A stretch of DNA of 64,000 nt from NCBI GenBank assembly GCA_021228405.1, contig JAJQRF010000011.1, forward strand, positions 1-64,000, read 5' to 3'. The stretch is from Pyrinomonadaceae bacterium. Lineage in GTDB: Bacteria; Acidobacteriota; Blastocatellia; Pyrinomonadales; Pyrinomonadaceae. Position numbers and translations under genes: made by a program. Positions 1 through 64,000 of the stretch are shown here, one piece after another (position 1 is the stretch's first letter; every line of letters begins with the position of its first letter). The notes beneath the pieces were generated by a model that saw only the letters and a list, made by a program, of their open reading frames with translations, was not told where the DNA came from and made no database searches.

Positions 1-93
1 GGTTTAATGCTCCACTGTTGGGGAAAACTGGCAGTTGCTTTCTTTCTACTCGTTTTCAACTACTGATTCGCATTTAAATATCATATATTCTCA

Positions 94-264
94 ATGATGA
101 AACCGTTCGGTTTTCCACTCCGGATTGCGGGCGCATCTTCAATGCGACGGAACGTTGTATTTTTTAAGCAAAGGCAAGCATTTGTTGCCGATACATTTTC
201 CCCTACCTTCCTTCAAATACTTATTATATTTGGCTTCAGTCCATTCGTATTTTTTTACAGGCAT
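94..264 (-). pseudogene. Truncated tnsA remnant of an outer Tn7-like element
   Basis: Reading from the ATG at 264-262 downwards, the translation matches the first ~57 residues of the intact TnsA at 29560: it starts MPVKKYEWTE, keeps YLKEGRGK and NVPSH, then hits a stop, and continues as RNPEWKTERFHH before another stop. Similarity fades near 94, so the rest of the gene was lost or lies in decayed sequence. It sits directly inside the right end at 272-350, exactly as in the intact element. This shows that yet another Tn7-like element extends leftward beyond the window. It cannot encode a working TnsA. Confidence 0.85.
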
Positions 265-271
265 AAAAAAT

Positions 272-350
272 CTTCCGTCTGAATTTATTTTTCAAACGGA
301 AGAAATTATACAACTTTATTATACTGATACGACTTTATTATTATCGAACA
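272..350 (-). repeat. Right end of an outer Tn7-like element (hairpin plus two TnsB-type sites)
   Basis: The hairpin at 272-302 is followed by two tandem sites of the form ATACAACTTTATTATACTG (308-326) and ATACGACTTTATTATTATCG (327-346), and the terminal ACA at 348-350. The intact right end at 29603-29664 has three such sites with the same 19-bp step. In the RNA sense the single base change in the hairpin makes a U-G wobble, so the stem is kept. Four bases, TTTA (351-354), separate this end from the next left end. Confidence 0.8.
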
Positions 351-354
351 TTTA

Positions 355-517
355 TGTAGCGGAATAATAAAGTTGTATAATTTACCACCCGTAAGTTGTT
401 GATTCTACGTTCCGCTTATTACTTTTTTCAAAAATAAAGTTGTATAAAAATTTCTTCATAAAAATTTAAGGTTAAAAATTAGGCGATTTTGAAATAATAA
501 AGTTGTATAAAAGTTCT
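355..517 (+). repeat. Left end of Tn7-like element (three TnsB-type sites)
   Basis: Begins with TGT at 355. Three spaced copies of the motif AATAATAAAGTTGTATAA lie at 363-380, 430-447 and 493-510, in inverse orientation to the right-end sites. Widely spaced sites on the left and tightly packed ones on the right are typical of Tn7. The sequence between sites (CCGTAAGTTGTTGATTCT) recurs in the left end at 3781. Confidence 0.85.
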
Positions 518-924
518 TATAAGAGCGTTCGAATTCGTCTAAGTTAGGAATCATTCGATTGCCTTATTCAAAAGCGTGAAGAAACGGACTTATATAAACG
601 TCGTTGGTAGCAATCAAATCAAGCTACCATTTAATATCCGAATACTTTTTTTTGCGCGTTTCATTTGGCAATTTGTTCAATGTAACCTATTACATTGCGG
701 TCGAGAATAAACCCAGCGGGTGCAATAAAAGGCGGAGGCAATCAATCTCCCATAACCAATGCGTAAATCGATAGACTATGGCGAAAATCAATCGACAATC
801 TTCGTCGGGCTTTTACTATAAGTTCTGGTTCCTCAACCACAGGCGTAAAAATCTCGATGTTCTTTGCATCAATAGCAATACCGTATGTTTTTGCTTTACT
901 ATTATGAGCCGCAACGAAATTCTG
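518..924 (-). pseudogene. Decayed coding sequence, family unknown
   Basis: No intact gene is present. On the minus strand, about 904-650 reads as coding-like sequence (for example AKTYGIAIDAKNIEIF and later PAGFILDRNVIGYIEQ) interrupted by TGA and then further stops. I cannot name a family. It lies between a good left end (355-517) and a diverged left-end remnant (925-1050), so it is probably leftover cargo of an older element. Confidence 0.35.
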
Positions 925-1050
925 CCTGTAAGTTGTTGACTTTACTTATAACTTCTCATTCTCTCAGAAGATAAAGTTGTAAAAAAAACTTTCTCCTTAC
1001 ATACAACAGCGTCAAAATCCGCAATTTTGTAGTAATTAAGTTGTAAAATA
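925..1050 (+). repeat. Diverged left-end remnant of an older Tn7-like element
   Basis: It aligns with the left end at 391-512: CTGTAAGTTGTTGACTTTAC corresponds to the conserved inter-site spacer, followed by degenerate sites GAAGATAAAGTTGTAAAAA (967-985) and a weaker one at 1029-1049. The terminal TGT-proximal site is missing, so it should not be a functional end. It marks an older insertion in the same place. Confidence 0.65.
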
Positions 1051-1121
1051 TTTGAGTCCTAGTAGCGAAAAAAAGTAGAATCTGAAATTTTATCCCTTAA
1101 AAGAAAGGTAAGATTGCTATC

Positions 1122-2285
1122 TCATCTGTGTTTTCTTTTAATCTGCGTATGATACCAAGCTATCGAACTTAGTGCCAGACCGAAGTAAATTATCAAACGT
1201 AAAAAAATCATTCCAACAAAAAGTGCATGATATTCACTTTCAGCGTTTAGATTATCTAACATATAGTTAGTCGTTAATACTGAAAAGATAAGTGCTCCAG
1301 CGCAAATGACCAACAGCCATCGCGGCTTTATGGAAACTGTGTCTGAAGGACTTTTCTCAATGACTCGCCACTTTACCAAATATCTGGCGATCACTGTGTA
1401 AAAAGGAAGCAATAAAAAAATAATACTCAGCGGAAGAAAGTAACCTAGTGCATTTTTGCCAAATGCGACAAACGCAGGCTGAGTTTGAAAGGCAGCTTGA
1501 GTTACTGGTCGAAAAGGCAAAAATTGAATGGAAACTAAGACTGAAATAAAAACCGCTCCCAACAAAATTCCTATTGCCAGCAGAAAAGAGTTTCTCTTGT
1601 AATAAAGCCGATAGCTACTTACTACACACGCCGACAAAAATGCGGCACCGTTTATTAACATTAATATTAGTCCCCATACTGCCGCGACTCCTCCATACAC
1701 ATCAAATTCGTAAGCGACCTCTATAATCGCCGCTATCAGGAAAAGCAGTCCGTAAAAAAAGCTTGCCGGAATAATGTAGCTCTTATGGAATTTTAATATT
1801 TCCTGCCAGTTTTCAGATTTACTCTCTTCATTAGCGGCATTAATGTTTTCTGTTTGTGCCGACAGATCTTTAGCGATTTTCATTACTTTTGGTTCGCTTT
1901 CCAGCCATCCCGAAACTATCTCGCAGTTCAAACGATAACCTTTGCTCGTTTCCGCTTCAATTAATGAATCTTTCACGCCGATGCTTTTAAGCCAGTTGCT
2001 CAAGCTGCCTTTAGTCGTTTGAATATTTCGCAAATCCGTGTCGCTCATATCATGTTTAGAGCGCCAGACATCTCTCCATAATTCTTTGTAGCTAACCATA
2101 TTAGGAGCTTTTTTAACTAAAGCGAGCAAAAATCTGCGATGAATCGGCGATGGAGTATGCTCTTTTCCTGTGTCAAGAACTTCGATATGTGATTCCACCA
2201 AAAACAACCGTATCCCGTTAAAATCATAAAAGTCAGGTCTATCGCGCATAATGGGCATCCTCAAAGAATTTTGTGCGATTCTCAA
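1122..2285 (-). CDS. Membrane-bound winged-helix transcriptional regulator (ToxR/CadC-like layout)
   Basis: 387 aa. The N-terminal ~120 residues look like an OmpR/PhoB-type winged helix: the stretch with YKELWRDVW, then DTDLRNIQTTKGSLSNWLK, and the wing-like ETSKGYRLN. Unlike CadC there is no periplasmic sensor domain: the C-terminal half has about six hydrophobic segments (from roughly residue 168 to 380), so the sensor is presumably membrane-embedded. Such one-component regulators bind DNA while anchored in the inner membrane. It diverges from the CHAP gene at 2401, separated by ~115 bp, and may control it. Both lie between a left end and a right end as cargo of the outermost unit. The target is not known. 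Confidence 0.6.
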   Translation of the reverse strand: MRIAQNSLRMPIMRDRPDFYDFNGIRLFLVESHIEVLDTGKEHTPSPIHRRFLLALVKKAPNMVSYKELWRDVWRSKHDMSDTDLRNIQTTKGSLSNWLKSIGVKDSLIEAETSKGYRLNCEIVSGWLESEPKVMKIAKDLSAQTENINAANEESKSENWQEILKFHKSYIIPASFFYGLLFLIAAIIEVAYEFDVYGGVAAVWGLILMLINGAAFLSACVVSSYRLYYKRNSFLLAIGILLGAVFISVLVSIQFLPFRPVTQAAFQTQPAFVAFGKNALGYFLPLSIIFLLLPFYTVIARYLVKWRVIEKSPSDTVSIKPRWLLVICAGALIFSVLTTNYMLDNLNAESEYHALFVGMIFLRLIIYFGLALSSIAWYHTQIKRKHR

Positions 2286-2400
2286 GAAATTTTGGGTTCT
2301 ATTGATGCCTCCATTTTATTAGAAATAAATAAGCGGGGCAATTTTCGTTAAAGAAATATTACTCAGCACTGAAAGAAAATAAAAATCAAAGAGGTAAAAA

Positions 2401-3366
2401 ATGAAAATTAAACAATCGGTTCTTGAAATTATGACAGCGCAGATGAAATTGAAAAGTTTACAAGCACTTCTCTTTCTATCACTATGCCTAACCTTATCAG
2501 TTTATGCACAGAACGATAATTACAAACAGGTTTTTGTCGATTCCTACTATATAACAGATGGGAAAGTAAGACAGACAGATCAACCATTGAATATTAACTA
2601 TGAGGATAATGGAGCCTCAGGACAGCTCAACGCTACAAAACCAAATTTTCTTATTGCAGACCCAACTTGCGCAGGTGTCGTTTCACCGGGTAATCCGTAT
2701 CCATGCTGCGATACCTCGGGCAATGCAGTAAGTTCGACTTCCGGCAACGGATTAGGAAATTGCACTTTTGCAGCATGGTATCACGCCAAGCGATTCTGGG
2801 GATATTCTATGCCGACTTGGGGTGGAAACGGAGCCAGCGATGCTAAATACTGGTTTGATAAATCAAAAGCCTCAGGTTTACCGACATCTCTGACTCCTGC
2901 TTTATACTCAATTGCTGTCAGTAGCACGATGTCAACTTCAGGGCACGTCGCTTGGGTTATGGAGATACGGAATAATGATGTTTTGGTTTTTGAGCAGTTC
3001 TGTGGCTCGGGTGTACAAGGTATAACTCAAACATGGCGACCTATTTCTACTTTTAATAAAGGTTTTATTTTAAGCCCGAATTCCGCACCAAGTCCGACTC
3101 TGACGCAGGCGACAAACGGTCCCATCTTACACTCAGGAAATACACAGCCGATAAGCTTTAATCAAACCAATGTTAATCCCGGAATGAGGGTAGTCGTTAT
3201 TTTCCCTAACGGAAGCGGACGTACCACGCTTAAAGATGCCCAGCTAAGTCTGAGCGGTGGAATATTAACGACATATGTAACTTTAGGAACTGCTGGCACT
3301 TACCAGTTTCAAGTTTTTAACGAAAATGGAAAGTATTCGGGAATGACTAATGTAATTGTTAATTAA
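2401..3366 (+). CDS. Secreted CHAP-domain protein with C-terminal Ig-like domain
   Basis: 321 aa. The start has a GAGG Shine-Dalgarno 7 nt upstream. A signal peptide follows (hydrophobic core ALLFLSLCLTLSVYA, cleavage expected after YAQ near residue 37). The central domain carries GNCTFAAWYHAKRFWG and GHVAWVMEI, the Cys and His positions expected of CHAP-type peptidases/amidases that cut peptidoglycan peptides. The C-terminal ~90 residues look like a beta-sandwich (IPT/Ig-like) domain ending TNVIVN. Predicted to be exported; it could be a cell-wall hydrolase or a secreted enzyme with another peptide substrate. A hairpin terminator follows at 3378-3419. Confidence 0.65.
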   Translation: MKIKQSVLEIMTAQMKLKSLQALLFLSLCLTLSVYAQNDNYKQVFVDSYYITDGKVRQTDQPLNINYEDNGASGQLNATKPNFLIADPTCAGVVSPGNPYPCCDTSGNAVSSTSGNGLGNCTFAAWYHAKRFWGYSMPTWGGNGASDAKYWFDKSKASGLPTSLTPALYSIAVSSTMSTSGHVAWVMEIRNNDVLVFEQFCGSGVQGITQTWRPISTFNKGFILSPNSAPSPTLTQATNGPILHSGNTQPISFNQTNVNPGMRVVVIFPNGSGRTTLKDAQLSLSGGILTTYVTLGTAGTYQFQVFNENGKYSGMTNVIVN

Positions 3367-3377
3367 GATTTCCTTCA

Positions 3378-3419
3378 AAGTGAGCAACCCGCTAGTTTAC
3401 AAAATCGGATTGCTCACTT
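3378..3419 (+). terminator. Stem-loop after the CHAP gene
   Basis: Inverted repeat AAGTGAGCAA / TTGCTCACTT (3378-3387 and 3410-3419), 11 nt after the stop codon. There is no good T-run, so termination may be weak or factor-assisted. Confidence 0.5.
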
Positions 3420-3460
3420 GAATATTAGAAAATGGTATTAACTGAACTGACGAAAATATT

Positions 3461-3553
3461 ATGCTGATCACGCCTGAAGTTTTAGATGAAACACTGGAAG
3501 ATTATAATAATCCTGAAAATTTATTGAGTCAGGACGGAGCGCGTTTTCCTTAG
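3461..3553 (+). pseudogene. IS256-family transposase N-terminal remnant
   Basis: A 30-codon reading frame, LITPEVLDETLEDYNNPENL, resembles the start of Mutator/IS256 transposases (pattern 'LLD.LL.DY..PEDL'). It stops right where the truncated tnsA copy begins. Only the first ~25 residues of homology remain. Confidence 0.5.
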
Positions 3554-3561
3554 GAGGGAAC

Positions 3562-3671
3562 ATTGTATGTTTTTAACCATGGTAGGTAGTCTTTGCTGAT
3601 TCCTTTTCCTCTACCTTCCTTTAAGTATTTTTGAACTTAGATTCAGTACATTCATATTTTTTCACATGCAT
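3562..3671 (-). pseudogene. Frameshifted tnsA remnant of the inner right end
   Basis: From the ATG at 3671-3669 the minus strand reads MHVKKYECTESKFK; then a one-base shift restores YLKEGRGKGISKDYLPWLKT, matching residues 1-36 of intact TnsA. Homology stops near 3562, next to the IS256 remnant, suggesting that IS activity or a deletion removed the rest of the tns operon from this copy. Confidence 0.8.
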
Positions 3672-3678
3672 AAAAAAT

Positions 3679-3775
3679 CTTCCGTTTGAATTTATTTTCA
3701 AACGGAAGAAATTATACGACTTTATTAAAATTATACAACTTTATTAAAATTATACGACTTTATTAGAATCGTACA
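3679..3775 (-). repeat. Right end of an inner Tn7-like element
   Basis: Hairpin at 3679-3708, then three 19-bp-stepped sites: ATACGACTTTATTAAAATT (3714-3732), ATACAACTTTATTAAAATT (3733-3751) and ATACGACTTTATTAGAATCG (3752-3771), with the terminal TACA at 3772-3775. Five bases (ACACT, 3776-3780) separate it from the next left end, the spacing expected for a Tn7 5-bp target duplication. Confidence 0.8.
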
Positions 3776-3780
3776 ACACT

Positions 3781-3940
3781 TGTAGCGGAATAATAAAGTT
3801 GTATAATTTACCACTCGTAAGTTGTTGATTCTAGGTTCCACTTATTACTTTTTTCAAAAATAAAGTTGTATATAAAGAACAGACTCGAAAGTTTATACTT
3901 AAAAAGCATTCTGTTTTTAAATAATAAAGTTGTATAAAAT
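3781..3940 (+). repeat. Left end of the tns-bearing Tn7-like element
   Basis: Starts TGTAGCGGAATAATAAAG, identical to the left end at 355. TnsB-type motifs lie near 3789-3806, 3856-3872 and 3919-3937. The first ~90 bp nearly match the outer left end; afterwards the two diverge. Together with the right end at 29603-29664 it bounds the ~25.9-kb unit with the intact tns operon. Confidence 0.8.
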
Positions 3941-4032
3941 TAATCTCTTATAACTACTGTCGCTAATCTCTACTGCGAAGTAGATTTTTACTCACGCCAC
4001 CAGACGATTTGTTACTGCAATACCGATGATAG

Positions 4033-4245
4033 ATCGAGGATTTATACCACTACGACAATGATGTGCGTTTATTCTACGAGCAGTTCAAAAATGAGAAAGT
4101 CATCGTCGGATACGAAACGAGCAGCTACGCCCGGTGGCTTGAGCAGATGCTCTTTGAATTAGGAATTGAAGTCTGGGTTGGCAAGGCTGCCAAGATTTCC
4201 CGTCTTGGCAAACGACGGCAAAAAAATGACTGGCGAGATAAATAA
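4033..4245 (+). pseudogene. IS110-family transposase fragment
   Basis: The 60-codon frame from ATG 4063 (MRLFYEQFKNEKVIVGYETS) plus in-frame sequence upstream resembles the N-terminal RuvC-like (DEDD) domain of IS110 transposases: VGYETSSYARWLEQML then KISRLGKRRQKNDWRDK, where intact members read K.D..DA. It stops just after this motif. Only the N-terminal quarter is left. Confidence 0.6.
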
Positions 4246-4304
4246 TACAGATCTTCGCTTCAGGGTACGCCCGGCTATGGGGACTCGAACAAAATAAATT
4301 ACCT

Positions 4305-4889
4305 CTATCGTTTTAATTCATTCATTACTGCTAAATACTTAATACAGCCACGACAGTGTCCACATGCGTAATCAGAAATATTGCATGAATGAGACCACGC
4401 AAGAACTGAGTTTGGAATTCCCGAAGTCTTAATCAGCTCTGTGGTAGTAAGGTTTATTGCCGGTGCTATGATTTCTATATTACCTTCCTGAATTGCAAAT
4501 AGGGCACCTATTTTGTCAAAAAAATCAGGACTGCTATCAATGAAAGAATCAGTTTTTACTGACCCAAACATCAGAGTTCTAACTCCGAGCGCAAGACATT
4601 TCATTCCAGCTAAAGTTAACAGTAATTGATTACGGAAAGCCCACCAGTCACTAGTTGGAGTATTTTGAAGTTGAGGAATTCCGGTTAAATCACCTGATCC
4701 TAATTGTCTACAATCAACTGAAATAATTTCGTGCTGAATATTGAGTTCTTGAGAAATAATACGCGACGCGCGTAGTTCACCTTCAGCACCTAATTGTCCA
4801 TAATTTACTGTAAAAGCGATCTGTGGGCGTTTCCAAAACGCAAGAGCTACTGAGTCCATGCCTCCAGATAAGAGAATTCCTGTTTTCAT
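4305..4889 (-). CDS. QueC-like 7-cyano-7-deazaguanine synthase homologue
   Basis: 194 aa from the ATG at 4889, chosen because the PP-loop then lies near the N-terminus as in QueC; an upstream start at 4922 would overlap the neighbour. The PP-loop SGGMDS (residues 8-13) binds ATP for adenylation, and four cysteines near the C-terminus (C169, C176, C179, C182; pattern C-x6-CGHCRGC) match the QueC zinc site. QueC converts carboxydeazaguanine to preQ0, but no queD/queE/queF is nearby, so it is unlikely to serve queuosine synthesis. It is last in a minus-strand operon after the PfkB-deoxyribosyltransferase gene. QueC-like proteins occur in defence loci (type IV CBASS, QatC), which fits this setting. 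Substrate unknown. Confidence 0.75.
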   Translation of the reverse strand: MKTGILLSGGMDSVALAFWKRPQIAFTVNYGQLGAEGELRASRIISQELNIQHEIISVDCRQLGSGDLTGIPQLQNTPTSDWWAFRNQLLLTLAGMKCLALGVRTLMFGSVKTDSFIDSSPDFFDKIGALFAIQEGNIEIIAPAINLTTTELIKTSGIPNSVLAWSHSCNISDYACGHCRGCIKYLAVMNELKR

Positions 4890-4900
4890 CTTCAAATATT

Positions 4901-6127
4901 TTATATCTGCATAGTCGCCCAAACAGTTTGATAAATTGCCGAAACGAAATCATTAACTATTTGGCAACCGGTTCCCTGTATCATTGTTAAGTCTTTTTCG
5001 CTTGCACTTTGGACAAAAACGATAACAGGCTTATTCAGCGATCTTGCATAACCAATTTCAAAAATTGTTCCCGCATCCAAATTGTCTAAAACAGCAAATA
5101 CAATGTCACTCCTAATAAGTCCATCGATATCAGCAGGAGCAACCTTTTCTGCTTTTCCATATCCTACATCATGAAAAGGAGAAAATACATTAAATCCCTC
5201 CTCTCGTAGATATTTCCGGGCTTCATCAATTATCCACCGCTCTGCCATAGAGAAAAAAGGTCCAGCTAAATATATTTGCTTTGGTTTATTTGGAAACTCA
5301 TTTTTACGCTTGATAGGTTGATAGCTTGCAAGAGTCTTAAAATCTACTGGAAGGGGGAGTCTTCTAGTATCACAATAATAAGCTGTCGCTAGTGATGCCA
5401 GATGAGCAGATTCAAATGGATTTTTATTACACGATGCCCAAAAATGAGCAAAGACCGCAGTAAAAATGTCCCCTGAACCAATCGAAAATACTCTCGTAGT
5501 TTGGTATATCGGAACAGATTGGATTTCAGAATCAGTTATTACTAGTGCTCCTAAACCACCTTGCTTTACAACAACAATGTCTGCTGCTTCCTTTTCTCGC
5601 AGTTTATTGCCTAGAATTTCTGCATCGAATAAGTCACGTGGGCTATCCGTCAATTTTTGACACTCACTAATATTTGCGATGATGGCAAGCTTTTCTGCCG
5701 TTGATCCATTTGCCCTAAATAATTCTGAATTGTATTCATTTTGAGGATCGTAGGTAACTTTTTCGCCGTGCACAACAGCATCGCCTTCCAAAAAACCGTA
5801 GCGAATAATATTTTGGGCATTTACAGATAGTTTAGAGTTTTTTGCTATTTTTGGAATAGGAGGTTCAATTAAAGGATCAGACAAGCAATGATGATAATTA
5901 AAAGAAATGGTTTGAGGAGTTAATTTAATATCGCCCAACTGAAAATCAAGCGTAGTAGCCAAATGCTCGAGACGTTGTTTTTCATTTTCTCCAACATATG
6001 TTGTCAGATATACTGCCTCGTTGAGATGCGACAAAGCGGATGCTGCTCGCCCCCCTGACCCAAATAAATTATTCCAAGGCGGCTCAAGACAATTCTCCAA
6101 ATACGTCCCTCCAACAATATGAATCAT
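4901..6127 (-). CDS. PfkB-family kinase fused to a nucleoside 2-deoxyribosyltransferase
   Basis: 408 aa, two domains. Residues 1-~270 look like a ribokinase/PfkB sugar or nucleoside kinase: the N-terminal glycine motif GSGGRAASALSHL and the C-terminal motif VFSIGSGDIFTAVF, whose GSGD holds the usual catalytic Asp. Residues ~283-408 are a nucleoside 2-deoxyribosyltransferase: YLAGPF, SDIVFAVLDN and GTIFEIGYA, whose Glu is the expected nucleophile. The first domain would phosphorylate a nucleoside or sugar; the second would cleave or swap the base of a (deoxy)nucleoside or nucleotide. It overlaps the gene before it by 4 nt (ATGA) and precedes the QueC-like gene by 11 nt, so the products probably work together. 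The fused order suggests base-exchange chemistry. Substrates are inferred, not shown. Confidence 0.75.
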   Translation of the reverse strand: MIHIVGGTYLENCLEPPWNNLFGSGGRAASALSHLNEAVYLTTYVGENEKQRLEHLATTLDFQLGDIKLTPQTISFNYHHCLSDPLIEPPIPKIAKNSKLSVNAQNIIRYGFLEGDAVVHGEKVTYDPQNEYNSELFRANGSTAEKLAIIANISECQKLTDSPRDLFDAEILGNKLREKEAADIVVVKQGGLGALVITDSEIQSVPIYQTTRVFSIGSGDIFTAVFAHFWASCNKNPFESAHLASLATAYYCDTRRLPLPVDFKTLASYQPIKRKNEFPNKPKQIYLAGPFFSMAERWIIDEARKYLREEGFNVFSPFHDVGYGKAEKVAPADIDGLIRSDIVFAVLDNLDAGTIFEIGYARSLNKPVIVFVQSASEKDLTMIQGTGCQIVNDFVSAIYQTVWATMQI

Positions 6128-6447
6128 TTACCTTTCAGAATTGCATCAATTATACAAAGTCCGCTTTCTATAGAAACCACTTCTCCAAGATATTCGTGTT
6201 GACGCTGAATACAGTCAGTTAGCTGATACTCGATGACAGCACCAGCTCTTTCTTCTTCGTAAAAGACTTCTAAGGATGGGCTTCCAGCTTTTATAATGAC
6301 TTTAAAGGTAAGTTTATCTCCGAGTTTGATTTTTCGTAAAACCTCATCATTGGTAGAATATAACTGTAGTGATTTGTATATTTCTTCACATTCCCTGCCT
6401 CTCGGAGTTCTTGGCGGACCTGAATCATTTCTAACATTATTTGACAT
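6124..6447 (-). CDS. Small protein of the QueC/OGG cluster, family unknown
   Basis: 107 aa. I do not recognise a family. A polar, probably flexible N-terminus (MSNNVRNDSGPPRTPRGRE) is followed by a short helix and then an apparently all-beta region (KLTFKVIIK, SLEVFYEE, AGAVIEYQL, YLGEVVSI, LCIIDAIL), which could be a small barrel. Its stop overlaps the next start by 4 nt, so it is translationally coupled to the PfkB fusion. A small beta protein with a loose tail beside a QueC-like enzyme could be a carrier or modification target, but that is speculation. Confidence 0.6.
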   Translation of the reverse strand: MSNNVRNDSGPPRTPRGRECEEIYKSLQLYSTNDEVLRKIKLGDKLTFKVIIKAGSPSLEVFYEEERAGAVIEYQLTDCIQRQHEYLGEVVSIESGLCIIDAILKGK

Positions 6448-6503
6448 ACTATTTTATTTCTACATAAAACTTTACTGAGTTAATTTCTAAGGATCTATTT
6501 ACC

Positions 6504-7265
6504 TTAATGAGAAATACCCTGCCGAATATAACGCAAAGCCATATTACCAGCAAGTTTCATTTCTTGCCAAATTAGGACATCTAACTGAGAGGCTTTAACG
6601 CCAATTCCTGTTGCCAACCGAAGAAAATCATCTTCCATTTCAAGATAATTTTTGGCTGGAGTTTGTTTTGCATTATAAAGATTCATTAATAATCCAGCAC
6701 GATGAATATGAATATCAATTATTGCTACTTTATCACTGTGCAACCAATTTCGAGTTATCCACGAAGCTGTTTTATAACCTATCCCTTCGAAACCCATTAA
6801 CCAAGAGCGAAATTTAAGAGAGTCTTCAGGTGCAGTTTCATGCGCAATTTTCTTTAAAGCATAGCTCAAATACTTTGATTTTTGTCGGGCAAAACGATAA
6901 CGGACTCGCCTTTCGTTAATAACGAGTGGTTCAGCAAGAACTTTATAAATTTCGTCTTCTGAAGGAGTTATTTCAAGTATTCCTATTTCTTTTACCCAAT
7001 GAAAGGCTGCCAACCCAACTTCTGATGGAATACCGTATCCGCCTAATATGCAAGCCGATATTTCCTCAGTTAGATTATCGCCAACTCTATAGGACTTTGG
7101 CTTAAAGTTATTTTGTTGTGTCCAAGAAAGAACTTTCCAACACGCCGGAGTAAACAAATGGGTGTAATTCCCCCAATATACCCCAGGAGTTACTTCTTCA
7201 TTAGGATCAGGTAATTCAAGAGTTTCAACTCTATTATTTAGTTTTGTAACAATTCTTTGACTCAT
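6504..7265 (-). CDS. OGG-like HhH-GPD DNA glycosylase/lyase homologue
   Basis: 253 aa. The helix-hairpin-helix GIGYKTASW (161-169) carries Lys165 at the position of the catalytic lysine of 8-oxoguanine glycosylases/AP lyases, and VAIIDIHIHRAG supplies the conserved aspartate (Asp184). Family enzymes excise an oxidised or modified purine and nick the abasic site. It is first in a four-gene minus-strand operon (56 nt before the small protein). OGG-like genes next to QueC-like genes are a hallmark of type IV CBASS; here no CD-NTase is seen. It may act on a deazaguanine- or oxo-purine-type base in nucleic acid or nucleotide. Confidence 0.75.
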   Translation of the reverse strand: MSQRIVTKLNNRVETLELPDPNEEVTPGVYWGNYTHLFTPACWKVLSWTQQNNFKPKSYRVGDNLTEEISACILGGYGIPSEVGLAAFHWVKEIGILEITPSEDEIYKVLAEPLVINERRVRYRFARQKSKYLSYALKKIAHETAPEDSLKFRSWLMGFEGIGYKTASWITRNWLHSDKVAIIDIHIHRAGLLMNLYNAKQTPAKNYLEMEDDFLRLATGIGVKASQLDVLIWQEMKLAGNMALRYIRQGISH

Positions 7266-7414
7266 ACCACTTTATAATAAGCAACATTTGAACTATCATA
7301 AATAATATCATATTATTATCTATGTCGCAAAACCATCATATTGCATAAATCAATCTCTTTATTAGAATATGGATTGTCGTGTAAATTAGGAACATCAAAT
7401 TTGTTGCAAAATCA

Positions 7415-8011
7415 ATGATTAATAAAGAAGTATCAGAAAGCGAAGAAACTCTGCGAGAAAGTTATACGCTCCCGAAGAAGGAACAGGATCGCTTAACAAG
7501 GATTCAAAATAAATTTTCTGGAATTAAACCGACAATAAAAAAGAGTGAGATAGTTCGCGTAGGAATATATAAAGTTGCTCATTTGGACGAGAAAGACGTT
7601 AAAGAAATATTAGAAGAAAAGCTTGGTAGATTATCAGTTGGTAAGCCAAAAAAGATTGCAGTTATTGAACAATCTACAACGTTAGCAATTACCGTTAATG
7701 ATAAGCAATGGAAGGCAATTTCTACATTGTTTCCAGTATCAAAAAAATCACAAGGAAGACCCAGAGCAGAAAATCGTCAGGTCATCAATGGGATTTTATA
7801 TATTTTCCGATACGAAACTCAAAGAAGAAATGTTCCAGAGGAGTACAGTTCCTATATGACTTGTCGTCGTAGATTAACCATATGGAGAAAAAATGGATTT
7901 TGGAAACAAATATGTAATTCTTTGGTTAATAATGCTTTTAGCGGACAAAAAAAAGAACTTGAAGGTATATTACTGAGAACATGGCTTATTGATACAAATT
8001 TTAAACTATAG
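7415..8011 (+). CDS. Possible RHH-type DNA-binding domain fused to an IS5-type N-terminal domain
   Basis: 198 aa. Residues ~15-85 have a ribbon-helix-helix flavour (IKKSEIVRVGIYKVAHL, then EKLGRLSVGKPKK), like antitoxin or accessory repressor proteins. Residues ~105-170 match the DUF4096-type N-terminal domain of IS5-family transposases (WKAISTLFP, GRPRAENRQVINGILYIF, then SYMTCRRRLTIWRKNGFW). The DDE catalytic part of IS5 is absent and the gene ends normally, so it is either a domesticated DNA-binding protein or a chimera left by an IS insertion. It is divergent from the OGG/QueC operon, with 149 bp between the starts, a position suited to its regulator. Confidence 0.5.
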   Translation: MINKEVSESEETLRESYTLPKKEQDRLTRIQNKFSGIKPTIKKSEIVRVGIYKVAHLDEKDVKEILEEKLGRLSVGKPKKIAVIEQSTTLAITVNDKQWKAISTLFPVSKKSQGRPRAENRQVINGILYIFRYETQRRNVPEEYSSYMTCRRRLTIWRKNGFWKQICNSLVNNAFSGQKKELEGILLRTWLIDTNFKL

Positions 8012-8302
8012 TAAGCAATTAACTGTTTCAAAAATCAAAAAAATATTATATTTGTCGAATTCAGATTAACTATCATAGCAAATTTTAACGCCTTAATTAT
8101 ATATGTCTATTCAAGATTTAATTTACGTTAATAATATACAATTCTCACTAAATGAAATTGGGTTTAGTGGGTGAAACATTGTATTAAGCTTAAATTGCCA
8201 TTAGTAATTGGTGCTACTTTTGCCAATTTTAGGTAGACAACCACTAGTCTAATTGTTTAGTATATCTATACAAACTTACAAAGTTTGTCAAGTTTCTTGA
8301 AT

Positions 8303-8337
8303 AAAAAAGCTAAGACCTTGAAATTCAAAGCCTTAGC
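8303..8337 (-). terminator. Strong intrinsic terminator of the small gene
   Basis: In the minus sense a ~12-14 bp stem (arms GCTAAGGCTTTGAA and TTCAAGGTCTTAGC, two G-U pairs; 8309-8337) is followed by six T (8308-8303). It begins 5 nt after the stop of the small ORF. Confidence 0.8.
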
Positions 8338-8342
8338 CTAGC

Positions 8343-8435
8343 TTATTCAGCTATTGAGATAGTCAAAGTTAGTGTAAATTTGTTGATTGTTAGTCTAATT
8401 TCTACTCTACCTTTGACACATCTAAAGTTCATCAT
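8343..8435 (-). CDS. 30-residue small protein with ideal ribosome binding site
   Basis: From ATG 8435 (a second ATG follows directly): MMNFRCVKGRVEIRLTINKF and then a Thr/Leu-rich tail ending SIAE. AAGGAGGTG lies ~8-10 nt upstream, one of the best Shine-Dalgarno sites in the window. A strong terminator follows at once and a highly structured leader precedes, so this is a compact monocistronic unit of ~250 nt. The peptide alternates hydrophobic and polar residues, suggesting beta strands. No family recognised; a type I toxin or regulatory peptide is possible but unproven. Confidence 0.5.
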   Translation of the reverse strand: MMNFRCVKGRVEIRLTINKFTLTLTISIAE

Positions 8436-8465
8436 AGATGAAACACCTCCTTTTTATTAAGGATG

Positions 8466-8548
8466 CAAGATAGTTAATGTTGGTAGCATTAACTATCTTG
8501 TTTAGCTTATACCTAAGCTAAACTCTTTAAAGGCAAGGAGAAAGCCTT
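8466..8548 (-). ncRNA. Structured 5' leader upstream of the small ORF
   Basis: Three consecutive stem-loops on the minus strand: AAGGC/GCCTT around a loop containing CTCCTT (8548-8530); TTTAGCTTA/TAAGCTAAA (8522-8501, 9 bp, 4-nt loop); and a perfect 14-bp stem CAAGATAGTTAATG/CATTAACTATCTTG with a 7-nt loop (8500-8466). The CTCCTT loop is complementary to the AAGGAG of the small ORF's ribosome binding site, so a loop-RBS interaction could control translation. It may be a leader of the 30-aa gene or an independent RNA. Confidence 0.5.
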
Positions 8549-8573
8549 GATCTTGATTTTTTGATTATAGAAT

Positions 8574-8822
8574 TTATGAACGAAAAACACAAAAAAAATC
8601 CTGTTGTCGGTCAACAAAAAAAGACGCACTCAGAATTTGAATGAACAAAGAATGCTTTACGGCAGTTTTTCCAGACGAACCGCGCTCTTGAATCAGCTTT
8701 TCACGTTTCGCTTTGTGCATATTCTTTGCTTTGCCGTCGGTGAAAGATTCGTCAACTTCGATTTCGCCCTTTATTTTTTCAAAAGTTCCATTCTGTGAAG
8801 CGTATCTGAAGCGGTGAAGCAT
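8574..8822 (-). pseudogene. IS1595-family (ISXO2-like) transposase fragment
   Basis: 82 codons. MLHRFRYASQNGTFEKIKGE, IEVDESFTDGKAKNMHKAKR and GSSGKTAV match the start of the DDE domain of ISXO2-like transposases (first catalytic Asp in EVDES). After GKTAV the frame runs into unrelated residues and stops, so the catalytic core is lost. Confidence 0.7.
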
Positions 8823-9376
8823 AAACTAAGAGGTTTTTGGTAATACCGATAGAGCCGTGAATCTGCAGAAAGCGAAAAATAAAATCATGTCAAAAGATAT
8901 ACATATCGTCCAGAATCTGACAGCAACTCATTTTGGAACAAAACAAGCTGTTTGTGTGCCCCTGAACCTCATGTAATGACACGCATTATTTAATGTTTAA
9001 ATAATGTTCAAGATAAGGTCGTTGTGTTATGCTTTTACACTTAAAAATTATTCGATTTTGAAATAATAAAGTTGTATAGAAATTAATCTGCAAACATTAA
9101 ATAAGAGTTTTTTTACCTTCTTTTATCTCTGATAATTCAGCTTTAGTAAACATCTCTCAAAGGCGGTTTTCCTATGCAACTTATTAGTGTTTCTATCCTA
9201 CTTCCAAATACGTTAAACTAGGATGGGGTTCTCTTGAAACCTTAATAGACTATAATGCCAAAATTTATTTAATGATAGAGACGAGCTAAGCTAACTGCTA
9301 GAAATTTAACCCCTCTACTTTCAGCCAATACTTAATCAGTTAAATTAAAAATGTTACTAAAACCTTAACCATTTCC
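8823..9376. other. Gene-free decayed stretch with transposon debris
   Basis: No convincing gene. It holds short frames, such as a 29-codon one at 8887-8976 and an 18-codon piece on the minus strand starting MFTKAELSEIKEG near 9152, without recognisable families. The only clear element is the left-end fragment at 9041-9085. It probably represents several rounds of IS insertion and deletion. Confidence 0.4.
9041..9085 (+). repeat. Inner left-end fragment of a Tn7-like element
   Basis: TTAAAAATTATTCGATTTTG followed by AAATAATAAAGTTGTATA aligns with 471-510 of the outer left end, that is, only the innermost TnsB-type site (9062-9079). The terminal 100 bp are missing. It marks the deleted edge of another element between the two cargo clusters. 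Confidence 0.65.
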
Positions 9377-9404
9377 TTGATTTACAGCATTACTTGTGTA
9401 TAAT
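9377..9404 (+). promoter_or_regulatory. Putative sigma-70 promoter of the NurA/HerA operon
   Basis: TTGATT (9377-9382), 16 bp spacer, TATAAT (9399-9404), about 100 bp upstream of the first start codon. It is the only good match in the gap. No operator is evident. Confidence 0.5.
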
Positions 9405-9512
9405 TTCTCGCAGATACCATAATTTACGGCGGTTTGAGTAAATCTCAGATTCTCGAAGGTTGAATTTCAACATGTAAGCGAAAATAATTCGTTTTTTACA
9501 TTTTCCACAATT

Positions 9513-10676
9513 ATGAATGGCATTCTAGAACATATTGCCGAAAAAACGAGTGGTAAAGCCTATAAATCTTTTCGCTACTGTTACGACAAAGAGGTAAATG
9601 TCCCGACAGTCGCGTATGACGATCACGAAACTTATATATTAAAACGCGGTCAGATTGCCGAAAGTGACAAAGATATTAAACAAGTTAAGAAACTTGCCGA
9701 CTACGCCAAAGAACTCTCAAAAGTTAAACCTCTTTTTAGTTATTTTCTTGATGGAAGCCGCCGAGTATATAAGATTGATGATATACAGTATCAAAATCGG
9801 CTATTTCCAGTTTTAGGTGGGCAAATAGGCGTTGCCTGTTGCATTAGACCGAATCGTGAATCTTTTTCAGTTAAGGAGATCGAGCGATTACTCGTCTTAT
9901 CACTACCATCATTATCTACGACCCGGGAAAAACATAGAAAGCAGTTTTTAGATAGATTGACAAAAGAAATTAATCAACATCCCCGACTTACAAAATTCGG
10001 TCTTAAGTTCGATGAAATTTTACAGTATAACTCTGACCAAGCCAAAAAAGATGTTGAAGAATATATGAAACGCGGAACAGCGACTATTCAAGACAAAATG
10101 ACTGCTGTTGAAAAATCGACTGTTGCCCTGCTCACACAAAAAAGATTTCTTGATGTAGATAATTATTTGATAAAGGACGGATCATTACAATACTCAAATC
10201 CTCCGTCCGACATGCGCGAACTTGCAAAATATAAAGAAAATTTTAGACGAGTCGTCGGAGTCTCCAAATCATTCAATCCTGAACTGACTAAAGATATAAA
10301 AAGTCAAAGCAACGCCGCCAAAATAGCAAGTTTGGAAATGGGGTATCGAACAGTAGCTTATCGGTATTCGAGTGAAATGTTGGGAGATGTTGAATATGCT
10401 ATTTGGTATGTAAGAATTAGAGAAAAAGCGCGTTCGGTGAGTCCGTTTGCAGGAGTGTTGAAACTAGAAAAGATTCTCGTTACCGACGACGAAAAGAAAA
10501 ACGGAATAGACAGCGAGGAAATTGATCTCATTACCGCTCATATAATCAATGAGCGTAATCCCGTCTGTTACGGTAAAGACGAACGTTGGGCGAATCATTT
10601 ATACCCAGTTTTTCTGACTGAAACTTTCGTTAAAAGTAAGTATTTAAGCGATTTACATTTTATTAATTTATTTTAA
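9513..10676 (+). CDS. NurA-domain nuclease-like protein
   Basis: 387 aa. The segment FSYFLDGSRRVYKI (Asp80, DGS) matches the first metal-binding motif of NurA nucleases, and the gene is followed after 12 nt by a HerA-like ATPase, the standard partner. NurA is a Mn-dependent 5'-3' exonuclease/endonuclease that works inside a HerA hexamer. The C-terminal part has EDER-like charged blocks but I could not fix further catalytic residues by eye. There is no clear Shine-Dalgarno before the ATG at 9513. It opens a four-gene operon with HerA, a GHKL ATPase and a radical SAM protein, consistent with a defence or DNA-processing system rather than housekeeping repair. Confidence 0.65.
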   Translation: MNGILEHIAEKTSGKAYKSFRYCYDKEVNVPTVAYDDHETYILKRGQIAESDKDIKQVKKLADYAKELSKVKPLFSYFLDGSRRVYKIDDIQYQNRLFPVLGGQIGVACCIRPNRESFSVKEIERLLVLSLPSLSTTREKHRKQFLDRLTKEINQHPRLTKFGLKFDEILQYNSDQAKKDVEEYMKRGTATIQDKMTAVEKSTVALLTQKRFLDVDNYLIKDGSLQYSNPPSDMRELAKYKENFRRVVGVSKSFNPELTKDIKSQSNAAKIASLEMGYRTVAYRYSSEMLGDVEYAIWYVRIREKARSVSPFAGVLKLEKILVTDDEKKNGIDSEEIDLITAHIINERNPVCYGKDERWANHLYPVFLTETFVKSKYLSDLHFINLF

Positions 10677-10688
10677 GGAAACTGCCCC

Positions 10689-12353
10689 ATGAAAATAGGA
10701 AAGATCGTTGCGACCGAACGAACACCTTCCACAGTGGATGAATTTTACTTCTGGACGGATCAAAAGCTGATTTTAAAGCCGTTCGATGTCATAAAGGTAG
10801 AGCATATTCGTGAATCCGTAACATACGGCATAATAGAGGAAATTTCACACATTACAGACTCGAGCAGTGCACTCGGAGGGTATATTTCCAGTGATTTCGG
10901 TGATCTCGAAATTACTCCCAATATGACTCGCATCGGCATGAATTACGTCAAAGCCCGTGTTTTAGGAAATTCCAAAGACATATACACCCCAGTCTTCGAT
11001 AGCAGTCCGGTTATGTTTGCTGATAGCAAGGATATTGAGCAGGCGTTGGGGCTTTCAGAAATAAAAAATCCTTTGCCTTGCGGTTATGTGGAAATGTATG
11101 AAGATAATCCCGTTTCCGTGCCGGTATTTTTCAATTCTCAATTTCTAATTGGACCAGACGGTGCGCATTTAAATATTTCTGGAATTTCCGGCTTGGCATC
11201 TAAGACCTCTTATGCCATGTTTTTGCTCAAAGCTATTCAGGATAAATATGCAAAAGAAGACCGAACCTCCGATGACAACAATAAAAACAGCGTTGCATTC
11301 GTAATCCTCAATGTCAAAGGACGCGATCTTTTATCGCTCGATGAACCCAATACTGATCTTAGTGTAAAGGAACGTTCTATTTACAAGAAGTTAAATATAG
11401 AACCGACTCCCTTTGAAAATGTGCGGTATTTCTATCCATTTTCATCCGACCCCTCAAGTGTTACATATGCTAAAGAGTTATTTGATAACCAGAAATATTT
11501 AGGCAAAGCTCACCAATACGCTTATACATATTCGCAAGATAAAAGTAAAATTGACATGCTTTTTTCCAACGTTGAAGATTCGAGCGGAACGATGGACTCC
11601 ATACTGTCGATAATTAGTTCGGAGAATAGCGAGTTTGCAAGCATTACCGAATGGAGACGCTTTAAGGAAGAACTTGAAAAAAACAAAAAAAGAGATTCCG
11701 GCAGCGATAAGGAAATAATGGTCGTAAGTTGGCGTAAGTTTAGTCGTCATTTCAATCGCATTTATGAAAAAAGTTCGATTTTTGTCGATAATCTTGATCC
11801 AAATAAGGGCGAAATACGACTTGCCGACGAAATCGCCAATATTAAGAAGAACGACGTGTTCGTCATCGACATCGCCAAACTGGAAGATGATCTTCAGGGA
11901 TTTGTTTTCGGCGATGTTATTAACTCAATTTATGATTTAAAGCTCGGCAGAAACGACGACCGCGATCCCGACGATATTCCATCGAAAATAATTATTTTCG
12001 TTGATGAGTTGAATAAATATGCCTCCAGTGACGTGCCGAAAAATTCCGGCGTTCTCAGACGTTTATTAGAGATAACCGAACGCGGGAGATCGCTTGGTGT
12101 CATTTTGTTCTCGGTCGAACAATTTAGAAGTGTAATTAACGACCGTGTTAAAGGTAATTGTTCAACGAACGCATATGGCAGAACCAATTCGACGGAAAGC
12201 ACGAAAACAGACTATCGGCACATTCCGCAGGTTTACCGAACGATAATGACTAGATTTAAACCGGGCGAATATATTATTGACCATCCAGCATTTCGTTCCC
12301 TACTACATATAAAATTTCCGCGACCAGTTTATAAACAGCATTCAAATGGATAA
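10689..12353 (+). CDS. HerA-like hexameric ATPase/translocase
   Basis: 554 aa. The N-terminal ~70 residues look like a HAS barrel (GKIVATERTPSTVDEFYF, YGIIEEISH). The P-loop at 165-174, GISGLASKTS, departs from the usual GxxGxGK[ST] by Ser before the Lys. The Walker B is IIIFVDELNKYA, followed by RRLLEITERGRSLGVILFSV and a conserved C-terminal motif around RFKPGEY, all typical of HerA/FtsK-clade DNA pumps. It probably drives DNA through a NurA nuclease. It overlaps the next gene by 8 nt, so it is translationally coupled to the GHKL ATPase. Confidence 0.75.
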   Translation: MKIGKIVATERTPSTVDEFYFWTDQKLILKPFDVIKVEHIRESVTYGIIEEISHITDSSSALGGYISSDFGDLEITPNMTRIGMNYVKARVLGNSKDIYTPVFDSSPVMFADSKDIEQALGLSEIKNPLPCGYVEMYEDNPVSVPVFFNSQFLIGPDGAHLNISGISGLASKTSYAMFLLKAIQDKYAKEDRTSDDNNKNSVAFVILNVKGRDLLSLDEPNTDLSVKERSIYKKLNIEPTPFENVRYFYPFSSDPSSVTYAKELFDNQKYLGKAHQYAYTYSQDKSKIDMLFSNVEDSSGTMDSILSIISSENSEFASITEWRRFKEELEKNKKRDSGSDKEIMVVSWRKFSRHFNRIYEKSSIFVDNLDPNKGEIRLADEIANIKKNDVFVIDIAKLEDDLQGFVFGDVINSIYDLKLGRNDDRDPDDIPSKIIIFVDELNKYASSDVPKNSGVLRRLLEITERGRSLGVILFSVEQFRSVINDRVKGNCSTNAYGRTNSTESTKTDYRHIPQVYRTIMTRFKPGEYIIDHPAFRSLLHIKFPRPVYKQHSNG

Positions 12354-13896
12354 TCAAAAAAAGCCGATAATCGGCAAGTTTGTTATAGAAAATTTGACCA
12401 CAGGCATGTATTCCGATTCGCGTAGCGTGTATCGCGAATACGTTCAGAATTCTGCCGACTCAATTGATAAAGCGATAACACAAAGGCTCATTGGCGAAAA
12501 AGACGGTGAAATTCACATCGAAATCGATGAATTCAGTAAAAAAATTTTGTTTCAAGATAACGGAACTGGAGTTTCGGTCGATAAGGTACAGGATTTGCTT
12601 CAAGATGTTGCCCAATCAGAAAAGGAATTGGGAAAAGATAAAGGATTCAGAGGTATCGGACGACTTGGCGGTTTGGCATATTGCGAAAAACTAATTTTTG
12701 AAACTTCTTTTTCCGGTGAGGATAGAAAATCAATTATGGTATGGGACGCTAAACGACTGCGCGATACTCTCGCCGACCGTGAAAAAAAGCAGGCAGCTGA
12801 CGATCTGATTATGGCAGTTACTTCCTTTGAAACAAAACCCGAAAAAGTTGATGAGCATTACTTTCGAGTTACGATGTCAGGAGTTAGCAATCCAACGCTT
12901 TTAAATTTATCGGTCATACGAGATTATCTTCGATTTACGGCTCCTGTTCCTTTTGATAGTTCTTTTATCTTTCGCTCAAAAATCTATGAAGAAATGTACA
13001 AAGACGGAGTTAAAATTGATGAATACAATCTTTTCGTTAACGCTGAGCGAATTTACAAAGGATACAAAACATTTCTTTACAAAGATAATAATGGAGTACC
13101 GACCAAAATAGGCGAGGTAAAAGACGTTAATATCTTCAAAGAATACTCGAAGGACAATAAAATTCTTTTCTGGGGATGGCACAGCGTTTCCGATATTCAA
13201 AATCTTCATCTGACAAAAATAAACAAGGGTAGAGGGCTTCGTTTGAGAAAGCATAACATCCAAATTGGCGACGAATTTAGATTGGAGCGCCTGTTTAAAG
13301 ATCCGCGATACAACCGATATGTTCTGGGTGAAATCTACGCATTCGATCCTGATTTGATTCCTAATGGTAGAAGAGACGATTTTGAAGCGAATTCGGTTTA
13401 TAACGAATTACAGGAAAAGTTGAAACCGATCTGTGTTGAAATCGACAGACTTTGTAACCGAGCTTCCGACATTCATTCTGCAAAGCGTAAGATCGACGCT
13501 TTTTATGAGTTAAAGCAGTCAGTGGATGAAAAGCAAAAAAACGGCGTAACGAACCGAGACGATTTGATAAAGCTGGAAACGGAGTTGCGCCAGAAAAAGG
13601 AAGTCGCCGAAAAAGCTGAAAAAACATTAAATAAATTCAAAGAAATTGCATCTACTGATACTGAAACCCCCATTGCAAAGATTTTTAAGGAAACGGTGAA
13701 GAATGAGATTCCTAAAGTATATGAGGCTAAGATTGAAATTGATTACAAAAAGCCGATTTTCAGAACCGATAAATTAAGCAAGCTGGATCGTTCCCAGAGA
13801 AAGTTGATGTCAGAGGTTTACGCCATTATTCAAAGTGTACTTTCTCCAGATCTATCGGAGAATCTTATCAAAAAAATCGAAGAAAATTTCAAGTAG
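12346..13896 (+). CDS. GHKL (Hsp90/MORC-like) ATPase
   Basis: 516 aa. A Bergerat ATP-binding fold is visible: N-box REYVQNSADSID (Glu31, Asn35), G1 box FQDNGTGVS (Asp71, Gly73, Gly75) and G2 box KGFRGIGRLGGL (100-110). The middle part resembles the transducer region of Hsp90/MORC-like proteins, and residues ~395-445 are a charged coiled coil (KLETELRQKKEVAEKAEKTL). Such proteins clamp by ATP-driven dimerisation. Coupled by overlap to HerA upstream and 10 nt before the radical SAM gene. In this operon it could act as a DNA clamp, switch or chaperone; which one cannot be decided from sequence. Confidence 0.75.
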   Translation: MDNQKKPIIGKFVIENLTTGMYSDSRSVYREYVQNSADSIDKAITQRLIGEKDGEIHIEIDEFSKKILFQDNGTGVSVDKVQDLLQDVAQSEKELGKDKGFRGIGRLGGLAYCEKLIFETSFSGEDRKSIMVWDAKRLRDTLADREKKQAADDLIMAVTSFETKPEKVDEHYFRVTMSGVSNPTLLNLSVIRDYLRFTAPVPFDSSFIFRSKIYEEMYKDGVKIDEYNLFVNAERIYKGYKTFLYKDNNGVPTKIGEVKDVNIFKEYSKDNKILFWGWHSVSDIQNLHLTKINKGRGLRLRKHNIQIGDEFRLERLFKDPRYNRYVLGEIYAFDPDLIPNGRRDDFEANSVYNELQEKLKPICVEIDRLCNRASDIHSAKRKIDAFYELKQSVDEKQKNGVTNRDDLIKLETELRQKKEVAEKAEKTLNKFKEIASTDTETPIAKIFKETVKNEIPKVYEAKIEIDYKKPIFRTDKLSKLDRSQRKLMSEVYAIIQSVLSPDLSENLIKKIEENFK

Positions 13897-13906
13897 AGCA
13901 AAAGTT

Positions 13907-15952
13907 ATGAAACGAAACATACTTCTTGTCGAACCGAATTACTCGAATAAATATCCGCCTATCGGTCTGATGAAAATCGCTACCTACCACCGAATGTTAG
14001 GTGACGATGTTCGTTTTTACAAAGGCAATATGCAAGATTTCATTATTGATTTGCTTTATGAGGATTGTGTTGAAAAATTGATGAACATTGATTCGGAAGT
14101 GCCGTGGCGAACACATAAAAGTGCAATTAAACGGTTTATCAAGCTCAAGAAGAACCAACTTATTTTTTTGGAAGAACTCGGACTTCAGAATAATGATTAC
14201 AAAGAATTGATATTACGATGTTTGATTGATTTTGCCGACTATTATCGCAAGAAAAAATACATCGAAAGTCCGCGCTTCGACCGCATATATGTGACAACTT
14301 TGTTCACATTTTACTGGAAGATAACAATTGAAACGATCAATTTTTGTAAATACCTCGTAAAAGATATAAACGAACTAAAAATCGGTGGTGTTTTGGCAAG
14401 CTTGCTTCCCACAGAACTCGAAAACGAGGTAAGGATAAAACCGATTACTGGACTTTTAGATAAACCGGGAGAACTTGATCCTGAGATGTCAAAAGCCAAG
14501 AAAATTATCATAGATAATCTTCCTCTCGATTATTCTATTCTCGATGAAATTGAATACGAATATCCAACAAAAAGTGCATATTTTACATTCATGACAAAGG
14601 GTTGTACTCGCAAGTGCGCTTTCTGTTCCGTACCAAAACTCGAACCCGAGTACAAACCGAAAATTGAAACCATCGATAAATTTCAAGAGGTCAAAAAGAG
14701 ATTCGGTGATCAGCAAAATCTATTGCTGATGGACAATAATGTTCTGGCATCGCCTAAATTTCATGAAATCATCGATGAGATAAAAGATATGGGTTTCCAT
14801 AAAGGCGCGACTTACGTCGAACCTAATCAGTTAGAAATTGCGGTAAAAAATTTAGAAAGTGGCTTTAATGATAAAGGATTAACTCGGCGTGCTTTTCGTT
14901 TGATGAATGAGCTTATATCAAGATTAAAAGGTGATGTCGCGCAGAATTATTATGATATTTTGGCTGACAAGGACTTACTAAATCTTGACACCGTTACCAA
15001 AGAAAAAATTCTCGAAGTTTATCCACATATAAAAGATACATACGAGAAATACCGGAACAAAACTCCAAGATTGAGATATGTTGATTTTAATCAAGGGACT
15101 GATTGTCGATATGTAACGGAAGATTTGATGAAAAAAATGAGCGAAATTCCGATCAGACCTCTCCGCATTGCTTTCGATTATCTAGGACTGCGCGAAAAAT
15201 ACACCGAAGCCGTTAGATTAGCTGCCAAATACGGAATAAAGGAACTTTCAAATTATATACTTTATAATTTCAATGATAAGCCAGAAGAGCTTTATGAAAG
15301 ATTAAAAATCAACGTCGAGTTAGGCAAAGAATTCGGTGTTGCAATCTTCTCTTTCCCAATGAAGTTTATTCCGCTATTCGGAGACGAAGCAAAGCACCGT
15401 CAACACACGGGAAAATTCTGGAACAAAAAATTTGTCCGTGCAGTTCAATCAATACTTAACGTCAGTAAAGGAATTGTCGCCCCGTATCATCCTAATAAAA
15501 AAGCGACGTTTTTTTATGAAGCCTTTGGAAAAGATTTGGACGAATTTTTCGAGATTCTACATATGCCGGAAACATATATCATCTATCGGCATTTGTGTCG
15601 TCATAAACTAGACTACACAAAAGTTTGGGAAGAAGAATACCGAAGCCTTTCTGTTAAAGATTTGAGAGTAGCACAAGAGATAATACGGAGCAACGATTTT
15701 TCAAATGAAAATATATTGAAGAAAAAACCGTCCAAAAAAGTTAAACATTTTATGCGGCATTACAGAATGATTAGCAGAAATTCAATTGAAGAGAACGATA
15801 AGGAATACAAAAAAATTAAAAAACTTTATGACGATATGATCAAAAACGACCAATTTATCGATCTTACACTAACTTATGATTTTGAAGCGACAGAGGATAG
15901 AAAGTTGAATTATGATTCACAACTTCCATTGATAAAGTATGCGAGAATTTGA
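13907..15952 (+). CDS. Radical SAM protein with B12-binding-like N-terminus
   Basis: 681 aa from ATG 13907; the longer frame from 13835 would overlap the GHKL gene and lacks family sequence. The N-terminus (ILLVEPNYSNKYPPIGLMKI) resembles the cobalamin-binding-like domain of B12-type radical SAM enzymes, but no DxHxxG cobalamin motif is seen. The cluster-binding motif CTRKCAFC (C233, C237, C240) lies in the centre. The C-terminal ~250 residues are basic and unfamiliar. Radical SAM enzymes cleave SAM to a 5'-deoxyadenosyl radical for modification reactions; substrate here unknown. Last gene of the operon and unusual beside a HerA-NurA pair. Confidence 0.7.
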   Translation: MKRNILLVEPNYSNKYPPIGLMKIATYHRMLGDDVRFYKGNMQDFIIDLLYEDCVEKLMNIDSEVPWRTHKSAIKRFIKLKKNQLIFLEELGLQNNDYKELILRCLIDFADYYRKKKYIESPRFDRIYVTTLFTFYWKITIETINFCKYLVKDINELKIGGVLASLLPTELENEVRIKPITGLLDKPGELDPEMSKAKKIIIDNLPLDYSILDEIEYEYPTKSAYFTFMTKGCTRKCAFCSVPKLEPEYKPKIETIDKFQEVKKRFGDQQNLLLMDNNVLASPKFHEIIDEIKDMGFHKGATYVEPNQLEIAVKNLESGFNDKGLTRRAFRLMNELISRLKGDVAQNYYDILADKDLLNLDTVTKEKILEVYPHIKDTYEKYRNKTPRLRYVDFNQGTDCRYVTEDLMKKMSEIPIRPLRIAFDYLGLREKYTEAVRLAAKYGIKELSNYILYNFNDKPEELYERLKINVELGKEFGVAIFSFPMKFIPLFGDEAKHRQHTGKFWNKKFVRAVQSILNVSKGIVAPYHPNKKATFFYEAFGKDLDEFFEILHMPETYIIYRHLCRHKLDYTKVWEEEYRSLSVKDLRVAQEIIRSNDFSNENILKKKPSKKVKHFMRHYRMISRNSIEENDKEYKKIKKLYDDMIKNDQFIDLTLTYDFEATEDRKLNYDSQLPLIKYARI

Positions 15953-16073
15953 AATAATCAAGTAATTCAAGAATTACTGATCTTATCTTAAATATCCTGC
16001 TAAATTGTTGCTTACAAAATAATAAATCAAATCCTTTTTACTTTGTTTTGTAATTGGAGAATCTAATTTTTTG

Positions 16074-16520
16074 TTAAAGCCAATTATTATTCTTGATATT
16101 TAAATGAAATATATACTCTTTTAATTCAGTAAGAATCGCTCCAGCCTTCTTTGAGTTTCCTATTTCAAAATAACTCAAACTGAGCCAAATTTTTGCTGTC
16201 AAATCTTCTTTGTCTGCTTCTAAAGCATTTTCAAGATGTATTATTGCTTGCTTGTAGTCGTTGTTATTGATAAAAACTTCGGCAATACGCCGATGCAGTA
16301 ATGAAATGTTTGGGTTTTCAGCAATGATGGATTCCAAACAATTAACCGTTTTGTCGGAATCACCCTCTATTAAATGAATGATCGACATGCCGAAGTTCTG
16401 AGCCGTATTATTTGGATGGGTCTTAATGATATCGCTTAGGTTTTTCAATAGATTACTGGATCGACAAGCACACTCTAGTGAGAAATCATTTTTACCATTT
16501 GTTGCAATTTGTTCGGACAT
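16074..16520 (-). CDS. TPR-repeat protein
   Basis: 148 aa, soluble, with tandem tetratricopeptide-like helices (SLLHRRIAEVFINNNDYKQA, then IHLENALEADKEDLTAKIWL, then YFEIGNSKKAGAILTEL), i.e. about three TPRs. It presumably mediates protein contacts. The start lies 11 nt downstream of the SH3 protein gene on the same strand, so the two form an operon. No enzyme motif seen. Confidence 0.6.
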   Translation of the reverse strand: MSEQIATNGKNDFSLECACRSSNLLKNLSDIIKTHPNNTAQNFGMSIIHLIEGDSDKTVNCLESIIAENPNISLLHRRIAEVFINNNDYKQAIIHLENALEADKEDLTAKIWLSLSYFEIGNSKKAGAILTELKEYIFHLNIKNNNWL

Positions 16521-16531
16521 TTCAGATTAAG

Positions 16532-17191
16532 TTATTTCTGCCGTTTTGTTCTTTGTTTTTTAGTATTGGATTTATTATTAAATTCGACTAATTTGATATT
16601 GTTGCCGTGAATCCACGCTGTTTTATCATTTCCGAAAAGAATGACTTGATACCAACCGTTCGTCGGCTGTTCATCCGCTAAAAGAAATTCCTCGCCAAGT
16701 TTTGCTTCTTCAACAATATTACCGCTCAGGTTTGGCTCAAGTCGCAGATTCGCTCTTTTGACAATAATCTGCGCTGTTTTTCTGTTTGAAGATTTTGTCT
16801 TTGAATTGTTTTTCAAAGAATCCCCGCAGATTGCTTCGTGCAATCCTTCGCTGATCGAATCTGGAATCACATTCACCCATTCCGTATCGCTTTCTTTGCG
16901 AAGGAATTTGCCGGTTTGGCTGTAAAACAATATCTCTACAAATAAATATTTCTTCTCTCGACAATTCCATTCAACTAAGTTAAGGCGAAAGGTGCCGTTC
17001 CAGAAGATGCTTTTATTCCAGATACGAATATTATTGCCTGATTTCTGCCGAGAGTTTTTATCAATATAGAACAAAGTGCCGTCAGAACTTTTATTGACAT
17101 AAATCCAACGATTTTCCTGTTGCGCCCAAACTGGTGAACAAGCAAGAACTGTAATAATTAATAAAAGCAAAAAGGTGAAAGTTAATCTCAT
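16532..17191 (-). CDS. Exported protein with SH3b domain
   Basis: 219 aa with a clear signal peptide (LTFTFLLLLIITVLACSPVWAQ). Residues ~27-110 (WIYVNKSSDGTLFYIDKNS, later EWVNVIPDS) resemble the 'surface-adhesin protein E' type domain; residues ~140-200 (KRANLRLEPNLSGNIVEEAK, GWYQVIL, AWIHGNNIKLVE) are a bacterial SH3b domain, often used for cell-wall binding. The C-terminus is strongly basic. Probably periplasmic or surface. Operon with the TPR gene. Confidence 0.6.
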   Translation of the reverse strand: MRLTFTFLLLLIITVLACSPVWAQQENRWIYVNKSSDGTLFYIDKNSRQKSGNNIRIWNKSIFWNGTFRLNLVEWNCREKKYLFVEILFYSQTGKFLRKESDTEWVNVIPDSISEGLHEAICGDSLKNNSKTKSSNRKTAQIIVKRANLRLEPNLSGNIVEEAKLGEEFLLADEQPTNGWYQVILFGNDKTAWIHGNNIKLVEFNNKSNTKKQRTKRQK

Positions 17192-17533
17192 ATTTTTATT
17201 AAGTAAAATTCAAAAGGAAAATCTTTAGATAGACTATATTGAAATCAATAAACTATTGTGTATTAAATACTTCCATCGGATTTTACTTCTTCATATTTTC
17301 CATACTATTAACCGCTTTGAAATAAACCGAGCTGTGATATAAATTAAGATGAAAGATAATGCCGCAGACGGGTAAAACAAGTTAATGATCCGTCTTGTCG
17401 GAAATCTATTTTTAAGATTCTCGGCAACCTCGAACTTTTCAACATTATTAGAACAAGATAGTTCTAGTAATAATACTAATCTCTCAAAAAATCAAAGAAA
17501 GCACAAAGCTTTTTCCATTAGGAGGACAAACTA
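17192..17533. other. Divergent intergenic region, no gene seen
   Basis: AT-rich spacer between the SH3 protein gene (minus) and the XRE regulator (plus). A weak promoter-like pair TTGAAA-16-TATTAA lies around 17233-17260 on the plus strand. Otherwise nothing recognisable. Confidence 0.4.
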
Positions 17534-17845
17534 GTGGGAAGAGCGGCACGGCAATCGGCAAACAATCTGGCAGAAAAACTAAAATACATTCGTGAAGAAC
17601 TGGGACTTTCGCAAAACCAACTGCTTGCAAGACTTGGTTTGAAAGAGGAAGACGGCTTATTCAGAAGCAGTATTTCGGGATATGAATTAGGGACCAGAAT
17701 TCCACCGTTCAAAGTTCTTTTAGCCTACGGGAAGTTGGCAAATGTATACGTTGACGTATTAATTGACGATGCGCTTAATTTACCTGATAAAATCCCCAGT
17801 CAACAGAAATCAGGCGGAGTTTTGAAAATAAAACAAAATTCGTAA
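17534..17845 (+). CDS. XRE-family helix-turn-helix regulator
   Basis: 103 aa with a GTG start at 17534 preceded by AGGAGG (17520-17525) at good spacing, which fixes the start. The Cro/C1-type HTH lies at residues ~13-70 (LKYIREELGLSQNQLLARLG, then FRSSISGYELGTRIPPFKVL). It would bind DNA as a dimer and often represses nearby mobile or toxin genes. It stands alone here, 150 bp before the IS66 gene, so its target is open. Confidence 0.75.
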   Translation: MGRAARQSANNLAEKLKYIREELGLSQNQLLARLGLKEEDGLFRSSISGYELGTRIPPFKVLLAYGKLANVYVDVLIDDALNLPDKIPSQQKSGGVLKIKQNS

Positions 17846-17995
17846 CTACTCAAGCATAACGATAAAACCAATGATTTCAGTAGTTTTGACCTACTCTTTC
17901 TCTATTAGGTTTTCAAGTTCACTTGCATTTTCGACGAAAGTTATATATCTTTCTCAACACTCTTTAACTTTGAATTTTCAGGATGGAGTGCCGGA

Positions 17996-19600
17996 TTGAA
18001 TATTACCTACAGCACAATTCGCCGCCGCTATGACCAGGGTTTGGATTCTATAGTCCGGCTCGTCATCCAATTTGAAGACTGTATCGAAGATTTAAGTGCA
18101 ATGCACGTCGGCTCACCGCAACAGCTCATTCGATCACAAGCCGCACAGATCAAACGTGTGGAACAAACCGTTAAGAATAAGGATGAAGAACTGGTCAAAG
18201 CCCATCAGCTCAACGTGCAACTTCAGTCATGCATCCGCGAACTTGAAAAGTCTCTGGAAACGGGTGTAGTCGTGCCGATCACGGACATCAAACGCGATTC
18301 GCATAACTCGAACCAGCCGCCTTCGCTCGATCTGCAGTGGGTCAAACCCAAACGAACCAGAAGCCTGCGAAAGAAGTCGGGTCTGAAGGTCGGCGGACAG
18401 TCCGGTCATCCGGGCGTAACATTAAAGCCGGTCGCTACGCCCAACCGTGTCGTCATATACTTGAACGATCAATGCCTGTTATGCAGTTCATCACTCACGG
18501 AAGTAGAGCCGTCACGCTTTTTCCAGCGGCAGTTTTTCGAGATCGAGAACGGAAGTTTGGCGATCGTCGAACATCGCACGTCACATAAAATTTGTCCGGC
18601 TTGCGGCAATCTCTCCAAAGGGCAATTCCCTTTTAATACGACCGATCCGGTGCAGTATGACACGAGCGTTATATCCCGTGTCGTGTATCTGCATCTCTAT
18701 CAGCTTTTGCCAATCGCTAGAACGCAGGAAGCAATGCGCGATCTGTTCGGCTGTAATATTTCGCAGACTTCGACTCAACGTGCCGCCCAGCTTTGCTCGA
18801 ACAAACTCATCAGACGCGAACAGCGCATCAAAGCGGCGGTTTGTGATTCAGCGGTGATCGGCACGGACGAAACCAGCATCAGGATCAATGGCAAGAATGA
18901 CTGGGTTCACCTCGCCCAGACAGATTCGCTGACACATCTGGGTTCGCACACCAATCGCGGGAAAGCGGCATTCGACGCTATTGGCATTCTCAATCAATAC
19001 AAAGGCATTTTGGTCGGAGACGGCTGTTTTCCCTACAAATGGTATCAGCAGTGCCGACACAGCCTGTGCAACGCCCATCTATTGCGCGATCTTACCTATA
19101 TCGGCGAGTCCGAACCCAATCACGAAGGATGGACGACCGCGTTAGCGAAGTTACTTATCGAGATCAAGGAAGTGGTCGAAACGGCACGGAACGAATCGCA
19201 AACGGAACTTGAAAGTGAGTTGCACGTAAATTTTCTCAGCCGGTATTATGCGCTGACCGCCAAAGCGGAAGAAGCCGTGCGCGGTTCGCCCGAACGGAAA
19301 AGCACGGGACTGACCGCTCAAAGCCTCCTCGGTCGGTTCATCAAGGACAAAACGAAAGTATTGCGGTTTATGACGGATTTCACAGGTCCCTTCGACAACA
19401 ATGGTTCGGAGCGCGATCTGCGAATGTTAAAGTTGCAACAGAAAATAGCGGGCTGTTTTCGCACGACCGAAGGAGCGACGACTTTCTGCCGGGTACGTTC
19501 ATATTTATCTTCGGCGCGGAAACAAGGTCGAAGTCTGTTAACGGCACTTGAACACGCTTTAAAAGGCAAGCCAATAAAGCTAATCAGTCAATTCAACTGA
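17996..19600 (+). CDS. IS66-family transposase (TnpC-type)
   Basis: 534 aa, near full length. TTG start at 17996 with GGATGGAG just upstream. Order: N-terminal coiled coil, the SNQPPS motif, zinc-finger cysteines (CLLC, CPACG), and a DDE core with IGTDETSIR, ILVGDGCFPY and the C-terminal NNGSERDLRMLKLQQK containing the catalytic Glu. IS66 elements normally also carry tnpA and tnpB; neither is seen here, so this is either a tnpC-only form or a broken IS. Its base composition is visibly richer in G+C than the surrounding cargo, so it arrived separately. Confidence 0.85.
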   Translation: MNITYSTIRRRYDQGLDSIVRLVIQFEDCIEDLSAMHVGSPQQLIRSQAAQIKRVEQTVKNKDEELVKAHQLNVQLQSCIRELEKSLETGVVVPITDIKRDSHNSNQPPSLDLQWVKPKRTRSLRKKSGLKVGGQSGHPGVTLKPVATPNRVVIYLNDQCLLCSSSLTEVEPSRFFQRQFFEIENGSLAIVEHRTSHKICPACGNLSKGQFPFNTTDPVQYDTSVISRVVYLHLYQLLPIARTQEAMRDLFGCNISQTSTQRAAQLCSNKLIRREQRIKAAVCDSAVIGTDETSIRINGKNDWVHLAQTDSLTHLGSHTNRGKAAFDAIGILNQYKGILVGDGCFPYKWYQQCRHSLCNAHLLRDLTYIGESEPNHEGWTTALAKLLIEIKEVVETARNESQTELESELHVNFLSRYYALTAKAEEAVRGSPERKSTGLTAQSLLGRFIKDKTKVLRFMTDFTGPFDNNGSERDLRMLKLQQKIAGCFRTTEGATTFCRVRSYLSSARKQGRSLLTALEHALKGKPIKLISQFN

Positions 19601-19690
19601 TTCGACCAAAATAGTTAAATTCTAAAATCATTAAATTATACAAATTCTTTTAAAGATTTTGAGATAATTTTCAATAATGAGGTTTATTTC

Positions 19691-20602
19691 ATGCCGACCA
19701 ATAAAGATACTGTTAAAACTCCAGATGTAAAAGAAGTTGAGGATACGAAAGTAAAGGAACAAAATACTTTGGGAAGTGATATTATCATCAAAGGTGAGAC
19801 TCCAAATGATTCTATTTCCAAAGAAAGTAGCGGAAAAACATTTTGGGATTTAGTCTATTTTTTGTTGACCGACAAAAATGGTTTTATAAAATTAGTCGTC
19901 ATAACTTCTCTTTCTGTACTAGTTATACTATCGCTTGGAGGATTGCTATATTGGAAGCTAGGTTCTAGAAACCTAGAAATAATTAATACCGGCGGCGGCG
20001 TTATTTATAAAATCGGGAATGAAGAACATCTAACATTTTTGTTGTCCGCTGCTGCTCCATGGGACTCACCAAAAGGATTTAAGGTAGAAAAAGGGGATAA
20101 GTTAAAGATTCAGGCTAGCGGTAGGGTAAATCTGGCTGTTCATCACTTAGTAGATGCTGCAATTAATGATACTTATCCTCCCCTTCTTTGGAGTGATCCC
20201 GACGGAATGCCGATTGATAAATTAAATGACAAAGACAAACTTAGACTTGGCGGTCTTTTAGTTGCCAATCAACCGTATGGAGCGCTAGTGGTTGGATTTA
20301 GTCCTGACTTGAATACCAAACCCTCATCTGAAAACATCAAACTTGTGGGTAAAAATTGGGAGGGAACAGTTGAGGTGTCGGGCGTTCTTTGGTTTGCTGT
20401 TAATGATATTTATCTTGACCTCAAAACTTTTGAATCAAACCCAGATAAAGATAAAGAATTTCAAAAAATGTATGAAGCTACTGATAAATCTGGAACAAGA
20501 ACAAGTAAAAGGTCTTGGGAGGAAATAAGATCAGATAAATATTGGAATTTATGGTTTGATGATAACATCGGAGATTTTATGATAACAGTAACTAAGAATT
20601 AA
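19691..20602 (+). CDS. Membrane-anchored protein with PA-IL (LecA)-like domain
   Basis: 303 aa. An acidic/polar N-terminal tail of ~55 residues, one transmembrane helix (~77-97, LVVITSLSVLVILSLGGLLY), then an extracytoplasmic domain. That domain ends with GTVEVSGVLWFAVNDIYLD and DNIGDFMITVTKN and holds NQPYGALVVGFS, matching the pattern of calcium-dependent galactose lectins of the PA-IL type (GALV...; NDN.G...V.V). Likely a type II membrane protein that may bind a glycan. No clear neighbour relationship: it lies between IS66 and a decayed gene. Confidence 0.5.
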   Translation: MPTNKDTVKTPDVKEVEDTKVKEQNTLGSDIIIKGETPNDSISKESSGKTFWDLVYFLLTDKNGFIKLVVITSLSVLVILSLGGLLYWKLGSRNLEIINTGGGVIYKIGNEEHLTFLLSAAAPWDSPKGFKVEKGDKLKIQASGRVNLAVHHLVDAAINDTYPPLLWSDPDGMPIDKLNDKDKLRLGGLLVANQPYGALVVGFSPDLNTKPSSENIKLVGKNWEGTVEVSGVLWFAVNDIYLDLKTFESNPDKDKEFQKMYEATDKSGTRTSKRSWEEIRSDKYWNLWFDDNIGDFMITVTKN

Positions 20603-20701
20603 TTAATCAAAATAACTCAAGCTACCAATTAACGAAATAAAATCATTCATTCTAAGTTCGAATATTTGATAGCCAAGAAGAATCTTACTTTAGTGACCAA
20701 T

Positions 20702-21123
20702 AAAAAAAGAACCACCTGAGTAGCTACTTTAATCTTGCAGAAACCGGCATCCGATCAATTATTGATAAAAGAGTCAATACGTCACTGATAAATTACTGTC
20801 CACATTGTCTATGTCAAAATACAGCGCCACATAACATCTCAACTGCACTTGGTGTTGTAAATCTGGCATTGGATTACTTGAAATATTGTTCTTTATGATT
20901 TATCTTTGGCGATTCTTTAAGGAAACGCCATAAACAATTAATTGAAAAGAAAGCTAGAGCTAATGTCCATAAATGTCGTGATTGCACTAAATTCTCGTTT
21001 CGCTGTCTCGTTTGTGAAGGTCAGTCAGAATTATTTTCTGAGCCGAGTCATTTGCAAGATGTCGTATGTTCCAAATGTGGACAACCAAGCTATGCCTACC
21101 TACTGCATTGTAGATGCACTTAA
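20702..21123 (+). pseudogene. Decayed cysteine-rich (zinc-ribbon-like) gene
   Basis: A reading frame open apart from one TGA (20896-20898) and lacking a start codon. It encodes four CxxC pairs (CPHC, CRDC, CLVC, CSKC) plus a C-terminal HCRC, i.e. a multi-zinc-ribbon protein. The frame stays intact for 75 codons after the TGA up to TAA at 21121, so decay looks recent; recoding of the TGA is possible but there is no supporting signal. The family is not recognised. It sits just beyond the 3' end of tnsE. Confidence 0.4.
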
Positions 21124-21177
21124 GTACTATAGTAACCAATTAGAAAAAACTACCTGAATAGTTACCAAAATTCTTGA

Positions 21178-22857
21178 CTAAATAATCCCATAAAGCAGAA
21201 GCTGTTTATTTATAACAGATGCAAATCCTTCGATGGAATCATCATTAAAATGTTTAATTCTTTTGAATCTGAATTTAGTGGCTTGTTCCAAACTTTCCAG
21301 TACCCAATGACCGTTGTTGTCAACCATCTTTTTTACGATTAAAAAAAGTATTTGCTCAGCATCTTTTAAGATCGCTTTCTGCGAATTGAATTTAACTAAA
21401 AGGGTTGAAATTTGCCAGTTATCCAACCGGGAAATTTCAAGCAAATAAGCCGTTTCACCTTTAGCGGAAGTAATCGTTGCAATTGCGAAATTTCTTCTGA
21501 TGCGACCATTTATGAAGCAGAATGGCAGTTCTCCGGGTAAATTGTATATTTCAAAATCGATCTTCAAATGTGGATTCAATTTTGCCAAAAAATTTAGTGT
21601 TAAAATAAAATCATTCAATCCTTGATCATCGAATTTTTCTACCAGTTTTAATCCCGCAAACTCGATAGGTCTCAATTCTCCGCCAAAGTACGACTCATCC
21701 ACACTGAACTCCTTTTCGTAATCTTTTGCAGAGTTCGTATTTGTCGAATTCCGTTTCTTGTAAGTAAATATCTCTTCCGACGGAGTAAAATTTGTAGAAA
21801 TAGCTTGTTTAATAATTTGCGGTAGTTTGGTAAAACCTAAAACTATTTTGGGAATCTCCGCTAAAGGTTGATTCGATCTTGTTTTGACCCTTTTTCTCTT
21901 ATCGGCATGAACATATCGTCCATCTCTATTTAATGGGACTATTTTTTTGCCAATTCTATTTGTTTCGGTATTTCCAATATTGCCTCTGAATGAAAAGTGT
22001 TTGTATTTAACCTTCTCGAACGGAAAATTCGGCAGACCATTAACCTTTATTACTTCGTGAATCAGGCAAGAATTTGCAATTTCCGTTGATGTAAAAATCA
22101 GTTCGCATTGATTTTCTAAAGGTGGAATTGTTTCTAACGGAAAACCTCGAGCCAGTGCACTTATCGGATTCGCCGGAAAGTTTTCGATAGCCTTTGCGAA
22201 AATTCCATTGTAAACCTTATGCCAGCTATTTCTCGCAGTTTTATCGTAGGTCAGCCATAACAAGTGAGCGACCATATCATCATTTATAATCGACTGCGGA
22301 ATATCTGAACTTAAATTAACGCGAAGTTCGCTGTCTATATTCTCTGCATCTTCAATTAAAGATTCCAATCCATAAGGTTTTAACAATTGATTGGTCATCG
22401 TTTTCGATGGTGCGAAAAAAGCTCTGATCATCTCCAAACAAGGCAAATAGTAAATCGTATCACCAACCTTAAATCTCCAAATTCTTTCGTTGCCTAATAT
22501 TTTGTTATCGAGGAAAGAATAAAGTCGTTTAGGAATTTGAAAAGCACTGCAAAAGGAGCCGTTTTGCATATCGGGAACATATATTCTTTGGGCTTCAGGC
22601 TCGTAATCCGTCTCTAAAATACCGTTGACATAAAATCTTCCAACTCTTAAATTGGGTAACAATCCCCAAGCGAATTCGGATATTTCATAAGTTACGGGTT
22701 CATCGCCGAATAATCCTTGTTCTTCTTTCGCAGCGGAAACAAAGACCGCTCTGACAGTCCATCTTCCTTCAATATTTCTGTATGGGGAGCATAACCAGTA
22801 AAGAAGCATCCTTTTATGCTTCGGGTGATTCCATGGACGCAATGTAAGTTTAGCCAA
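21178..22857 (-). CDS. tnsE: TnsE-like transposition protein
   Basis: 559 aa, close to Tn7 TnsE (~538 aa). The position as last gene of tnsABCDE and the C-terminal basic region (GHWVLESLEQATKFRFKRIK) are the main evidence; sequence motifs of TnsE are weak. In Tn7, TnsE works with TnsABC to direct insertion into conjugating plasmids and replicating DNA via the sliding clamp. It starts immediately after tnsD (stop 22858). Its presence means that the element can probably use a non-glmS pathway, which would explain target duplications other than the attTn7 sequence. Confidence 0.75.
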   Translation of the reverse strand: MAKLTLRPWNHPKHKRMLLYWLCSPYRNIEGRWTVRAVFVSAAKEEQGLFGDEPVTYEISEFAWGLLPNLRVGRFYVNGILETDYEPEAQRIYVPDMQNGSFCSAFQIPKRLYSFLDNKILGNERIWRFKVGDTIYYLPCLEMIRAFFAPSKTMTNQLLKPYGLESLIEDAENIDSELRVNLSSDIPQSIINDDMVAHLLWLTYDKTARNSWHKVYNGIFAKAIENFPANPISALARGFPLETIPPLENQCELIFTSTEIANSCLIHEVIKVNGLPNFPFEKVKYKHFSFRGNIGNTETNRIGKKIVPLNRDGRYVHADKRKRVKTRSNQPLAEIPKIVLGFTKLPQIIKQAISTNFTPSEEIFTYKKRNSTNTNSAKDYEKEFSVDESYFGGELRPIEFAGLKLVEKFDDQGLNDFILTLNFLAKLNPHLKIDFEIYNLPGELPFCFINGRIRRNFAIATITSAKGETAYLLEISRLDNWQISTLLVKFNSQKAILKDAEQILFLIVKKMVDNNGHWVLESLEQATKFRFKRIKHFNDDSIEGFASVINKQLLLYGII

Positions 22858-24765
22858 TTAACCGAGTTTCCTCCCGTGTAGTTTTTTCAGCGTTGCCTCT
22901 TTTATTACCTGCTCAATGCGCGTATATAAGCGTTCAGATGTCTTTATTTTCAAGCCCGCAAGTCTTATCACTTTCCAAGGAACAATATATTCACCGCTGG
23001 ATTCAAGTTTCGTTACAGCCCACAATACACGGCGAATCTGAAACGCCTCAACGGTTTCGACTTGACCGTCTAAAAAAGCAGCGGTTTCAGGAAGCCTTTT
23101 AATATGCTTTTCCATTAAAGCTCTAAGACCGATCGTTTTCCCGACAGAACTTATAGTAACCCGAACAGGAGGATCCTTCTCAAAAATGGTTTTGACTGCT
23201 TTTTGTGTAAGTAAGAGAACTTCTTTATCCCTTTTCAACCAATCCACACGTTTATTATTGGGATTAATGCGCTTTTTCTTCGGTGAATTTTTATCGAGCC
23301 ATTTCCTGTCATTACGGTAAAGCCAAATATATAATGCCGGGAGAGCTTTACGTAATTCCGTTTTGCTTGAACAAGGATTGTCTTTAGTTAGTGTTTTCCA
23401 AGCGTTGCGATTAACAGCCCGTTTATATGCCAAGTTGCTTGCCGAGTGATTGTTTTTTTCAAAATCGTCTTTTTTCGTTAAGGAAACTAAATTAAGACGT
23501 TTCGCATGATTAATAACGGTGTTCGTATCTACTTTCAGGGATTTTGCAGTCTTACGAAAGCTGTTTTTCTCTTTAATCAGCAGTTCGGTGAGTTTTCGTT
23601 CCCAAATTTTACCGAAAGATTTTATTTTCCCGAAGCTAAGTTTATTACTATGAGGAACTGAAGGATCGCTCGTAGAGTAAATAAAACCGCATTGACAGGA
23701 AAATGTACCGATCATTTTTTTTGCATCGGACGAGTAAGAGATCGTGAGAGATTTAACCGTTCTTTCCAGGTAATGGTTTGAACTCCCGTTAAAACAAACC
23801 CAAGGACCGATTCCAAAAGGTTTTGAAGATTGATCGTTTGAGAAAAAGGAATTCACATCTTGCCCAAGAAATCTTATAAGTAATAAATGTCGTATCGGAT
23901 GAAATGTTTTTCGGTGTTTTCTGACTATACCTGATAGCCAATTACTCATCTCATCACTTTCAATATTCGAATGAACAGCCGTTAAAAATTCCGTCCCGTA
24001 AAATTCATTAAACTCGCGCAAAAGTTCAAACTGAAAGACTCGTCCACTTGGAGCTGCCAAGCCTCTATCGATAAGGGAACTTTGATATTTTTTTCGATAC
24101 CATTCGCCGATTCTCGATTCTAAAGGCGCGTTAAGTAAAAGCTCTACATCTTGCGCTAATAGAAGTAATTTATTAAAAGTGTCATTCGAGTAACTAACAG
24201 CCACAGGTTTGGACAAACAGTTGCTTTCATCGGCGGCATAGAATTCATGGCGATTTTCTCCCTTGATCTTGACTGTGCTGTTTTGCAGCAAAACTCGATG
24301 ATCAGGGCAAACATAAATTCCCGGAATCTGGTGCAGACGATGCCAATAAGGTTCACCGTATTTTCTAACTTCTTCTTGTAAACAAACGGAACAAAAGCGA
24401 AAGTACCGATATATCGGCATTACTCCTGCCATAATTCCAACCCTGTTATGAATATCGCCTTTGAAATGGCTTCGCATTGAATTTAACACTAGCAATGCCC
24501 GCTCCGGCGGCAAGAATGGTGCGTATAACGGTAATAATGTGTGTCGTTCTATAAAACCTTCCACCGTATGTGTAGAAAGTGGCGGCAGATTTGAAACAAG
24601 ACCTTCCAAGTGAGACGGTAAATCGTAAGTGGCTATTACTGTCTTCGAGCCGAAAAGATCGTCCAAAGCAGCTTTTGGGCTTGCATTTACGCTTCTCAAA
24701 TAATAACGGGCTAAGGTGCTGTAGAGCAGTTCGTCAGGATACGGGGCAGGAAAAAAACTTACCAT
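22858..24765 (-). CDS. tnsD: TnsD/TniQ target selector
   Basis: 635 aa. The N-terminal TniQ domain opens with FFPAPYPDELLYSTLARYY and has the zinc-binding set C125-x2-C128 ... C153-x2-H156 (FCSVCLQ, YVCPDH). The long C-terminal half includes helix-turn-helix-like segments (SFRKTAKSLKVDTNTVINHA) as expected for site-specific DNA binding. In Tn7, TnsD recognises the 3' end of glmS and recruits TnsC. The element is indeed inserted 25 bp past glmS in the right orientation. Ends 1 nt before tnsE and starts 4 nt after the tnsC stop. Confidence 0.9.
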   Translation of the reverse strand: MVSFFPAPYPDELLYSTLARYYLRSVNASPKAALDDLFGSKTVIATYDLPSHLEGLVSNLPPLSTHTVEGFIERHTLLPLYAPFLPPERALLVLNSMRSHFKGDIHNRVGIMAGVMPIYRYFRFCSVCLQEEVRKYGEPYWHRLHQIPGIYVCPDHRVLLQNSTVKIKGENRHEFYAADESNCLSKPVAVSYSNDTFNKLLLLAQDVELLLNAPLESRIGEWYRKKYQSSLIDRGLAAPSGRVFQFELLREFNEFYGTEFLTAVHSNIESDEMSNWLSGIVRKHRKTFHPIRHLLLIRFLGQDVNSFFSNDQSSKPFGIGPWVCFNGSSNHYLERTVKSLTISYSSDAKKMIGTFSCQCGFIYSTSDPSVPHSNKLSFGKIKSFGKIWERKLTELLIKEKNSFRKTAKSLKVDTNTVINHAKRLNLVSLTKKDDFEKNNHSASNLAYKRAVNRNAWKTLTKDNPCSSKTELRKALPALYIWLYRNDRKWLDKNSPKKKRINPNNKRVDWLKRDKEVLLLTQKAVKTIFEKDPPVRVTISSVGKTIGLRALMEKHIKRLPETAAFLDGQVETVEAFQIRRVLWAVTKLESSGEYIVPWKVIRLAGLKIKTSERLYTRIEQVIKEATLKKLHGRKLG

Positions 24766-24769
24766 TATT

Positions 24770-26518
24770 TTATATGGCTAATTCCAGTAGCGGAGATTTT
24801 ATAATCCCTGCATCTTTGAGACCGCTATAAGCGGGTCTTTGCGCTTTTTTAGCATCAGCAACTATTAATCTCAAATCACCTTGAACATATTTCTTCGACT
24901 GTTTTTTAGTAGTTTTCTTTTCATTTATTGCCGAATCTTTGGAAGTAACGTAATCGGTCAGAGATAGTCTGAAAGCTCTGTCGATCAATTCCGCTAAAGT
25001 GTCACCCGGTTTCTGTTCGGCGTAAACTTTTTCGGAAACCTGTTGCGCCGTTATCATTGGCACTTTTGCATCGAGAAGTCCGAGAATTATTTCATTTAAC
25101 CCCGGAAGAGAGTTTGTGCGTCTTTCTTTGGTAATTCTGTCTCTGGCTTTCTCCAACTCCTTCTGTTGCTCAAATTCAATTTCCGCTTTGTATTGATTAT
25201 AGAAAAGCTTCATATTCAGCGGCTCAATATCACTGTATTTTGCAATTAACTCTTCTTTATTAGAACGCAAAGCGTTGAGCATCGGGCGGACAAGCATCAG
25301 GCTGTCGGATGCCACTTGGCGTATTAGTGAAGGCGTGAGCTTCTCGATTCCGGTGGAAATAGCGCGCCACTGGGCAAGCATGTAAAGTTTTATCGCGATG
25401 TCCGTTACTCCTTGGCTTTCATCATAAAGAGTTTTGGAAAATTCCTCATTAAACGCCACAGGAATTTTCGTCCATTGATATTCGAAAATTTCTTCAATGA
25501 AAAACTTCCAGAGATTGATCGGTTTTGAAGCCGTTGCGGGATTAGCCACTTCCTCTTCATTAAACTTAAACCTATCCCAGTAAAAATCCCCTACGCCGGT
25601 TCCGCGACGCGCTTGACGGAAAGCGGATTGCAATACTTTTTGAGCTTTATTAGTCCCTATCATAGAAACGGGAGCGATGCCCTTATTGATGAGTTTAACG
25701 AAGAAGTTAAGCATTTTATCCGCACCACCGCTTTTAGCTTCACTCAGATTTTGAATTTCGTCTATAGCCAAAAGCCCGATCCCGTGAAGATGGCAGATAA
25801 GAACCATCTGTGCCAACATAAAATCCTCTGAATTTCTGGTAGAACCGAATTTTGCGTAATAATTTGTTCCCAACAGGCTGTCCACTTCTTGAAAAAACTC
25901 TCCGCAAAGACCTTTTAACGATCCGGCATGCGGGCATTCCAATCTGAGCCAGACGATCTGGTAAAAGTCAAAAGGAGCTCCGTTGTATTCGCGATGAAGA
26001 ATAACTTGCGGATAAAGATTCAGAACGTTTCTCAACCCTGTTGTTTTTCCCACGCCGGAAATTCCGATTAGTGTAAATCCGGTAGGATCCGATTTGGAAC
26101 TACTGAGATAATTAAGTAGATTCTGTCTTTCTTCTTTATTTTCCGAAGTCATCCGTTTTTTGATTTCTCTGAGGCGCATGACGTACTGCGCGTGCAGTGG
26201 ATTACGCGATAAATATCCATGCCTGATGATTCGGGAAATTCTTTGTTCAAGGTCAATATGCTTGCTTAAAGGCTGAAAATAATGCGTCATCCTCATTACG
26301 CATTGAAGACGAACTTCGGGGGGTAAGGAACGATCACTTTCATTAAATAATGGATAATTTGTGACGGCATCGAGGTATTCTCGCTTACTCAGAATCTTTG
26401 GCAACGCCTCAATTAAAGGATTGCCGTTATATTCGGACAGGAGCTGTTTTTTGTAATTTGCAATATAAGCGACTTCTCCATGCGGTAAAATAATCCCGTC
26501 ATCGTCGTTATTAATCAT
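24770..26518 (-). CDS. tnsC: TnsC AAA+ ATPase
   Basis: 582 aa from ATG 26518, preferred to an upstream start at 26566 because AAGGAG lies 10 nt before it and it overlaps the tnsB stop by only 8 nt. Walker A LIGISGVGKTTGLRNVL and Walker B GLLAIDEIQNLSE, then a sensor-type MIGTNKAQKVL. TnsC couples target selectors to the TnsAB transposase and governs target immunity. Its long C-terminal tail (with EFEQQKELEKARDRITKERR) would contact TnsA. Central gene of the operon. Confidence 0.9.
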   Translation of the reverse strand: MINNDDDGIILPHGEVAYIANYKKQLLSEYNGNPLIEALPKILSKREYLDAVTNYPLFNESDRSLPPEVRLQCVMRMTHYFQPLSKHIDLEQRISRIIRHGYLSRNPLHAQYVMRLREIKKRMTSENKEERQNLLNYLSSSKSDPTGFTLIGISGVGKTTGLRNVLNLYPQVILHREYNGAPFDFYQIVWLRLECPHAGSLKGLCGEFFQEVDSLLGTNYYAKFGSTRNSEDFMLAQMVLICHLHGIGLLAIDEIQNLSEAKSGGADKMLNFFVKLINKGIAPVSMIGTNKAQKVLQSAFRQARRGTGVGDFYWDRFKFNEEEVANPATASKPINLWKFFIEEIFEYQWTKIPVAFNEEFSKTLYDESQGVTDIAIKLYMLAQWRAISTGIEKLTPSLIRQVASDSLMLVRPMLNALRSNKEELIAKYSDIEPLNMKLFYNQYKAEIEFEQQKELEKARDRITKERRTNSLPGLNEIILGLLDAKVPMITAQQVSEKVYAEQKPGDTLAELIDRAFRLSLTDYVTSKDSAINEKKTTKKQSKKYVQGDLRLIVADAKKAQRPAYSGLKDAGIIKSPLLELAI

Positions 26519-28721
26519 TTTTCTGCAACTCCTTTTTTCGCTTTCTGCTTTGGCTGAGTATATCAAGTTCGTCCGGGTAATCTAGACTTTCGGCTTTTTG
26601 GATTTGTATATCGGAATTTATCGGAATCACCTTAGCCTGTTTAGGAAGAGTTTCATTTTTATTAAGTTCAAAACCTTCGTTTTCACGTCGTTTCTCTTTT
26701 TCAAACCGACGGTTTTCGGGGATTTTAGCAATGCGCCCGGCATCGGTCAACGTCGGATCGAAAAATTTATCAGCGTCCTGTTCAGCTTCAGCAACGACGC
26801 TTCTTACAAACGCCGCATGATCAGCAAATTCTTGTTGCTTACGCGACAGATCGAAACGTCCTTCCGCATCTTCAAATTGATGAAGATACTCGATTTCACT
26901 CAGATCCATGTTCATGTACTTTTCTTCCGTCGGAAGCAAGTAACATTTTTCAAAAGACCGCCCGTCCTGCGACTTCAGATAAATATAATTCGGTTTCCTC
27001 TTATCATAAGCGATTCTTACTTTTTCGGATTCGCGGTTGTTGCCCTTTATAAACCAACCTTCTTTAAGTGCCCGTTCGCAACTATATCTCATTTTCTTGA
27101 AGACGATACCGTTTCTGTTGATTCTGCCAAAATCCTCCGGCATAAGATTAAGTTTGACCGTATCTTCAGGAAACGTATTTAAATATCCTGTGAGATTTTC
27201 AAGTCCCCATTGCCAGAGTTCATTGGGAATCGGCTGGACATCATCCGCAATCATCATTTCATTCCTGTCATATGACTTTAAATATTGCTTATTATGCCTC
27301 AGGATACCGTCTATGATTATTCTGGTAAATTGGTGGATATTGAGTTTAGCGTCCAACATATACTTAATCCCTCTTCTTTTATGGGCATCGGGAATAACTT
27401 GACCGGGCAGAAAAGGTTTGACTTTTTCTTTGATTGTTCTGAAATTTCTCTCGACGATTCCTTTAAGATCACCTCTTCCGACAGCCGCCGTTTCCACACG
27501 AACTCTCAAATTAGCCGCGAGAGGTTCCACATTTGCACCGGCTATCTCGCCTCCGTCGCCGAGAAGTGTATACGGCAAATGATGACAAGCCCAATCTTTA
27601 TCGGAAATTGAAATTCCATACTCAGCGCAAAACTCAACCTTATCGGCAACGCAGTTTGCTAATGCCATTGATGCCCCAAGCCAAGAAGGTCCTTCTAAAC
27701 CAATATAGAAACCAGCAATCAAACGACTGAACACGTCAATAATTATGTAGACGACAGGTCTGCCGATAATCCAGTTTGGATTATATCTGGAAACAAGGTA
27801 GATATCGGCTACTGTCGCATCGATCTCGAACCTGTAGCCCGGTCCGTGAACTTGGCTGGTTGAATTACCTAACAAAGGGCGCGACGTTAGAGCGTATTTG
27901 TTTTTTCCTTTTCTCGCAGTTATATCTTTTTCGATGTCCTTTTCCTTTTTATACCAGTAATGAAATTGGGCATAAGTAGGTTTTTTCTCCGGTGAGATTA
28001 AAATGGATTTCCTTACGTTAGCCTCATCAAAATAGAACTCTTCGAAAAAATACTCAGCGAGCATCAGATTGAAAACATCCTGCAAAGTTATTTCTTTCAA
28101 ATCGCGGAAAAATTTGGAGATGGCAAGCCGGAAAACCTTTTTCATATCCTCATCTACATTGACTCCCTCCCCTATCCGGGGATCATGCTGCAATTTGCGT
28201 TTACGACCGCGCTTAACCTCCTTGGCGATTCTTTCCTGTCCTCCGGCTCCTGAATTCTTATAGTCCGGCAACAACGCGTTTTTCACCTTTCCGCGTTGCC
28301 AGAACCTTCGCATATATTTGTAAAGCGATCTATGAAGAACGTTATGCTCTTTCATTACATCTCTGAAAAGTTTATTTCTCTCTTTTTTATCAAATATCGC
28401 CGGTTCTTTTGAAGGATCCGCTAAGTCACAGATTATGTTCCATGCCCGATCTCTTAACTCTTTTTCGGCTTCGGACAAATCGCTATCTCTAACTGACATT
28501 GCCCACGGATCCTCGGTCATAATTTCGGCGTTTCCTAATTCGAGATCGCTCACTATAGAAGAGGCGCGGCAGAATTCAGGAAAACCTTTGTTGGTGCAGA
28601 GATCCATGACAAAAGCCGCGTCGTCGTTGCCGTTCAGATATACAATTCGCACAATCTCAGCCTTATCGGAAGAAGTCTTCAAGTATCGAATCAAGTTATT
28701 AACAGTCAAAGTTTTGCTCAT
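26511..28721 (-). CDS. tnsB: TnsB DDE transposase
   Basis: 736 aa (Tn7 TnsB ~702). The retroviral-integrase-type core shows EIDAT (Asp301), LLGDGGE (Asp389) and KGIVERNFRTI (Glu424), the DDE triad; N-terminal helix-turn-helix domains would bind the repeated AATAATAAAGTTGTAT sites at both ends. TnsB does 3'-end cutting and strand transfer. It overlaps tnsA by 4 nt (ATGA) with an AAGGAG just upstream. Confidence 0.92.
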   Translation of the reverse strand: MSKTLTVNNLIRYLKTSSDKAEIVRIVYLNGNDDAAFVMDLCTNKGFPEFCRASSIVSDLELGNAEIMTEDPWAMSVRDSDLSEAEKELRDRAWNIICDLADPSKEPAIFDKKERNKLFRDVMKEHNVLHRSLYKYMRRFWQRGKVKNALLPDYKNSGAGGQERIAKEVKRGRKRKLQHDPRIGEGVNVDEDMKKVFRLAISKFFRDLKEITLQDVFNLMLAEYFFEEFYFDEANVRKSILISPEKKPTYAQFHYWYKKEKDIEKDITARKGKNKYALTSRPLLGNSTSQVHGPGYRFEIDATVADIYLVSRYNPNWIIGRPVVYIIIDVFSRLIAGFYIGLEGPSWLGASMALANCVADKVEFCAEYGISISDKDWACHHLPYTLLGDGGEIAGANVEPLAANLRVRVETAAVGRGDLKGIVERNFRTIKEKVKPFLPGQVIPDAHKRRGIKYMLDAKLNIHQFTRIIIDGILRHNKQYLKSYDRNEMMIADDVQPIPNELWQWGLENLTGYLNTFPEDTVKLNLMPEDFGRINRNGIVFKKMRYSCERALKEGWFIKGNNRESEKVRIAYDKRKPNYIYLKSQDGRSFEKCYLLPTEEKYMNMDLSEIEYLHQFEDAEGRFDLSRKQQEFADHAAFVRSVVAEAEQDADKFFDPTLTDAGRIAKIPENRRFEKEKRRENEGFELNKNETLPKQAKVIPINSDIQIQKAESLDYPDELDILSQSRKRKKELQKND

Positions 28722-29560
28722 GCCGCTTTTACTCCTTTTTCGCTCCGCGAAACAAATTTCAGAATTGTTTGCGCCGATTTAGTTACATTGATTTTTTGAT
28801 TCATATCGAGAAGTATTTCCTTTCTGGCAACGAGATGAAGAAATACTTTCAGACAAGTCCCTGAAACCAGTCGCAATTCATTATCAAAATTTGAGATTGT
28901 TTCTACTATGGAGTTTTTTGACAATTTAAGCCTGTCTTTCAATAAATCGGCAATCAAAAGCAGTTGAGGCAGAGAGGTTTCCGCAGTCGGTTCCAAGTAA
29001 TAGGCAGGATGCAAATACTCAATATTATTTGAAAGCACTACGGGAATTTCCTTCTCCGTTATGATTCCCCAGTCTATTCCTTTCGCCGCCCAATAACGTC
29101 TTTCTATCTCGAATTTTTCGATAACCCTCGTTTTATCCAGTTCTTCAGACGGTTTTACTGTTCGGGCGATGTCAAAAGTTCGCGCCCCATCGCGAACCGT
29201 AATCATAAAATCGGTCGTCAAGACAATAGGAAACTTGCTGTTTTTGTCTGTCGGGTATTCAATTCCCATATCGGAAGCTATATCCTGCGCTGTTTCCAAT
29301 TGCAGAAGCGGATATTGTTCCCTAATATCAATTACCGAATCCGACCATTCCAAAAGATAAAAGTAATTGGTTTCATTATCGGACATGAAATGATGAAGCC
29401 GTTCTGTTTTCCATCCGGGATTGCGAGCTCTTCTTCCATGTGAGGGAACATTATAGGTCTTTAGCCACGGCAGATAATCTCTGCCGGTTCCTTTTCCCCT
29501 ACCTTCCTTCAAATACTTTTTGTATTTGGTTTCAGTCCATTCGTATTTTTTTACAGGCAT
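28718..29560 (-). CDS. tnsA: TnsA endonuclease
   Basis: 280 aa from ATG 29560, which has GGAAG at 7-nt spacing; an upstream frame to 29608 would run through the hairpin and is unlikely. Restriction-enzyme-like catalytic residues Glu63 (SDNETNYF), Asp117 (LTTDFMI) and Lys136 (TVKPSEEL) fall almost exactly where Tn7 TnsA has E63, D114 and K132, followed by FEIERRYWAAKGIDWGIITE. TnsA cuts the 5' ends so the element moves by cut-and-paste. Two broken copies of its first part exist at 94-264 and 3562-3671. Confidence 0.92.
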   Translation of the reverse strand: MPVKKYEWTETKYKKYLKEGRGKGTGRDYLPWLKTYNVPSHGRRARNPGWKTERLHHFMSDNETNYFYLLEWSDSVIDIREQYPLLQLETAQDIASDMGIEYPTDKNSKFPIVLTTDFMITVRDGARTFDIARTVKPSEELDKTRVIEKFEIERRYWAAKGIDWGIITEKEIPVVLSNNIEYLHPAYYLEPTAETSLPQLLLIADLLKDRLKLSKNSIVETISNFDNELRLVSGTCLKVFLHLVARKEILLDMNQKINVTKSAQTILKFVSRSEKGVKAA

Positions 29561-29597
29561 AAAAAATCTTCCGTTTGAATTTATTTTCAAACGGAAG
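29561..29597 (-). promoter_or_regulatory. Hairpin plus T-run in the tnsA leader (barrier to read-through)
   Basis: In the minus sense CTTCCGTTTG / CAAACGGAAG form a perfect 10-bp stem (29597-29588 and 29577-29568) with a 10-nt loop, followed by ATTTTTT and then the tnsA ATG. The GGAAG ribosome binding site is in the 3' arm. A transcript entering from glmS would fold the whole stem, hiding the RBS or terminating. The same structure is kept at 272-302 and 3679-3708. Confidence 0.7.
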
Positions 29598-29599
29598 AA

Positions 29600-29627
29600 A
29601 TTATACAACTTTATTATAATGATACAA
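29600..29627 (-). promoter_or_regulatory. Putative tns promoter overlapping TnsB sites
   Basis: TTGTAT (29627-29622), 16-bp spacer, TATAAT (29605-29600), minus strand. It lies within the TnsB site array, so TnsB binding should repress it. The expected start near 29592 falls inside the 5' arm of the leader hairpin, leaving only a 5-bp stem and freeing the RBS. Confidence 0.55.
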
Positions 29628-29664
29628 CTTTATTATAATGATACGACTTTATTATTACGGTACA
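29603..29664 (-). repeat. Right end of the intact Tn7-like element at attTn7
   Basis: Two identical 19-bp units ATACAACTTTATTATAATG (29603-29621, 29622-29640) and a third variant (29641-29660), then TACA to 29664. Such abutting TnsB sites are typical of Tn7 right ends. Next come ATTTA (29665-29669, probable target duplication) and 20 bp to the glmS stop. Confidence 0.9.
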
Positions 29665-29735
29665 ATTTATTATTATCTTATACTTACCCCTATTCGACCG
29701 TTACCGATTTTGCGAGATTTCGCGGTTGGTCAACG
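29665..29735 (-). other. attTn7 target site at the glmS 3' end
   Basis: Covers the 25-bp spacer from the transposon end to the glmS stop codon (29690-29692) and the last glmS codons (NLAKSVTVE), the stretch recognised by TnsD in Tn7. Distance and orientation (right end towards glmS) match canonical Tn7 insertion. Confidence 0.85.
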
Positions 29736-31552
29736 TCACAGCCGCGGCGGACGGCGATGTTGTAGGCAAGAAGCTGTAACGGAACGATTGAAAGGATCGG
29801 CGCGAGCAGATCGCTGGTTTCGGGCACTTCGATGATGTGATCGGAAACGACCGAGCTCATTTCGTCGCCTTCGGTCAGGATCGAAAGAATGATTCCGTCG
29901 CGCGATTTTACTTCGACGATGTTTGAATGCGTTTTTTCGTAGCGCAGTTCCGACGCTTCATTTCCCTTTTCGCGGGTGTTGACGATCACGACGGGAAGTT
30001 TTTCATCGATCAGTGCGTTCGGTCCGTGTTTCATTTCGCCCGCCGGGTAGCCTTCGGCGTGAATGTATGAAATTTCCTTCAATTTCAATGCGCCTTCGAG
30101 CGCGACCGGAAAATTGATGCCGCGTCCGAGGTAGAGAAAATCCTGCGAACGGAAAAAGTCTTTCGACAATTCTTCGATCGAATCGGCATCGCTCAAAAGA
30201 TGTTCGATTTTGAGCGGTAGTTCAGCTAATTGCTGGGCGTGTTTTTTCGATTCTTCTTCCGAAAGTTTTCCGCGAACTTGTCCCAAATAAAGCGCGAAAA
30301 GATAAAGCGCGATCATCTGCGATGTAAAAGCTTTCGTGGAAGCAACGCCGATTTCGGGTCCGGCGTGCGTCAAAATCGTGCCGTCGGCTTCACGGTGAAT
30401 CATCGAACCCTGCACGTTGCAAACCGCTAAAACCTTACAGCCCTGTGCTTTGGCTTCACGCATCGCGGCGATCGTGTCGGCGGTTTCGCCCGATTGCGAA
30501 ATGACGATCAACAAATCCGTTTCGCGCAAAACCGGATCGCGGTAACGGAATTCGGAAGCGTAATCGACCTCGACCGGAACGCGTGCAAGCTGTTCGATCA
30601 TATATTTCCCGGCGTGCCCGGCGTGCCACGAAGTTCCGCAAGCCGCAATTTTGATCGACGTTACGCCTTGAAATTCTTCTTCGGAAATGTCCATCGGATC
30701 GAGCCAGATTTTGCCCGTGTCGAGCGAAATCCGACCGCGAACCGTGTCACGAACGGCACGCGGCTGTTCGTAGATTTCCTTGAGCATAAAATGCTTGAAG
30801 CCGCCTTTTTCCGCCATGATCGGATCCCAGGTGATACGCTGTTGGATCGGCTGAACCACGTTTCCGTCAAAATCCGTCACGCGCACCGAATCTTTCGTCA
30901 AAACGGCGATTTCCTTTTCGCCGAGATAAAAAACGTCGCGCGTATGCTGTAAAATCGCGGGAATGTCGCTGGCGACAAAAAATTCGCCGTCGCCGAGTCC
31001 GATGACGACCGGCGGACCTTCGCGGACGGCGATGATCGTGTCGGGTTCGTCGGCGGAAATGATCGAAAGCGCAAAAATTCCGCGCAATTGCTGAACGGAT
31101 TTTCTGACCGCTTCTTCAAAGCCGAGATTTTCCGAGTTGATAAATTCTTCGATCAGATGCGCAACGATTTCCGTGTCGGTTTCGGTCTTAAATTCGTGAC
31201 CTTTTTCGCGCAGCATTTCCTTGAGCTTTAAATAATTTTCGATAATGCCGTTATGCACGACGACGATCTTACCTGAACAATCGCGATGCGGATGCGCATT
31301 TTCCTCGGTCGGTCGCCCGTGTGTCGCCCAGCGCGTATGCCCGATGCCGTAATTTCCGTCCAAAGGATTCAGCCGAATGCACTCTTCGAGATTGCGCAAT
31401 TTCCCTTCCGCACGGCGCAGTTCGAGATGATTGGCATCATCGACGACGGCAATTCCCGCCGAATCATATCCGCGATATTCCAATTTACGAAGTCCGTCAA
31501 TAATCAACGGCACGACCTGTTTATTTCCAACATATCCAACGATTCCACACAT
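29690..31552 (-). CDS. glmS: Glutamine-fructose-6-phosphate aminotransferase
   Basis: 620 aa, full length. Starts MCGIVGYVG, with Cys2 the nucleophile of the glutamine amidotransferase domain; two SIS domains follow ([44 protein letters not shown]) and the conserved end [15 protein letters not shown]. It makes glucosamine-6-phosphate, the first committed step of UDP-GlcNAc and hence peptidoglycan and LPS synthesis. It follows glmU by 63 nt, so both may be co-transcribed. Its 3' end is the Tn7 attachment site, and transcription is aimed straight at the tns operon. Confidence 0.97.
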
Positions 31553-31615
31553 ATTCTTTAATAGGTTTTATTTATTTTCTTTAAGGATGTTTTCTGCTTC
31601 TAAAATTTTAATTTG

Positions 31616-33046
31616 TTAACTCGATTGTGAAGAACTCTTGTCTTCTTCGCTTAAGTCTTTTAATACTCTGGCAGGTGCACCGACGACGAGCTTGTTCGGT
31701 TCGATGTCTTTGGTAACAACGCTTCCCGCGCCGGTCGATGCACCGTCGCCGACTTTGACGGGCGCGACGAGCATTGTGTCCGAACCGATCTTGACGTTGT
31801 TGCCGATGGTCGTCGCGTGTTTGTTTTTGCCGTCGTAATTGCAAGTGATCGTGCCCGCGCCGATGTTGGTTTTTTCGCCGATGGTCGCGTCGCCGAGATA
31901 AGTCAAATGGCTGGCTTTCGAGCCGCGACCTAAGATAGTTTTCTTGAGTTCGACAAAATTTCCGACCTTCGATTTTTCTTCCATTTTCGCCTTCCCGCGC
32001 AAATGTGCCATCGGTCCGACGGTGCATTCATTGGCAATTTCCGAATCGATTATCAAACAATTATCGAGAATTTCAACACCGTGTCCGATATTTGAATTCG
32101 TGATGCGCGTTCCCGGACGAATCACGCATCCGTCGCCGATGTTCGTTTCGCCTTCGATCGTCACGTTCGGATAAATCACCGTGTCGCGCCCGATGTTGGC
32201 GCGTTCGCTGATGTATGTATTTTTCGGATCGATGAACGTCACGCCGTAATCGAGCATCAGTTTTTTGATGACGCGGCGGCACAAAACTCTTTCCATATCG
32301 GCAAGCTGAACACGATTGTTGATGCCTTCGATCTCGAACGAATCGTTGTGATGATATATCGCGATGTCTTCGCCCGCTTCGCGCAAAAGGCTCGGAACAT
32401 CGGTTAGATAATATTCGCCCTGCGAGTTGTTATTCTGAACATTTTTCAGCGTCGCAAAAAGCTTCCGCGTATTGAAACAGTAAATTCCCGAGTTGATCTC
32501 TTTAATTTTTCTTTCTTCTTCGGTCGCGTCTTTTTGCTCGACGATGCGGTCGAAAAGTCCGCCGTCGTCGCGCACGATGCGCCCGTAACCCGTCGCATCG
32601 TCAAGTTTGACGGTCAAAATCGTGCAAGCCGCACCGCGTCCCCGATGATTGTGATGCTGTTGGACGAGCGCGGCAAGCGTTTCGGCGCGAATCATCGGCA
32701 CGTCACCTGAAAGAATCAAAAGCGTCGAATCCTGATTTTCGAGAAAACCGCGTGCGGAATTGACCGCGTCGCCCGTTCCGAGCTGTTCACTTTGCCAGAC
32801 AAATTTCGCGTGGTCTTCGTCCAATTCCTCCAAAACCGCCGCTTTTACGTCTTCGCCCTGATGACCGATAACCGCATAGATCATTCGCGGCGCAAGCGCG
32901 GTCGCCGTCCGGCAAACGTGATTTATGAGCGGGCGACCGTCAAGGCGGTGCAGAACCTTCGCCAGATTTGAACGCATCCGTGTGCCGAGTCCTGCCGCCA
33001 AAATCAAAACATCGAGATTTGCTTGTTCGTTAGAAAGATTTTCCAT
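31616..33046 (-). CDS. glmU: Bifunctional GlcNAc-1-P uridyltransferase/GlcN-1-P acetyltransferase
   Basis: 476 aa. The N-terminal pyrophosphorylase domain has LAAGLGTRMRSNLAKVLH (~17-34); the C-terminal left-handed beta-helix of hexapeptide repeats (IGDGCVIRPGTRITNSNIG onwards) ends with KVGDGASTGAGSVVTKDIE. Catalyses the last two steps to UDP-GlcNAc. Lies 25 nt after yvcK and before glmS, a sensible UDP-GlcNAc operon. Confidence 0.95.
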   Translation of the reverse strand: MENLSNEQANLDVLILAAGLGTRMRSNLAKVLHRLDGRPLINHVCRTATALAPRMIYAVIGHQGEDVKAAVLEELDEDHAKFVWQSEQLGTGDAVNSARGFLENQDSTLLILSGDVPMIRAETLAALVQQHHNHRGRGAACTILTVKLDDATGYGRIVRDDGGLFDRIVEQKDATEEERKIKEINSGIYCFNTRKLFATLKNVQNNNSQGEYYLTDVPSLLREAGEDIAIYHHNDSFEIEGINNRVQLADMERVLCRRVIKKLMLDYGVTFIDPKNTYISERANIGRDTVIYPNVTIEGETNIGDGCVIRPGTRITNSNIGHGVEILDNCLIIDSEIANECTVGPMAHLRGKAKMEEKSKVGNFVELKKTILGRGSKASHLTYLGDATIGEKTNIGAGTITCNYDGKNKHATTIGNNVKIGSDTMLVAPVKVGDGASTGAGSVVTKDIEPNKLVVGAPARVLKDLSEEDKSSSQSS

Positions 33047-33071
33047 AAATTCTTTTCACCGCTTCGCCGCT

Positions 33072-34142
33072 TCAAACCGTGACAACTCCCTGAATTTCCG
33101 CACTTTGGTGATTAGATGCAATTTTGTTTTTCAACTGTAAACCGCAAAGCATAACGACTTGCGCCAGTTTTTCGGGATGATGCCGAACCTTTTCGCCATC
33201 GTCCAATAGATTACCATAAACGATCTCTGTGCCTTCAATAATTTCGGGCGTGATCGAGCCGTGAACGCCGATCTGCTCCGCACCTTCGTGCGAATAAAGT
33301 TCCGCTTGATGTTCATTAATCGGGCGATTATTGACGACGACGTAATCGAAATTTATTTCCGCCGCATATTCGCGGACGATCTCGATGTGCTGGCGCGCCG
33401 TAAATCCGTCGGTTTCGCCCGGTTGCGTCATCAGGTTACAAATAAAAATTTTCGTCGCCTTCGATTCGGCAATCGCGCGCTCAACGCCTTCGACCAGAAT
33501 CGGCGGCAAAAGCGACGTAAAAAGCGAACCCGGACCGACCGTAATCACGTCGGCTTCGTAGATCGCCGCTAACGCTTCAGGCAAAGGCTGACAGCTTTCC
33601 GGCTCAAGATACAGACGTTCGATAAAATTTCCGACCTTTCCGATATTCGTTTCGCCGCGCACGATCGAACCGTCTTTTAATTTCGCGGCAAGCCGCACGT
33701 CCGCCACCGTCGCGGGATAAATATGTCCTTTGCTTGCCAGAACTTCGGAAGAAAGTTTGACGGCTTCGGCAAAATCGCCCGTAATTTCGGTCAAGGCGGC
33801 GAGAAAGAGATTGCCCAAACTATGTCCGCCGAGGTCGCCGTCGCCGCTGAAACGATGATTGAAAACCTTTGAAAGAAGGTGCGAATCTTCGGAAAGCGCG
33901 ACCATACAGTTGCGAATGTCGCCCGGCGGCAACATTTGAAGTTCGTCGCGCAGTCTGCCCGAGCTTCCGCCGTCATCGGAAACCGCGACGATCGCCGAAA
34001 GATTTCTGATGCGGAAAATATCGTTTTCTTCGGGTTTGACGTAGCGTTTCAAGCCTGAAAGAAGCGTTGAAAGCCCATTGCCGCCGCCGATGGCAACCAA
34101 ATTCAAGCCTTCCGATGTTTGCGAAAATAGATGGTTTTTCAT
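33072..34142 (-). CDS. yvcK: YvcK/CofD-family protein (gluconeogenesis factor)
   Basis: 356 aa. LVAIGGGNGLSTLLSGLKRY near the N-terminus, SDDGGSSGRLRDEL, PPGDIRNCMVALSE and the GPGSLFTSLLPPIL motif are characteristic of the YvcK branch of the CofD fold. In Bacillus YvcK binds UDP-GlcNAc and affects cell-wall synthesis and carbon use; that it leads a glmU-glmS operon here fits that role. First gene of the operon. Confidence 0.9.
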   Translation of the reverse strand: MKNHLFSQTSEGLNLVAIGGGNGLSTLLSGLKRYVKPEENDIFRIRNLSAIVAVSDDGGSSGRLRDELQMLPPGDIRNCMVALSEDSHLLSKVFNHRFSGDGDLGGHSLGNLFLAALTEITGDFAEAVKLSSEVLASKGHIYPATVADVRLAAKLKDGSIVRGETNIGKVGNFIERLYLEPESCQPLPEALAAIYEADVITVGPGSLFTSLLPPILVEGVERAIAESKATKIFICNLMTQPGETDGFTARQHIEIVREYAAEINFDYVVVNNRPINEHQAELYSHEGAEQIGVHGSITPEIIEGTEIVYGNLLDDGEKVRHHPEKLAQVVMLCGLQLKNKIASNHQSAEIQGVVTV

Positions 34143-34536
34143 TTACCCGAATGGATTTTTAAGCACAATCTGACAGGAGGCAGGTGAAAAAAAATTTCAA
34201 GATCGGCAAGTATTCTTAACTTTTACGATATTTAATTTTGTCGGTAAAACTTTGGCAAGCGCGTTCGCCGAAATTGATTCTAACATTTTCGATTTGAACG
34301 GGCAATTAATTTTTATTGATTATTCTCATAGAAGTTTCTTATGCTTTTGCGTCGTTCAATCTATTTATTTTTATAATCAAATCGAGAAGCCGACTAACTT
34401 AAAGTATTTTATTTCATAAATAACGAAATGATCGGTAAAAGTTTTCGGGTTACGGCAAAAAAGGCTTGAAACGGCGGAAACTAAAAGTTATGCTGTAAAG
34501 GAAGCTATACAGGCAAATAAAGATACGGGAAAAAAG
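34143..34536. other. Divergent intergenic region yvcK/glgC, no gene seen
   Basis: About 390 bp between two divergent starts, so it should hold both promoters. It is AT-rich with no repeat or conserved RNA that I recognise. Confidence 0.5.
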
Positions 34537-35832
34537 ATGGCAAAATACGATGACGTAACGGCAGTTATTTTGGGCGGAGGTGCAGGTTCGCGGCTTTTTC
34601 CGCTGACGAGAGAGCGTTCCAAACCGGCGGTTCCGCTCGGCGGCAAATACCGTTTGATCGATGTTCCGGTTTCCAACTGCATCAATTCAAACATAATGAA
34701 TATTTTCGTTTTGACGCAGTATAATTCGGCTTCGCTTAACCGTCATATTTCGCGCACTTATCGTTTTTCGAGTTTTTCGTCGGGGTTCGTCGAAATTCTC
34801 GCCGCCGAACAGCGCAACGACAGCCCCGACTGGTTTCAGGGAACGGCGGACGCGGTTCGCCAGATTATGCCGCATCTTCGCGGGAAAAAGGTCGAAACCC
34901 TGCTGATTCTTTCGGGCGATCATCTTTACCGGATGGATTACCGCGATTTTTTGAAAAAGCATTATGAAACCAACGCCGACGTGACGATCTCGGTGATTCC
35001 CTGCAAAGAATCCGAAGCGGGCGAATTCGGTTTGCTGAAAGCGGACGAAAACGGCAGAATCGTGGAATTCAAGGAAAAACCGAAAGGCGATGCGCTTCAG
35101 GAAATGCGCGTCGATACGACGAACTTCGGACTTGATGCCGAAGAAGCGCAACAGCGTCCTTTTCTGGCATCGATGGGAATTTACGTTTTCAACTACAAAC
35201 GACTGGTCGAGCTTTTGGAAACGGATAACACGTGGGTCGATTTCGGGCGCGAGATCATTCCCTGTGCGATCGACAAATTAAACGTTCAGGCGCATCTTTT
35301 CGACGATTACTGGGAAGACATCGGAACGATCCGCGCATTTTTTGAAGCCAATCTCGATCTTGCCGCGCCGCTTCCGAAGTTTAATTTCTTCGACACGGTG
35401 ATGCCGATCTACACGCGCACGCGCTATCTGCCGCCGTCGAAGGTTCATCACAGCGACATCGATAATGCGATGGTCAGCGAAGGCTGTATTTTGAACGGCG
35501 TGAAGGCGCATAATTCGATCATCGGTTTGCGAAGCCGTATCGACGAAGGCGTAAAGATCGAAAATTCGATCATTATGGGCGCGGATTTTTTTGAATCGCT
35601 GGAAGAATTGCAGGACAATCTCGATAACAACCGACCGCATATCGGCATCGGCGCAAATACGCAGATTCGCCGTGCGATCATCGATAAAAACGTCCGCATC
35701 GGCAACAACGTCAAGCTCCTCAATCAAGCGGGCATCGACCACAAAGACGGCGAAAACAAAAGCTATTACATCCGCGAAGGCATTATTATCATCCCGAAAA
35801 ACGCGGTAATTCCCGACGGAACCGAAATTTAA
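34537..35832 (+). CDS. glgC: Glucose-1-phosphate adenylyltransferase
   Basis: 431 aa. [20 protein letters not shown] (nucleotide-binding loop), [31 protein letters not shown] and FKEKPKG, followed by a C-terminal beta-helix. It makes ADP-glucose for glycogen. Length and motifs are those of the full family enzyme. Divergent from the yvcK-glmU-glmS operon and alone on its strand. Confidence 0.95.
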
Positions 35833-35833
35833 A

Positions 35834-36691
35834 TCATTTCGGTTCCCTTAATTCATCAACCATTCTGATTGCGCCTTCGATGTCGCCTTTGTAAACGATT
35901 TGTTTATTTTGGTTAATTACAAAAGTTGTCGGATAACCTTTCACGGCAAATTTTTCGGCTAAGTCTTCATCTTTGGTGACGACAACGGGAAATGTCAGAT
36001 TTCTTTCCCGAATCATCTCAAATGCTTGATTAGGTTTATCTTCTTCAATCGGACTGTTTACCGCTAGAATCATCACCTGCGAATCGTCTTTATATTTGTC
36101 ATAAATAGATTGTAATTTGGGAAACTTTTTGAAGCAGAGCCCACAAGTTGTTGTCCAAAAGTCGAGCAAAATAATTTTATTATTTAAATCATTTTCTTCT
36201 ATCAAGTTCTTTTGTTCATTAAGAGCTTCAAACTTCGTTGGTAAGTTGTAAGCATGAACCTTTCCCGTAAATGTCCCAAAGTTAATCCTATGTATCCAAT
36301 AATCCCATCCTTCAAAAAACATAAAGATTGAGAATAATATGCAAAGCGAAAAAGGCAAAATTTTTAATTTATTTTGAATTTGAACGAAAAGATAGCCTGA
36401 AATTATTCCAAAGATATGAAGCAAAAGTAAAGGTAAAGAAAAGACAGACCCCACAAAAAACCCGTATACTGTATCAATATGAGTAGTGAATTGAATGATA
36501 ACTAAATAAAATAAAACCGTTTTGTGAGATATGTGTTTTTCAAGTTTTTTTAGACAGTAAATACTCCAAAAGAAATATCCCAAAAAACCAATCAATGAAT
36601 TATAGTGAATTTTCCATTGAGAAATTATCACTATAAGTAAACTAAGAATAAATGAAAGTATTAGTAATTTTAGGAATATTTTATATTTCAT
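35834..36691 (-). CDS. Membrane-anchored TlpA-like thioredoxin
   Basis: 285 aa. About five hydrophobic segments in the first 130 residues, then an extracytoplasmic thioredoxin fold with the redox motif TTTCGLCFKKFP (CxxC ~residue 181) and the cis-Pro GYPTTFVI. Probably forms or reduces disulfides outside the membrane. It lies right after the fulvocin C-related gene, whose product is cysteine-rich, so it may oxidise that protein. Markedly more AT-rich than neighbouring genes, so possibly acquired together with the upstream gene. Confidence 0.7.
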   Translation of the reverse strand: MKYKIFLKLLILSFILSLLIVIISQWKIHYNSLIGFLGYFFWSIYCLKKLEKHISHKTVLFYLVIIQFTTHIDTVYGFFVGSVFSLPLLLLHIFGIISGYLFVQIQNKLKILPFSLCILFSIFMFFEGWDYWIHRINFGTFTGKVHAYNLPTKFEALNEQKNLIEENDLNNKIILLDFWTTTCGLCFKKFPKLQSIYDKYKDDSQVMILAVNSPIEEDKPNQAFEMIRERNLTFPVVVTKDEDLAEKFAVKGYPTTFVINQNKQIVYKGDIEGAIRMVDELREPK

Positions 36692-36713
36692 TTTTAATAG
36701 CGAGAATTCAATA

Positions 36714-36749
36714 AGAACGAAATCGAGTTTGCAAACCCGATTTCGTTCT
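36714..36749 (-). terminator. Intercistronic stem-loop
   Basis: AGAACGAAATCG / CGATTTCGTTCT, a 12-bp perfect stem that extends through the GTTTGCAAAC centre. It lies 10 nt after the fulvocin-like stop and before the thioredoxin gene, without a T-run. It could partly terminate or protect the upstream message so the peptide gene is expressed more strongly. Confidence 0.55.
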
Positions 36750-36759
36750 CAAGGAGTTG

Positions 36760-37770
36760 TTAATCTTCCATACAATAGGAATGACATTCTGAACCTCCAA
36801 GAATGCCACAACCATTTTTTGAAACAGCACAACTAGTAGCTGTACAGCTTTCTCCTATGCCGCATAGATAATTACAGTCACAAGCCCTCAATAAGTCATT
36901 ATTTGCAACTACGGCTTTGTTTGTCGTGGTTCTATGAATACCGTAACCCATAAAGAGTGTAAAGAATTCTTCTCTAGTAAAGATTTCTACTCCCTTTGAA
37001 ATAAATGTTTCAATAGCAATTGTTTCGCTGTTTTTAGGTTGTCCATCAACTATCGGGAAGTTTAATGAATTATCCGTCATTAAAGAAATGACTTCTGTAA
37101 TAAATAATTTTTGTGTCAAAGAAAGATCAGAAGTTGCTAAGTAATAAATAAGTTGAGATTTCCAAAAAACGTTCTTTTCTGTGGGTGATAATTCACGAAC
37201 CGTCTTCTTTCTTTCTCTTATTGGTAAGGAAAGAATATTTTCATATTTACGGAGAATTGCAATTTCCTTGCTTTTATCACCGTTCATAGTGGCAAAAATG
37301 TCATGAACTTCATTTGCTGGAAAAATCGAAAATGCCTTGTTTTGTAAATCTTGATTTTGTTTTTCTACAGCAACTTTTAATTCTGAATTCTCTTTATTAT
37401 AAATTTCTGAGGAAACAATTGAAATTGCTTCTAAAATTAGTTGTTTTTGTTCTTTTGTTAAATTTGGACGTTTGACAAAATTTAGTGCAAGGTGAACTCG
37501 AAACACATTTGCCTTTTCTTGATTCGATAATTCAGAAAATTCCCTTTGTTTTTCACCATTAGGCAAAGACATAACTTTTATGTAATTTGCAAATGATTTA
37601 TTATCAACCGAAATTGACGGTGGTATTACAAATTTTACGCTTGAGCAGGTTTTAGTCGGTTGATTATCCGTAGATACCACTTTATTTTGTGCCGAAACAT
37701 TAATTGAAAACAAGCCGAGAAACGCGGCGGTGAAAAGCATCAAAAACGCTAAATTGTTTTTTTTGTTCAT
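36760..37770 (-). CDS. Fulvocin C-related Cys-rich exported protein
   Basis: 336 aa. Signal peptide (LAFLMLFTAAFLGLFSINVSAQ), a ~260-residue helical middle part, and a C-terminal ~40 residues with nine cysteines ending CHSYCMED. The spacing (CDCN, C, C, C, then NGCGILGG, C, C) resembles the disulfide-rich bacteriocin fulvocin C of Myxococcus; the layout fits proteins annotated as 'fulvocin C-related'. The tail may be released as a peptide. The adjacent membrane thioredoxin would help form disulfides. No immunity or ABC exporter gene is visible. AT-rich compared with the flanks. Confidence 0.65.
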   Translation of the reverse strand: MNKKNNLAFLMLFTAAFLGLFSINVSAQNKVVSTDNQPTKTCSSVKFVIPPSISVDNKSFANYIKVMSLPNGEKQREFSELSNQEKANVFRVHLALNFVKRPNLTKEQKQLILEAISIVSSEIYNKENSELKVAVEKQNQDLQNKAFSIFPANEVHDIFATMNGDKSKEIAILRKYENILSLPIRERKKTVRELSPTEKNVFWKSQLIYYLATSDLSLTQKLFITEVISLMTDNSLNFPIVDGQPKNSETIAIETFISKGVEIFTREEFFTLFMGYGIHRTTTNKAVVANNDLLRACDCNYLCGIGESCTATSCAVSKNGCGILGGSECHSYCMED

Positions 37771-37994
37771 TTAAGTTAGCTCCTAATTTTGATATGTTTT
37801 TTGTTGAGTAAATAAAGTCGCGGTATTTGTAAATGCCTGAAACTTGGAAAGTGAAAACTTCGGGAGTTTCGGGAAAATTGACAGGCTCTATTTACAAAAT
37901 GTTTTATACTACGAATTATTATAAAATAGCAAGAAATTTTTATTTAACTTTGGCAAATCCAGCCTTAGCGGATTAATGTTGCTTTCAAGGTCGA

Positions 37995-39176
37995 TCAGTT
38001 ATCTTTTTTCCCGATAACATAATTGTCACGCGCTTTGACGGCGACGTTTTCGCGGTTTACTTTGACCTTTATTTTCCGCTTTTTCCCTTTTTCGGCTTCG
38101 TCCTTCGGATAATAGCCAATGCTGTAAAACTCGCGGAGCTCGGCGGCGATGTCGGCAAAGGCTTTGGTCAGATTTCCGGTCGTGCTGGCGTAAAACATTC
38201 TTCCGCCAGTGCGAAAGGCTAATTGGTCGAGATATTCGTCGGCTTTTTTGTATTCTTCGGGAGTCGTGCCTTTGTCGCCCATCATACCGACGGTTTGCGT
38301 CGGGATCGGGAATGGAAGCGGACTTTTGGTTTTTGAAGGAATCTGTCCGGGAAGTTTTTGTCCCGAACTGACGGGTTTGTTTTTCATCGCCTGCACGTCC
38401 GAGAAAGTATCGTAGCGAATCGGGTAGATGAGCGCGTCGAGTTCGAGCGCGTCGCTCAGATTGTTCATATCGTGAGCGCGGCGGCTCGAAGTATCAACGC
38501 CGTCGGAAAAAAGAACGATCGCTTTTCTGCCGTCCATTTTTCTGAAACGGTCGTTTATCACCAAATCCATCGCTTCGTAAACGCTCGTGCCGAAATCGAT
38601 CTTCGTGCTTTTGATGGCGCGGTAAATGCGGTCGCGGTCGTTGGTCGCTTCGGTCAAAAGGTGAACTTCTTCATCGAATGAAACGACCATCACCTTATCG
38701 TTCGGGCGAAGCTGGCTGATAAAGGAGATCGCCGCCGCCTGAATTTCTTCGGCTTTAAACTTTGCCGAAAAACTCATATCGAGCACGAGCGCGACCGTAA
38801 ACGGCTGTTCTTCGTTGGAAAAAAGTTCGATCTGTTGTTCGACGTTATCTTCCCAAACCTTGAAATCTTCCTTGTTCAACCCGCTGATAAAGCGATTTTT
38901 GCGGTCTAAAACCTTGACGGGAATCGTCACGATGGAAGTATCGACTTTAATAATATCGTCTTCACTAAGTGGTTCGGAAACGGCGATGGGTTCGATGTTG
39001 GTCGTGTTTTCGTCTTCGGGTGTCGGTGTCGGAGCCGGTGTCGGTGAAGTTTGTGCAGGGCGTTTGTTGGCTTTTCCCGAATCATTCGTCGGCACACGGC
39101 GCGCTTGTGCCGGGATTAAAAGCACATTGACACCGATAAAACCTAAAAAAAGCGCGAAGACGGCAAGTTTTTTCAT
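37995..39176 (-). CDS. VWFA-related Acidobacterial-domain protein 1
   Basis: 393 aa. Signal peptide, Pro/Thr-rich linker, then a von Willebrand A-type domain: LVLDMSFSAKF (MIDAS DxSxS), a long central insert, and VLFSDGVDTSS. Preceded by VTIPVKVLDRKNRFISGLNK, the region typical of the Acidobacterial VWFA family. Role unknown; VWA domains bind metal and mediate adhesion or complex assembly outside the cell. A paralogue lies directly upstream on the same strand, with a terminator between them, so each probably has its own promoter. Confidence 0.85.
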   Translation of the reverse strand: MKKLAVFALFLGFIGVNVLLIPAQARRVPTNDSGKANKRPAQTSPTPAPTPTPEDENTTNIEPIAVSEPLSEDDIIKVDTSIVTIPVKVLDRKNRFISGLNKEDFKVWEDNVEQQIELFSNEEQPFTVALVLDMSFSAKFKAEEIQAAAISFISQLRPNDKVMVVSFDEEVHLLTEATNDRDRIYRAIKSTKIDFGTSVYEAMDLVINDRFRKMDGRKAIVLFSDGVDTSSRRAHDMNNLSDALELDALIYPIRYDTFSDVQAMKNKPVSSGQKLPGQIPSKTKSPLPFPIPTQTVGMMGDKGTTPEEYKKADEYLDQLAFRTGGRMFYASTTGNLTKAFADIAAELREFYSIGYYPKDEAEKGKKRKIKVKVNRENVAVKARDNYVIGKKDN

Positions 39177-39240
39177 TTTTAGACCTCAGATGTGATTGTA
39201 TGATGCTTTGAATAATAAAAAAAGATGCCGCACCTGTGGG

Positions 39241-39373
39241 AAGTTAAAAGTTAAAAATTAAAAGTTAAAAGTTAGAACAAATTCACAACTAATATAGAAA
39301 AAACCTCGGAAATCCGCCCATCCGTTTCCGAGGTCTTTTCTTACTTTTAATTTTTAACTTTTAACTTTTAATT
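39241..39373. repeat. Terminator flanked by inverted TTAAAAG heptamer tracts
   Basis: An A/T-rich 7-mer tract (TTAAAAG units, 39241-39275) and its inverse (39343-39373) border a GC-rich hairpin ACCTCGGAAA/TTTCCGAGGT (39303-39312, 39325-39334). The hairpin with flanking A and T runs can act as a bidirectional intrinsic terminator after the gene at 39379-40632. The heptamer tracts belong to the wider 7-bp repeat class in this window. Confidence 0.7.
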
Positions 39374-39378
39374 GCTTC

Positions 39379-40632
39379 CTATTTTCCCGCAAATTTCTGG
39401 TTGTCGTTTGCGCCGACGATGTAGCTGTTTTTGGCACGGACGACCAGATTCGGACGCATTACGCGCACTTTGATGGAACGGCGTTCGCCGACCTGTCCTT
39501 CTTTTTCGGGGTAATAGCCGATCGAATATTGACGGCGAAGCTCTTCGGCGATGCCCGAAAACGCCGCGTCGAGATTCTGATTTGCTTCAAACGCTCTGCC
39601 GCCCGAATTTCGCGCCAATTCTTCCAAATATCTTTTGCCCGTCGCATATTCCTGACTGCTCGATCCTGCCGAACCGCCGCCGCGTGTCGGGTAATTGTTG
39701 CCGCCGATCACCACGCCGCCCAATATGTCGCCGAGAATGCCGCCCCAACCGCCGCCGCCTCTTCTGCGGCGCGGATACTGCTGAGGCGAACTGCCGCCCC
39801 AATTTCCGTTGCCCTGATACGTGTCGTAGCGGATCGGATAGATCAAAGCCTCCGATTCTTCGGCATTTTTAACGGTCGTTTGATAATTTGCGCGGCTCGA
39901 AGTCGTGTCCACGCCGTCCGTGAAAAGCACGACGGCTTTGCGTCCCTGTATGCTGCGAAGTTCGCGGTTGATCGCGTAATCGACCGCCTCGTAAAGCGAT
40001 GTTCCGTCGCCGAAACGCGCCTGCATAATGGCATTTCGCAACGTCGAACGATTGCTCGTCGGTTGCGACAAAACGTTGATGTGCTCGTCAAACGAAATCA
40101 CCATCACCCGGTCGTCGCGGCGCAATTGATTGACGAAACTGATCGCGGCATCCTGAATTTCGTTAATTTTATATTGCGTCGAAGGGCTGACATCAAGCAG
40201 TAAAACGACCGTGAAAGGCTGTTCGACCGATTGAAAAAGTTCGATTCTCTGCGGTGCGCCGTTCTCGAAAATCTGAAAATCCTTCTGCTGTAAGCCCGAG
40301 ATAAATCTGCCGTCGCGGTCGAGCACCGAAACGGGAAACGTGACGAGATTGGTTTCGACTTTGATGATTTCGCCGTCGTCTTCGATGACATCGTTTCCGG
40401 CGGATGTCGTTTCGGTCGTCTGCGTCGAAGGCGGCGTATTTCCGCCTCTCAAAACCGGCGGACGTTTGGCGGAATTATTGATCGGCGTATCGTTTTGCAA
40501 AACAGGCGCATTTCTTTCAACCGAAGGTGTCGGCGAAGGCACGACTCGCGGACGCGTTGCCCGATTTGATTGGGCAAAAACCGATAAACCCGACACACCG
40601 ACAAATAATAGAATGACAGCGATTTTTTTCAT
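39379..40632 (-). CDS. VWFA-related Acidobacterial-domain protein 2
   Basis: 417 aa from ATG 40632 (MKKIAVILLFVGVSG); the reading frame extends 6 codons upstream only through a TTG. Signal peptide ending FAQ, a Pro-rich linker, VTFPVSVLDRDGRFISGLQQ, MIDAS LLLDVSPSTQY, and VLFTDGVDTTS. A Gly/Arg-rich insert (RRRRGGGGWGGILG) is not found in the first paralogue. Probably exported. Same architecture as the downstream gene, so a tandem duplication that has diverged. Confidence 0.85.
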   Translation of the reverse strand: MKKIAVILLFVGVSGLSVFAQSNRATRPRVVPSPTPSVERNAPVLQNDTPINNSAKRPPVLRGGNTPPSTQTTETTSAGNDVIEDDGEIIKVETNLVTFPVSVLDRDGRFISGLQQKDFQIFENGAPQRIELFQSVEQPFTVVLLLDVSPSTQYKINEIQDAAISFVNQLRRDDRVMVISFDEHINVLSQPTSNRSTLRNAIMQARFGDGTSLYEAVDYAINRELRSIQGRKAVVLFTDGVDTTSSRANYQTTVKNAEESEALIYPIRYDTYQGNGNWGGSSPQQYPRRRRGGGGWGGILGDILGGVVIGGNNYPTRGGGSAGSSSQEYATGKRYLEELARNSGGRAFEANQNLDAAFSGIAEELRRQYSIGYYPEKEGQVGERRSIKVRVMRPNLVVRAKNSYIVGANDNQKFAGK

Positions 40633-40758
40633 CTTTACAGGAATCTCCAATTGGATGTTCGACTTCGGGGAAAGCGCGATTCTTTGATTGAACTTTACGC
40701 TTTTTAGATGCCTGAAAAGTTGTTTCGGTCGATTATTGCTTATTTATACGCAAATTTG

Positions 40759-41010
40759 ATCGGCAAACGTTCTGCACACATCGGCAAATGTTCTGAACAC
40801 GTCGGCAAGCACTCTACACACATCGGCAGAAACTTTTCACACGTCGGCAACAGTTCTTCACGCATCGGCAAGAACTCTGCACACATCGGCAAGAACTTTA
40901 TACATATCGGCAAAGACTCTGTACAAGTCGGCAAAGACTTTGCACACGTCGGCGGAAACTCTGCACACGTCGGCAAGTCTTCTGCATCAATCGGCGGAAG
41001 TCTTAAACTT
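40759..41010. repeat. Minisatellite A, 12 units of 21 bp
   Basis: Twelve consecutive 21-bp units without length change, consensus [AG]TCGGCAAnnACTCTGCACAC, e.g. ATCGGCAAGAACTCTGCACAC at 40864-40884 (given as 20+1). Because 21 is a multiple of 3 the array is open in several frames (in one it reads HIGKNSA repeats), so the apparent ORF 40708-41034 is likely not a gene. It lies between the divergent-free ends of the VWFA 2 start and the hydrolase stop. Confidence 0.85.
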
Positions 41011-41084
41011 ATCTGTAAACTCTGCACACGTTGACTCTGTTCCAATCCGATAATCTGATGAAAAATAACCGGAAACTCGTAATT

Positions 41085-42239
41085 TTAATTAACACTTCTT
41101 TTATTTAATTCTTCCGTCGCAAGCTCGTTAAAACGTCTTCGTACCGAATTAATATTTACGAAAGGAAGCTCGCGGGCGTGGGTGCGGTTGGTCAGAAGAA
41201 TGAAAACGCGTTCGGTTTCGGGTTCGATCCAGAGCATCGTTCCCGTAAAGCCTAGATGACCGAAACTGTCCTTTGAAAGCGCGTTCGAGGCGGTCGATTC
41301 GGGCGTTTCGGCAAGCTGAAAAGCGACCGAACGCGCTTCGTTCAGTCCTTTTGTAAAATTTGTGCGGAAAAGTTCGCAAGTTTCGGGTTTGAGAATTTTC
41401 GTGTAGTTCGGCAAAAACTGTTGGGCGATCTTAAAAGTTTCTTCAGCCGTCGAAAAAAGTCCCGCGTGACCTGAAACGCCGTTCATAAAATAACAATTCC
41501 CGTCGTGAACTTCGCCCCAAATTTGATAATCACGAAAAGGCGTAAACGGAAAATATTCATATTCGGTTTGATAACCTAATTCGATGCAAGTTTGCTTTTC
41601 AAATTCGTTTCCCATTTCACTTGCGGCGATCTCTTTTTTCAAATCCTTGCGTGGATTGAAGCGTGTTTGTTGAAGTCCGAGCGGCGTGAATATGTCTTTA
41701 TGAGTAATGGTATTAAAGTAAATCGGGTAATCTGCATTAATTCTTTGAATCAAAAAACCAAGCAAAATAAAATTCAAATCACTGTAAACAACTTTTGCGT
41801 TCGGTGAATTTAATAATTCTTTTTGCGCGATTACCTTAATCAATATTTCCTCATTTGAAGAGGGAAGAACCGCACCGGAATAAAATGGCATCCACGCTTC
41901 AAATCCCGAAGTATGCGTCAATAGATTTTCAATCGTGATCTCGCGCTTTTCATCTGTATCAAATTCGCTGAAATATTGCGAGATTTTATCATTCAAATTT
42001 ATCTCGCCGTTTTCGATCAACTTCGCGCACAGCAAACCCGTTACGAGCGGTTTCGTCAAACTCGCCAGATCGTAGATCGTATCAATCCGCGCTTTAATTC
42101 GTTCAGGTTCGACGACGGCGAAACCGAGCGCGTCTTGAAAGATTATTTCGCCTTTTTCTGCGACTAGATAAACCGCCGACGGGAAATCTTTTGCATCGAT
42201 TCGTGATTGCAAATACTCATTTATCGAGTCGTTTTTCAT
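41085..42239 (-). CDS. Serine hydrolase of the class C beta-lactamase family
   Basis: 384 aa without an obvious signal peptide. Catalytic SxxK is SLTK in YDLASLTKPLVTG (~residue 60), the YxN-type motif is YSDLN (~145), and the C-terminal HLGFTGTMLW replaces KTG with FTGT, as in EstB/PBP-like esterases. Likely an esterase or D-Ala-D-Ala-type peptidase; true lactamase activity is less likely in a cytoplasmic form. Stands alone between a repeat array and the oxidoreductase. Confidence 0.8.
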   Translation of the reverse strand: MKNDSINEYLQSRIDAKDFPSAVYLVAEKGEIIFQDALGFAVVEPERIKARIDTIYDLASLTKPLVTGLLCAKLIENGEINLNDKISQYFSEFDTDEKREITIENLLTHTSGFEAWMPFYSGAVLPSSNEEILIKVIAQKELLNSPNAKVVYSDLNFILLGFLIQRINADYPIYFNTITHKDIFTPLGLQQTRFNPRKDLKKEIAASEMGNEFEKQTCIELGYQTEYEYFPFTPFRDYQIWGEVHDGNCYFMNGVSGHAGLFSTAEETFKIAQQFLPNYTKILKPETCELFRTNFTKGLNEARSVAFQLAETPESTASNALSKDSFGHLGFTGTMLWIEPETERVFILLTNRTHARELPFVNINSVRRRFNELATEELNKRSVN

Positions 42240-42399
42240 AAGATAACAAGCTGAAAATCTTTCGTGGAACTAAGTTTTACCCTGACAAAACTCTTCTCAG
42301 GGTTCCCTAAACTCTTCTCAGAGAAAGCAAATTTTTCCTTACATCAGATTAAATTCAAAGAAGTTTAGGTGAACTGAGTCCATATCGAAGTGAATTTGT

Positions 42400-43392
42400 C
42401 TAAACATTCAAACGGCTGCGGTGCGCTTCGATCTTTTCTAAAACGCCCAACGCCAATTTCAAGGCGCGGCGACCGTCATCGGCGGTGATCGGCGGCGTTT
42501 TATCATTTATTACGCAATCCAAAAATGCGGAAATTTCGGCGCGAAGCGGTTCGATGTCGGCAATTTCGAGTCGATTGCTCGAAATGCCTAGAAGCGGATG
42601 CAGAGCGTTCGGCGCGAGCGACGTTAAGGACGCGAATTTCGTCCCGTAATCCAAAACGACATAGGAATTCGTTTGATAAAAGCGCGTTTTGCGAATCTTT
42701 TCCGTCCCGATGCGCGAGGCGGTAATGTTAGCGACCGCGCCGTTCGCAAATTCGATGCGGGCGTTTGCCGCGTCAACCTTATCCGAAATCACGGGAATCC
42801 CGACGGCGCGAATCTCCGAAACTTCCGATTCGACCAACCACTGAATCGCGTCGAGATCGTGAATCATCACGTCCAGAACGACATCGACATCGAGCGAACG
42901 ATTCGGAAAAGGCGAAACGCGGTGAATCTCGAAATAAAGCGGATTGTTGACGTGCGGACGCAGAGCCACCATCGCCGGATTGAATCTTTCGAGATGCCCG
43001 ACCATCAATTTCGCGCCCGATCTTTCCGCCGCCGCAATCATTTTATCGGCTTCGGCAAGCGTCATCGCAATCGGTTTTTCGACCAGCACATTGACACCTT
43101 TTTCGAGAAAAGCACAGGCGATCCCGCAATGCGTTTCGGTCGGTGTCACGATCGAGATCGCATCGACCTTATCGAGCAGTTCGCGCCAATCGGTGAAATA
43201 ATCACAGCCGTTTTTCTCCGCGATATTTCGCGCATTTTCTTCCGAAACATCGCAAACGCCGACAAATTCGCCGATTCCTTCTTTTGCTAATTCAGCGTAG
43301 TTGCGGGCGTGATGCTGTCCGAGCGAACCGACCCCGATCACGGCGGTCTTCGGATTTTGGACTTCGGATTTTGGATTTTGGGTTTCTTCCAT
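42400..43392 (-). CDS. Gfo/Idh/MocA-family oxidoreductase
   Basis: 330 aa. Rossmann motif TAVIGVGSLGQHHARNYAEL, then the family signature VLVEKPIAMTLAEADKMI (EKP with catalytic Lys) and DVMIHDLDAIQWL. NAD(P)-dependent sugar dehydrogenase, possibly in nucleotide-sugar synthesis for the envelope. Residues 3-15 (ETQNPKSEVQNPK) are encoded by a heptanucleotide repeat (43352-43386) and precede the normal family start, so the gene seems to begin inside a repeat. Divergent from the ArnT-like gene, which starts in the same kind of repeat. Confidence 0.85.
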   Translation of the reverse strand: MEETQNPKSEVQNPKTAVIGVGSLGQHHARNYAELAKEGIGEFVGVCDVSEENARNIAEKNGCDYFTDWRELLDKVDAISIVTPTETHCGIACAFLEKGVNVLVEKPIAMTLAEADKMIAAAERSGAKLMVGHLERFNPAMVALRPHVNNPLYFEIHRVSPFPNRSLDVDVVLDVMIHDLDAIQWLVESEVSEIRAVGIPVISDKVDAANARIEFANGAVANITASRIGTEKIRKTRFYQTNSYVVLDYGTKFASLTSLAPNALHPLLGISSNRLEIADIEPLRAEISAFLDCVINDKTPPITADDGRRALKLALGVLEKIEAHRSRLNV

Positions 43393-43450
43393 AATTTGAA
43401 CGTATCAAAAATTTCAGTAATACTTAACATTTTCTGTTAAGTTTCGAGAA

Positions 43451-44995
43451 ATGACAAAGAACCAATCCAAAATCCAAAATCCAAAATCTAAAATTGTCTG
43501 GCTTTTATTCGCGCTCGTCATCGTCTTTATCTATTTTTTCGGACTCAACATTCCGCTTCTCGGACCGGACGAACCGCGTTATTCGCAGATCGCGCGTGAG
43601 ATGTTCGAGCGCGGCGATTGGGTCACGCCGAGGCTCGGCGGTTTCGATTGGTTTGAAAAACCCGCTCTGCTTTACTGGCTGCAAATATTTTTCTACAAGA
43701 TTTTCGGCGTTTCCGAATTTTCCGCCCGTTTCGGCTCGGCTCTTTTCGGACTCGGGACAGTTTTCAGTTTATGGATTTTGGGAAGAAAGTGGTCAGCTGA
43801 AAATGCAAAAACCGAAGACCAAAAACCAAAGTCCGAATTCGCAAACTATCTGGCTTTGATCGCCGCTTCCTCAATCGGTTTGATCGCATTTTCACGCGGC
43901 GCGAGCTTCGACATTATCCTGACTTTTCCGATCACGGCAAGCCTCGTCGCATTTTTCATATTCGATCAAGCGACAAAAAAATCATTTTCCACTTTCCATT
44001 TTCCGCTTTCCATTTTCTACTTTTTCATCGGCGTTTCATTGATCGCCAAAGGCTTGGTCGGAATCGTTTTCCCGTTTGCGATCGTCGCATTTTACTATGT
44101 TCTGAGTTGGCGGTTGCCGAACAAGACGTTTATCTTCAGTCTTTTCTGGGGAACGATCTTGAGTTTGGCGGTCGCTTGTCTTTGGTATGTGCCGATGTAT
44201 CAGGCAAACGGCTGGAAGTTTATCGACGAATTTTTCATCCAACATCATTTTCAGCGTTACACTTCAAACAAATATCAACACCCGCAACCTTTCTGGTTTT
44301 TCTTCGCCGTTCTGCCGCTGATGACAACGCCATGGATTCCTTTCTTTTTCGCCGGAATCTGGAAATTCTTCAAAATCCAAAGTCCAAAGTCCAAAGTCCA
44401 AAGTCCGAAAAAATTTCTGTTTCTCCCTTTCTCCGCTTCTCCGCTTCTCCTTTTTTCGTTCGCTTGGCTCTGCGTTCCGACCGTTTTCTTTTCGCTTTCG
44501 GGTTCAAAACTTCCTGGCTACATTTTGCCTGCACTTCCCGGCGCATTGATTTTGACAGCGATTTACATTTATGAATTTGTCCAAAAATCAGAAAAACGCG
44601 AATGGATAATTAAAGGAATTGCGCTGACAACTTTTGCCGTCGTCGCGGTTTTGCTCCAATTTGCCGTTATGGAATACGCAAGCCACGAAACCGTCAAAAA
44701 CATCATTCAAACCGCGAACGACAAAGGATTTTCAAACGAAAAGATCGTCAATCTCTACACGGTTTCACACAATCTCGAATTCTACGCCCCCGACAGGCTT
44801 ATCCGCGACCCTCACGGAAAACTGAAAAAATACGAAGATTTTTCCGTTTTGATAAAGGAAAATCAAGGACAGGTTTTAGTGCTCGCGCCGCTTAAAGACG
44901 TGCCGAACTTATTAAAGCAACAGGATTTGGCGGAAGTTTCATTGATCGCGGAAAACGGCGAATCAGCTTTGCTGGCGGTGAAAAGCCGAAACTGA
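43451..44995 (+). CDS. ArnT-like glycosyltransferase (GT39/GT83 type)
   Basis: 514 aa with ~11 hydrophobic segments. The first extracytoplasmic loop GPDEPRYSQIAREM holds the catalytic-type acidic residues, with WVTPRLGGFDWFEKPALLYW following, as in ArnT-type lipid-carrier-dependent transferases that add sugars (such as aminoarabinose) to lipid A or proteins. Three places encode heptamer-repeat peptides: the N-terminus (NQSKIQNPKSKI), ~120 (TEDQKPKSE) and a cytoplasmic loop at ~310 (KIQSPKSKVQSPKK). These insertions fall at the tail or in loops and keep the frame. Confidence 0.85.
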   Translation: MTKNQSKIQNPKSKIVWLLFALVIVFIYFFGLNIPLLGPDEPRYSQIAREMFERGDWVTPRLGGFDWFEKPALLYWLQIFFYKIFGVSEFSARFGSALFGLGTVFSLWILGRKWSAENAKTEDQKPKSEFANYLALIAASSIGLIAFSRGASFDIILTFPITASLVAFFIFDQATKKSFSTFHFPLSIFYFFIGVSLIAKGLVGIVFPFAIVAFYYVLSWRLPNKTFIFSLFWGTILSLAVACLWYVPMYQANGWKFIDEFFIQHHFQRYTSNKYQHPQPFWFFFAVLPLMTTPWIPFFFAGIWKFFKIQSPKSKVQSPKKFLFLPFSASPLLLFSFAWLCVPTVFFSLSGSKLPGYILPALPGALILTAIYIYEFVQKSEKREWIIKGIALTTFAVVAVLLQFAVMEYASHETVKNIIQTANDKGFSNEKIVNLYTVSHNLEFYAPDRLIRDPHGKLKKYEDFSVLIKENQGQVLVLAPLKDVPNLLKQQDLAEVSLIAENGESALLAVKSRN

Positions 44996-45023
44996 ACGAT
45001 TTCAGGATGAAAGCGTTTCGGAT

Positions 45024-45959
45024 TTACTCCGCCGCCCTTTTCAGCCTGTCCATCAACGCCATCCCGATGCCTTTTTCCGCGACGATTTCGCAGTAAATCT
45101 CTTCGATTCCCTGCGCATCGCATTCCCGAAAAAACGCAAAAACTTCGTGTGCGTATTCTTCTGCCGAATGACAGATTTTAACTGATAAAAAATCTCCTTC
45201 GATCTCACGCAAACCGATAAACGCCTTCGACTTTGGACTTTGAACTCTGGACTCTGGGCTTATCAAAACCACTTTCGCGCGCGGCGAATAATGCCGATGC
45301 TTCAAGCCCGGACTTCGTATGATCTCGTCTTTTTTGACCTGATAGATTTTTGTTTCAGGCACGATCTTCCGCAAATCTTCGAGCGTGACCGCGCCGCTTC
45401 GCAAGATCAGCGGGATTTCCGAAGTGCAATCGACCACGGTCGATTCCAATCCGATCTCGGTCGCTTCACCTTGTAAAATGCAGTCGATTCGTCCATCTAA
45501 ATCCTCAAAAACCGCTTCCCATTTGGTCGGCGAAGGCTTGCCTGAAAGATTTGCCGACGGCGCGACAACCGGCGTTCTGCAATATTTCAAGAATTTACGC
45601 GCAAGCTCGTGTTTCGGCATTCTCACGCCGATCGTGTCGAGATTTGCAGTGGCGATCAGCGGAACTTTTTCCGATTTCGGCAAAACTAAAGTCAGCGCGG
45701 CAGGAAAAAATGCGTCAATGAATTTTTGCGCGTTCGGCGTGATCTTATCGGTCAAAAGTTTTATTTGTTCAAGCGTTCCGACGTGTGCGATGAGCGGATT
45801 ATCATTCGGGCGTTGTTTTGCTTCAAAAATTTTACCGACGGCTTTTTCATCGAAAACATTTGCCCCGAGCCCGTAAACCGTTTCGGTCGGAAAGGCGACA
45901 ATCCCGCCTTTTTTTATAAATTCCGCCGCTTTTTTTGGAGATTTAGTTATAACTGTCAT
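45024..45959 (-). CDS. Threonylcarbamoyl-AMP synthase (Sua5 type)
   Basis: 311 aa. N-terminal YrdC domain: GGIVAFPTETVYGLGANVFD, AKQRPNDNPLIAHV, SANLSGKPSPT; C-terminal Sua5 domain from ~215. Forms the threonylcarbamoyl-AMP intermediate for t6A37 in tRNA. The linker region carries a heptamer-repeat insertion (SPESRVQSPKSKAF, DNA 45235-45262) between the two domains, where length changes are tolerated. Convergent with the ArnT-like gene. Confidence 0.9.
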   Translation of the reverse strand: MTVITKSPKKAAEFIKKGGIVAFPTETVYGLGANVFDEKAVGKIFEAKQRPNDNPLIAHVGTLEQIKLLTDKITPNAQKFIDAFFPAALTLVLPKSEKVPLIATANLDTIGVRMPKHELARKFLKYCRTPVVAPSANLSGKPSPTKWEAVFEDLDGRIDCILQGEATEIGLESTVVDCTSEIPLILRSGAVTLEDLRKIVPETKIYQVKKDEIIRSPGLKHRHYSPRAKVVLISPESRVQSPKSKAFIGLREIEGDFLSVKICHSAEEYAHEVFAFFRECDAQGIEEIYCEIVAEKGIGMALMDRLKRAAE

Positions 45960-46010
45960 TATTATTGTTAAAAATAGTTTATTTCCACAAAAAAATATGC
46001 TACATTAAAA

Positions 46011-46124
46011 ATGTCTTCCACGACGCTTCACGAAATTCTGCAAGCTTCTGATTTAATCAAACGAAATTTTAGTCTTCCACAAGTAAAACTTTTGTTCGCC
46101 GAATATAACTCTGTTTATGACTAA
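46011..46124 (+). CDS. 37-aa ORF coupled to the response regulator
   Basis: ATG 46011 to TAA 46124: starts MSSTTLHEILQASDLIKRNF and ends EYNSVYD. It overlaps the response-regulator start by 8 nt (46117-46124), an arrangement typical of translational coupling. There is no strong Shine-Dalgarno. Could be a leader peptide or a tiny helical partner protein; no family recognised. Confidence 0.35.
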   Translation: MSSTTLHEILQASDLIKRNFSLPQVKLLFAEYNSVYD

Positions 46125-46518
46125 AAATATTACCGCTTCCTACGATAAATTTAACAATTCCGTGATGATTGTGGAAGATGACCGGATCGTGGCAAGACTT
46201 TTGTCGCACACACTTTCACAGCGCGGATTCGATGTTCAGGTTGCCGACAACGGTCGTCAGGCAATCGAAAGTTTAGACCAAATTCGTCCGGCTGATTTGG
46301 TTTTGCTCGACATTATGCTTCCCTATGCTGACGGATTTGAGGTTTTATCGCAAATCCGTGCGCGCAAAGGTTGGGAAAATGTCCCGATCATTATGCTGAC
46401 TTCAAAAACGCAGGAACCGACCGTTGTTCGCGCTTTTGAGAACGGTGCCGATGATTATGTCACCAAACCTTTTCAACTTGGAGAATTAATGGTCAGAATC
46501 AACCGTCTGATGAAATAG
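46117..46518 (+). CDS. Single-domain response regulator (CheY-like)
   Basis: 133 aa, receiver domain only: acidic pocket VEDDRI (~20-25), phosphoacceptor Asp in VLLDIMLPYADGF (~67), Thr/Ser in IIMLTSK and Lys in DYVTKPFQ. No output domain, so it must act through protein contacts. First full gene of the run RR-YaiO-HEAT-GT2 (4-nt gap to the next), suggesting control of polysaccharide synthesis. No histidine kinase nearby. Confidence 0.9.
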   Translation: MTKNITASYDKFNNSVMIVEDDRIVARLLSHTLSQRGFDVQVADNGRQAIESLDQIRPADLVLLDIMLPYADGFEVLSQIRARKGWENVPIIMLTSKTQEPTVVRAFENGADDYVTKPFQLGELMVRINRLMK

Positions 46519-46522
46519 TTTT

Positions 46523-47365
46523 ATGAAGAGAATTTTTTTATTTTCCAATCTTTTTCTGATTTTTCTTTTCGGTGTGCTGACAATTTCCGCGCAAACCGAA
46601 GCACCTTCGACTCAAAGTTCTGAAGCCGAAAAAGCGGCTGACGAACCGAAAGAGGAAGAAGAAAAAAAACCGAAATACGAAGTCCAGTTTCATTTTACGA
46701 ATGAAACCCTGTCGCGCAATCTCGGAACGTGGCGCACGGCTTCGCTTTATGTCGAAAGAAAATTTTCCAATCGCCAGATCGTCTGGGCAAACTTTCGCGC
46801 CAGCGAACGCAATGCGACACGCGATCAGGAATTAGTGGTCGGAACGTATAAACCTTTCAGCCGAAAATGGGCTTTCACGGCGGAAGCAATGGTCAGCCCG
46901 ACGCATCGTTTCGTCGGGAAATATTCGGTGATGGGCGAAATCGAAAAAGGTTTCAAGAACGGTTTCGTCGGACACGGCGGCGTTCGTTTTACCAAATACA
47001 ATACGATCGACGCGACAACGGGTTACGGTCTGGTCGAAAAATACTGGGGCAACAACCGTGCGGCTTACACGCTTTACGTGACGAAAATAACCGATGCCGG
47101 AACTGCACCGACGCATCGTTTTCAATACACGCGATACTACGGCGAACGCGTCAACAGCATCGGTACGGCGTTTTCGTTCGGACGCGAACACGAAAATCTC
47201 GGACCGAATCTCGGAATTCTGCGCAGCCAGACGTGGAGCGTGAGCGTTTCGGCGCGGCATTGGATGACGAAAAATTTGGGAATCGTCGTGGACGGTTGGA
47301 TTCACCGGCAAGGCGATATTTACTATCGAAGGGGATTAAATTTTGGAGTCCGCTATCGTTTCTAA
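46523..47365 (+). CDS. YaiO-family outer membrane beta-barrel protein
   Basis: 280 aa. Signal peptide to ISAQ (~24), a charged Glu/Lys linker, then a beta-barrel ending in the C-terminal aromatic signature GVRYRF. Pattern (NETLSRNLGTWRTASLYVER, YSVMGEIEKGF, YTRYYGERVNS) is that of YaiO. In E. coli yaiO is next to a family 2 glycosyltransferase, as here. Likely an outer-membrane component for an exported polysaccharide. Overlaps the next gene by 23 nt. Confidence 0.8.
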   Translation: MKRIFLFSNLFLIFLFGVLTISAQTEAPSTQSSEAEKAADEPKEEEEKKPKYEVQFHFTNETLSRNLGTWRTASLYVERKFSNRQIVWANFRASERNATRDQELVVGTYKPFSRKWAFTAEAMVSPTHRFVGKYSVMGEIEKGFKNGFVGHGGVRFTKYNTIDATTGYGLVEKYWGNNRAAYTLYVTKITDAGTAPTHRFQYTRYYGERVNSIGTAFSFGREHENLGPNLGILRSQTWSVSVSARHWMTKNLGIVVDGWIHRQGDIYYRRGLNFGVRYRF

Positions 47366-48557
47366 TCCGGTTGTGACAACAGCCTGGTGGGTGGGCGGTT
47401 CGTTTACCCTCCTTGCGCTTTTCTGCATTGCCTTTATGATCTGGCTTCGCAGAAGGAGCGAGTTTGTCAAAGAAAGGAGAGAAGCGGTTACGAAACAATG
47501 GGAAGAAACGCTTTACCAGCTTTCCGCGCTCGAAGAACCTCAAACAAAAACGCTGAAAACCTCGGCAAGACAGAAAAAGATCGAAGAGATCAAAGAAACC
47601 GAAAAGAATAATTTGCTTTTCAAATACGAAGAAAGCGGCAGGTTTGAGATTTCCGTTCCTTTGGAAATGCGCGATCTGCATCACTTTCTGCATCTCTGGA
47701 ATTACGTTCACGAATCCCTGCGCGGACCGTCGAAAACCTACCTTAATCTGCTCGCCGATAATCTCAACGTCACCGAAAAAACTTACAAACTGCTGAGAAG
47801 CCCTTTTCCGCGTAATCAGCTTTTAGCGATTAACACTTACGGAAATCTCGGCGACAAATCCGCCTATGAAAAGGTTGAACCGTTCATTCATAAACGCGAT
47901 CCGATCATTTCATTCTGGGCTTGGCGCGCGCTCTTTCGGATCGATTTTGAGGAATCACTGAACAAACATCTGGCACTGATCGCCGTCCGCGAAGATTGGT
48001 CGCCGGTTTACATCGCAAAAGTTATCAAGGAAGGCGATCCCGACGAGATTTCCTTGCCGCTCGTCAAGCTCATCGAGAAAAAATACGAGGAAGGCATCAA
48101 CGAACGCACTCTTTCGCGACTTCTTTCGTATCTTTCGATGGCACATTCGATGGATTACTCGCTTCTCATCGATCGCATTCTCACGGAAAGCAAACAGACC
48201 GAGGTAATTATCGCCTGTTTGCGGCTCGTCAATTCGGATTATTTACTGCCTCGCGTCCGTGAATTGATGAAATCCGAACGTTGGGAGATCAGAATGCAGG
48301 TTGCGCTGACGCTCGGACGTTTGGGACACGCCGAAGACATCGATCTATTAATTCACGCCCTCAATGATCTTGATTGGTGGGTTCGCTACCGAGCGGCTTG
48401 TTCGCTCGTCACAATGCCCGGTATGACCGAGGAAAAAATTGCCGAATTAGCGGAAACGCTGCCGAATCAATTCGCACGCGACATTTTGCAGCAGGTTTTG
48501 TCCGAGATTCGCCTCTTATGCTTTATCCAGCCGTCGTCTTCATTCTTGTCCAAATAG
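47343..48557 (+). CDS. Membrane-anchored HEAT-repeat protein
   Basis: 404 aa; an N-terminal transmembrane helix (~15-37, TLLALFCIAFMIWL), a charged coiled-coil segment, then HEAT/armadillo-like repeats (NQLLAINTYGNLGDKSAYEK; IRMQVALTLGRLGHAEDIDL; WWVRYRAACSLVTMPGM). A scaffold, probably between the transferase and the outer membrane partner. Overlaps YaiO and the GT2 gene, so tightly co-translated. The apparent start codon is not ATG-strong; a start slightly downstream is possible. Confidence 0.75.
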   Translation: MESAIVSNPVVTTAWWVGGSFTLLALFCIAFMIWLRRRSEFVKERREAVTKQWEETLYQLSALEEPQTKTLKTSARQKKIEEIKETEKNNLLFKYEESGRFEISVPLEMRDLHHFLHLWNYVHESLRGPSKTYLNLLADNLNVTEKTYKLLRSPFPRNQLLAINTYGNLGDKSAYEKVEPFIHKRDPIISFWAWRALFRIDFEESLNKHLALIAVREDWSPVYIAKVIKEGDPDEISLPLVKLIEKKYEEGINERTLSRLLSYLSMAHSMDYSLLIDRILTESKQTEVIIACLRLVNSDYLLPRVRELMKSERWEIRMQVALTLGRLGHAEDIDLLIHALNDLDWWVRYRAACSLVTMPGMTEEKIAELAETLPNQFARDILQQVLSEIRLLCFIQPSSSFLSK

Positions 48558-50038
48558 TCCAATGGTTCTTTCTTGGCTATTTTATTGCGCTGAACGGAAT
48601 TTATCTGGTTTTGACCCTGATTTCGCTCGGCGTATTGCCGCGTTTTATTCAAAAACAGGTCATTCACGAGTTTCCGCAATCGCAGACGGGCTTTGAACCG
48701 CCGATCACATTAATTGTTACTGCCTACAACGAAGAAGCCGTCATCATTCCGACCGTCCACGCGCTTCTCCAGCTCGATTATCACGAATACGAAATCCTGA
48801 TCGTCAACGACGGCTCGAAAGACCGCACTTTAGAAATTCTCGACGAACATTTTCAGCTCGAACAAATCCCGATCGCCTTTCGTCAACGCGTCAAACATCA
48901 ACCCGTCAAAGCCGTCTATCAATCGAAAACGCTTCACAATCTGCGCGTGATCGACAAGGAAAACGGCGGCAGTAAAGCCGACGCGTCGAACGCCGGAATC
49001 AACGGTGCGCGTTACGGACTTTTTATGCCGCTCGATGCCGACACGATTCTCGAACGCGATTGTTTGAAACTGATGGTTCAGCCATATCTGATGAATCCCG
49101 ACACGGTCGGAGTCGGCGGCAATGTCAGGATTCTGAACGGTTGTCAGGTCGAAGGCGGAAGTCTGACAAAGATCGGTCTGCCGAAAAATTGGCTTGCTTT
49201 GTTTCAGGTTTTGGAATATACACGCGCATTTTTGAGCGGTCGCGTCGGTTGGAATTTCCTGAATTCTCTGCCTTTGATCTCGGGCGCGTTCGGATTATTC
49301 AAAAAGGAAGCCGTGATCGAAGTCGGCGGTTATTCGCACAAATCTCTCGGCGAAGATATGGATTTGGTGTTACGAATTCATCGTCATTTTCGCCTCAATA
49401 GAAAGCCTTATCGCCTCGATTTCGTCGTCGATCCCGTGTGCTGGACGGAAGCACCCGAAACCTTCGGCGTTTTGAAGAAACAACGCGTGCGATGGCAACG
49501 CGGTTTGTTCGATTGTCTGTGGGAAAACCGTAAACTTTTATTTCATCCGCGCAGTGGCGGAGTCGGTTGGGGTTCGTTCCCTTTTCTTTTGTTTCTGGAA
49601 GGAATCAGCCCGCTCTTCGAGGTTGCGGGACACGTTTTCTTTATCGTCTGCTGGTATCTCAGTTTAATAAATGCCGAGGGCGCGCTTGCATTTCTCGCGT
49701 TGTCTTTCGGAACGGGTTTTCTGCTTTCGATCTCTTCTATTCTACTCGAAGAAATTACCTTTCAAACTTACCCGCGCAAAAAGGATTTGCTGATCTTGAT
49801 CTTCGCCGCCTTTGTCGAAAACTTCGGTTATCGGCAATTAATGTCCTTATGGCGGCTCGAAGGCACGATCAAATGGGTTTTGCGAACGAAATCGAGTTGG
49901 GGCGCGATGACGAGAAACGCATCGTGGGCGGCACCCGCCGCACCGACCGAAAAGGCAAAGGAAACGGCAATTGCCGCATTAAAACCGGCTGAAACCGAAA
50001 CCGAAAAAGCAAAGGCGACCGAAACCGAAATCGTCTAA
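48518..50038 (+). CDS. Membrane family 2 glycosyltransferase
   Basis: 506 aa from ATG 48518; a longer frame from 48374 only overlaps the HEAT gene. Two N-terminal TM helices, the GT-A domain with TLIVTAYNEEAVI, LIVNDGSKDRT, PLDADTIL (DxD), GEDMDLVLR and QRVRWQRGL (Q/RxxRW), then TM helices. This is the processive cellulose/PNAG synthase-like layout. The C-terminus is a low-complexity Ala/Glu/Thr/Lys tail. Works with the YaiO barrel and HEAT protein, likely making an exopolysaccharide. Confidence 0.88.
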   Translation: MLYPAVVFILVQIVQWFFLGYFIALNGIYLVLTLISLGVLPRFIQKQVIHEFPQSQTGFEPPITLIVTAYNEEAVIIPTVHALLQLDYHEYEILIVNDGSKDRTLEILDEHFQLEQIPIAFRQRVKHQPVKAVYQSKTLHNLRVIDKENGGSKADASNAGINGARYGLFMPLDADTILERDCLKLMVQPYLMNPDTVGVGGNVRILNGCQVEGGSLTKIGLPKNWLALFQVLEYTRAFLSGRVGWNFLNSLPLISGAFGLFKKEAVIEVGGYSHKSLGEDMDLVLRIHRHFRLNRKPYRLDFVVDPVCWTEAPETFGVLKKQRVRWQRGLFDCLWENRKLLFHPRSGGVGWGSFPFLLFLEGISPLFEVAGHVFFIVCWYLSLINAEGALAFLALSFGTGFLLSISSILLEEITFQTYPRKKDLLILIFAAFVENFGYRQLMSLWRLEGTIKWVLRTKSSWGAMTRNASWAAPAAPTEKAKETAIAALKPAETETEKAKATETEIV

Positions 50039-50069
50039 AATCGCTTTTGTCCTTTAAATTTATTATTTC

Positions 50070-50104
50070 TACTCTCTACTCGCTACTCTCTACTCTCTAC
50101 TCTT
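50070..50104. repeat. TACTCTC heptamer tract
   Basis: Five 7-bp units (TACTCTC, TACTCGC, TACTCTC, TACTCTC, TACTCTT) in the 70-bp gap between convergent genes. Same unit length as the other short repeats in the window. Confidence 0.85.
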
Positions 50105-50109
50105 AAATC

Positions 50110-50379
50110 TTACCCTTCCGCTTCCCGGTTGATCGCCGCTTCGCCGCCGATTTTGCCGGCGACACGCGCTAAAACTAAGATGACGATCACGCCGATCAAG
50201 GTTGCGATGATCGCATAAGTATATTTTGCCGACAAACTGTCGTCTTCGCCGAGCAATTGCTTCATTGTTTCCTTGATTGCGTCGTTCCAGGCGAGCGCGG
50301 CGACGAGTCCGAGCGCGGCAGAAGCAAGCGCGATCATCGATTGCAAGATCATCTTCGTAGTTTCCACTGATTTAGTCAT
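50110..50379 (-). CDS. DUF5654-like small membrane protein
   Basis: 89 aa from ATG 50379, chosen because CAGGAGAA lies 7 nt upstream (a frame starting at 50430 has none). Two TM helices (MIALASAALGLVAALAW, YAIIATLIGVIVILVLARVA) separated by a loop with the conserved AWNDAIKETMKQL. Function unknown; the family is widespread in bacteria and archaea. Divergent from uvrC. Confidence 0.75.
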   Translation of the reverse strand: MTKSVETTKMILQSMIALASAALGLVAALAWNDAIKETMKQLLGEDDSLSAKYTYAIIATLIGVIVILVLARVAGKIGGEAAINREAEG

Positions 50380-50492
50380 AAATTTTCTCCTGTTTTCTGA
50401 TTTTTCGGGCATAACATCAAACATTTTCAATAACTTTCTTCCAAAGTCAAATTAGCTTTCGTTTTGCATCGTCATTTCGTAAACTAAAATAA

Positions 50493-52328
50493 ATGACTTT
50501 GGAAGAAAAATTAAAGGCTCTGCCGACGGATGCGGGCGTATACATTCACAAAAACGTTGACGGGAAGATTTTATACGTCGGAAAGGCGAAAAATTTAAAG
50601 AACCGCGTGCGTTCTTACTTTCAAAACTCGCGCAATCACGATGCCAAGACGCGCGAACTCGTCAAACGCATCGCCGATTTCGAGTTCATCGTCGTCGATA
50701 ACGAAGTCGAAGCGTTAGTTTTGGAATCTAACTTAATCAAACTCCACAAACCGCGCTACAACATTCAGTTAAAGGACGACAAACAATATCCGCACATCAA
50801 AGTTACGAAGGAAGAATTCCCGAAAGCCGTCATCACGCGCCGCATTACGAAAGACGGCGCGAGTTATTACGGTCCGTTTCTTCCGGCGAACCTTGCGCGT
50901 AAAACATTGGACGTTATCAACCGCACATTTCAGCTTCGCACCTGCGACATCGAGATTACGGGAAAATTGCCGCGTCCGTGCCTGGAATATCACCTGAAAC
51001 GATGCCTCGCACCGTGCGTCAAGGAATTATGTAAAAAGGACGAATACAACGAAGCCGTGCGCGACGTAAAATTACTGCTCGAAGGCAAAAACAAAGAGCT
51101 TGCCGACCAGTTAGAAGCGCGTATGTGGCAATTCGCCGAGAAACAAAACTACGAATTAGCCGCCAAATTCCGGGATTTACGCGGAACCGTTCTCGCATTA
51201 GCCGAACAGCAGAAGATGGCAAGCACGCCCGACCGCGACGTTGACATCATCGCCTATTACAGGGAGAAACAACGGCTCGCATTACAGCTTTTCACGATGC
51301 GCGAAGGCAAGATCGTCGGGCGCAGAGAGTTTTTCTGGGAAGATTTGGACGCTGAAGATTTCAACGCCAACGAGTTTTTGGGAGAAGTTCTCGCGCAATA
51401 TTATTCGACCGACTACGTGCCGCTCGAAATTCACGTTTCGCAGGACTTCGACGACCGCGAGGTTTTGGAAAAAGCCCTCAGCGAACGGCGCGGACGCAAA
51501 GTAAAGATTCTCGACCCGAAACGCGGGCAAAAAGCCGAACTCATCCGCCTTGTCGAAAACAATGCGAAGATCGCTTTTGAACAACGCTTCCGCGTGATGA
51601 AGGCTGACGTGAAGGTAATCCTCGAAGAATTGCAGGAAATCCTCGAATTGCCCCAACTCCCCGAACGCATCGAATCGTTCGACATCTCGAACATTCAGGG
51701 CGCAGAGAACGTCGCCGGAATCGTCGTCTTTGAAAACGGAAAACCTGCCCGCGCCGAGTATCGCAGACTCATCATCAAGACCGTCGAAGGCGCAAACGAT
51801 TTCGCCTCTATGAACGAAGCCGTTTTCAGACGCTACAAACGCTTATTAAATGAAGAGAAACCCTTGCCGAATCTCATCTTCATCGACGGCGGAAAGGGTC
51901 AGATCGCCGCCGCCGCCGCCGCGATGCAGAGTTTAGACCTCGAAATGATTCCCATCGTCGGTCTCGTCAAACCGCCTAAACATCACAACCAGATTTCTCA
52001 CTTGTTGCGCTTCAACAACGAACACAACCCCGTCAAATTTGAAGCGGGCTTGCCCGTCTTTCGCCTCGTCCAGCAGATCAGGGACGAAACCCACAAAACC
52101 GCCGTCGAGTATCACCGCAAAAGACGCGAAATGCGCGATTTCACAAGCGAACTCACGGCAATCGAAGGTGTCGGCGAAAAACGCAAAATGAAGCTCTTGC
52201 GAAACTTAGGCTCGATCGAAAAGATCGCTCAAGCCAGCATTCAGGAATTGATCCCCTTCGTCGGCATCAAAACCGCCCGATTGATTCACGAACACTTTGA
52301 ACGCCAACGCAAACTGGCGAAACGTTAA
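50493..52328 (+). CDS. uvrC: Excinuclease ABC subunit C
   Basis: 611 aa. N-terminal GIY-YIG nuclease (GVYIHKNVDGKILYVGKAKN), UvrB-binding UVR segment (~200), the RNase H-like C-terminal nuclease (ESFDISNIQGAENVAGIVVF, LIFIDGGKGQIAAA with catalytic Asp, HKTAVEYHRKRR), and terminal helix-hairpin-helix repeats (AIEGVGEKRKMKLLRNLGSI). Makes the 3' and 5' cuts in nucleotide excision repair. Complete and standard. Confidence 0.95.
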   Translation: MTLEEKLKALPTDAGVYIHKNVDGKILYVGKAKNLKNRVRSYFQNSRNHDAKTRELVKRIADFEFIVVDNEVEALVLESNLIKLHKPRYNIQLKDDKQYPHIKVTKEEFPKAVITRRITKDGASYYGPFLPANLARKTLDVINRTFQLRTCDIEITGKLPRPCLEYHLKRCLAPCVKELCKKDEYNEAVRDVKLLLEGKNKELADQLEARMWQFAEKQNYELAAKFRDLRGTVLALAEQQKMASTPDRDVDIIAYYREKQRLALQLFTMREGKIVGRREFFWEDLDAEDFNANEFLGEVLAQYYSTDYVPLEIHVSQDFDDREVLEKALSERRGRKVKILDPKRGQKAELIRLVENNAKIAFEQRFRVMKADVKVILEELQEILELPQLPERIESFDISNIQGAENVAGIVVFENGKPARAEYRRLIIKTVEGANDFASMNEAVFRRYKRLLNEEKPLPNLIFIDGGKGQIAAAAAAMQSLDLEMIPIVGLVKPPKHHNQISHLLRFNNEHNPVKFEAGLPVFRLVQQIRDETHKTAVEYHRKRREMRDFTSELTAIEGVGEKRKMKLLRNLGSIEKIAQASIQELIPFVGIKTARLIHEHFERQRKLAKR

Positions 52329-52358
52329 TCGGATCGAAGGAAGTTTTTGACGGACGGG

Positions 52359-53039
52359 CTAATCGCGGATAGCCCATCTGTCTTTGATGATATTTTCTTG
52401 CAGGTTATTTTTAACGATCGTTATCTGTTCTTTGGTGGGATACATACTTCTCGATTCTTTCGTGTTGAAAAGCAGGTCTTTGATGATATATTTTCTGATT
52501 TCGTTCAATTCGGTTTTCTCTTTTTCGGAATCGGTTTTCTCGATCAGTTCGCCCAGTAATGAAATGATCGATCTGTCTTTGAATTCAGGGTATTGAATCG
52601 ATAAAAATTCATTTTGTCTGCCGTTTTTAAATACTATCCACGTATCATAAATTCCTGTTTGAATGAATGTTTGCATTAAACGGGAATTTCCGAATTCAAA
52701 TCCGCCCGAAGCGTCGGTTGCTTGGTCGTTTTGGCTTTTCATATCTTCCAAACTTCTCAGTAAACTATCGAATTGAAAAAATCGTGATTCCAATTCCGAA
52801 TTGATCTTTTGCACACTCGCCTCTTTTTCCTTTATTTTCTGATTTCTGTCCGTAAAGTAATTGTAGGTAAATGTCACTGCTCCGACCAGTAGCGAAGTTA
52901 AAATCCAGCTTCCCAGAGATGTGTTAAAAAAATCCAATGTTTTTCTCAATGCCGATTTCGGCGGGGTCAGAGATTTTTTTATTTCTTCTCTAAAAAACTC
53001 CTCATTTTTTATGCGAATCTTATCTTTGGCTGATAACAT
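52359..53039 (-). CDS. Single-pass membrane protein with coiled coil, unknown family
   Basis: 226 aa. A charged N-terminal ~45 residues, a TM helix (~47-65, SWILTSLLVGAVTFTYNYF), then a coiled coil (QKIKEKEASVQKINSELESR). The C-terminal half is soluble and charged. I do not recognise a family. Convergent with uvrC, with a 30-nt gap. Confidence 0.5.
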   Translation of the reverse strand: MLSAKDKIRIKNEEFFREEIKKSLTPPKSALRKTLDFFNTSLGSWILTSLLVGAVTFTYNYFTDRNQKIKEKEASVQKINSELESRFFQFDSLLRSLEDMKSQNDQATDASGGFEFGNSRLMQTFIQTGIYDTWIVFKNGRQNEFLSIQYPEFKDRSIISLLGELIEKTDSEKEKTELNEIRKYIIKDLLFNTKESRSMYPTKEQITIVKNNLQENIIKDRWAIRD

Positions 53040-53476
53040 TTTATCTCTCCGTGTTTAGTGAATAAAGAAATCATAATTTTGAATCATAAACGAATCCTTT
53101 CGCGGAATTCAAAAATTTACATATTTTTTATACTCATAAAACCGCGAAAATTCTCATAAGATTAGCCGCTAAACTCCGCTCATTGCTTTTCATCCGTCCT
53201 TTAATAATATTTTTTCTATAAAAATGTCTGTTTTTTCCCGATTTTGCCGCGTTATTTAAATAGAAAGAGAAATATTAATTATTCGTTCAAAAGATGTCTT
53301 GATTTTATTTTTAATTAATGTTACGCTGTTAGACAAATTCTTAAGCGGTAAACAATTTTGAGCAAGGTCGCACATATTTTAGTGTCATTTTGTTTGAGTT
53401 TTGTTTATTACAATTGAATCTACGTTCTTTGACATCAAAGATTTAGCTTTTAACAACCAATCAACAGACACTTGCA

Positions 53477-53690
53477 GTTAAACTTTAGTCAGTTAATGCG
53501 AAACAATACTCTTTTCGAGTTAAACAATAAGAAATTCGGGTAAAACATTGAATAATCCGAGTCAAGCAATGCTTATTTAGAGTCAAACATTGAATAATTC
53601 GCATTAAACATTAACCATCAAGACTCAAGCAACAAGCATTTCTGTTAAAGCAATGCTCTCTTCCACTTGAGCAATAGACGTTTTCTTTTT
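53477..53690. repeat. Minisatellite B, ~10 units of 21 bp
   Basis: Consecutive 21-bp units beginning 53477, 53498, 53519, 53540, 53561 and so on, with a core G[TC][TC]AAACATTGAATAATTCG-like pattern (consensus GTnAAnCAnT then an A/T-rich half). The units are diverged but keep their length. Different in sequence from minisatellites A and C. It lies in an 838-bp gap (53040-53878) that otherwise holds no gene. Confidence 0.75.
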
Positions 53691-53878
53691 GGAAACGGAC
53701 GATTCACGTCAAACATCAGTCATTAATACACGACCAGTAATTGTTAAAAACAAAACAATAGATATTATCTCCAAAGATTTGTTGTTTTCGATCTCTGCCA
53801 TGACCGAAAATAAACGTTCTTTGCATATTTCAAGGCGGGTTTTACCACAAAAATCACGAATAGAGAGGTATCAAGGCA

Positions 53879-54778
53879 ATGAATGCGATCCAGGAAGCTA
53901 AACTTACGATGTTTCGGACAATTGAAAAACTTTGCGACGATTTCCCTGCAATTATCGCGCTGATTCTCGCTTTAGTAACGGCAGTTGCCGAACTGAAAGC
54001 TCATATCGCCGAAATTCTCAGCCTCGATCAAGCGATCGGCACTGATTTAAAAGGCATCACCCGCGATAAAAGCATTCTGAAAAAAGAACTTGCTAAACTG
54101 GCTTCGATCATTGCCGGTGCGATCTACGCCTACGCGACCGTCATCAGAAACAACACGCTCGCACAAGAAGTAAATACCAATAACACCAAACTTTTAAGAA
54201 CCAGCGACGATTCGCTCGCCCCGCGCTGTCAGGCAATCCATGACAAAGCGCAGACCTTACGTGCGGAACTTGCCGATTACAACGTAAATTCACAAACATT
54301 GACCGAGCTCCAAACGGCAATAGACAATTATCAAGCAGCAACTCCGAAACAAAGAACCGCCGTCACCGACCGCAAAGTTCAAAACAAACAACTAGCCACC
54401 GTATTCAAAAAAATCGACGAACTATTAACCAGACGAATGGATAAACTGGTCGCCACCCTCAGTTCCACTCATCCCGAATTTGTCGCAAAATACGAATCCG
54501 ACCGCCAAATCCTCGACTCGCGCACCACCGCCACCCAACTAAAAGGAACCGTCAAAGACACCGCCGGAACCCCGATAAAAAACGCAACCATAACCGTCGT
54601 CGAACTAAACCTAACCACCAAATCCGACGCACAAGGAAAATATTCCTTCAAACCGATCCTCAACGGCAAATACACGATCAAAACAACTGCGGCGGGATTT
54701 AATGATGTCGAAATCGAATATGTCGAGATAAAGGTAGGTGAGATCAAGAATTCTAATATGAAAATGACTAATAAATAA
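53879..54778 (+). CDS. Protein with C-terminal carboxypeptidase-regulatory-like domain
   Basis: 299 aa. Residues ~1-215 are mostly helical (coiled-coil-like, with a hydrophobic stretch DFPAIIALILALVTAVAELK at ~21-40) without a recognised family. The C-terminal ~80 residues form a CarboxypepD_reg-like beta-sandwich (LKGTVKDTAGTPIKNATITV, GKYSFKPILNGKYTIKTTAA). Such domains occur in surface or secreted proteins, but no classical signal peptide is visible. Role unknown. Confidence 0.6.
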   Translation: MNAIQEAKLTMFRTIEKLCDDFPAIIALILALVTAVAELKAHIAEILSLDQAIGTDLKGITRDKSILKKELAKLASIIAGAIYAYATVIRNNTLAQEVNTNNTKLLRTSDDSLAPRCQAIHDKAQTLRAELADYNVNSQTLTELQTAIDNYQAATPKQRTAVTDRKVQNKQLATVFKKIDELLTRRMDKLVATLSSTHPEFVAKYESDRQILDSRTTATQLKGTVKDTAGTPIKNATITVVELNLTTKSDAQGKYSFKPILNGKYTIKTTAAGFNDVEIEYVEIKVGEIKNSNMKMTNK

Positions 54779-54828
54779 TCTAAAAATATTTTCAAAGGTC
54801 ATTAAATCACTAACAATTATGGAGTTTT

Positions 54829-56892
54829 ATGAAAAAAATAAGAGAAATTTGTGAAATACCAAAGTATCCTTTTAAACCATCCAATGAACTAGACAATCTA
54901 GCACTTGCTCTATTTGGTCAAAATTCCGACAATTCATTTGTTTTAAGCAGTCATTCTCCTGAACTCCGATATGGAATTAATGTAGATAATAAAGCATTAA
55001 AGCAAGCGCTAGCTTTAGATTATAACGACATTTATCTGCCGAACTTTAATCAGCTAGGACCTAATGAAAAATATGTTATTCATAAAATATTCTATTCCAC
55101 TAACAACATTATCTGTATTATCGGTGGTATTGGGGTTGGAAAAACATCTCTATCAAAATATCTGGTTAATAAATTACTTCCGGAAATAATTCATAGTGCA
55201 CCTAAGGATACAGCTAAATGTCCCGGTGTGATTTATTTTGACTTTAAAGCATTTGACGATAATACGTTTCCTAAACACACTCCTGAAATAGCTCTAAAGA
55301 GTTTTGCAAAAAATTTATCTGTTTTAATTGGAGCTAGAATTTCGATTGGAAAATACTTTTCAATTTTGTCGGAAGTAGGAGAGGTTTGGAATAAAATACT
55401 ACAAAACCAATCTTTAGATGAACCTCAAAATCCTGCGATTAACTGGTTAAGGAATGAACTTCATAAAGCAGAATTGGAAACTTGGGGAGCAAATGATAAA
55501 GCTAAAATAATTGGTGGAAGACGAACTCTACGAGAAAAACTTGAAAACTCGGAACATAATCTTTTTTATTTTGCGGCACTGCTCAACTACATTAAAGAAG
55601 AATATTATACAGGTCATTTTCCTTGCCTGTGCATTATAATCGATAACGTAGACAGAGAACCTCCTGAAATACACCGCACGGTCGAGAAAACTATTAAAAC
55701 ATTTTCAAATCTTTGCGACGTAAAAGTTGTTTTTAATGTTCGACAAACGACATTTCATCAAGGTTCTGACAACTTTCAACAATTAGTAGATAAAGTGCCT
55801 TATTGCGGACCCGATCCGCTTGAAATTGTTTACTCAAGAATTGATAATTTTTTAAATAAAGGCTCGATTTATGAAAAATGTTTACAAACATATAAACCCA
55901 AAGAAGCCTTAGATGTATTCGGCGAAAAACTTAAATATATTAAGAAAAACTTTTTAGAAAATGATCGGTTCATTTACTTTTTTAATTCTCTTTGTGGACA
56001 TAGTGTTAGAAAAGGATTAAAGATTGCCCAAAGCTTAATTGACAATTCTGTTTACAATCCAATTGATATTCCAACAGATGAAATTGCTTCAAATACTGAT
56101 TCTAAACAACTAAGAATGGGAGACATTCTTCGTGCTTTGATGGTTAGAAGTAATGAAACATTTGAGTACGATGGTGTAATTGAAAATATTTTTCAAACTG
56201 ATGGTTCGCAAAATATTAGCCATTTTATAAAACTCAGAATACTTAAAGCACTTCGTAAACCCGGAGATGCCGGATTAAAAATAACCCGATTAATAAAATT
56301 ACTAGAACCATTTAATTATCCTGATCACCTAATAGAAGATTCTTTAGATGAGATGCTTTCGGATAACAAAAGACTTATTTGGACCGACACATCAACTACT
56401 GAAACAATATCAAGCAATTATCTCATTAAAAATAAACCTGATTCTAAGATTTTTATTAGTTCAATCGGTCTTGGATATATAAATTTCTTATGCAAAAACG
56501 TGGACTATATACAAGAAGTAATTATGGATACTGCTGTAGAAAGCAAGTTTATCGGTTCTAACTTTAACTATCACCGTATAGATGATCGCTTAACTTTATT
56601 ATTACGTTTTTTTGAGTATCTTTGTAAGAAAGAAGAGGTTGAAATAAAAAGATATCTCAAGACCAGTAATCCGGATGATTATCACCGAGCATTTGGTGAT
56701 AAAAATCTAATTTCTTTAGAAATAATGGAAGCTGTTTCAAAAGACGTTAAAGCAATCTTGGATTTCGTTTTTGAACATTCAAAAGGAAACTTTAAGGAAA
56801 ATATAAAAGAGTTTGAGAAGTCTCATTCTGCAATGTATTATCTCAGAATCTCTGAAGCTACGAAAATACAAAGAACATTACTAGGAAATTAG
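54829..56892 (+). CDS. Large P-loop ATPase (STAND/KAP-like), unknown role
   Basis: 687 aa. P-loop GGIGVGKTSLSKYLVN at ~100 and a Walker B CLCIIIDNVDREPPEI at ~265, then FNVRQTTFH as a possible sensor. The C-terminal ~250 residues contain winged-helix-like segments (LKITRLIKLLEPFNYPDHLI). Very AT-rich and rich in Asn, Lys and Ile codons compared with uvrC or the antiporter nearby, which suggests recent transfer. Followed after ~50 nt by a two-TM protein; an ATPase plus membrane effector layout occurs in several phage-defence systems. Specific family not identified. Confidence 0.6.
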   Translation: MKKIREICEIPKYPFKPSNELDNLALALFGQNSDNSFVLSSHSPELRYGINVDNKALKQALALDYNDIYLPNFNQLGPNEKYVIHKIFYSTNNIICIIGGIGVGKTSLSKYLVNKLLPEIIHSAPKDTAKCPGVIYFDFKAFDDNTFPKHTPEIALKSFAKNLSVLIGARISIGKYFSILSEVGEVWNKILQNQSLDEPQNPAINWLRNELHKAELETWGANDKAKIIGGRRTLREKLENSEHNLFYFAALLNYIKEEYYTGHFPCLCIIIDNVDREPPEIHRTVEKTIKTFSNLCDVKVVFNVRQTTFHQGSDNFQQLVDKVPYCGPDPLEIVYSRIDNFLNKGSIYEKCLQTYKPKEALDVFGEKLKYIKKNFLENDRFIYFFNSLCGHSVRKGLKIAQSLIDNSVYNPIDIPTDEIASNTDSKQLRMGDILRALMVRSNETFEYDGVIENIFQTDGSQNISHFIKLRILKALRKPGDAGLKITRLIKLLEPFNYPDHLIEDSLDEMLSDNKRLIWTDTSTTETISSNYLIKNKPDSKIFISSIGLGYINFLCKNVDYIQEVIMDTAVESKFIGSNFNYHRIDDRLTLLLRFFEYLCKKEEVEIKRYLKTSNPDDYHRAFGDKNLISLEIMEAVSKDVKAILDFVFEHSKGNFKENIKEFEKSHSAMYYLRISEATKIQRTLLGN

Positions 56893-56943
56893 TGCTAAAT
56901 ATTTTTCTAACTTTATTCTATAAACTTTAACTAAATTACAATA

Positions 56944-57459
56944 ATGCCAATTTTAAGTAAAAAGATATTTAACTGGAGTAGATACTATACAATTATTATT
57001 TTTGTATTTACGGTTGTTTTTGTTCAACTAATAGCAGGTTTATTGTTGATAAAGTTTTTGCCTACATGGGAAGATCGAGGCGCTTTTGGCGAAATGTTCA
57101 TAGTAGTGCACACACTTTTTGATGGTTTGGCGTTTGTAGCACTCGTAATTACAATATTGAACCAACAGAGCGAAATAAAGTCTCAAAACTTTGAAACTCA
57201 GAGAGTTATTATTGTTCAAAAGACATTAGTGGAAGTACTTGCGATCACAGCTCAACTTAATGCTCAATATTCTATTCTTGACTCAAGAAATCGTTCTCAT
57301 GATCGATCGTTAGCAAACAATTTATCTAGAGAAGAATTAAATAATGAAATTGAAAGCATAGGTGAAATTGAAAAACAAATATCCACTTCCACAGAGATGT
57401 TAAAAATGTTATTAAGTGACATAAAAAAAATACCTACTGATTTAGAGGAATTAGCGTAA
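56944..57459 (+). CDS. Two-TM membrane protein with coiled-coil tail
   Basis: 171 aa. TM1 (~14-38, IIIFVFTVVFVQLIAGLLLI) and TM2 (~50-72, VVHTLFDGLAFVALVITILN), then a charged coiled coil (QQSEIKSQNFETQ onward). The layout, with the DGLAFVALVITILNQQSE step, resembles the N-terminal part of 'putative phage abortive infection' membrane proteins, but similarity is only by eye. AT-rich like the ATPase before it; the two probably form one unit. Confidence 0.5.
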   Translation: MPILSKKIFNWSRYYTIIIFVFTVVFVQLIAGLLLIKFLPTWEDRGAFGEMFIVVHTLFDGLAFVALVITILNQQSEIKSQNFETQRVIIVQKTLVEVLAITAQLNAQYSILDSRNRSHDRSLANNLSREELNNEIESIGEIEKQISTSTEMLKMLLSDIKKIPTDLEELA

Positions 57460-57466
57460 TTTATTG

Positions 57467-58018
57467 CTAACTGATAATGTCAATTAGCCAATCGCTCGCG
57501 TCGCAGTCGATGACGAGGTGGATGCGGTCTTCGGTGCCGTTGTTTTCGACGCGGTGTTTTTGATAGAAGTCGAGATACCATAATTCGCCCGTCTGCATCT
57601 CTATTTTTTGGTCGTTGAGGTAAAATTCGACATCTTTGTTGGTGACGACGGGGATGTGCAGACGCAGACAGTTATCTTCAACGCCCATAAAATAGTCGCG
57701 GTGTTCGCGGATTCGTGAGCCTGCGCCGAGAAGCATAAAGCGGACGGCGGATTTGCCGCATTTTATCTCGTTTAAGACTTCGCGGATGTATTGACAGCGT
57801 TCGAGAATCGCGGTATCGGCATAAGGTTCTTCCGAATTGTGGTTGGGAAAGATTTGTTTCGTATGCCCGCCGACCGAACGAAGCGACGCAACGCTCCAGT
57901 TGCCCTCGTAATAGCCTTGATTGAAATGACGAATCCATTCATCGTCGGCAACTTTCGATAAATCGGCTTGAAGCTTTGCGGGATCGAATGTAAGCGGAAG
58001 TTTTTTGTAATCAGCCAT
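57467..58018 (-). CDS. Aspartyl/asparaginyl beta-hydroxylase-like dioxygenase
   Basis: 183 aa. Jelly-roll 2-oxoglutarate/Fe(II) dioxygenase: GAGSRIREHRDYFM supplies the HxD pair, HIPVVTN and VEFYLND follow, and the distal His is in KHRVENNG, with Arg (DRIHLVID) for 2-oxoglutarate. Family members hydroxylate Asp/Asn side chains of proteins or peptides. Substrate unknown. GC-rich, chromosomal type. Confidence 0.8.
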   Translation of the reverse strand: MADYKKLPLTFDPAKLQADLSKVADDEWIRHFNQGYYEGNWSVASLRSVGGHTKQIFPNHNSEEPYADTAILERCQYIREVLNEIKCGKSAVRFMLLGAGSRIREHRDYFMGVEDNCLRLHIPVVTNKDVEFYLNDQKIEMQTGELWYLDFYQKHRVENNGTEDRIHLVIDCDASDWLIDIIS

Positions 58019-58061
58019 CGCAAAAGAGCATAAAATAATTGAAATATTAAGGCAAATCGGA

Positions 58062-58147
58062 ACGCGAATCGGGCGGATTAGGCAGATTTTACGGATAAAT
58101 TTATTGAAATAATCCGCGAAAATCCGCCTAATCCGCCCGATTCGCGT
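58062..58147. repeat. Long inverted repeat (29-bp arms)
   Basis: Arms 58062-58090 and 58119-58147 are inverse copies with one mismatch, built around GGCGGATTAGGC / GCCTAATCCGCC and ACGCGAATCGGG / CCCGATTCGCGT. The 28-nt centre has its own smaller stem (CGGATA...AATCCG). It lies between two minus-strand genes, after the antiporter stop, where it could terminate transcription, or it may be a mobile palindromic repeat. Confidence 0.75.
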
Positions 58148-58159
58148 TCAAATCGTTGT

Positions 58160-60178
58160 TTACGGATTGAAACCGATGTGCGCCGCGTTCGGATTGATGA
58201 TGTCGAGGGCGCGTTCGATCTTTTCGACGGTTCCGAGCAAAACCAAAAGATCATTTTGGTGGAGTTTATACTTTCCGCCGGGGTTGATCTTGGTTTCACC
58301 GTTGCGGACGACGGCGATAAGCGTTGCGCCAGTGCGGTTTCTGAGGTCGAGTTCGGCAAGACTTTGCCCGACGATCGGCGAACCGCCTTCGAGCTTGACG
58401 GTTTCGGTCACGGCTTCGTGCAGAGCGGCGTTGAGATTGCCGATATTGACGGGTTGCAAAGACGGCGAGCGAAGCATCTCGTAACCCTGACGGCGCACGG
58501 CGGCGATCTGTCCTTCGATAATGTGACGATCAACGCCGTAGCATTGCAGAACGCGCGAAAATATCTCGATGCTCGTTTCAAATTCTTCGGGAATCACCTC
58601 GTTTGCGCCGAGTTCGAGCAGTTCGGTGATTTCCGTCGTGTAGCGCGTGCGGACGACGATGTGCATCCTTTCATTCATCTGCCGCGCCTGTTTGACGGTG
58701 CGCCGCGCCGCGTTCGGGTCGCTCATCGCCAGCACGAGCGCGTGTGCTTCCTCGATATGCGCGTGATGCAGAACTTCGCGCCGGGTCGCGTCGCCGAAAT
58801 TTATCTTTTCGCCTTTTTCCTTCGCCTGTCTGACGGTTTCCATATTCACTTCGAGAATCGTGTAAGGCACGAGCACCGACCGCAAAACACGTGCGAGGTT
58901 GCGCCCGTTCAGACCGTAACCGACGATGATGACGTGATTTTTCAAACCGCCGCTCGATGTCAGGTGAATCTCTTCGTCGATCACTTCAATGTCTTTTTCG
59001 CGTTTGTCTTTGAATATCTTCTGGAAAAAATCGCCGAAACCGGGCGCGGCGGCGATCATAAACGGCGTGGCGATCATCGAAATAATCGAAGCCGCGAGAA
59101 ACTTTTGATAATCGGCATCGTTCAATAAATCGAATGATTTGCCCGATTTTGCCAATACGAACGAAAATTCTCCGACCTGCGCCAGTCCCAACGCCGTCAT
59201 CGCCGAAACTCTCTGCGGAAAGCCCAGTAATTGCACGACCGCCCAAATTATCAGGAATTTTCCGACGACGAGAAACGCAACCCAGAGCAGAACCGTCGAA
59301 ATATTTTCGATGAGCGCGCCGACCGATAAAAGCAAGCCGATGGAAACGAAGAAAAGCGAGTTGAAAACGTCGCGAAACGGCAAAATGTCCGCCGTCACCT
59401 GGTGGCTGTAATCCGTATCCGCCAAAACCATCCCCGCGATAAACGCGCCGAGCGCGAGCGAAAGCCCGAATTGCGAAGTCAGAAACGAAATGCCCAAAAA
59501 TAATAAAACGATCGTCAGGATAAACAGTTCGGGCGTTTTGAATTTGCCGACCTGTTTGAGCAAAACGGGAATGATAAACCAAGCCGCCGCGACGATCAGC
59601 ACCAACGCGAGCAAAGAACCGCCGAGCGTTTTCACGATCGCGCCAAACGAAACCGCGTCTTTTCCGCCCAGGATCGGCACGAAAAGCATCATCAAAACAA
59701 TGCTGATGTCCTGAAAAAGTAAAATCCCGACCCCGGCGCGTCCGTGCGGCGCGTCCGTTTCGCCACCGTCAGCGTAGCTTTTCAAAACAATTGCCGTGCT
59801 CGAAAGCGCGATCAGAAACCCGAAAAATACGGATTGATTGAACGAACGTCCGAACAGAAAGGAAACGCCGGCAGTTGCCGCGACCGTCAGCAAAACCTGA
59901 AGTCCGCCGCCGATCATCACGAGCCGTTTCATCTCCTTCAAACGTTTCAGCGAAAACTCCAAGCCGATCGTAAACAGCAGAAGCATTACGCCGATCTCGG
60001 CTAAAACTTCGATCGCGGCGAGGTCTTTGATAAGTCCCAAACCGTAAGGTCCGATGACGATTCCCGTCAGCATCAACCCGACGAGCAAAGGCAGTTTGAG
60101 CCGTAAACTGATGAAGGCGACAAAAACCGAAACGAGCAAAATAATTAATAAATCTTCAAATAAAGGCGGTGCGTGCAT
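58160..60178 (-). CDS. CPA2-family cation:proton antiporter with RCK domains (KefB/YbaL type)
   Basis: 672 aa. Residues 1-~390: about 12-13 TM helices with the CPA2 pattern (LMLTGIVIGPYGLGL, FGFLIALSSTAIVLKSYA, ALGAFIAGMVLADTDYSHQV). Residues ~410-530: TrkA-N Rossmann domain, VIIVGYGLNGRNLARVL. Residues ~590-672: TrkA-C domain. Exchanges K+ or Na+ for H+, gated by nucleotide binding to the RCK part. Single gene unit. Confidence 0.92.
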   Translation of the reverse strand: MHAPPLFEDLLIILLVSVFVAFISLRLKLPLLVGLMLTGIVIGPYGLGLIKDLAAIEVLAEIGVMLLLFTIGLEFSLKRLKEMKRLVMIGGGLQVLLTVAATAGVSFLFGRSFNQSVFFGFLIALSSTAIVLKSYADGGETDAPHGRAGVGILLFQDISIVLMMLFVPILGGKDAVSFGAIVKTLGGSLLALVLIVAAAWFIIPVLLKQVGKFKTPELFILTIVLLFLGISFLTSQFGLSLALGAFIAGMVLADTDYSHQVTADILPFRDVFNSLFFVSIGLLLSVGALIENISTVLLWVAFLVVGKFLIIWAVVQLLGFPQRVSAMTALGLAQVGEFSFVLAKSGKSFDLLNDADYQKFLAASIISMIATPFMIAAAPGFGDFFQKIFKDKREKDIEVIDEEIHLTSSGGLKNHVIIVGYGLNGRNLARVLRSVLVPYTILEVNMETVRQAKEKGEKINFGDATRREVLHHAHIEEAHALVLAMSDPNAARRTVKQARQMNERMHIVVRTRYTTEITELLELGANEVIPEEFETSIEIFSRVLQCYGVDRHIIEGQIAAVRRQGYEMLRSPSLQPVNIGNLNAALHEAVTETVKLEGGSPIVGQSLAELDLRNRTGATLIAVVRNGETKINPGGKYKLHQNDLLVLLGTVEKIERALDIINPNAAHIGFNP

Positions 60179-60275
60179 ATTTTATAAAATCCTCCTTTTA
60201 TAAATATTTCAATAAATACGATTAAATAGTTTCGCGTTTTCAGGAACGGAAAACGCGAAAGCCCACGACTATCTA

Positions 60276-60689
60276 TCAAACAAAAGGAGGCGCACGCTTG
60301 CCGCGACTGCTTCCGGCGCGGCGTGATTTGAGAATGAGAAAAAGCTTTGCTTCATCGAACTGAAAACTATTTATTTTCGGCACGAACGAAATATTTCCGC
60401 GAACGCCGAACGAATTTGTCAGGTGCGGCGAAAATTTTCCGCTGTGCGATTCGGCGTGAAAGCTCGACCGTTCGTTTTCAAAACGATGCAGATTGAACTG
60501 ATGCGGTATTTTATCGAGATTTGCGAGGCTTTCATTCGTTTCGGCAGAGGCAAAGGGAAAAGGAAAAAGCCTGATTCCTTCGCCGCTCGAAACCAAAAGT
60601 CCGACAAACACGCCGATTAAAACAAAGGCGCGAACGGCTTTTTGGGTTTGCGAAAAATAAAAATGCGGCATCCATTTAGAGCATAACAA
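60276..60689 (-). CDS. Small protein with N-terminal membrane segment, unknown
   Basis: 137 aa or ~131 from the second Met. One hydrophobic segment (AFVLIGVFVGLLVSSGEGI, ~20-38), then a polar, low-complexity region rich in Phe, Ser and His, ending in a basic tail. No family recognised and no good Shine-Dalgarno, so existence as a gene is uncertain. Confidence 0.4.
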   Translation of the reverse strand: MLCSKWMPHFYFSQTQKAVRAFVLIGVFVGLLVSSGEGIRLFPFPFASAETNESLANLDKIPHQFNLHRFENERSSFHAESHSGKFSPHLTNSFGVRGNISFVPKINSFQFDEAKLFLILKSRRAGSSRGKRAPPFV

Positions 60690-60855
60690 CTCAAAGCCAA
60701 TTGAACAATAAAAATATTTTTTAAGCGTTCCGATTCCCTTCCTTAGAAGGCTTTTCGTTAAGGAAATGCCGCCTGAAGGCGGGACTCTGAACGCTTATCC
60801 GCGTTCTATTTCTTCCCAACTTCGCGTTTTAGGTTTAAGATTGAATTTTTCAAAG

Positions 60856-61668
60856 ATGATATATTCGGACAAAACTTTATCGCAAAAACTGGAACGCGCC
60901 GAAGCGACGGCAAACGCCGATTTTATCGAAGCGCGCAGGGCTTCAAATCCCGCATCGGATGCCGAATGGATCGAAGTCGGCGGGGCTTATGCAATGTTCG
61001 ACGGCGTTCGGTCGCCTTTGACGCAGACGTTCGGACTTGGGCTTTTCGACGAGATCACACACAAACATCTCGACACGCTCGAAGCGTTTTTCAAGGAAAA
61101 GGGCGCGGAAGTTTTTCACGAAGTTTCGCCGCTTGCCGATGCTTCGCTTTTGAATCTACTCAACGAACGCGGTTATCAGCCGATTGAAATGACGAGCGTG
61201 ATGTTTCAGGAGATCAACGATGAAATGATCGCCGCTTTGCAGGTCAATCCGCAGATAAACACGCGCATTACCGGGAAAGGCGAAGAAAAGCTCTGGGCGA
61301 AAACCTCGGCAAACGGTTGGGCGACCGAAATGGAAGGTTTGGCGGATTTTATGTTCGAGTTCGGACAGGTCAGCGCGGCTTGCAAAAACGGTCTTCCATT
61401 CATCGCCGAATTTGAAAACGAACCGATCGCCGCCGGAATGCTTTTTACTGCGGGCGAAGTCGCGCTTCTCGCCGGCGCAAGCACCGTTCCCGAAGGCAGA
61501 CGCAAAGGCGCACAGCTCGCTTTACTGAATGCGCGTCTGAAATTTGCCGCCGAAAAAGGCTGTCAGATCGCCATGATGGGCGCAATGCCCGGCAGTCAAT
61601 CGCAGAAAAACGCCGAAAAAAAAGGTTTCCGCATCGCCTACACACGGACGAAATGGAAACTTGGATAA
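60856..61668 (+). CDS. GNAT-family N-acetyltransferase
   Basis: 270 aa from ATG 60856 (MIYSDKTLSQKLERAE); the frame runs upstream to 60766 but without family sequence. The C-terminal GNAT fold shows AAGMLFTAGEVALLAGASTV and the acetyl-CoA loop PEGRRKGAQLALLNARL (R/QxxGxA). The N-terminal half is a second, degenerate GNAT-like domain. Substrate unknown. Its stop codon TAA lies inside the first unit of a GATAACG heptamer tract. Confidence 0.75.
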   Translation: MIYSDKTLSQKLERAEATANADFIEARRASNPASDAEWIEVGGAYAMFDGVRSPLTQTFGLGLFDEITHKHLDTLEAFFKEKGAEVFHEVSPLADASLLNLLNERGYQPIEMTSVMFQEINDEMIAALQVNPQINTRITGKGEEKLWAKTSANGWATEMEGLADFMFEFGQVSAACKNGLPFIAEFENEPIAAGMLFTAGEVALLAGASTVPEGRRKGAQLALLNARLKFAAEKGCQIAMMGAMPGSQSQKNAEKKGFRIAYTRTKWKLG

Positions 61669-61796
61669 CGGATAGTTGATAACGGATAACGGATAGTTGA
61701 TAACGGATAGTTGATAACGGATAGTTGAAAAACATTTATCCGCTATCCGCTATCCGTTATTCGTTGTCCGTTAAACTCGTTATCCGTTAAACTACG
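61664..61796. repeat. GATAACG/GATAGTT heptamer tract with inverted partner
   Basis: Nine 7-bp units (GATAACG and GATAGTT, 61664-61726) followed by an inverse tract of TATCCGC/TATCCGT type units (61737-61796). The two arms can pair into a long hairpin between the convergent GNAT and tdk genes, a possible bidirectional terminator. Related units recur at 62495-62522 and 62808-62876. Confidence 0.8.
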
Positions 61797-62407
61797 GTTG
61801 GTTTGTCTGAGTGCGGAACGAAGCATTTTCGGCAGCGTGCTTCGTATTTGTCGTGTGCGCCCACTTGGACGCGTTCGGTCGATTCGGACGTTCTTTGCGA
61901 ATAGTTCGCGGTGTTTCCGCATTTGACGCAGATGGCGTGTGTTTTTGTGATAAATTCGGCGATCGAGAGAAGCTGAGGCATCGGCTCGAACGGTCTGCCA
62001 GTGTAATCCTGATCTAATCCTGCAATGATGACGCGCTTACCGTTATTGGCGAGTTCGGTTACGGCTTTGATGAGTTCCATATCGAAAAACTGTCCTTCGT
62101 CGATGCCGACCACCTGCGTGTCGTCTTCCATTTTCGCCATCATTTCGGCGGCGGTCATCACGGGTTTTGAAACGTGAGTCATTCCCGAATGCGACGCGAT
62201 CTGTTCAATTGAATAACGATCATCGATCTTCGGCTTGAAAACCTGAACCTTCTGACGCGCGATCTGGGCGCGTTTCAATCTTCTGATAAGTTCCTCGGAT
62301 TTTCCCGAAAACATCGAACCGACAATGACCTCAATCCATCCCGCATCGCCGTTTTGACGCGACCGACGACGTTCTTCCGTATTATCGAAAGCAAATTCTT
62401 CAACCAT
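61787..62407 (-). CDS. tdk: Thymidine kinase
   Basis: 206 aa, type II TK. P-loop [20 protein letters not shown] (~30), Walker [15 protein letters not shown], the lasso region with [15 protein letters not shown] and four zinc-type Cys (CVKCGNT... CRKC). Phosphorylates deoxythymidine for salvage. Reading frame begins at ATG 62407 and is complete. Confidence 0.95.
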
Positions 62408-62602
62408 TTTTTACGTTAATTTTCCTTAATTTCAGAGTTTGAAAACGCTAAGATTATCACAATTTGAAAGATGAGCCAAAACAGCTTTTCATAAGTGATA
62501 ACGGATAACTGATAGCTGATACTTCAATCCCAAATTCGATCACATTTCTTTGTGAGCACGTTTCTGACTCATCACTCTCGCTTTATAAGCTCTTTTTTTA
62601 CT

Positions 62603-62800
62603 CAAAAACATACCAAATGGTATGTCAACGCTCTGTGAAGTGCGAAAACATACGATTTGGTATATAAACGCTCTCCACAGAAGGTTGACGCACTCTACAG
62701 AAGGTTCAACGTTCTGTGAGGTGCGAAAACATACGATTTGGTATGTTTTCGCACCTCACAGAAGGTTCAACGTTCAAAAAAGTGCGTCAACGCTCTCCAC
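62603..62800. repeat. Minisatellite C, ~9 units of mostly 21 bp
   Basis: Two interleaved unit types: AAAACATACGATTTGGTATAT-like (21 bp) and CAACGTTCTGTGAGGTGCG- or ACGCTCTCCACAGAAGGTT-like (19-21 bp). An internal perfect 15-bp palindrome AGGTGCGAAAACATA / TATGTTTTCGCACCT (62719-62733, 62742-62756) can form a hairpin. It fills the 450-bp gap between tdk and dacB (62408-62858) together with heptamer tracts. Confidence 0.75.
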
Positions 62801-62858
62801 GAAACGACGGATAAATGATAAGTGATAGTTAAATCTTTTCGTTATCCACTATCCGTTA

Positions 62859-64000
62859 TCACTTATTACTTATCACGAAATTTGGCTGGTTTGCATTTGA
62901 ATTTGCGTTTGCGTTGATGTTTTGAGATTTGTTTGAATTTTCTTCTTTCGATTCATTTCCGTCGGCTTCGCCCATTAATTTCAGAACTATCGAATCGATC
63001 GTTCCGACACTGCTTTTTTGGCGCGTTTCGTTGTTGACCATCACGGCAAACGTGATGATTTCGCCGTCTTTTCTCTGCGCGTAACCTGCGAGCGAATTGA
63101 CGAATGAGATCGTTCCCGTTTTTGCCAGAACTCTGCCTTTTACTTTGCCGAATCTGCCGCCGAGCGTTCCGTCCGTTCCGCCGACAGGCAGAGAATCGGT
63201 AAATTCCTTCGCAAATTTGCTTTGCGCCGCGAAAATAAAGGCTCTTGCGAAAACTTCGGGGGTCACGAAATCCAATCTCGAAAGCCCCGAACCGTCGGAA
63301 ATCTGCACTTCGTCCGCCGCAATTTTATGTTCGAGCAACCATTTTTTGACGAGTGCCGCGCCCGCGATGTCGTCGCCGCGCACGTTTTGCGGAAGCTGAA
63401 TCGAATTCGGAACTTCCGCGCCGAATTTCTTGCCGATGGTGCGCAAAAGCAATTCGGCAATGATGTTGACCGAATGTTTATTCATCCGCCTGACGGCTTC
63501 GCCGAGCGTCTGGCTCTGCACCGAAGCGAGTTCCTGCGCCTTTGAAACGTCGAGCGCATCCGAAGATTTCCAGCTCCGCGTTTTCGTTTCGCCTTCGACC
63601 GAAATTCCTTTCTTTTCTAAAGATTCTTTGAGCGTTTTGGCAACCAAGCCCGACGGATTGTGCACCGACACGCGTGCGCCGAAGGCTTTCGTGTTTCCCC
63701 AAACGTAAAATTCATTGTCGTCGAGTCCGCGTTTGATGCCGCCCGCTTCGTAATTCGCATCGCGGTTCGCGTTATTTATCGGTGTCGGGTTGCCGACCGT
63801 GACGTTCAGATAATTGGTGTTGGCGCGTCCTTCGCCGTTTTCGACGTTGACGAAAGCCTGATTTTCGTTGATCGTAAGAGCCGATGCTTCCGCGCCGTAA
63901 TACCATTGCAGTTCGTTCCACGTCCAGCCGTCGCCGATGGTGTCGCCGCGAAAATAACTGTCGTCGCCGACGATATTTCCCTTCACGCGCTTCAAGCCCT
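62859..64000 (-). CDS. dacB: D-alanyl-D-alanine carboxypeptidase/endopeptidase, PBP4 type (5' end beyond window)
   Basis: 380 codons seen; the N-terminal part with the SxxK motif lies outside the window, and the frame continues through 64000 (GLKRVKGNIVGDD). Visible: the SxN motif SVN in MNKHSVNIIAELLLRTIG and the KTG motif in LAKTGTISFVNSLAGY, plus SDGSGLSRLDFVTP, typical of class C low-molecular-mass PBPs. Trims or cuts peptidoglycan cross-links in the periplasm. The C-terminus ends in an Asn/Glu-rich low-complexity tail. The stop region sits next to heptamer repeats. Confidence 0.9.
   Translation of the reverse strand, partial: GLKRVKGNIVGDDSYFRGDTIGDGWTWNELQWYYGAEASALTINENQAFVNVENGEGRANTNYLNVTVGNPTPINNANRDANYEAGGIKRGLDDNEFYVWGNTKAFGARVSVHNPSGLVAKTLKESLEKKGISVEGETKTRSWKSSDALDVSKAQELASVQSQTLGEAVRRMNKHSVNIIAELLLRTIGKKFGAEVPNSIQLPQNVRGDDIAGAALVKKWLLEHKIAADEVQISDGSGLSRLDFVTPEVFARAFIFAAQSKFAKEFTDSLPVGGTDGTLGGRFGKVKGRVLAKTGTISFVNSLAGYAQRKDGEIITFAVMVNNETRQKSSVGTIDSIVLKLMGEADGNESKEENSNKSQNINANANSNANQPNFVISNK

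What the first reader, a model, noticed from the sequence alone, without database searches (positions are those of the whole stretch)
9513..15952. NurA-HerA-GHKL ATPase-radical SAM operon
Four same-strand genes with gaps of 12 nt, -8 nt and 10 nt. The HerA-NurA pair is a known DNA-degrading machine used in several defence systems. A GHKL clamp-like ATPase and a B12-type radical SAM enzyme are not partners I know for it. The radical SAM product could make a modification that marks self DNA or produces a signal, and GHKL may act as a switch. Placement as transposon cargo supports a mobile immune function.
Basis: partly seen in the sequence, partly recalled or inferred. Interest (0 to 1): 0.8.

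Follow-up and report, generated by a model that had tools for sequence, protein, structure and literature searches.

The report
Mobile DNA-shredder with radical-enzyme partner
A jumping gene carries four genes that travel together in a number of unrelated bacteria: a DNA-pulling motor, a DNA-cutting enzyme, an ATP-driven protein and a radical-chemistry enzyme; together they look like an undescribed defence against foreign DNA, though no experiment has tested it.

Summary
NurA and HerA match the Deinococcus radiodurans NurA-HerA machine by fold and profile; GHKL is Hsp90/HtpG-like; the rSAM has an intact CxxxCxxC and a B12-domain-type fold without DxHxxG. The four genes recur together in 20 other fetched loci, with pairwise distances correlated at r 0.91-0.97. 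In 395 Bacteroidota genomes the 5 with this HerA all carry the rSAM (one was the centre, chosen for it). Here the operon is cargo of a Tn7-like transposon at glmS. Since such partners are elsewhere tied to DNA modification, the best reading is a mobile self/non-self system: rSAM-GHKL marks or licenses self DNA, NurA-HerA destroys the rest. Defence is likely; the mark is inference. No paper found in the held library describes it. New variant of a known kind, possibly a new DNA-modification chemistry.

The parts
9513..10676 (+). NurA-type RNase H-fold nuclease, 387 aa
   Evidence: AF2 model matches DrNurA 7f6d_G (E 8.6e-12; Z 19.4) and SsoNurA 2ygk; FLDGS (D80) and KDGS (D222) invariant in 12 of 12
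10689..12353 (+). HerA-type DNA translocase, 554 aa; Walker A NISGISGLASKTSYA (K172/T173), Walker B FVDELNKYA (D439/E440)
   Evidence: profile to DrHerA 7f6d_B E 1.5e-46; the P-loop aligns with DrHerA NISGISGVATKTSYA; PMC9960219 (passages) says DrHerA K175 contacts phosphate, T176 the metal, and that K175 and D487/E488 mutants are impaired
12346..13896 (+). GHKL (Hsp90/HtpG-like) ATPase, 516 aa; REYVQNSAD, DNGTG and GFRGIGRLGG motifs
   Evidence: Pfam HATPase_c_3 7e-9; HtpG 4e-12; D71, G75, G100-G109 invariant, E31, N35, D38 at 90% or more of 22 sequences, one of them (L003) lacking the N-terminus
13907..15952 (+). B12-domain-type radical SAM enzyme, 681 aa; CTRKCAFC at residues 233-240
   Evidence: Pfam Radical_SAM 3.1e-8; AF2 pLDDT 87, TsrM 6wte E 2.6e-8, AprD4 Z 15.7; C233, C237, C240 in 35 of 35
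9034..9084 (+). single truncated Tn7-like left-end repeat, about 430 nt upstream of nurA
   Evidence: 86% identical to the left-end repeat at 465-515
3781..3942 (+). Tn7-like left end (repeats resembling TnsB sites) of the inner element
   Evidence: 96-nt repeat 96% identical to 355-450; AATAAAGTTGTA sites
355..540 (+). outer Tn7-like left end; preceded by ATTTA (350-354)
   Evidence: the same 5-mer follows the right end at 29665-29669
29602..29664 (-). Tn7-like right end (three repeats) abutting glmS
21178..29608 (-). Tn7-like transposition genes: TnsE 21178-22857, TnsD/TniQ 22858-24765, TnsC by position only 24770-26566, TnsB 26511-28721, TnsA 28718-29608
   Evidence: Pfam TnsE_C 8.4e-8, TnsD 2.4e-111, Mu-transpos_C 6.4e-6; Tn7 TnsA 1.5e-46; Tn7 TnsB 4.8e-108; TnsC not tested
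29690..31552 (-). glmS, the attTn7-type target gene
   Evidence: translation; name recognised from the sequence, not from a search

Best explanation
A mobile anti-invader system. HerA (motor) and NurA (nuclease) form a machine that pulls in double-stranded DNA and destroys it. The rSAM enzyme and the GHKL ATPase form a separate core module that tells self from non-self, most likely by putting a small radical-chemistry mark (for example a methyl group or other C-H chemistry) on host DNA, with GHKL acting as an ATP-gated clamp that loads the enzyme on DNA or relays the state of the mark to the nuclease. DNA without the mark is degraded. Shown here by computation: protein families, intact catalytic motifs, operon conservation and co-variation, exchange of the partner machinery around rSAM-GHKL, mobility. 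Inferred: defence, DNA as the rSAM substrate, the gating role of GHKL. Split confidence: defence or other inter-element conflict about 0.75; rSAM-GHKL as a DNA-marking module about 0.45.
For: Recurrence of the four genes in 20 loci besides the window; in 395 Bacteroidota genomes the 5 with this HerA (over 800 bits) all carry the rSAM, 4 of 4 without the chosen centre. Pairwise distances correlate r 0.91-0.97, 0 of 2000 permutations reaching them, n=20 with the window. GHKL lies within 6 kb and on the strand of the rSAM in 40 of 49 rSAM loci, 20 of the 40 with a 4-nt overlap; 14 of 15 virus-like contigs found by GHKL also hold an rSAM. Partner exchange: SNF2 helicase and ParB-like proteins in 13 loci, DGQHR proteins in 8 of 49; the DGQHR protein tested (L024) matches TIGR03187 2e-44, DpdB 1.5e-17 and DndB 1.8e-11, names tied to DNA modification; one contig has DrmA 2.8e-161 and DrmB 1e-52 beside rSAM-GHKL. 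Five loci carry two partner modules with a single rSAM: L004, L045 (second GHKL plus 330-aa protein) and L005, L043, L044 (AAA_15, 270-aa protein and second GHKL). Mobility: Tn7-like cargo here, rSAM-GHKL on plasmids, integrase-flanked virus-like contigs, a phage. Patchiness: of 37 same-family genomes (window's included) only the window's has more than a marginal match; 3 of 396 in the phylum, window's included. Defence neighbours: type I RM after L002, LmuA/LmuB on the L078 contig, NsnB/NsnC-like insert. The NurA model also matches the NurA-like chain of the TdpAB complex, Z 13.6-13.9.
Against: No experiment, and no test here of DNA as the rSAM substrate. NurA, GHKL and rSAM match nothing in PADLOC at E 0.1 (HerA only weakly, mad8 4.6e-5). 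The rSAM has no PDB relative by sequence (one chance-like hit) and its closest folds act on small molecules, peptides, proteins or tRNA (substrates recalled or from entry titles). DGQHR is present in only 8 of 49 loci and in none of the NurA-HerA loci. The DrmAB case is a single contig that ends 2.7 kb past the rSAM, so a methyltransferase could lie beyond it. Marinitoga camini virus 1 has nurA, herA and a small rSAM on the opposite strand but no GHKL in the 13.6 kb seen. One virus-like contig has the GHKL without rSAM in the stretch seen (L087). NurA-HerA is elsewhere a DNA-repair machine (D. radiodurans, PMC9960219, passages and section 6).
Confidence: 0.45

Rival explanations
1. Alarm system: the rSAM makes a small molecule (as viperin makes ddhNTPs, recalled) or alters a nucleotide pool on infection; GHKL senses it and opens NurA-HerA. 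No DNA mark is needed.
For: Defence contexts and mobility as for the best explanation; a small-molecule product could be shared by two partner modules in one operon (L004, L005, L043-L045); rSAM fold of a B12-domain type whose members include small-molecule and peptide enzymes.
Against: The fold matches to viperin-like enzymes are only Z 7.2-7.4, level with other rSAM rows; the DGQHR and DrmAB contexts are DNA-modification contexts.
Confidence: 0.22
2. DNA repair or end-processing operon: NurA-HerA resects broken ends and rSAM-GHKL repairs or handles a lesion.
For: D. radiodurans and archaeal NurA-HerA process DNA ends (PMC9960219 and PMC12977600, passages); a distant HerA relative lies beside sbcD and an SMC-type ATPase on one plasmid.
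Against: Rare and patchy, carried by mobile elements, mixed with defence genes; other partners are SNF2-ParB, DrmAB and a Mrr-type nuclease rather than repair genes.
Confidence: 0.12
3. The rSAM modifies a protein (NurA, HerA or GHKL) and is a maturase of the complex.
For: Tight linkage and co-variation with the other genes; several close folds are protein or peptide modifiers (TsrM, MgmA, RimO).
Against: The same rSAM family serves unrelated machines (NurA-HerA, SNF2-ParB, DrmAB), so the only common protein target would be GHKL; rSAM without detected GHKL exists (9 of 49 loci, some cut by contig ends).
Confidence: 0.12
4. Selfish-element function: the operon protects the mobile element or eliminates competitors (plasmid or phage exclusion, maintenance) rather than defending the host in general.
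For: Tn7-like, plasmid, integrase-flanked and phage locations.
Against: Also on contigs without a mobile label in their record titles, one next to type I RM. Hard to separate from defence by sequence.
Confidence: 0.09

Closest known systems
Bacterial NurA-HerA (Deinococcus radiodurans, PDB 7f6d, 7wrw, 7wrx)
   Same: NurA fold, HerA sequence, the unusual P-loop NISGISG(V/L)A(T/S)KTSYA, Walker B DELNKYA, two-gene operon
   Different: the operon here adds GHKL and rSAM, is mobile cargo and is patchily distributed
TdpAB (PDB 8wet, 8wfd), restriction complex coupled to phosphorothioation (function recalled; no paper found)
   Same: NurA-like subunit fold (Z 13.6-13.9); nuclease-motor pair linked to a separate marking module (recalled)
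   Different: no sulfur-inserting enzyme domain in the four proteins (Pfam scan); TdpA not hit by the HerA profile at E 0.1; the partner is rSAM-GHKL
Dpd (7-deazaguanine) and Dnd (phosphorothioate) systems
   Same: in the SNF2-ParB class, a DGQHR protein (DpdB/DndB relative) and an SNF2 helicase (ZorD/DpdE-like) stand beside rSAM-GHKL; tested on L024
   Different: no DpdA or DndC among the L024 genes scanned, and these were not looked for in the other loci; no DGQHR in the NurA-HerA loci
DISARM (DrmA, DrmB)
   Same: DrmA-DrmB beside rSAM-GHKL on one virus-like contig
   Different: the window operon has no Drm match; in DISARM the marking enzyme is a DNA methyltransferase (recalled)
HerA-nuclease antiphage pairs (Sir2-HerA, DUF4297-HerA)
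   Same: HerA motor with a partner enzyme in defence (cited in PMC12977600, passage)
   Different: the partner is NurA, with GHKL and rSAM added
HerA/FtsK capture systems (PMC10853773, section 22 read, other passages)
   Same: HerA-family motors recruited to anti-invader operons
   Different: its main text has no 'NurA' or 'GHKL', and 'radical SAM' only for DndC

Membership tests
NurA-HerA machine (bacterial type) | HerA motor with intact Walker A and Walker B | tested here: met
   K172, T173, D439, E440 invariant in 13 of 13
NurA-HerA machine (bacterial type) | adjacent RNase H-fold NurA with catalytic Asp | tested here: met
   fold; D80 and D222 in 12 of 12; exact residue match to DrNurA's active site not checked
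NurA-HerA machine (bacterial type) | HerA-NurA complex with DNA-dependent ATPase and nuclease activity | not testable with these tools
   needs purified proteins
B12-dependent radical SAM enzymes | CxxxCxxC cluster motif | tested here: met
   45 of 45 ORFs of 400 aa or more
B12-dependent radical SAM enzymes | N-terminal cobalamin-domain fold | tested here: met
   TsrM, OxsB, AprD4 over most of the model; AprD4 has the fold but, as recalled, does not use B12
B12-dependent radical SAM enzymes | cobalamin-ligating DxHxxG | tested here: not met
   0 of 35; recalled as absent in TsrM too, so not obligatory
MiaB/RimO methylthiotransferases | second Cys-bound cluster | tested here: not met
   only C233, C237, C240 are conserved at 90% or more
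Tdp system | sulfur-inserting modification enzyme in the operon | tested here: not met
   no such Pfam domain in the four proteins; the QueC-like PP-loop gene at 4305-4922 lies elsewhere in the element
DISARM | DrmA and DrmB | tested here: not met
   no Drm match in the four window proteins; found on L053 only
Dpd / Dnd | DpdA transglycosylase or DndC with DGQHR protein | tested here: not met
   no such match in the four window proteins
Tn7 family transposon | TnsA, TnsB, TnsD, TnsE, terminal repeats, insertion beside glmS | tested here: met
   TnsC by position only
anti-phage defence system | protection against phage or plasmid | not testable with these tools
   genomic context only

The most novel reading that the evidence does not exclude
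rSAM-GHKL is a new, modular self-marking unit that modifies DNA by radical SAM chemistry (neither methyltransferase, phosphorothioate nor deazaguanine type), shared as a plug-in by at least three different restriction machines: NurA-HerA, SNF2-ParB-DGQHR and DrmAB.
Probability: 0.35. Interest if true: 0.92.

Novelty: new variant of a known kind. Interest (0 to 1): 0.74.

Why it matters
If the reading holds, bacteria would have a further chemistry for labelling their own DNA, made by a radical enzyme, and a portable marking unit that evolution has attached to several unrelated DNA-destroying machines. It would also give bacterial NurA-HerA a clear place in immunity, a question raised for the archaeal complex in PMC12977600 (abstract and discussion passages). 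The prediction is directly testable by nucleoside mass spectrometry and plasmid or phage challenge.

Tried and rejected
Considered and set aside: (1) HerA P-loop degenerate: rejected, the same loop is present in DrHerA. (2) Chance adjacency: rejected. (3) Sulfur insertion by the rSAM as in MiaB: disfavoured, no further conserved Cys. (4) Known PADLOC system: none for NurA, GHKL or rSAM at E 0.1. (5) tRNA or Rfam RNA in the window: none reported. (6) NurA by sequence profile alone: too weak (E 0.13), settled by fold. (7) Presence in E. coli: no DNA match for the rSAM gene (a DNA search, so distant relatives would be missed). (8) Repeats around the operon (7200-18100): only short two-copy repeats that look like chance; the left-end copy at 9034 came from the wider search. 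(9) Literature: six searches on the system and four on NurA-HerA and Tdp (two searches listed 12 of 47 and 12 of 95 papers) gave no description; subscription papers and preprints are not held.

Limits and dropped rows: L022 and L023 (26-28% partial matches) were left out of the 49-locus survey, as were loci without an rSAM. Sequences under 400 aa or under 350 bits were left out of the tree (this drops L019, L021, L036, L047). L003 looks degraded (GHKL and rSAM matches begin at residues 56 and 18) but was kept. L013, L014, L015 and L018 are cut by contig ends and counted as partial. The phylum searches scored at most 3 first-look candidates a genome, so their counts are lower bounds. ORFs in fetched loci are mechanical (longest start), so overlaps are approximate. 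Clusters named SNF2, ParB-like, DGQHR, AAA_15 and so on rest on one or a few members tested plus BLAST clustering. The genome-contig scan used patterns from the rSAM, so it cannot show NurA-HerA-GHKL sets that lack it; some searches were the converse tests.
Full report
WHAT IS THERE. Four open + strand genes lie at 9513-15952 exactly as described: nurA (387 aa), herA (554 aa), a GHKL ATPase gene (516 aa) and a radical SAM gene (681 aa from the ATG at 13907), with a 12-nt gap, an 8-nt overlap and a 10-nt gap.

IDENTITY. HerA: the profile of 13 homologues hits one PDB sequence at E up to 0.1, D. radiodurans HerA (7f6d_B, 1.5e-46). Its odd-looking P-loop NISGISGLASKTSYA aligns with NISGISGVATKTSYA of that protein. 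In DrHerA K175 contacts the phosphate, T176 the metal, and K175 and D487/E488 mutants are impaired (PMC9960219, passages), so the motor here should be active. NurA: sequence matches are weak (E 0.13), but the predicted model (pLDDT 75) matches DrNurA (Foldseek E 8.6e-12; Z 19.4, rmsd 3.6 over 293 residues), TM1739 (Z 17.8), SsoNurA (Z 14.9) and the NurA-like chain of TdpAB (Z 13.6-13.9). GHKL: HATPase_c_3 (7e-9), HtpG/Hsp90 in PDB (4e-12), ATP-site motifs conserved in an alignment of 22 sequences. rSAM: Pfam 3.1e-8; no PDB relative by sequence (one hit, E 0.024, to an unrelated protein); model pLDDT 87; nearest folds TsrM, MgmA, MiaB, AprD4, OxsB, TokK. CxxxCxxC is present in 45 of 45 ORFs of at least 400 aa. 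In 35 aligned sequences no DxHxxG occurs and only the three cluster cysteines are conserved. So it is an active-looking rSAM enzyme with a cobalamin-domain-like N-terminus; B12 use is open, and a second Cys-bound cluster is unlikely.

A CONSERVED UNIT. The genome-contig scan with the rSAM gave 22 loci. All four genes are whole in 11 of 22 (L002, L004-L007, L009-L012, L016, L017); L013, L014, L015 and L018 are cut by contig ends; the other seven (L003, L008, L019-L023) lack NurA and HerA matches. Four more whole sets came from Bacteroidota genomes (L043-L046), two from virus-like contigs by rSAM (L048, L049), two by HerA (L074, L075) and one from a fecal phage-like record (L092): 20 in all besides the window. 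In 13 of these 20 nothing stands between the four genes. L004 and L045 insert a second, distant GHKL and a 330-aa protein; L005, L043 and L044 insert an AAA_15 ATPase, a 270-aa protein and a second GHKL; L007 inserts a 479-aa protein; L074 has a 1.1-kb gap between nurA and herA with an opposite-strand ORF. In 395 Bacteroidota genomes the rSAM profile found 6 and the HerA profile 6 (at most 3 candidates scored a genome). The five strong HerA hits (over 800 bits) are all in rSAM genomes; one of the five is the centre G429, chosen because it has the operon, so the independent count is 4 of 4. The sixth HerA (179 bits) is a distant kind without rSAM, and the sixth rSAM genome holds a fragment with a stop. 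Pairwise distances among the four proteins in 20 loci (window included, L092 not) correlate at r 0.913-0.974; 0 of 2000 permutations reach the observed value for any pair (relatedness makes this test generous). The HerA scan of viral contigs found 4 loci; two are the contigs of L048 and L049, the other two are L074 and L075, and all four carry the set.

THE CORE IS rSAM-GHKL. Of 49 rSAM loci surveyed, GHKL lies within 6 kb in 40; NurA is found in 18 and HerA in 19 (fragments included), the SNF2 helicase cluster in 14 (one of them, L045, distant and probably unrelated) and DGQHR in 8. The nine without GHKL are L019, L020, L021, L036, L047, L050, L052, L054 and L056, some cut or divergent. Conversely, the GHKL scan of viral contigs found 16 loci on 15 contigs; 14 of the 15 contigs also hold an rSAM, and L087 does not in the stretch seen. 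In the NurA-HerA class the order is GHKL then rSAM; in the second class it is mostly rSAM then GHKL, next to a 139-aa protein, an SNF2 helicase and two proteins of a cluster annotated as ParB N-terminal in two records, with a DGQHR protein in part. The DGQHR protein of L024 matches TIGR03187 (2e-44), DpdB and DndB. The window GHKL matches the GHKL of that class directly (blastp E 5e-62 to 7e-67 in a very small database). One contig (L053/L078) has DrmA, DrmB and a NERD helicase, then rSAM, GHKL and a 400-aa protein with weak matches to restriction-type PADLOC families, with LmuA and LmuB nearby; no methyltransferase was seen among the genes scanned, but the contig ends 2.7 kb after the rSAM. 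L050 has a PD-Lambda-5_A-like gene (4.1e-32), L052 one of the same cluster; L020 has a Mrr-type nuclease (3.4e-14). In the rSAM tree (48 sequences, FastTree, midpoint root) 24 sequences form a clade with support 1.0 that holds 20 of the 22 NurA-HerA-labelled sequences plus L014, L015, L003 and L008. No HerA was found in the assemblies of L003 and L008 (these may be incomplete, and NurA was not searched there). L055 (SNF2-ParB) falls by L053 (DrmAB) near that clade (support 0.88) rather than with the other SNF2-ParB loci, and L074 and L075 fall outside the main clade with low support (0.21-0.32). The simplest reading is exchange of partner machinery around rSAM-GHKL.

MOBILITY. The window operon is cargo of a Tn7-like transposon: TnsA (1.5e-46 to Tn7 TnsA), TnsB (4.8e-108), TnsD and TnsE, right-end repeats abutting glmS, left ends at 3781-3942 and 355-540, each beside a right-end relic. 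AATAAAGTTGTA occurs 18 times with up to one mismatch against 0.59 expected. ATTTA precedes the outer left end (350-354) and follows the right end (29665-29669), as a target duplication of a 29.3-kb unit would; the 5-mer before the inner left end is ACACT and does not match. One shared 5-mer is weak evidence. A truncated left-end copy lies 430 nt upstream of nurA. Elsewhere the rSAM-GHKL pair is on plasmids, the set or pair beside integrases or recombinases and, in a reduced form without GHKL in the stretch seen, in Marinitoga camini virus 1. It is rare: of 60 genomes searched as relatives (window's included) only the window's has a strong match, one other a marginal 6.3e-4; 3 of 396 in the phylum, the window's included, the other two divergent.

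MECHANISM. Reported for relatives: HerA pulls duplex DNA into NurA, which cuts it (PMC9960219 and PMC12977600, passages). Shown here: intact motifs, unit conservation, partner exchange, mobile and in part defence-rich settings. Inferred: the operon attacks invading DNA, and rSAM-GHKL spares self. The inference of a DNA mark rests on the company rSAM-GHKL keeps: DGQHR relatives of DpdB and DndB, DrmA-DrmB, and the parallel with TdpAB (structure titles seen; its link to phosphorothioation is recalled, as is the methyltransferase of DISARM). I give 0.75 to a conflict or defence role and 0.45 to the marking model; the alarm-molecule model is the main rival.

NOVELTY. Ten paper searches gave no description of this operon or of the rSAM-GHKL hub. 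PMC10853773 (section 22 read, passages) and PMC12839542 (passages) discuss HerA/FtsK systems and hold neither 'NurA' nor 'GHKL' in the main text. The library lacks most subscription papers and all preprints, so a description may exist there. As a nuclease-motor pair with a separate discrimination module it is a new variant of a known kind; the rSAM chemistry could make it more.

Noticed in passing
window 4305-7265 (- strand): A second cargo cluster in the same Tn7-like element: QueC-like PP-loop protein, PfkB plus nucleoside deoxyribosyltransferase fusion, a 107-aa protein and an Ogg-HhH DNA glycosylase. It looks like nucleoside or DNA-base chemistry and may be a defence module of its own.
   Followed up: partly
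window 181-540 and 3628-3942: Two junctions of a right-end relic with a left end: tandem Tn7-like insertions at the same attTn7-type site.
   Followed up: partly
L004:7340-9989, L008:7329-9995, L045: A module of a distant GHKL (about 26% to ours in L004 and L008) and a 330-aa protein of unknown kind (weak NCBIfam NF047698, 5.5e-5 in L004) before the rSAM, in a Bacteroidetes MAG, an Altiarchaeales genome and a Bacteroidota genome.
   Followed up: partly
L005, L013, L014, L018, L043, L044: An AAA_15 ATPase and 270-aa protein, matching PADLOC NsnB (5.6e-60 in L005) and NsnC (3.1e-10 in L018; no match in L005), embedded before a GHKL gene of the operon.
   Followed up: partly
L024:12062-15578 (also L025, L027): A further module: PIN_8-type protein (tested in L024) plus another GHKL next to the rSAM-GHKL pair on alphaproteobacterial plasmids.
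   Followed up: no
L091 (Marinitoga camini virus 1, KP836355.1 37383-41209): A phage carries nurA, herA and, on the opposite strand, a 360-aa rSAM with similar DNN and DFNQG motifs but no GHKL in the 13.6 kb seen.
   Followed up: partly
L024:3675-4802: One of the proteins clustered as ParB-like has a weak PDB match to VapD (3ui3, E 3.9e-4) and no Pfam match; its true fold is open.
   Followed up: no
window 17996-19600 and 7415-8822: IS66 transposase and remnants of IS4/5-type and IS1595-type transposases on either side of the operon inside the Tn7-like element.
   Followed up: no
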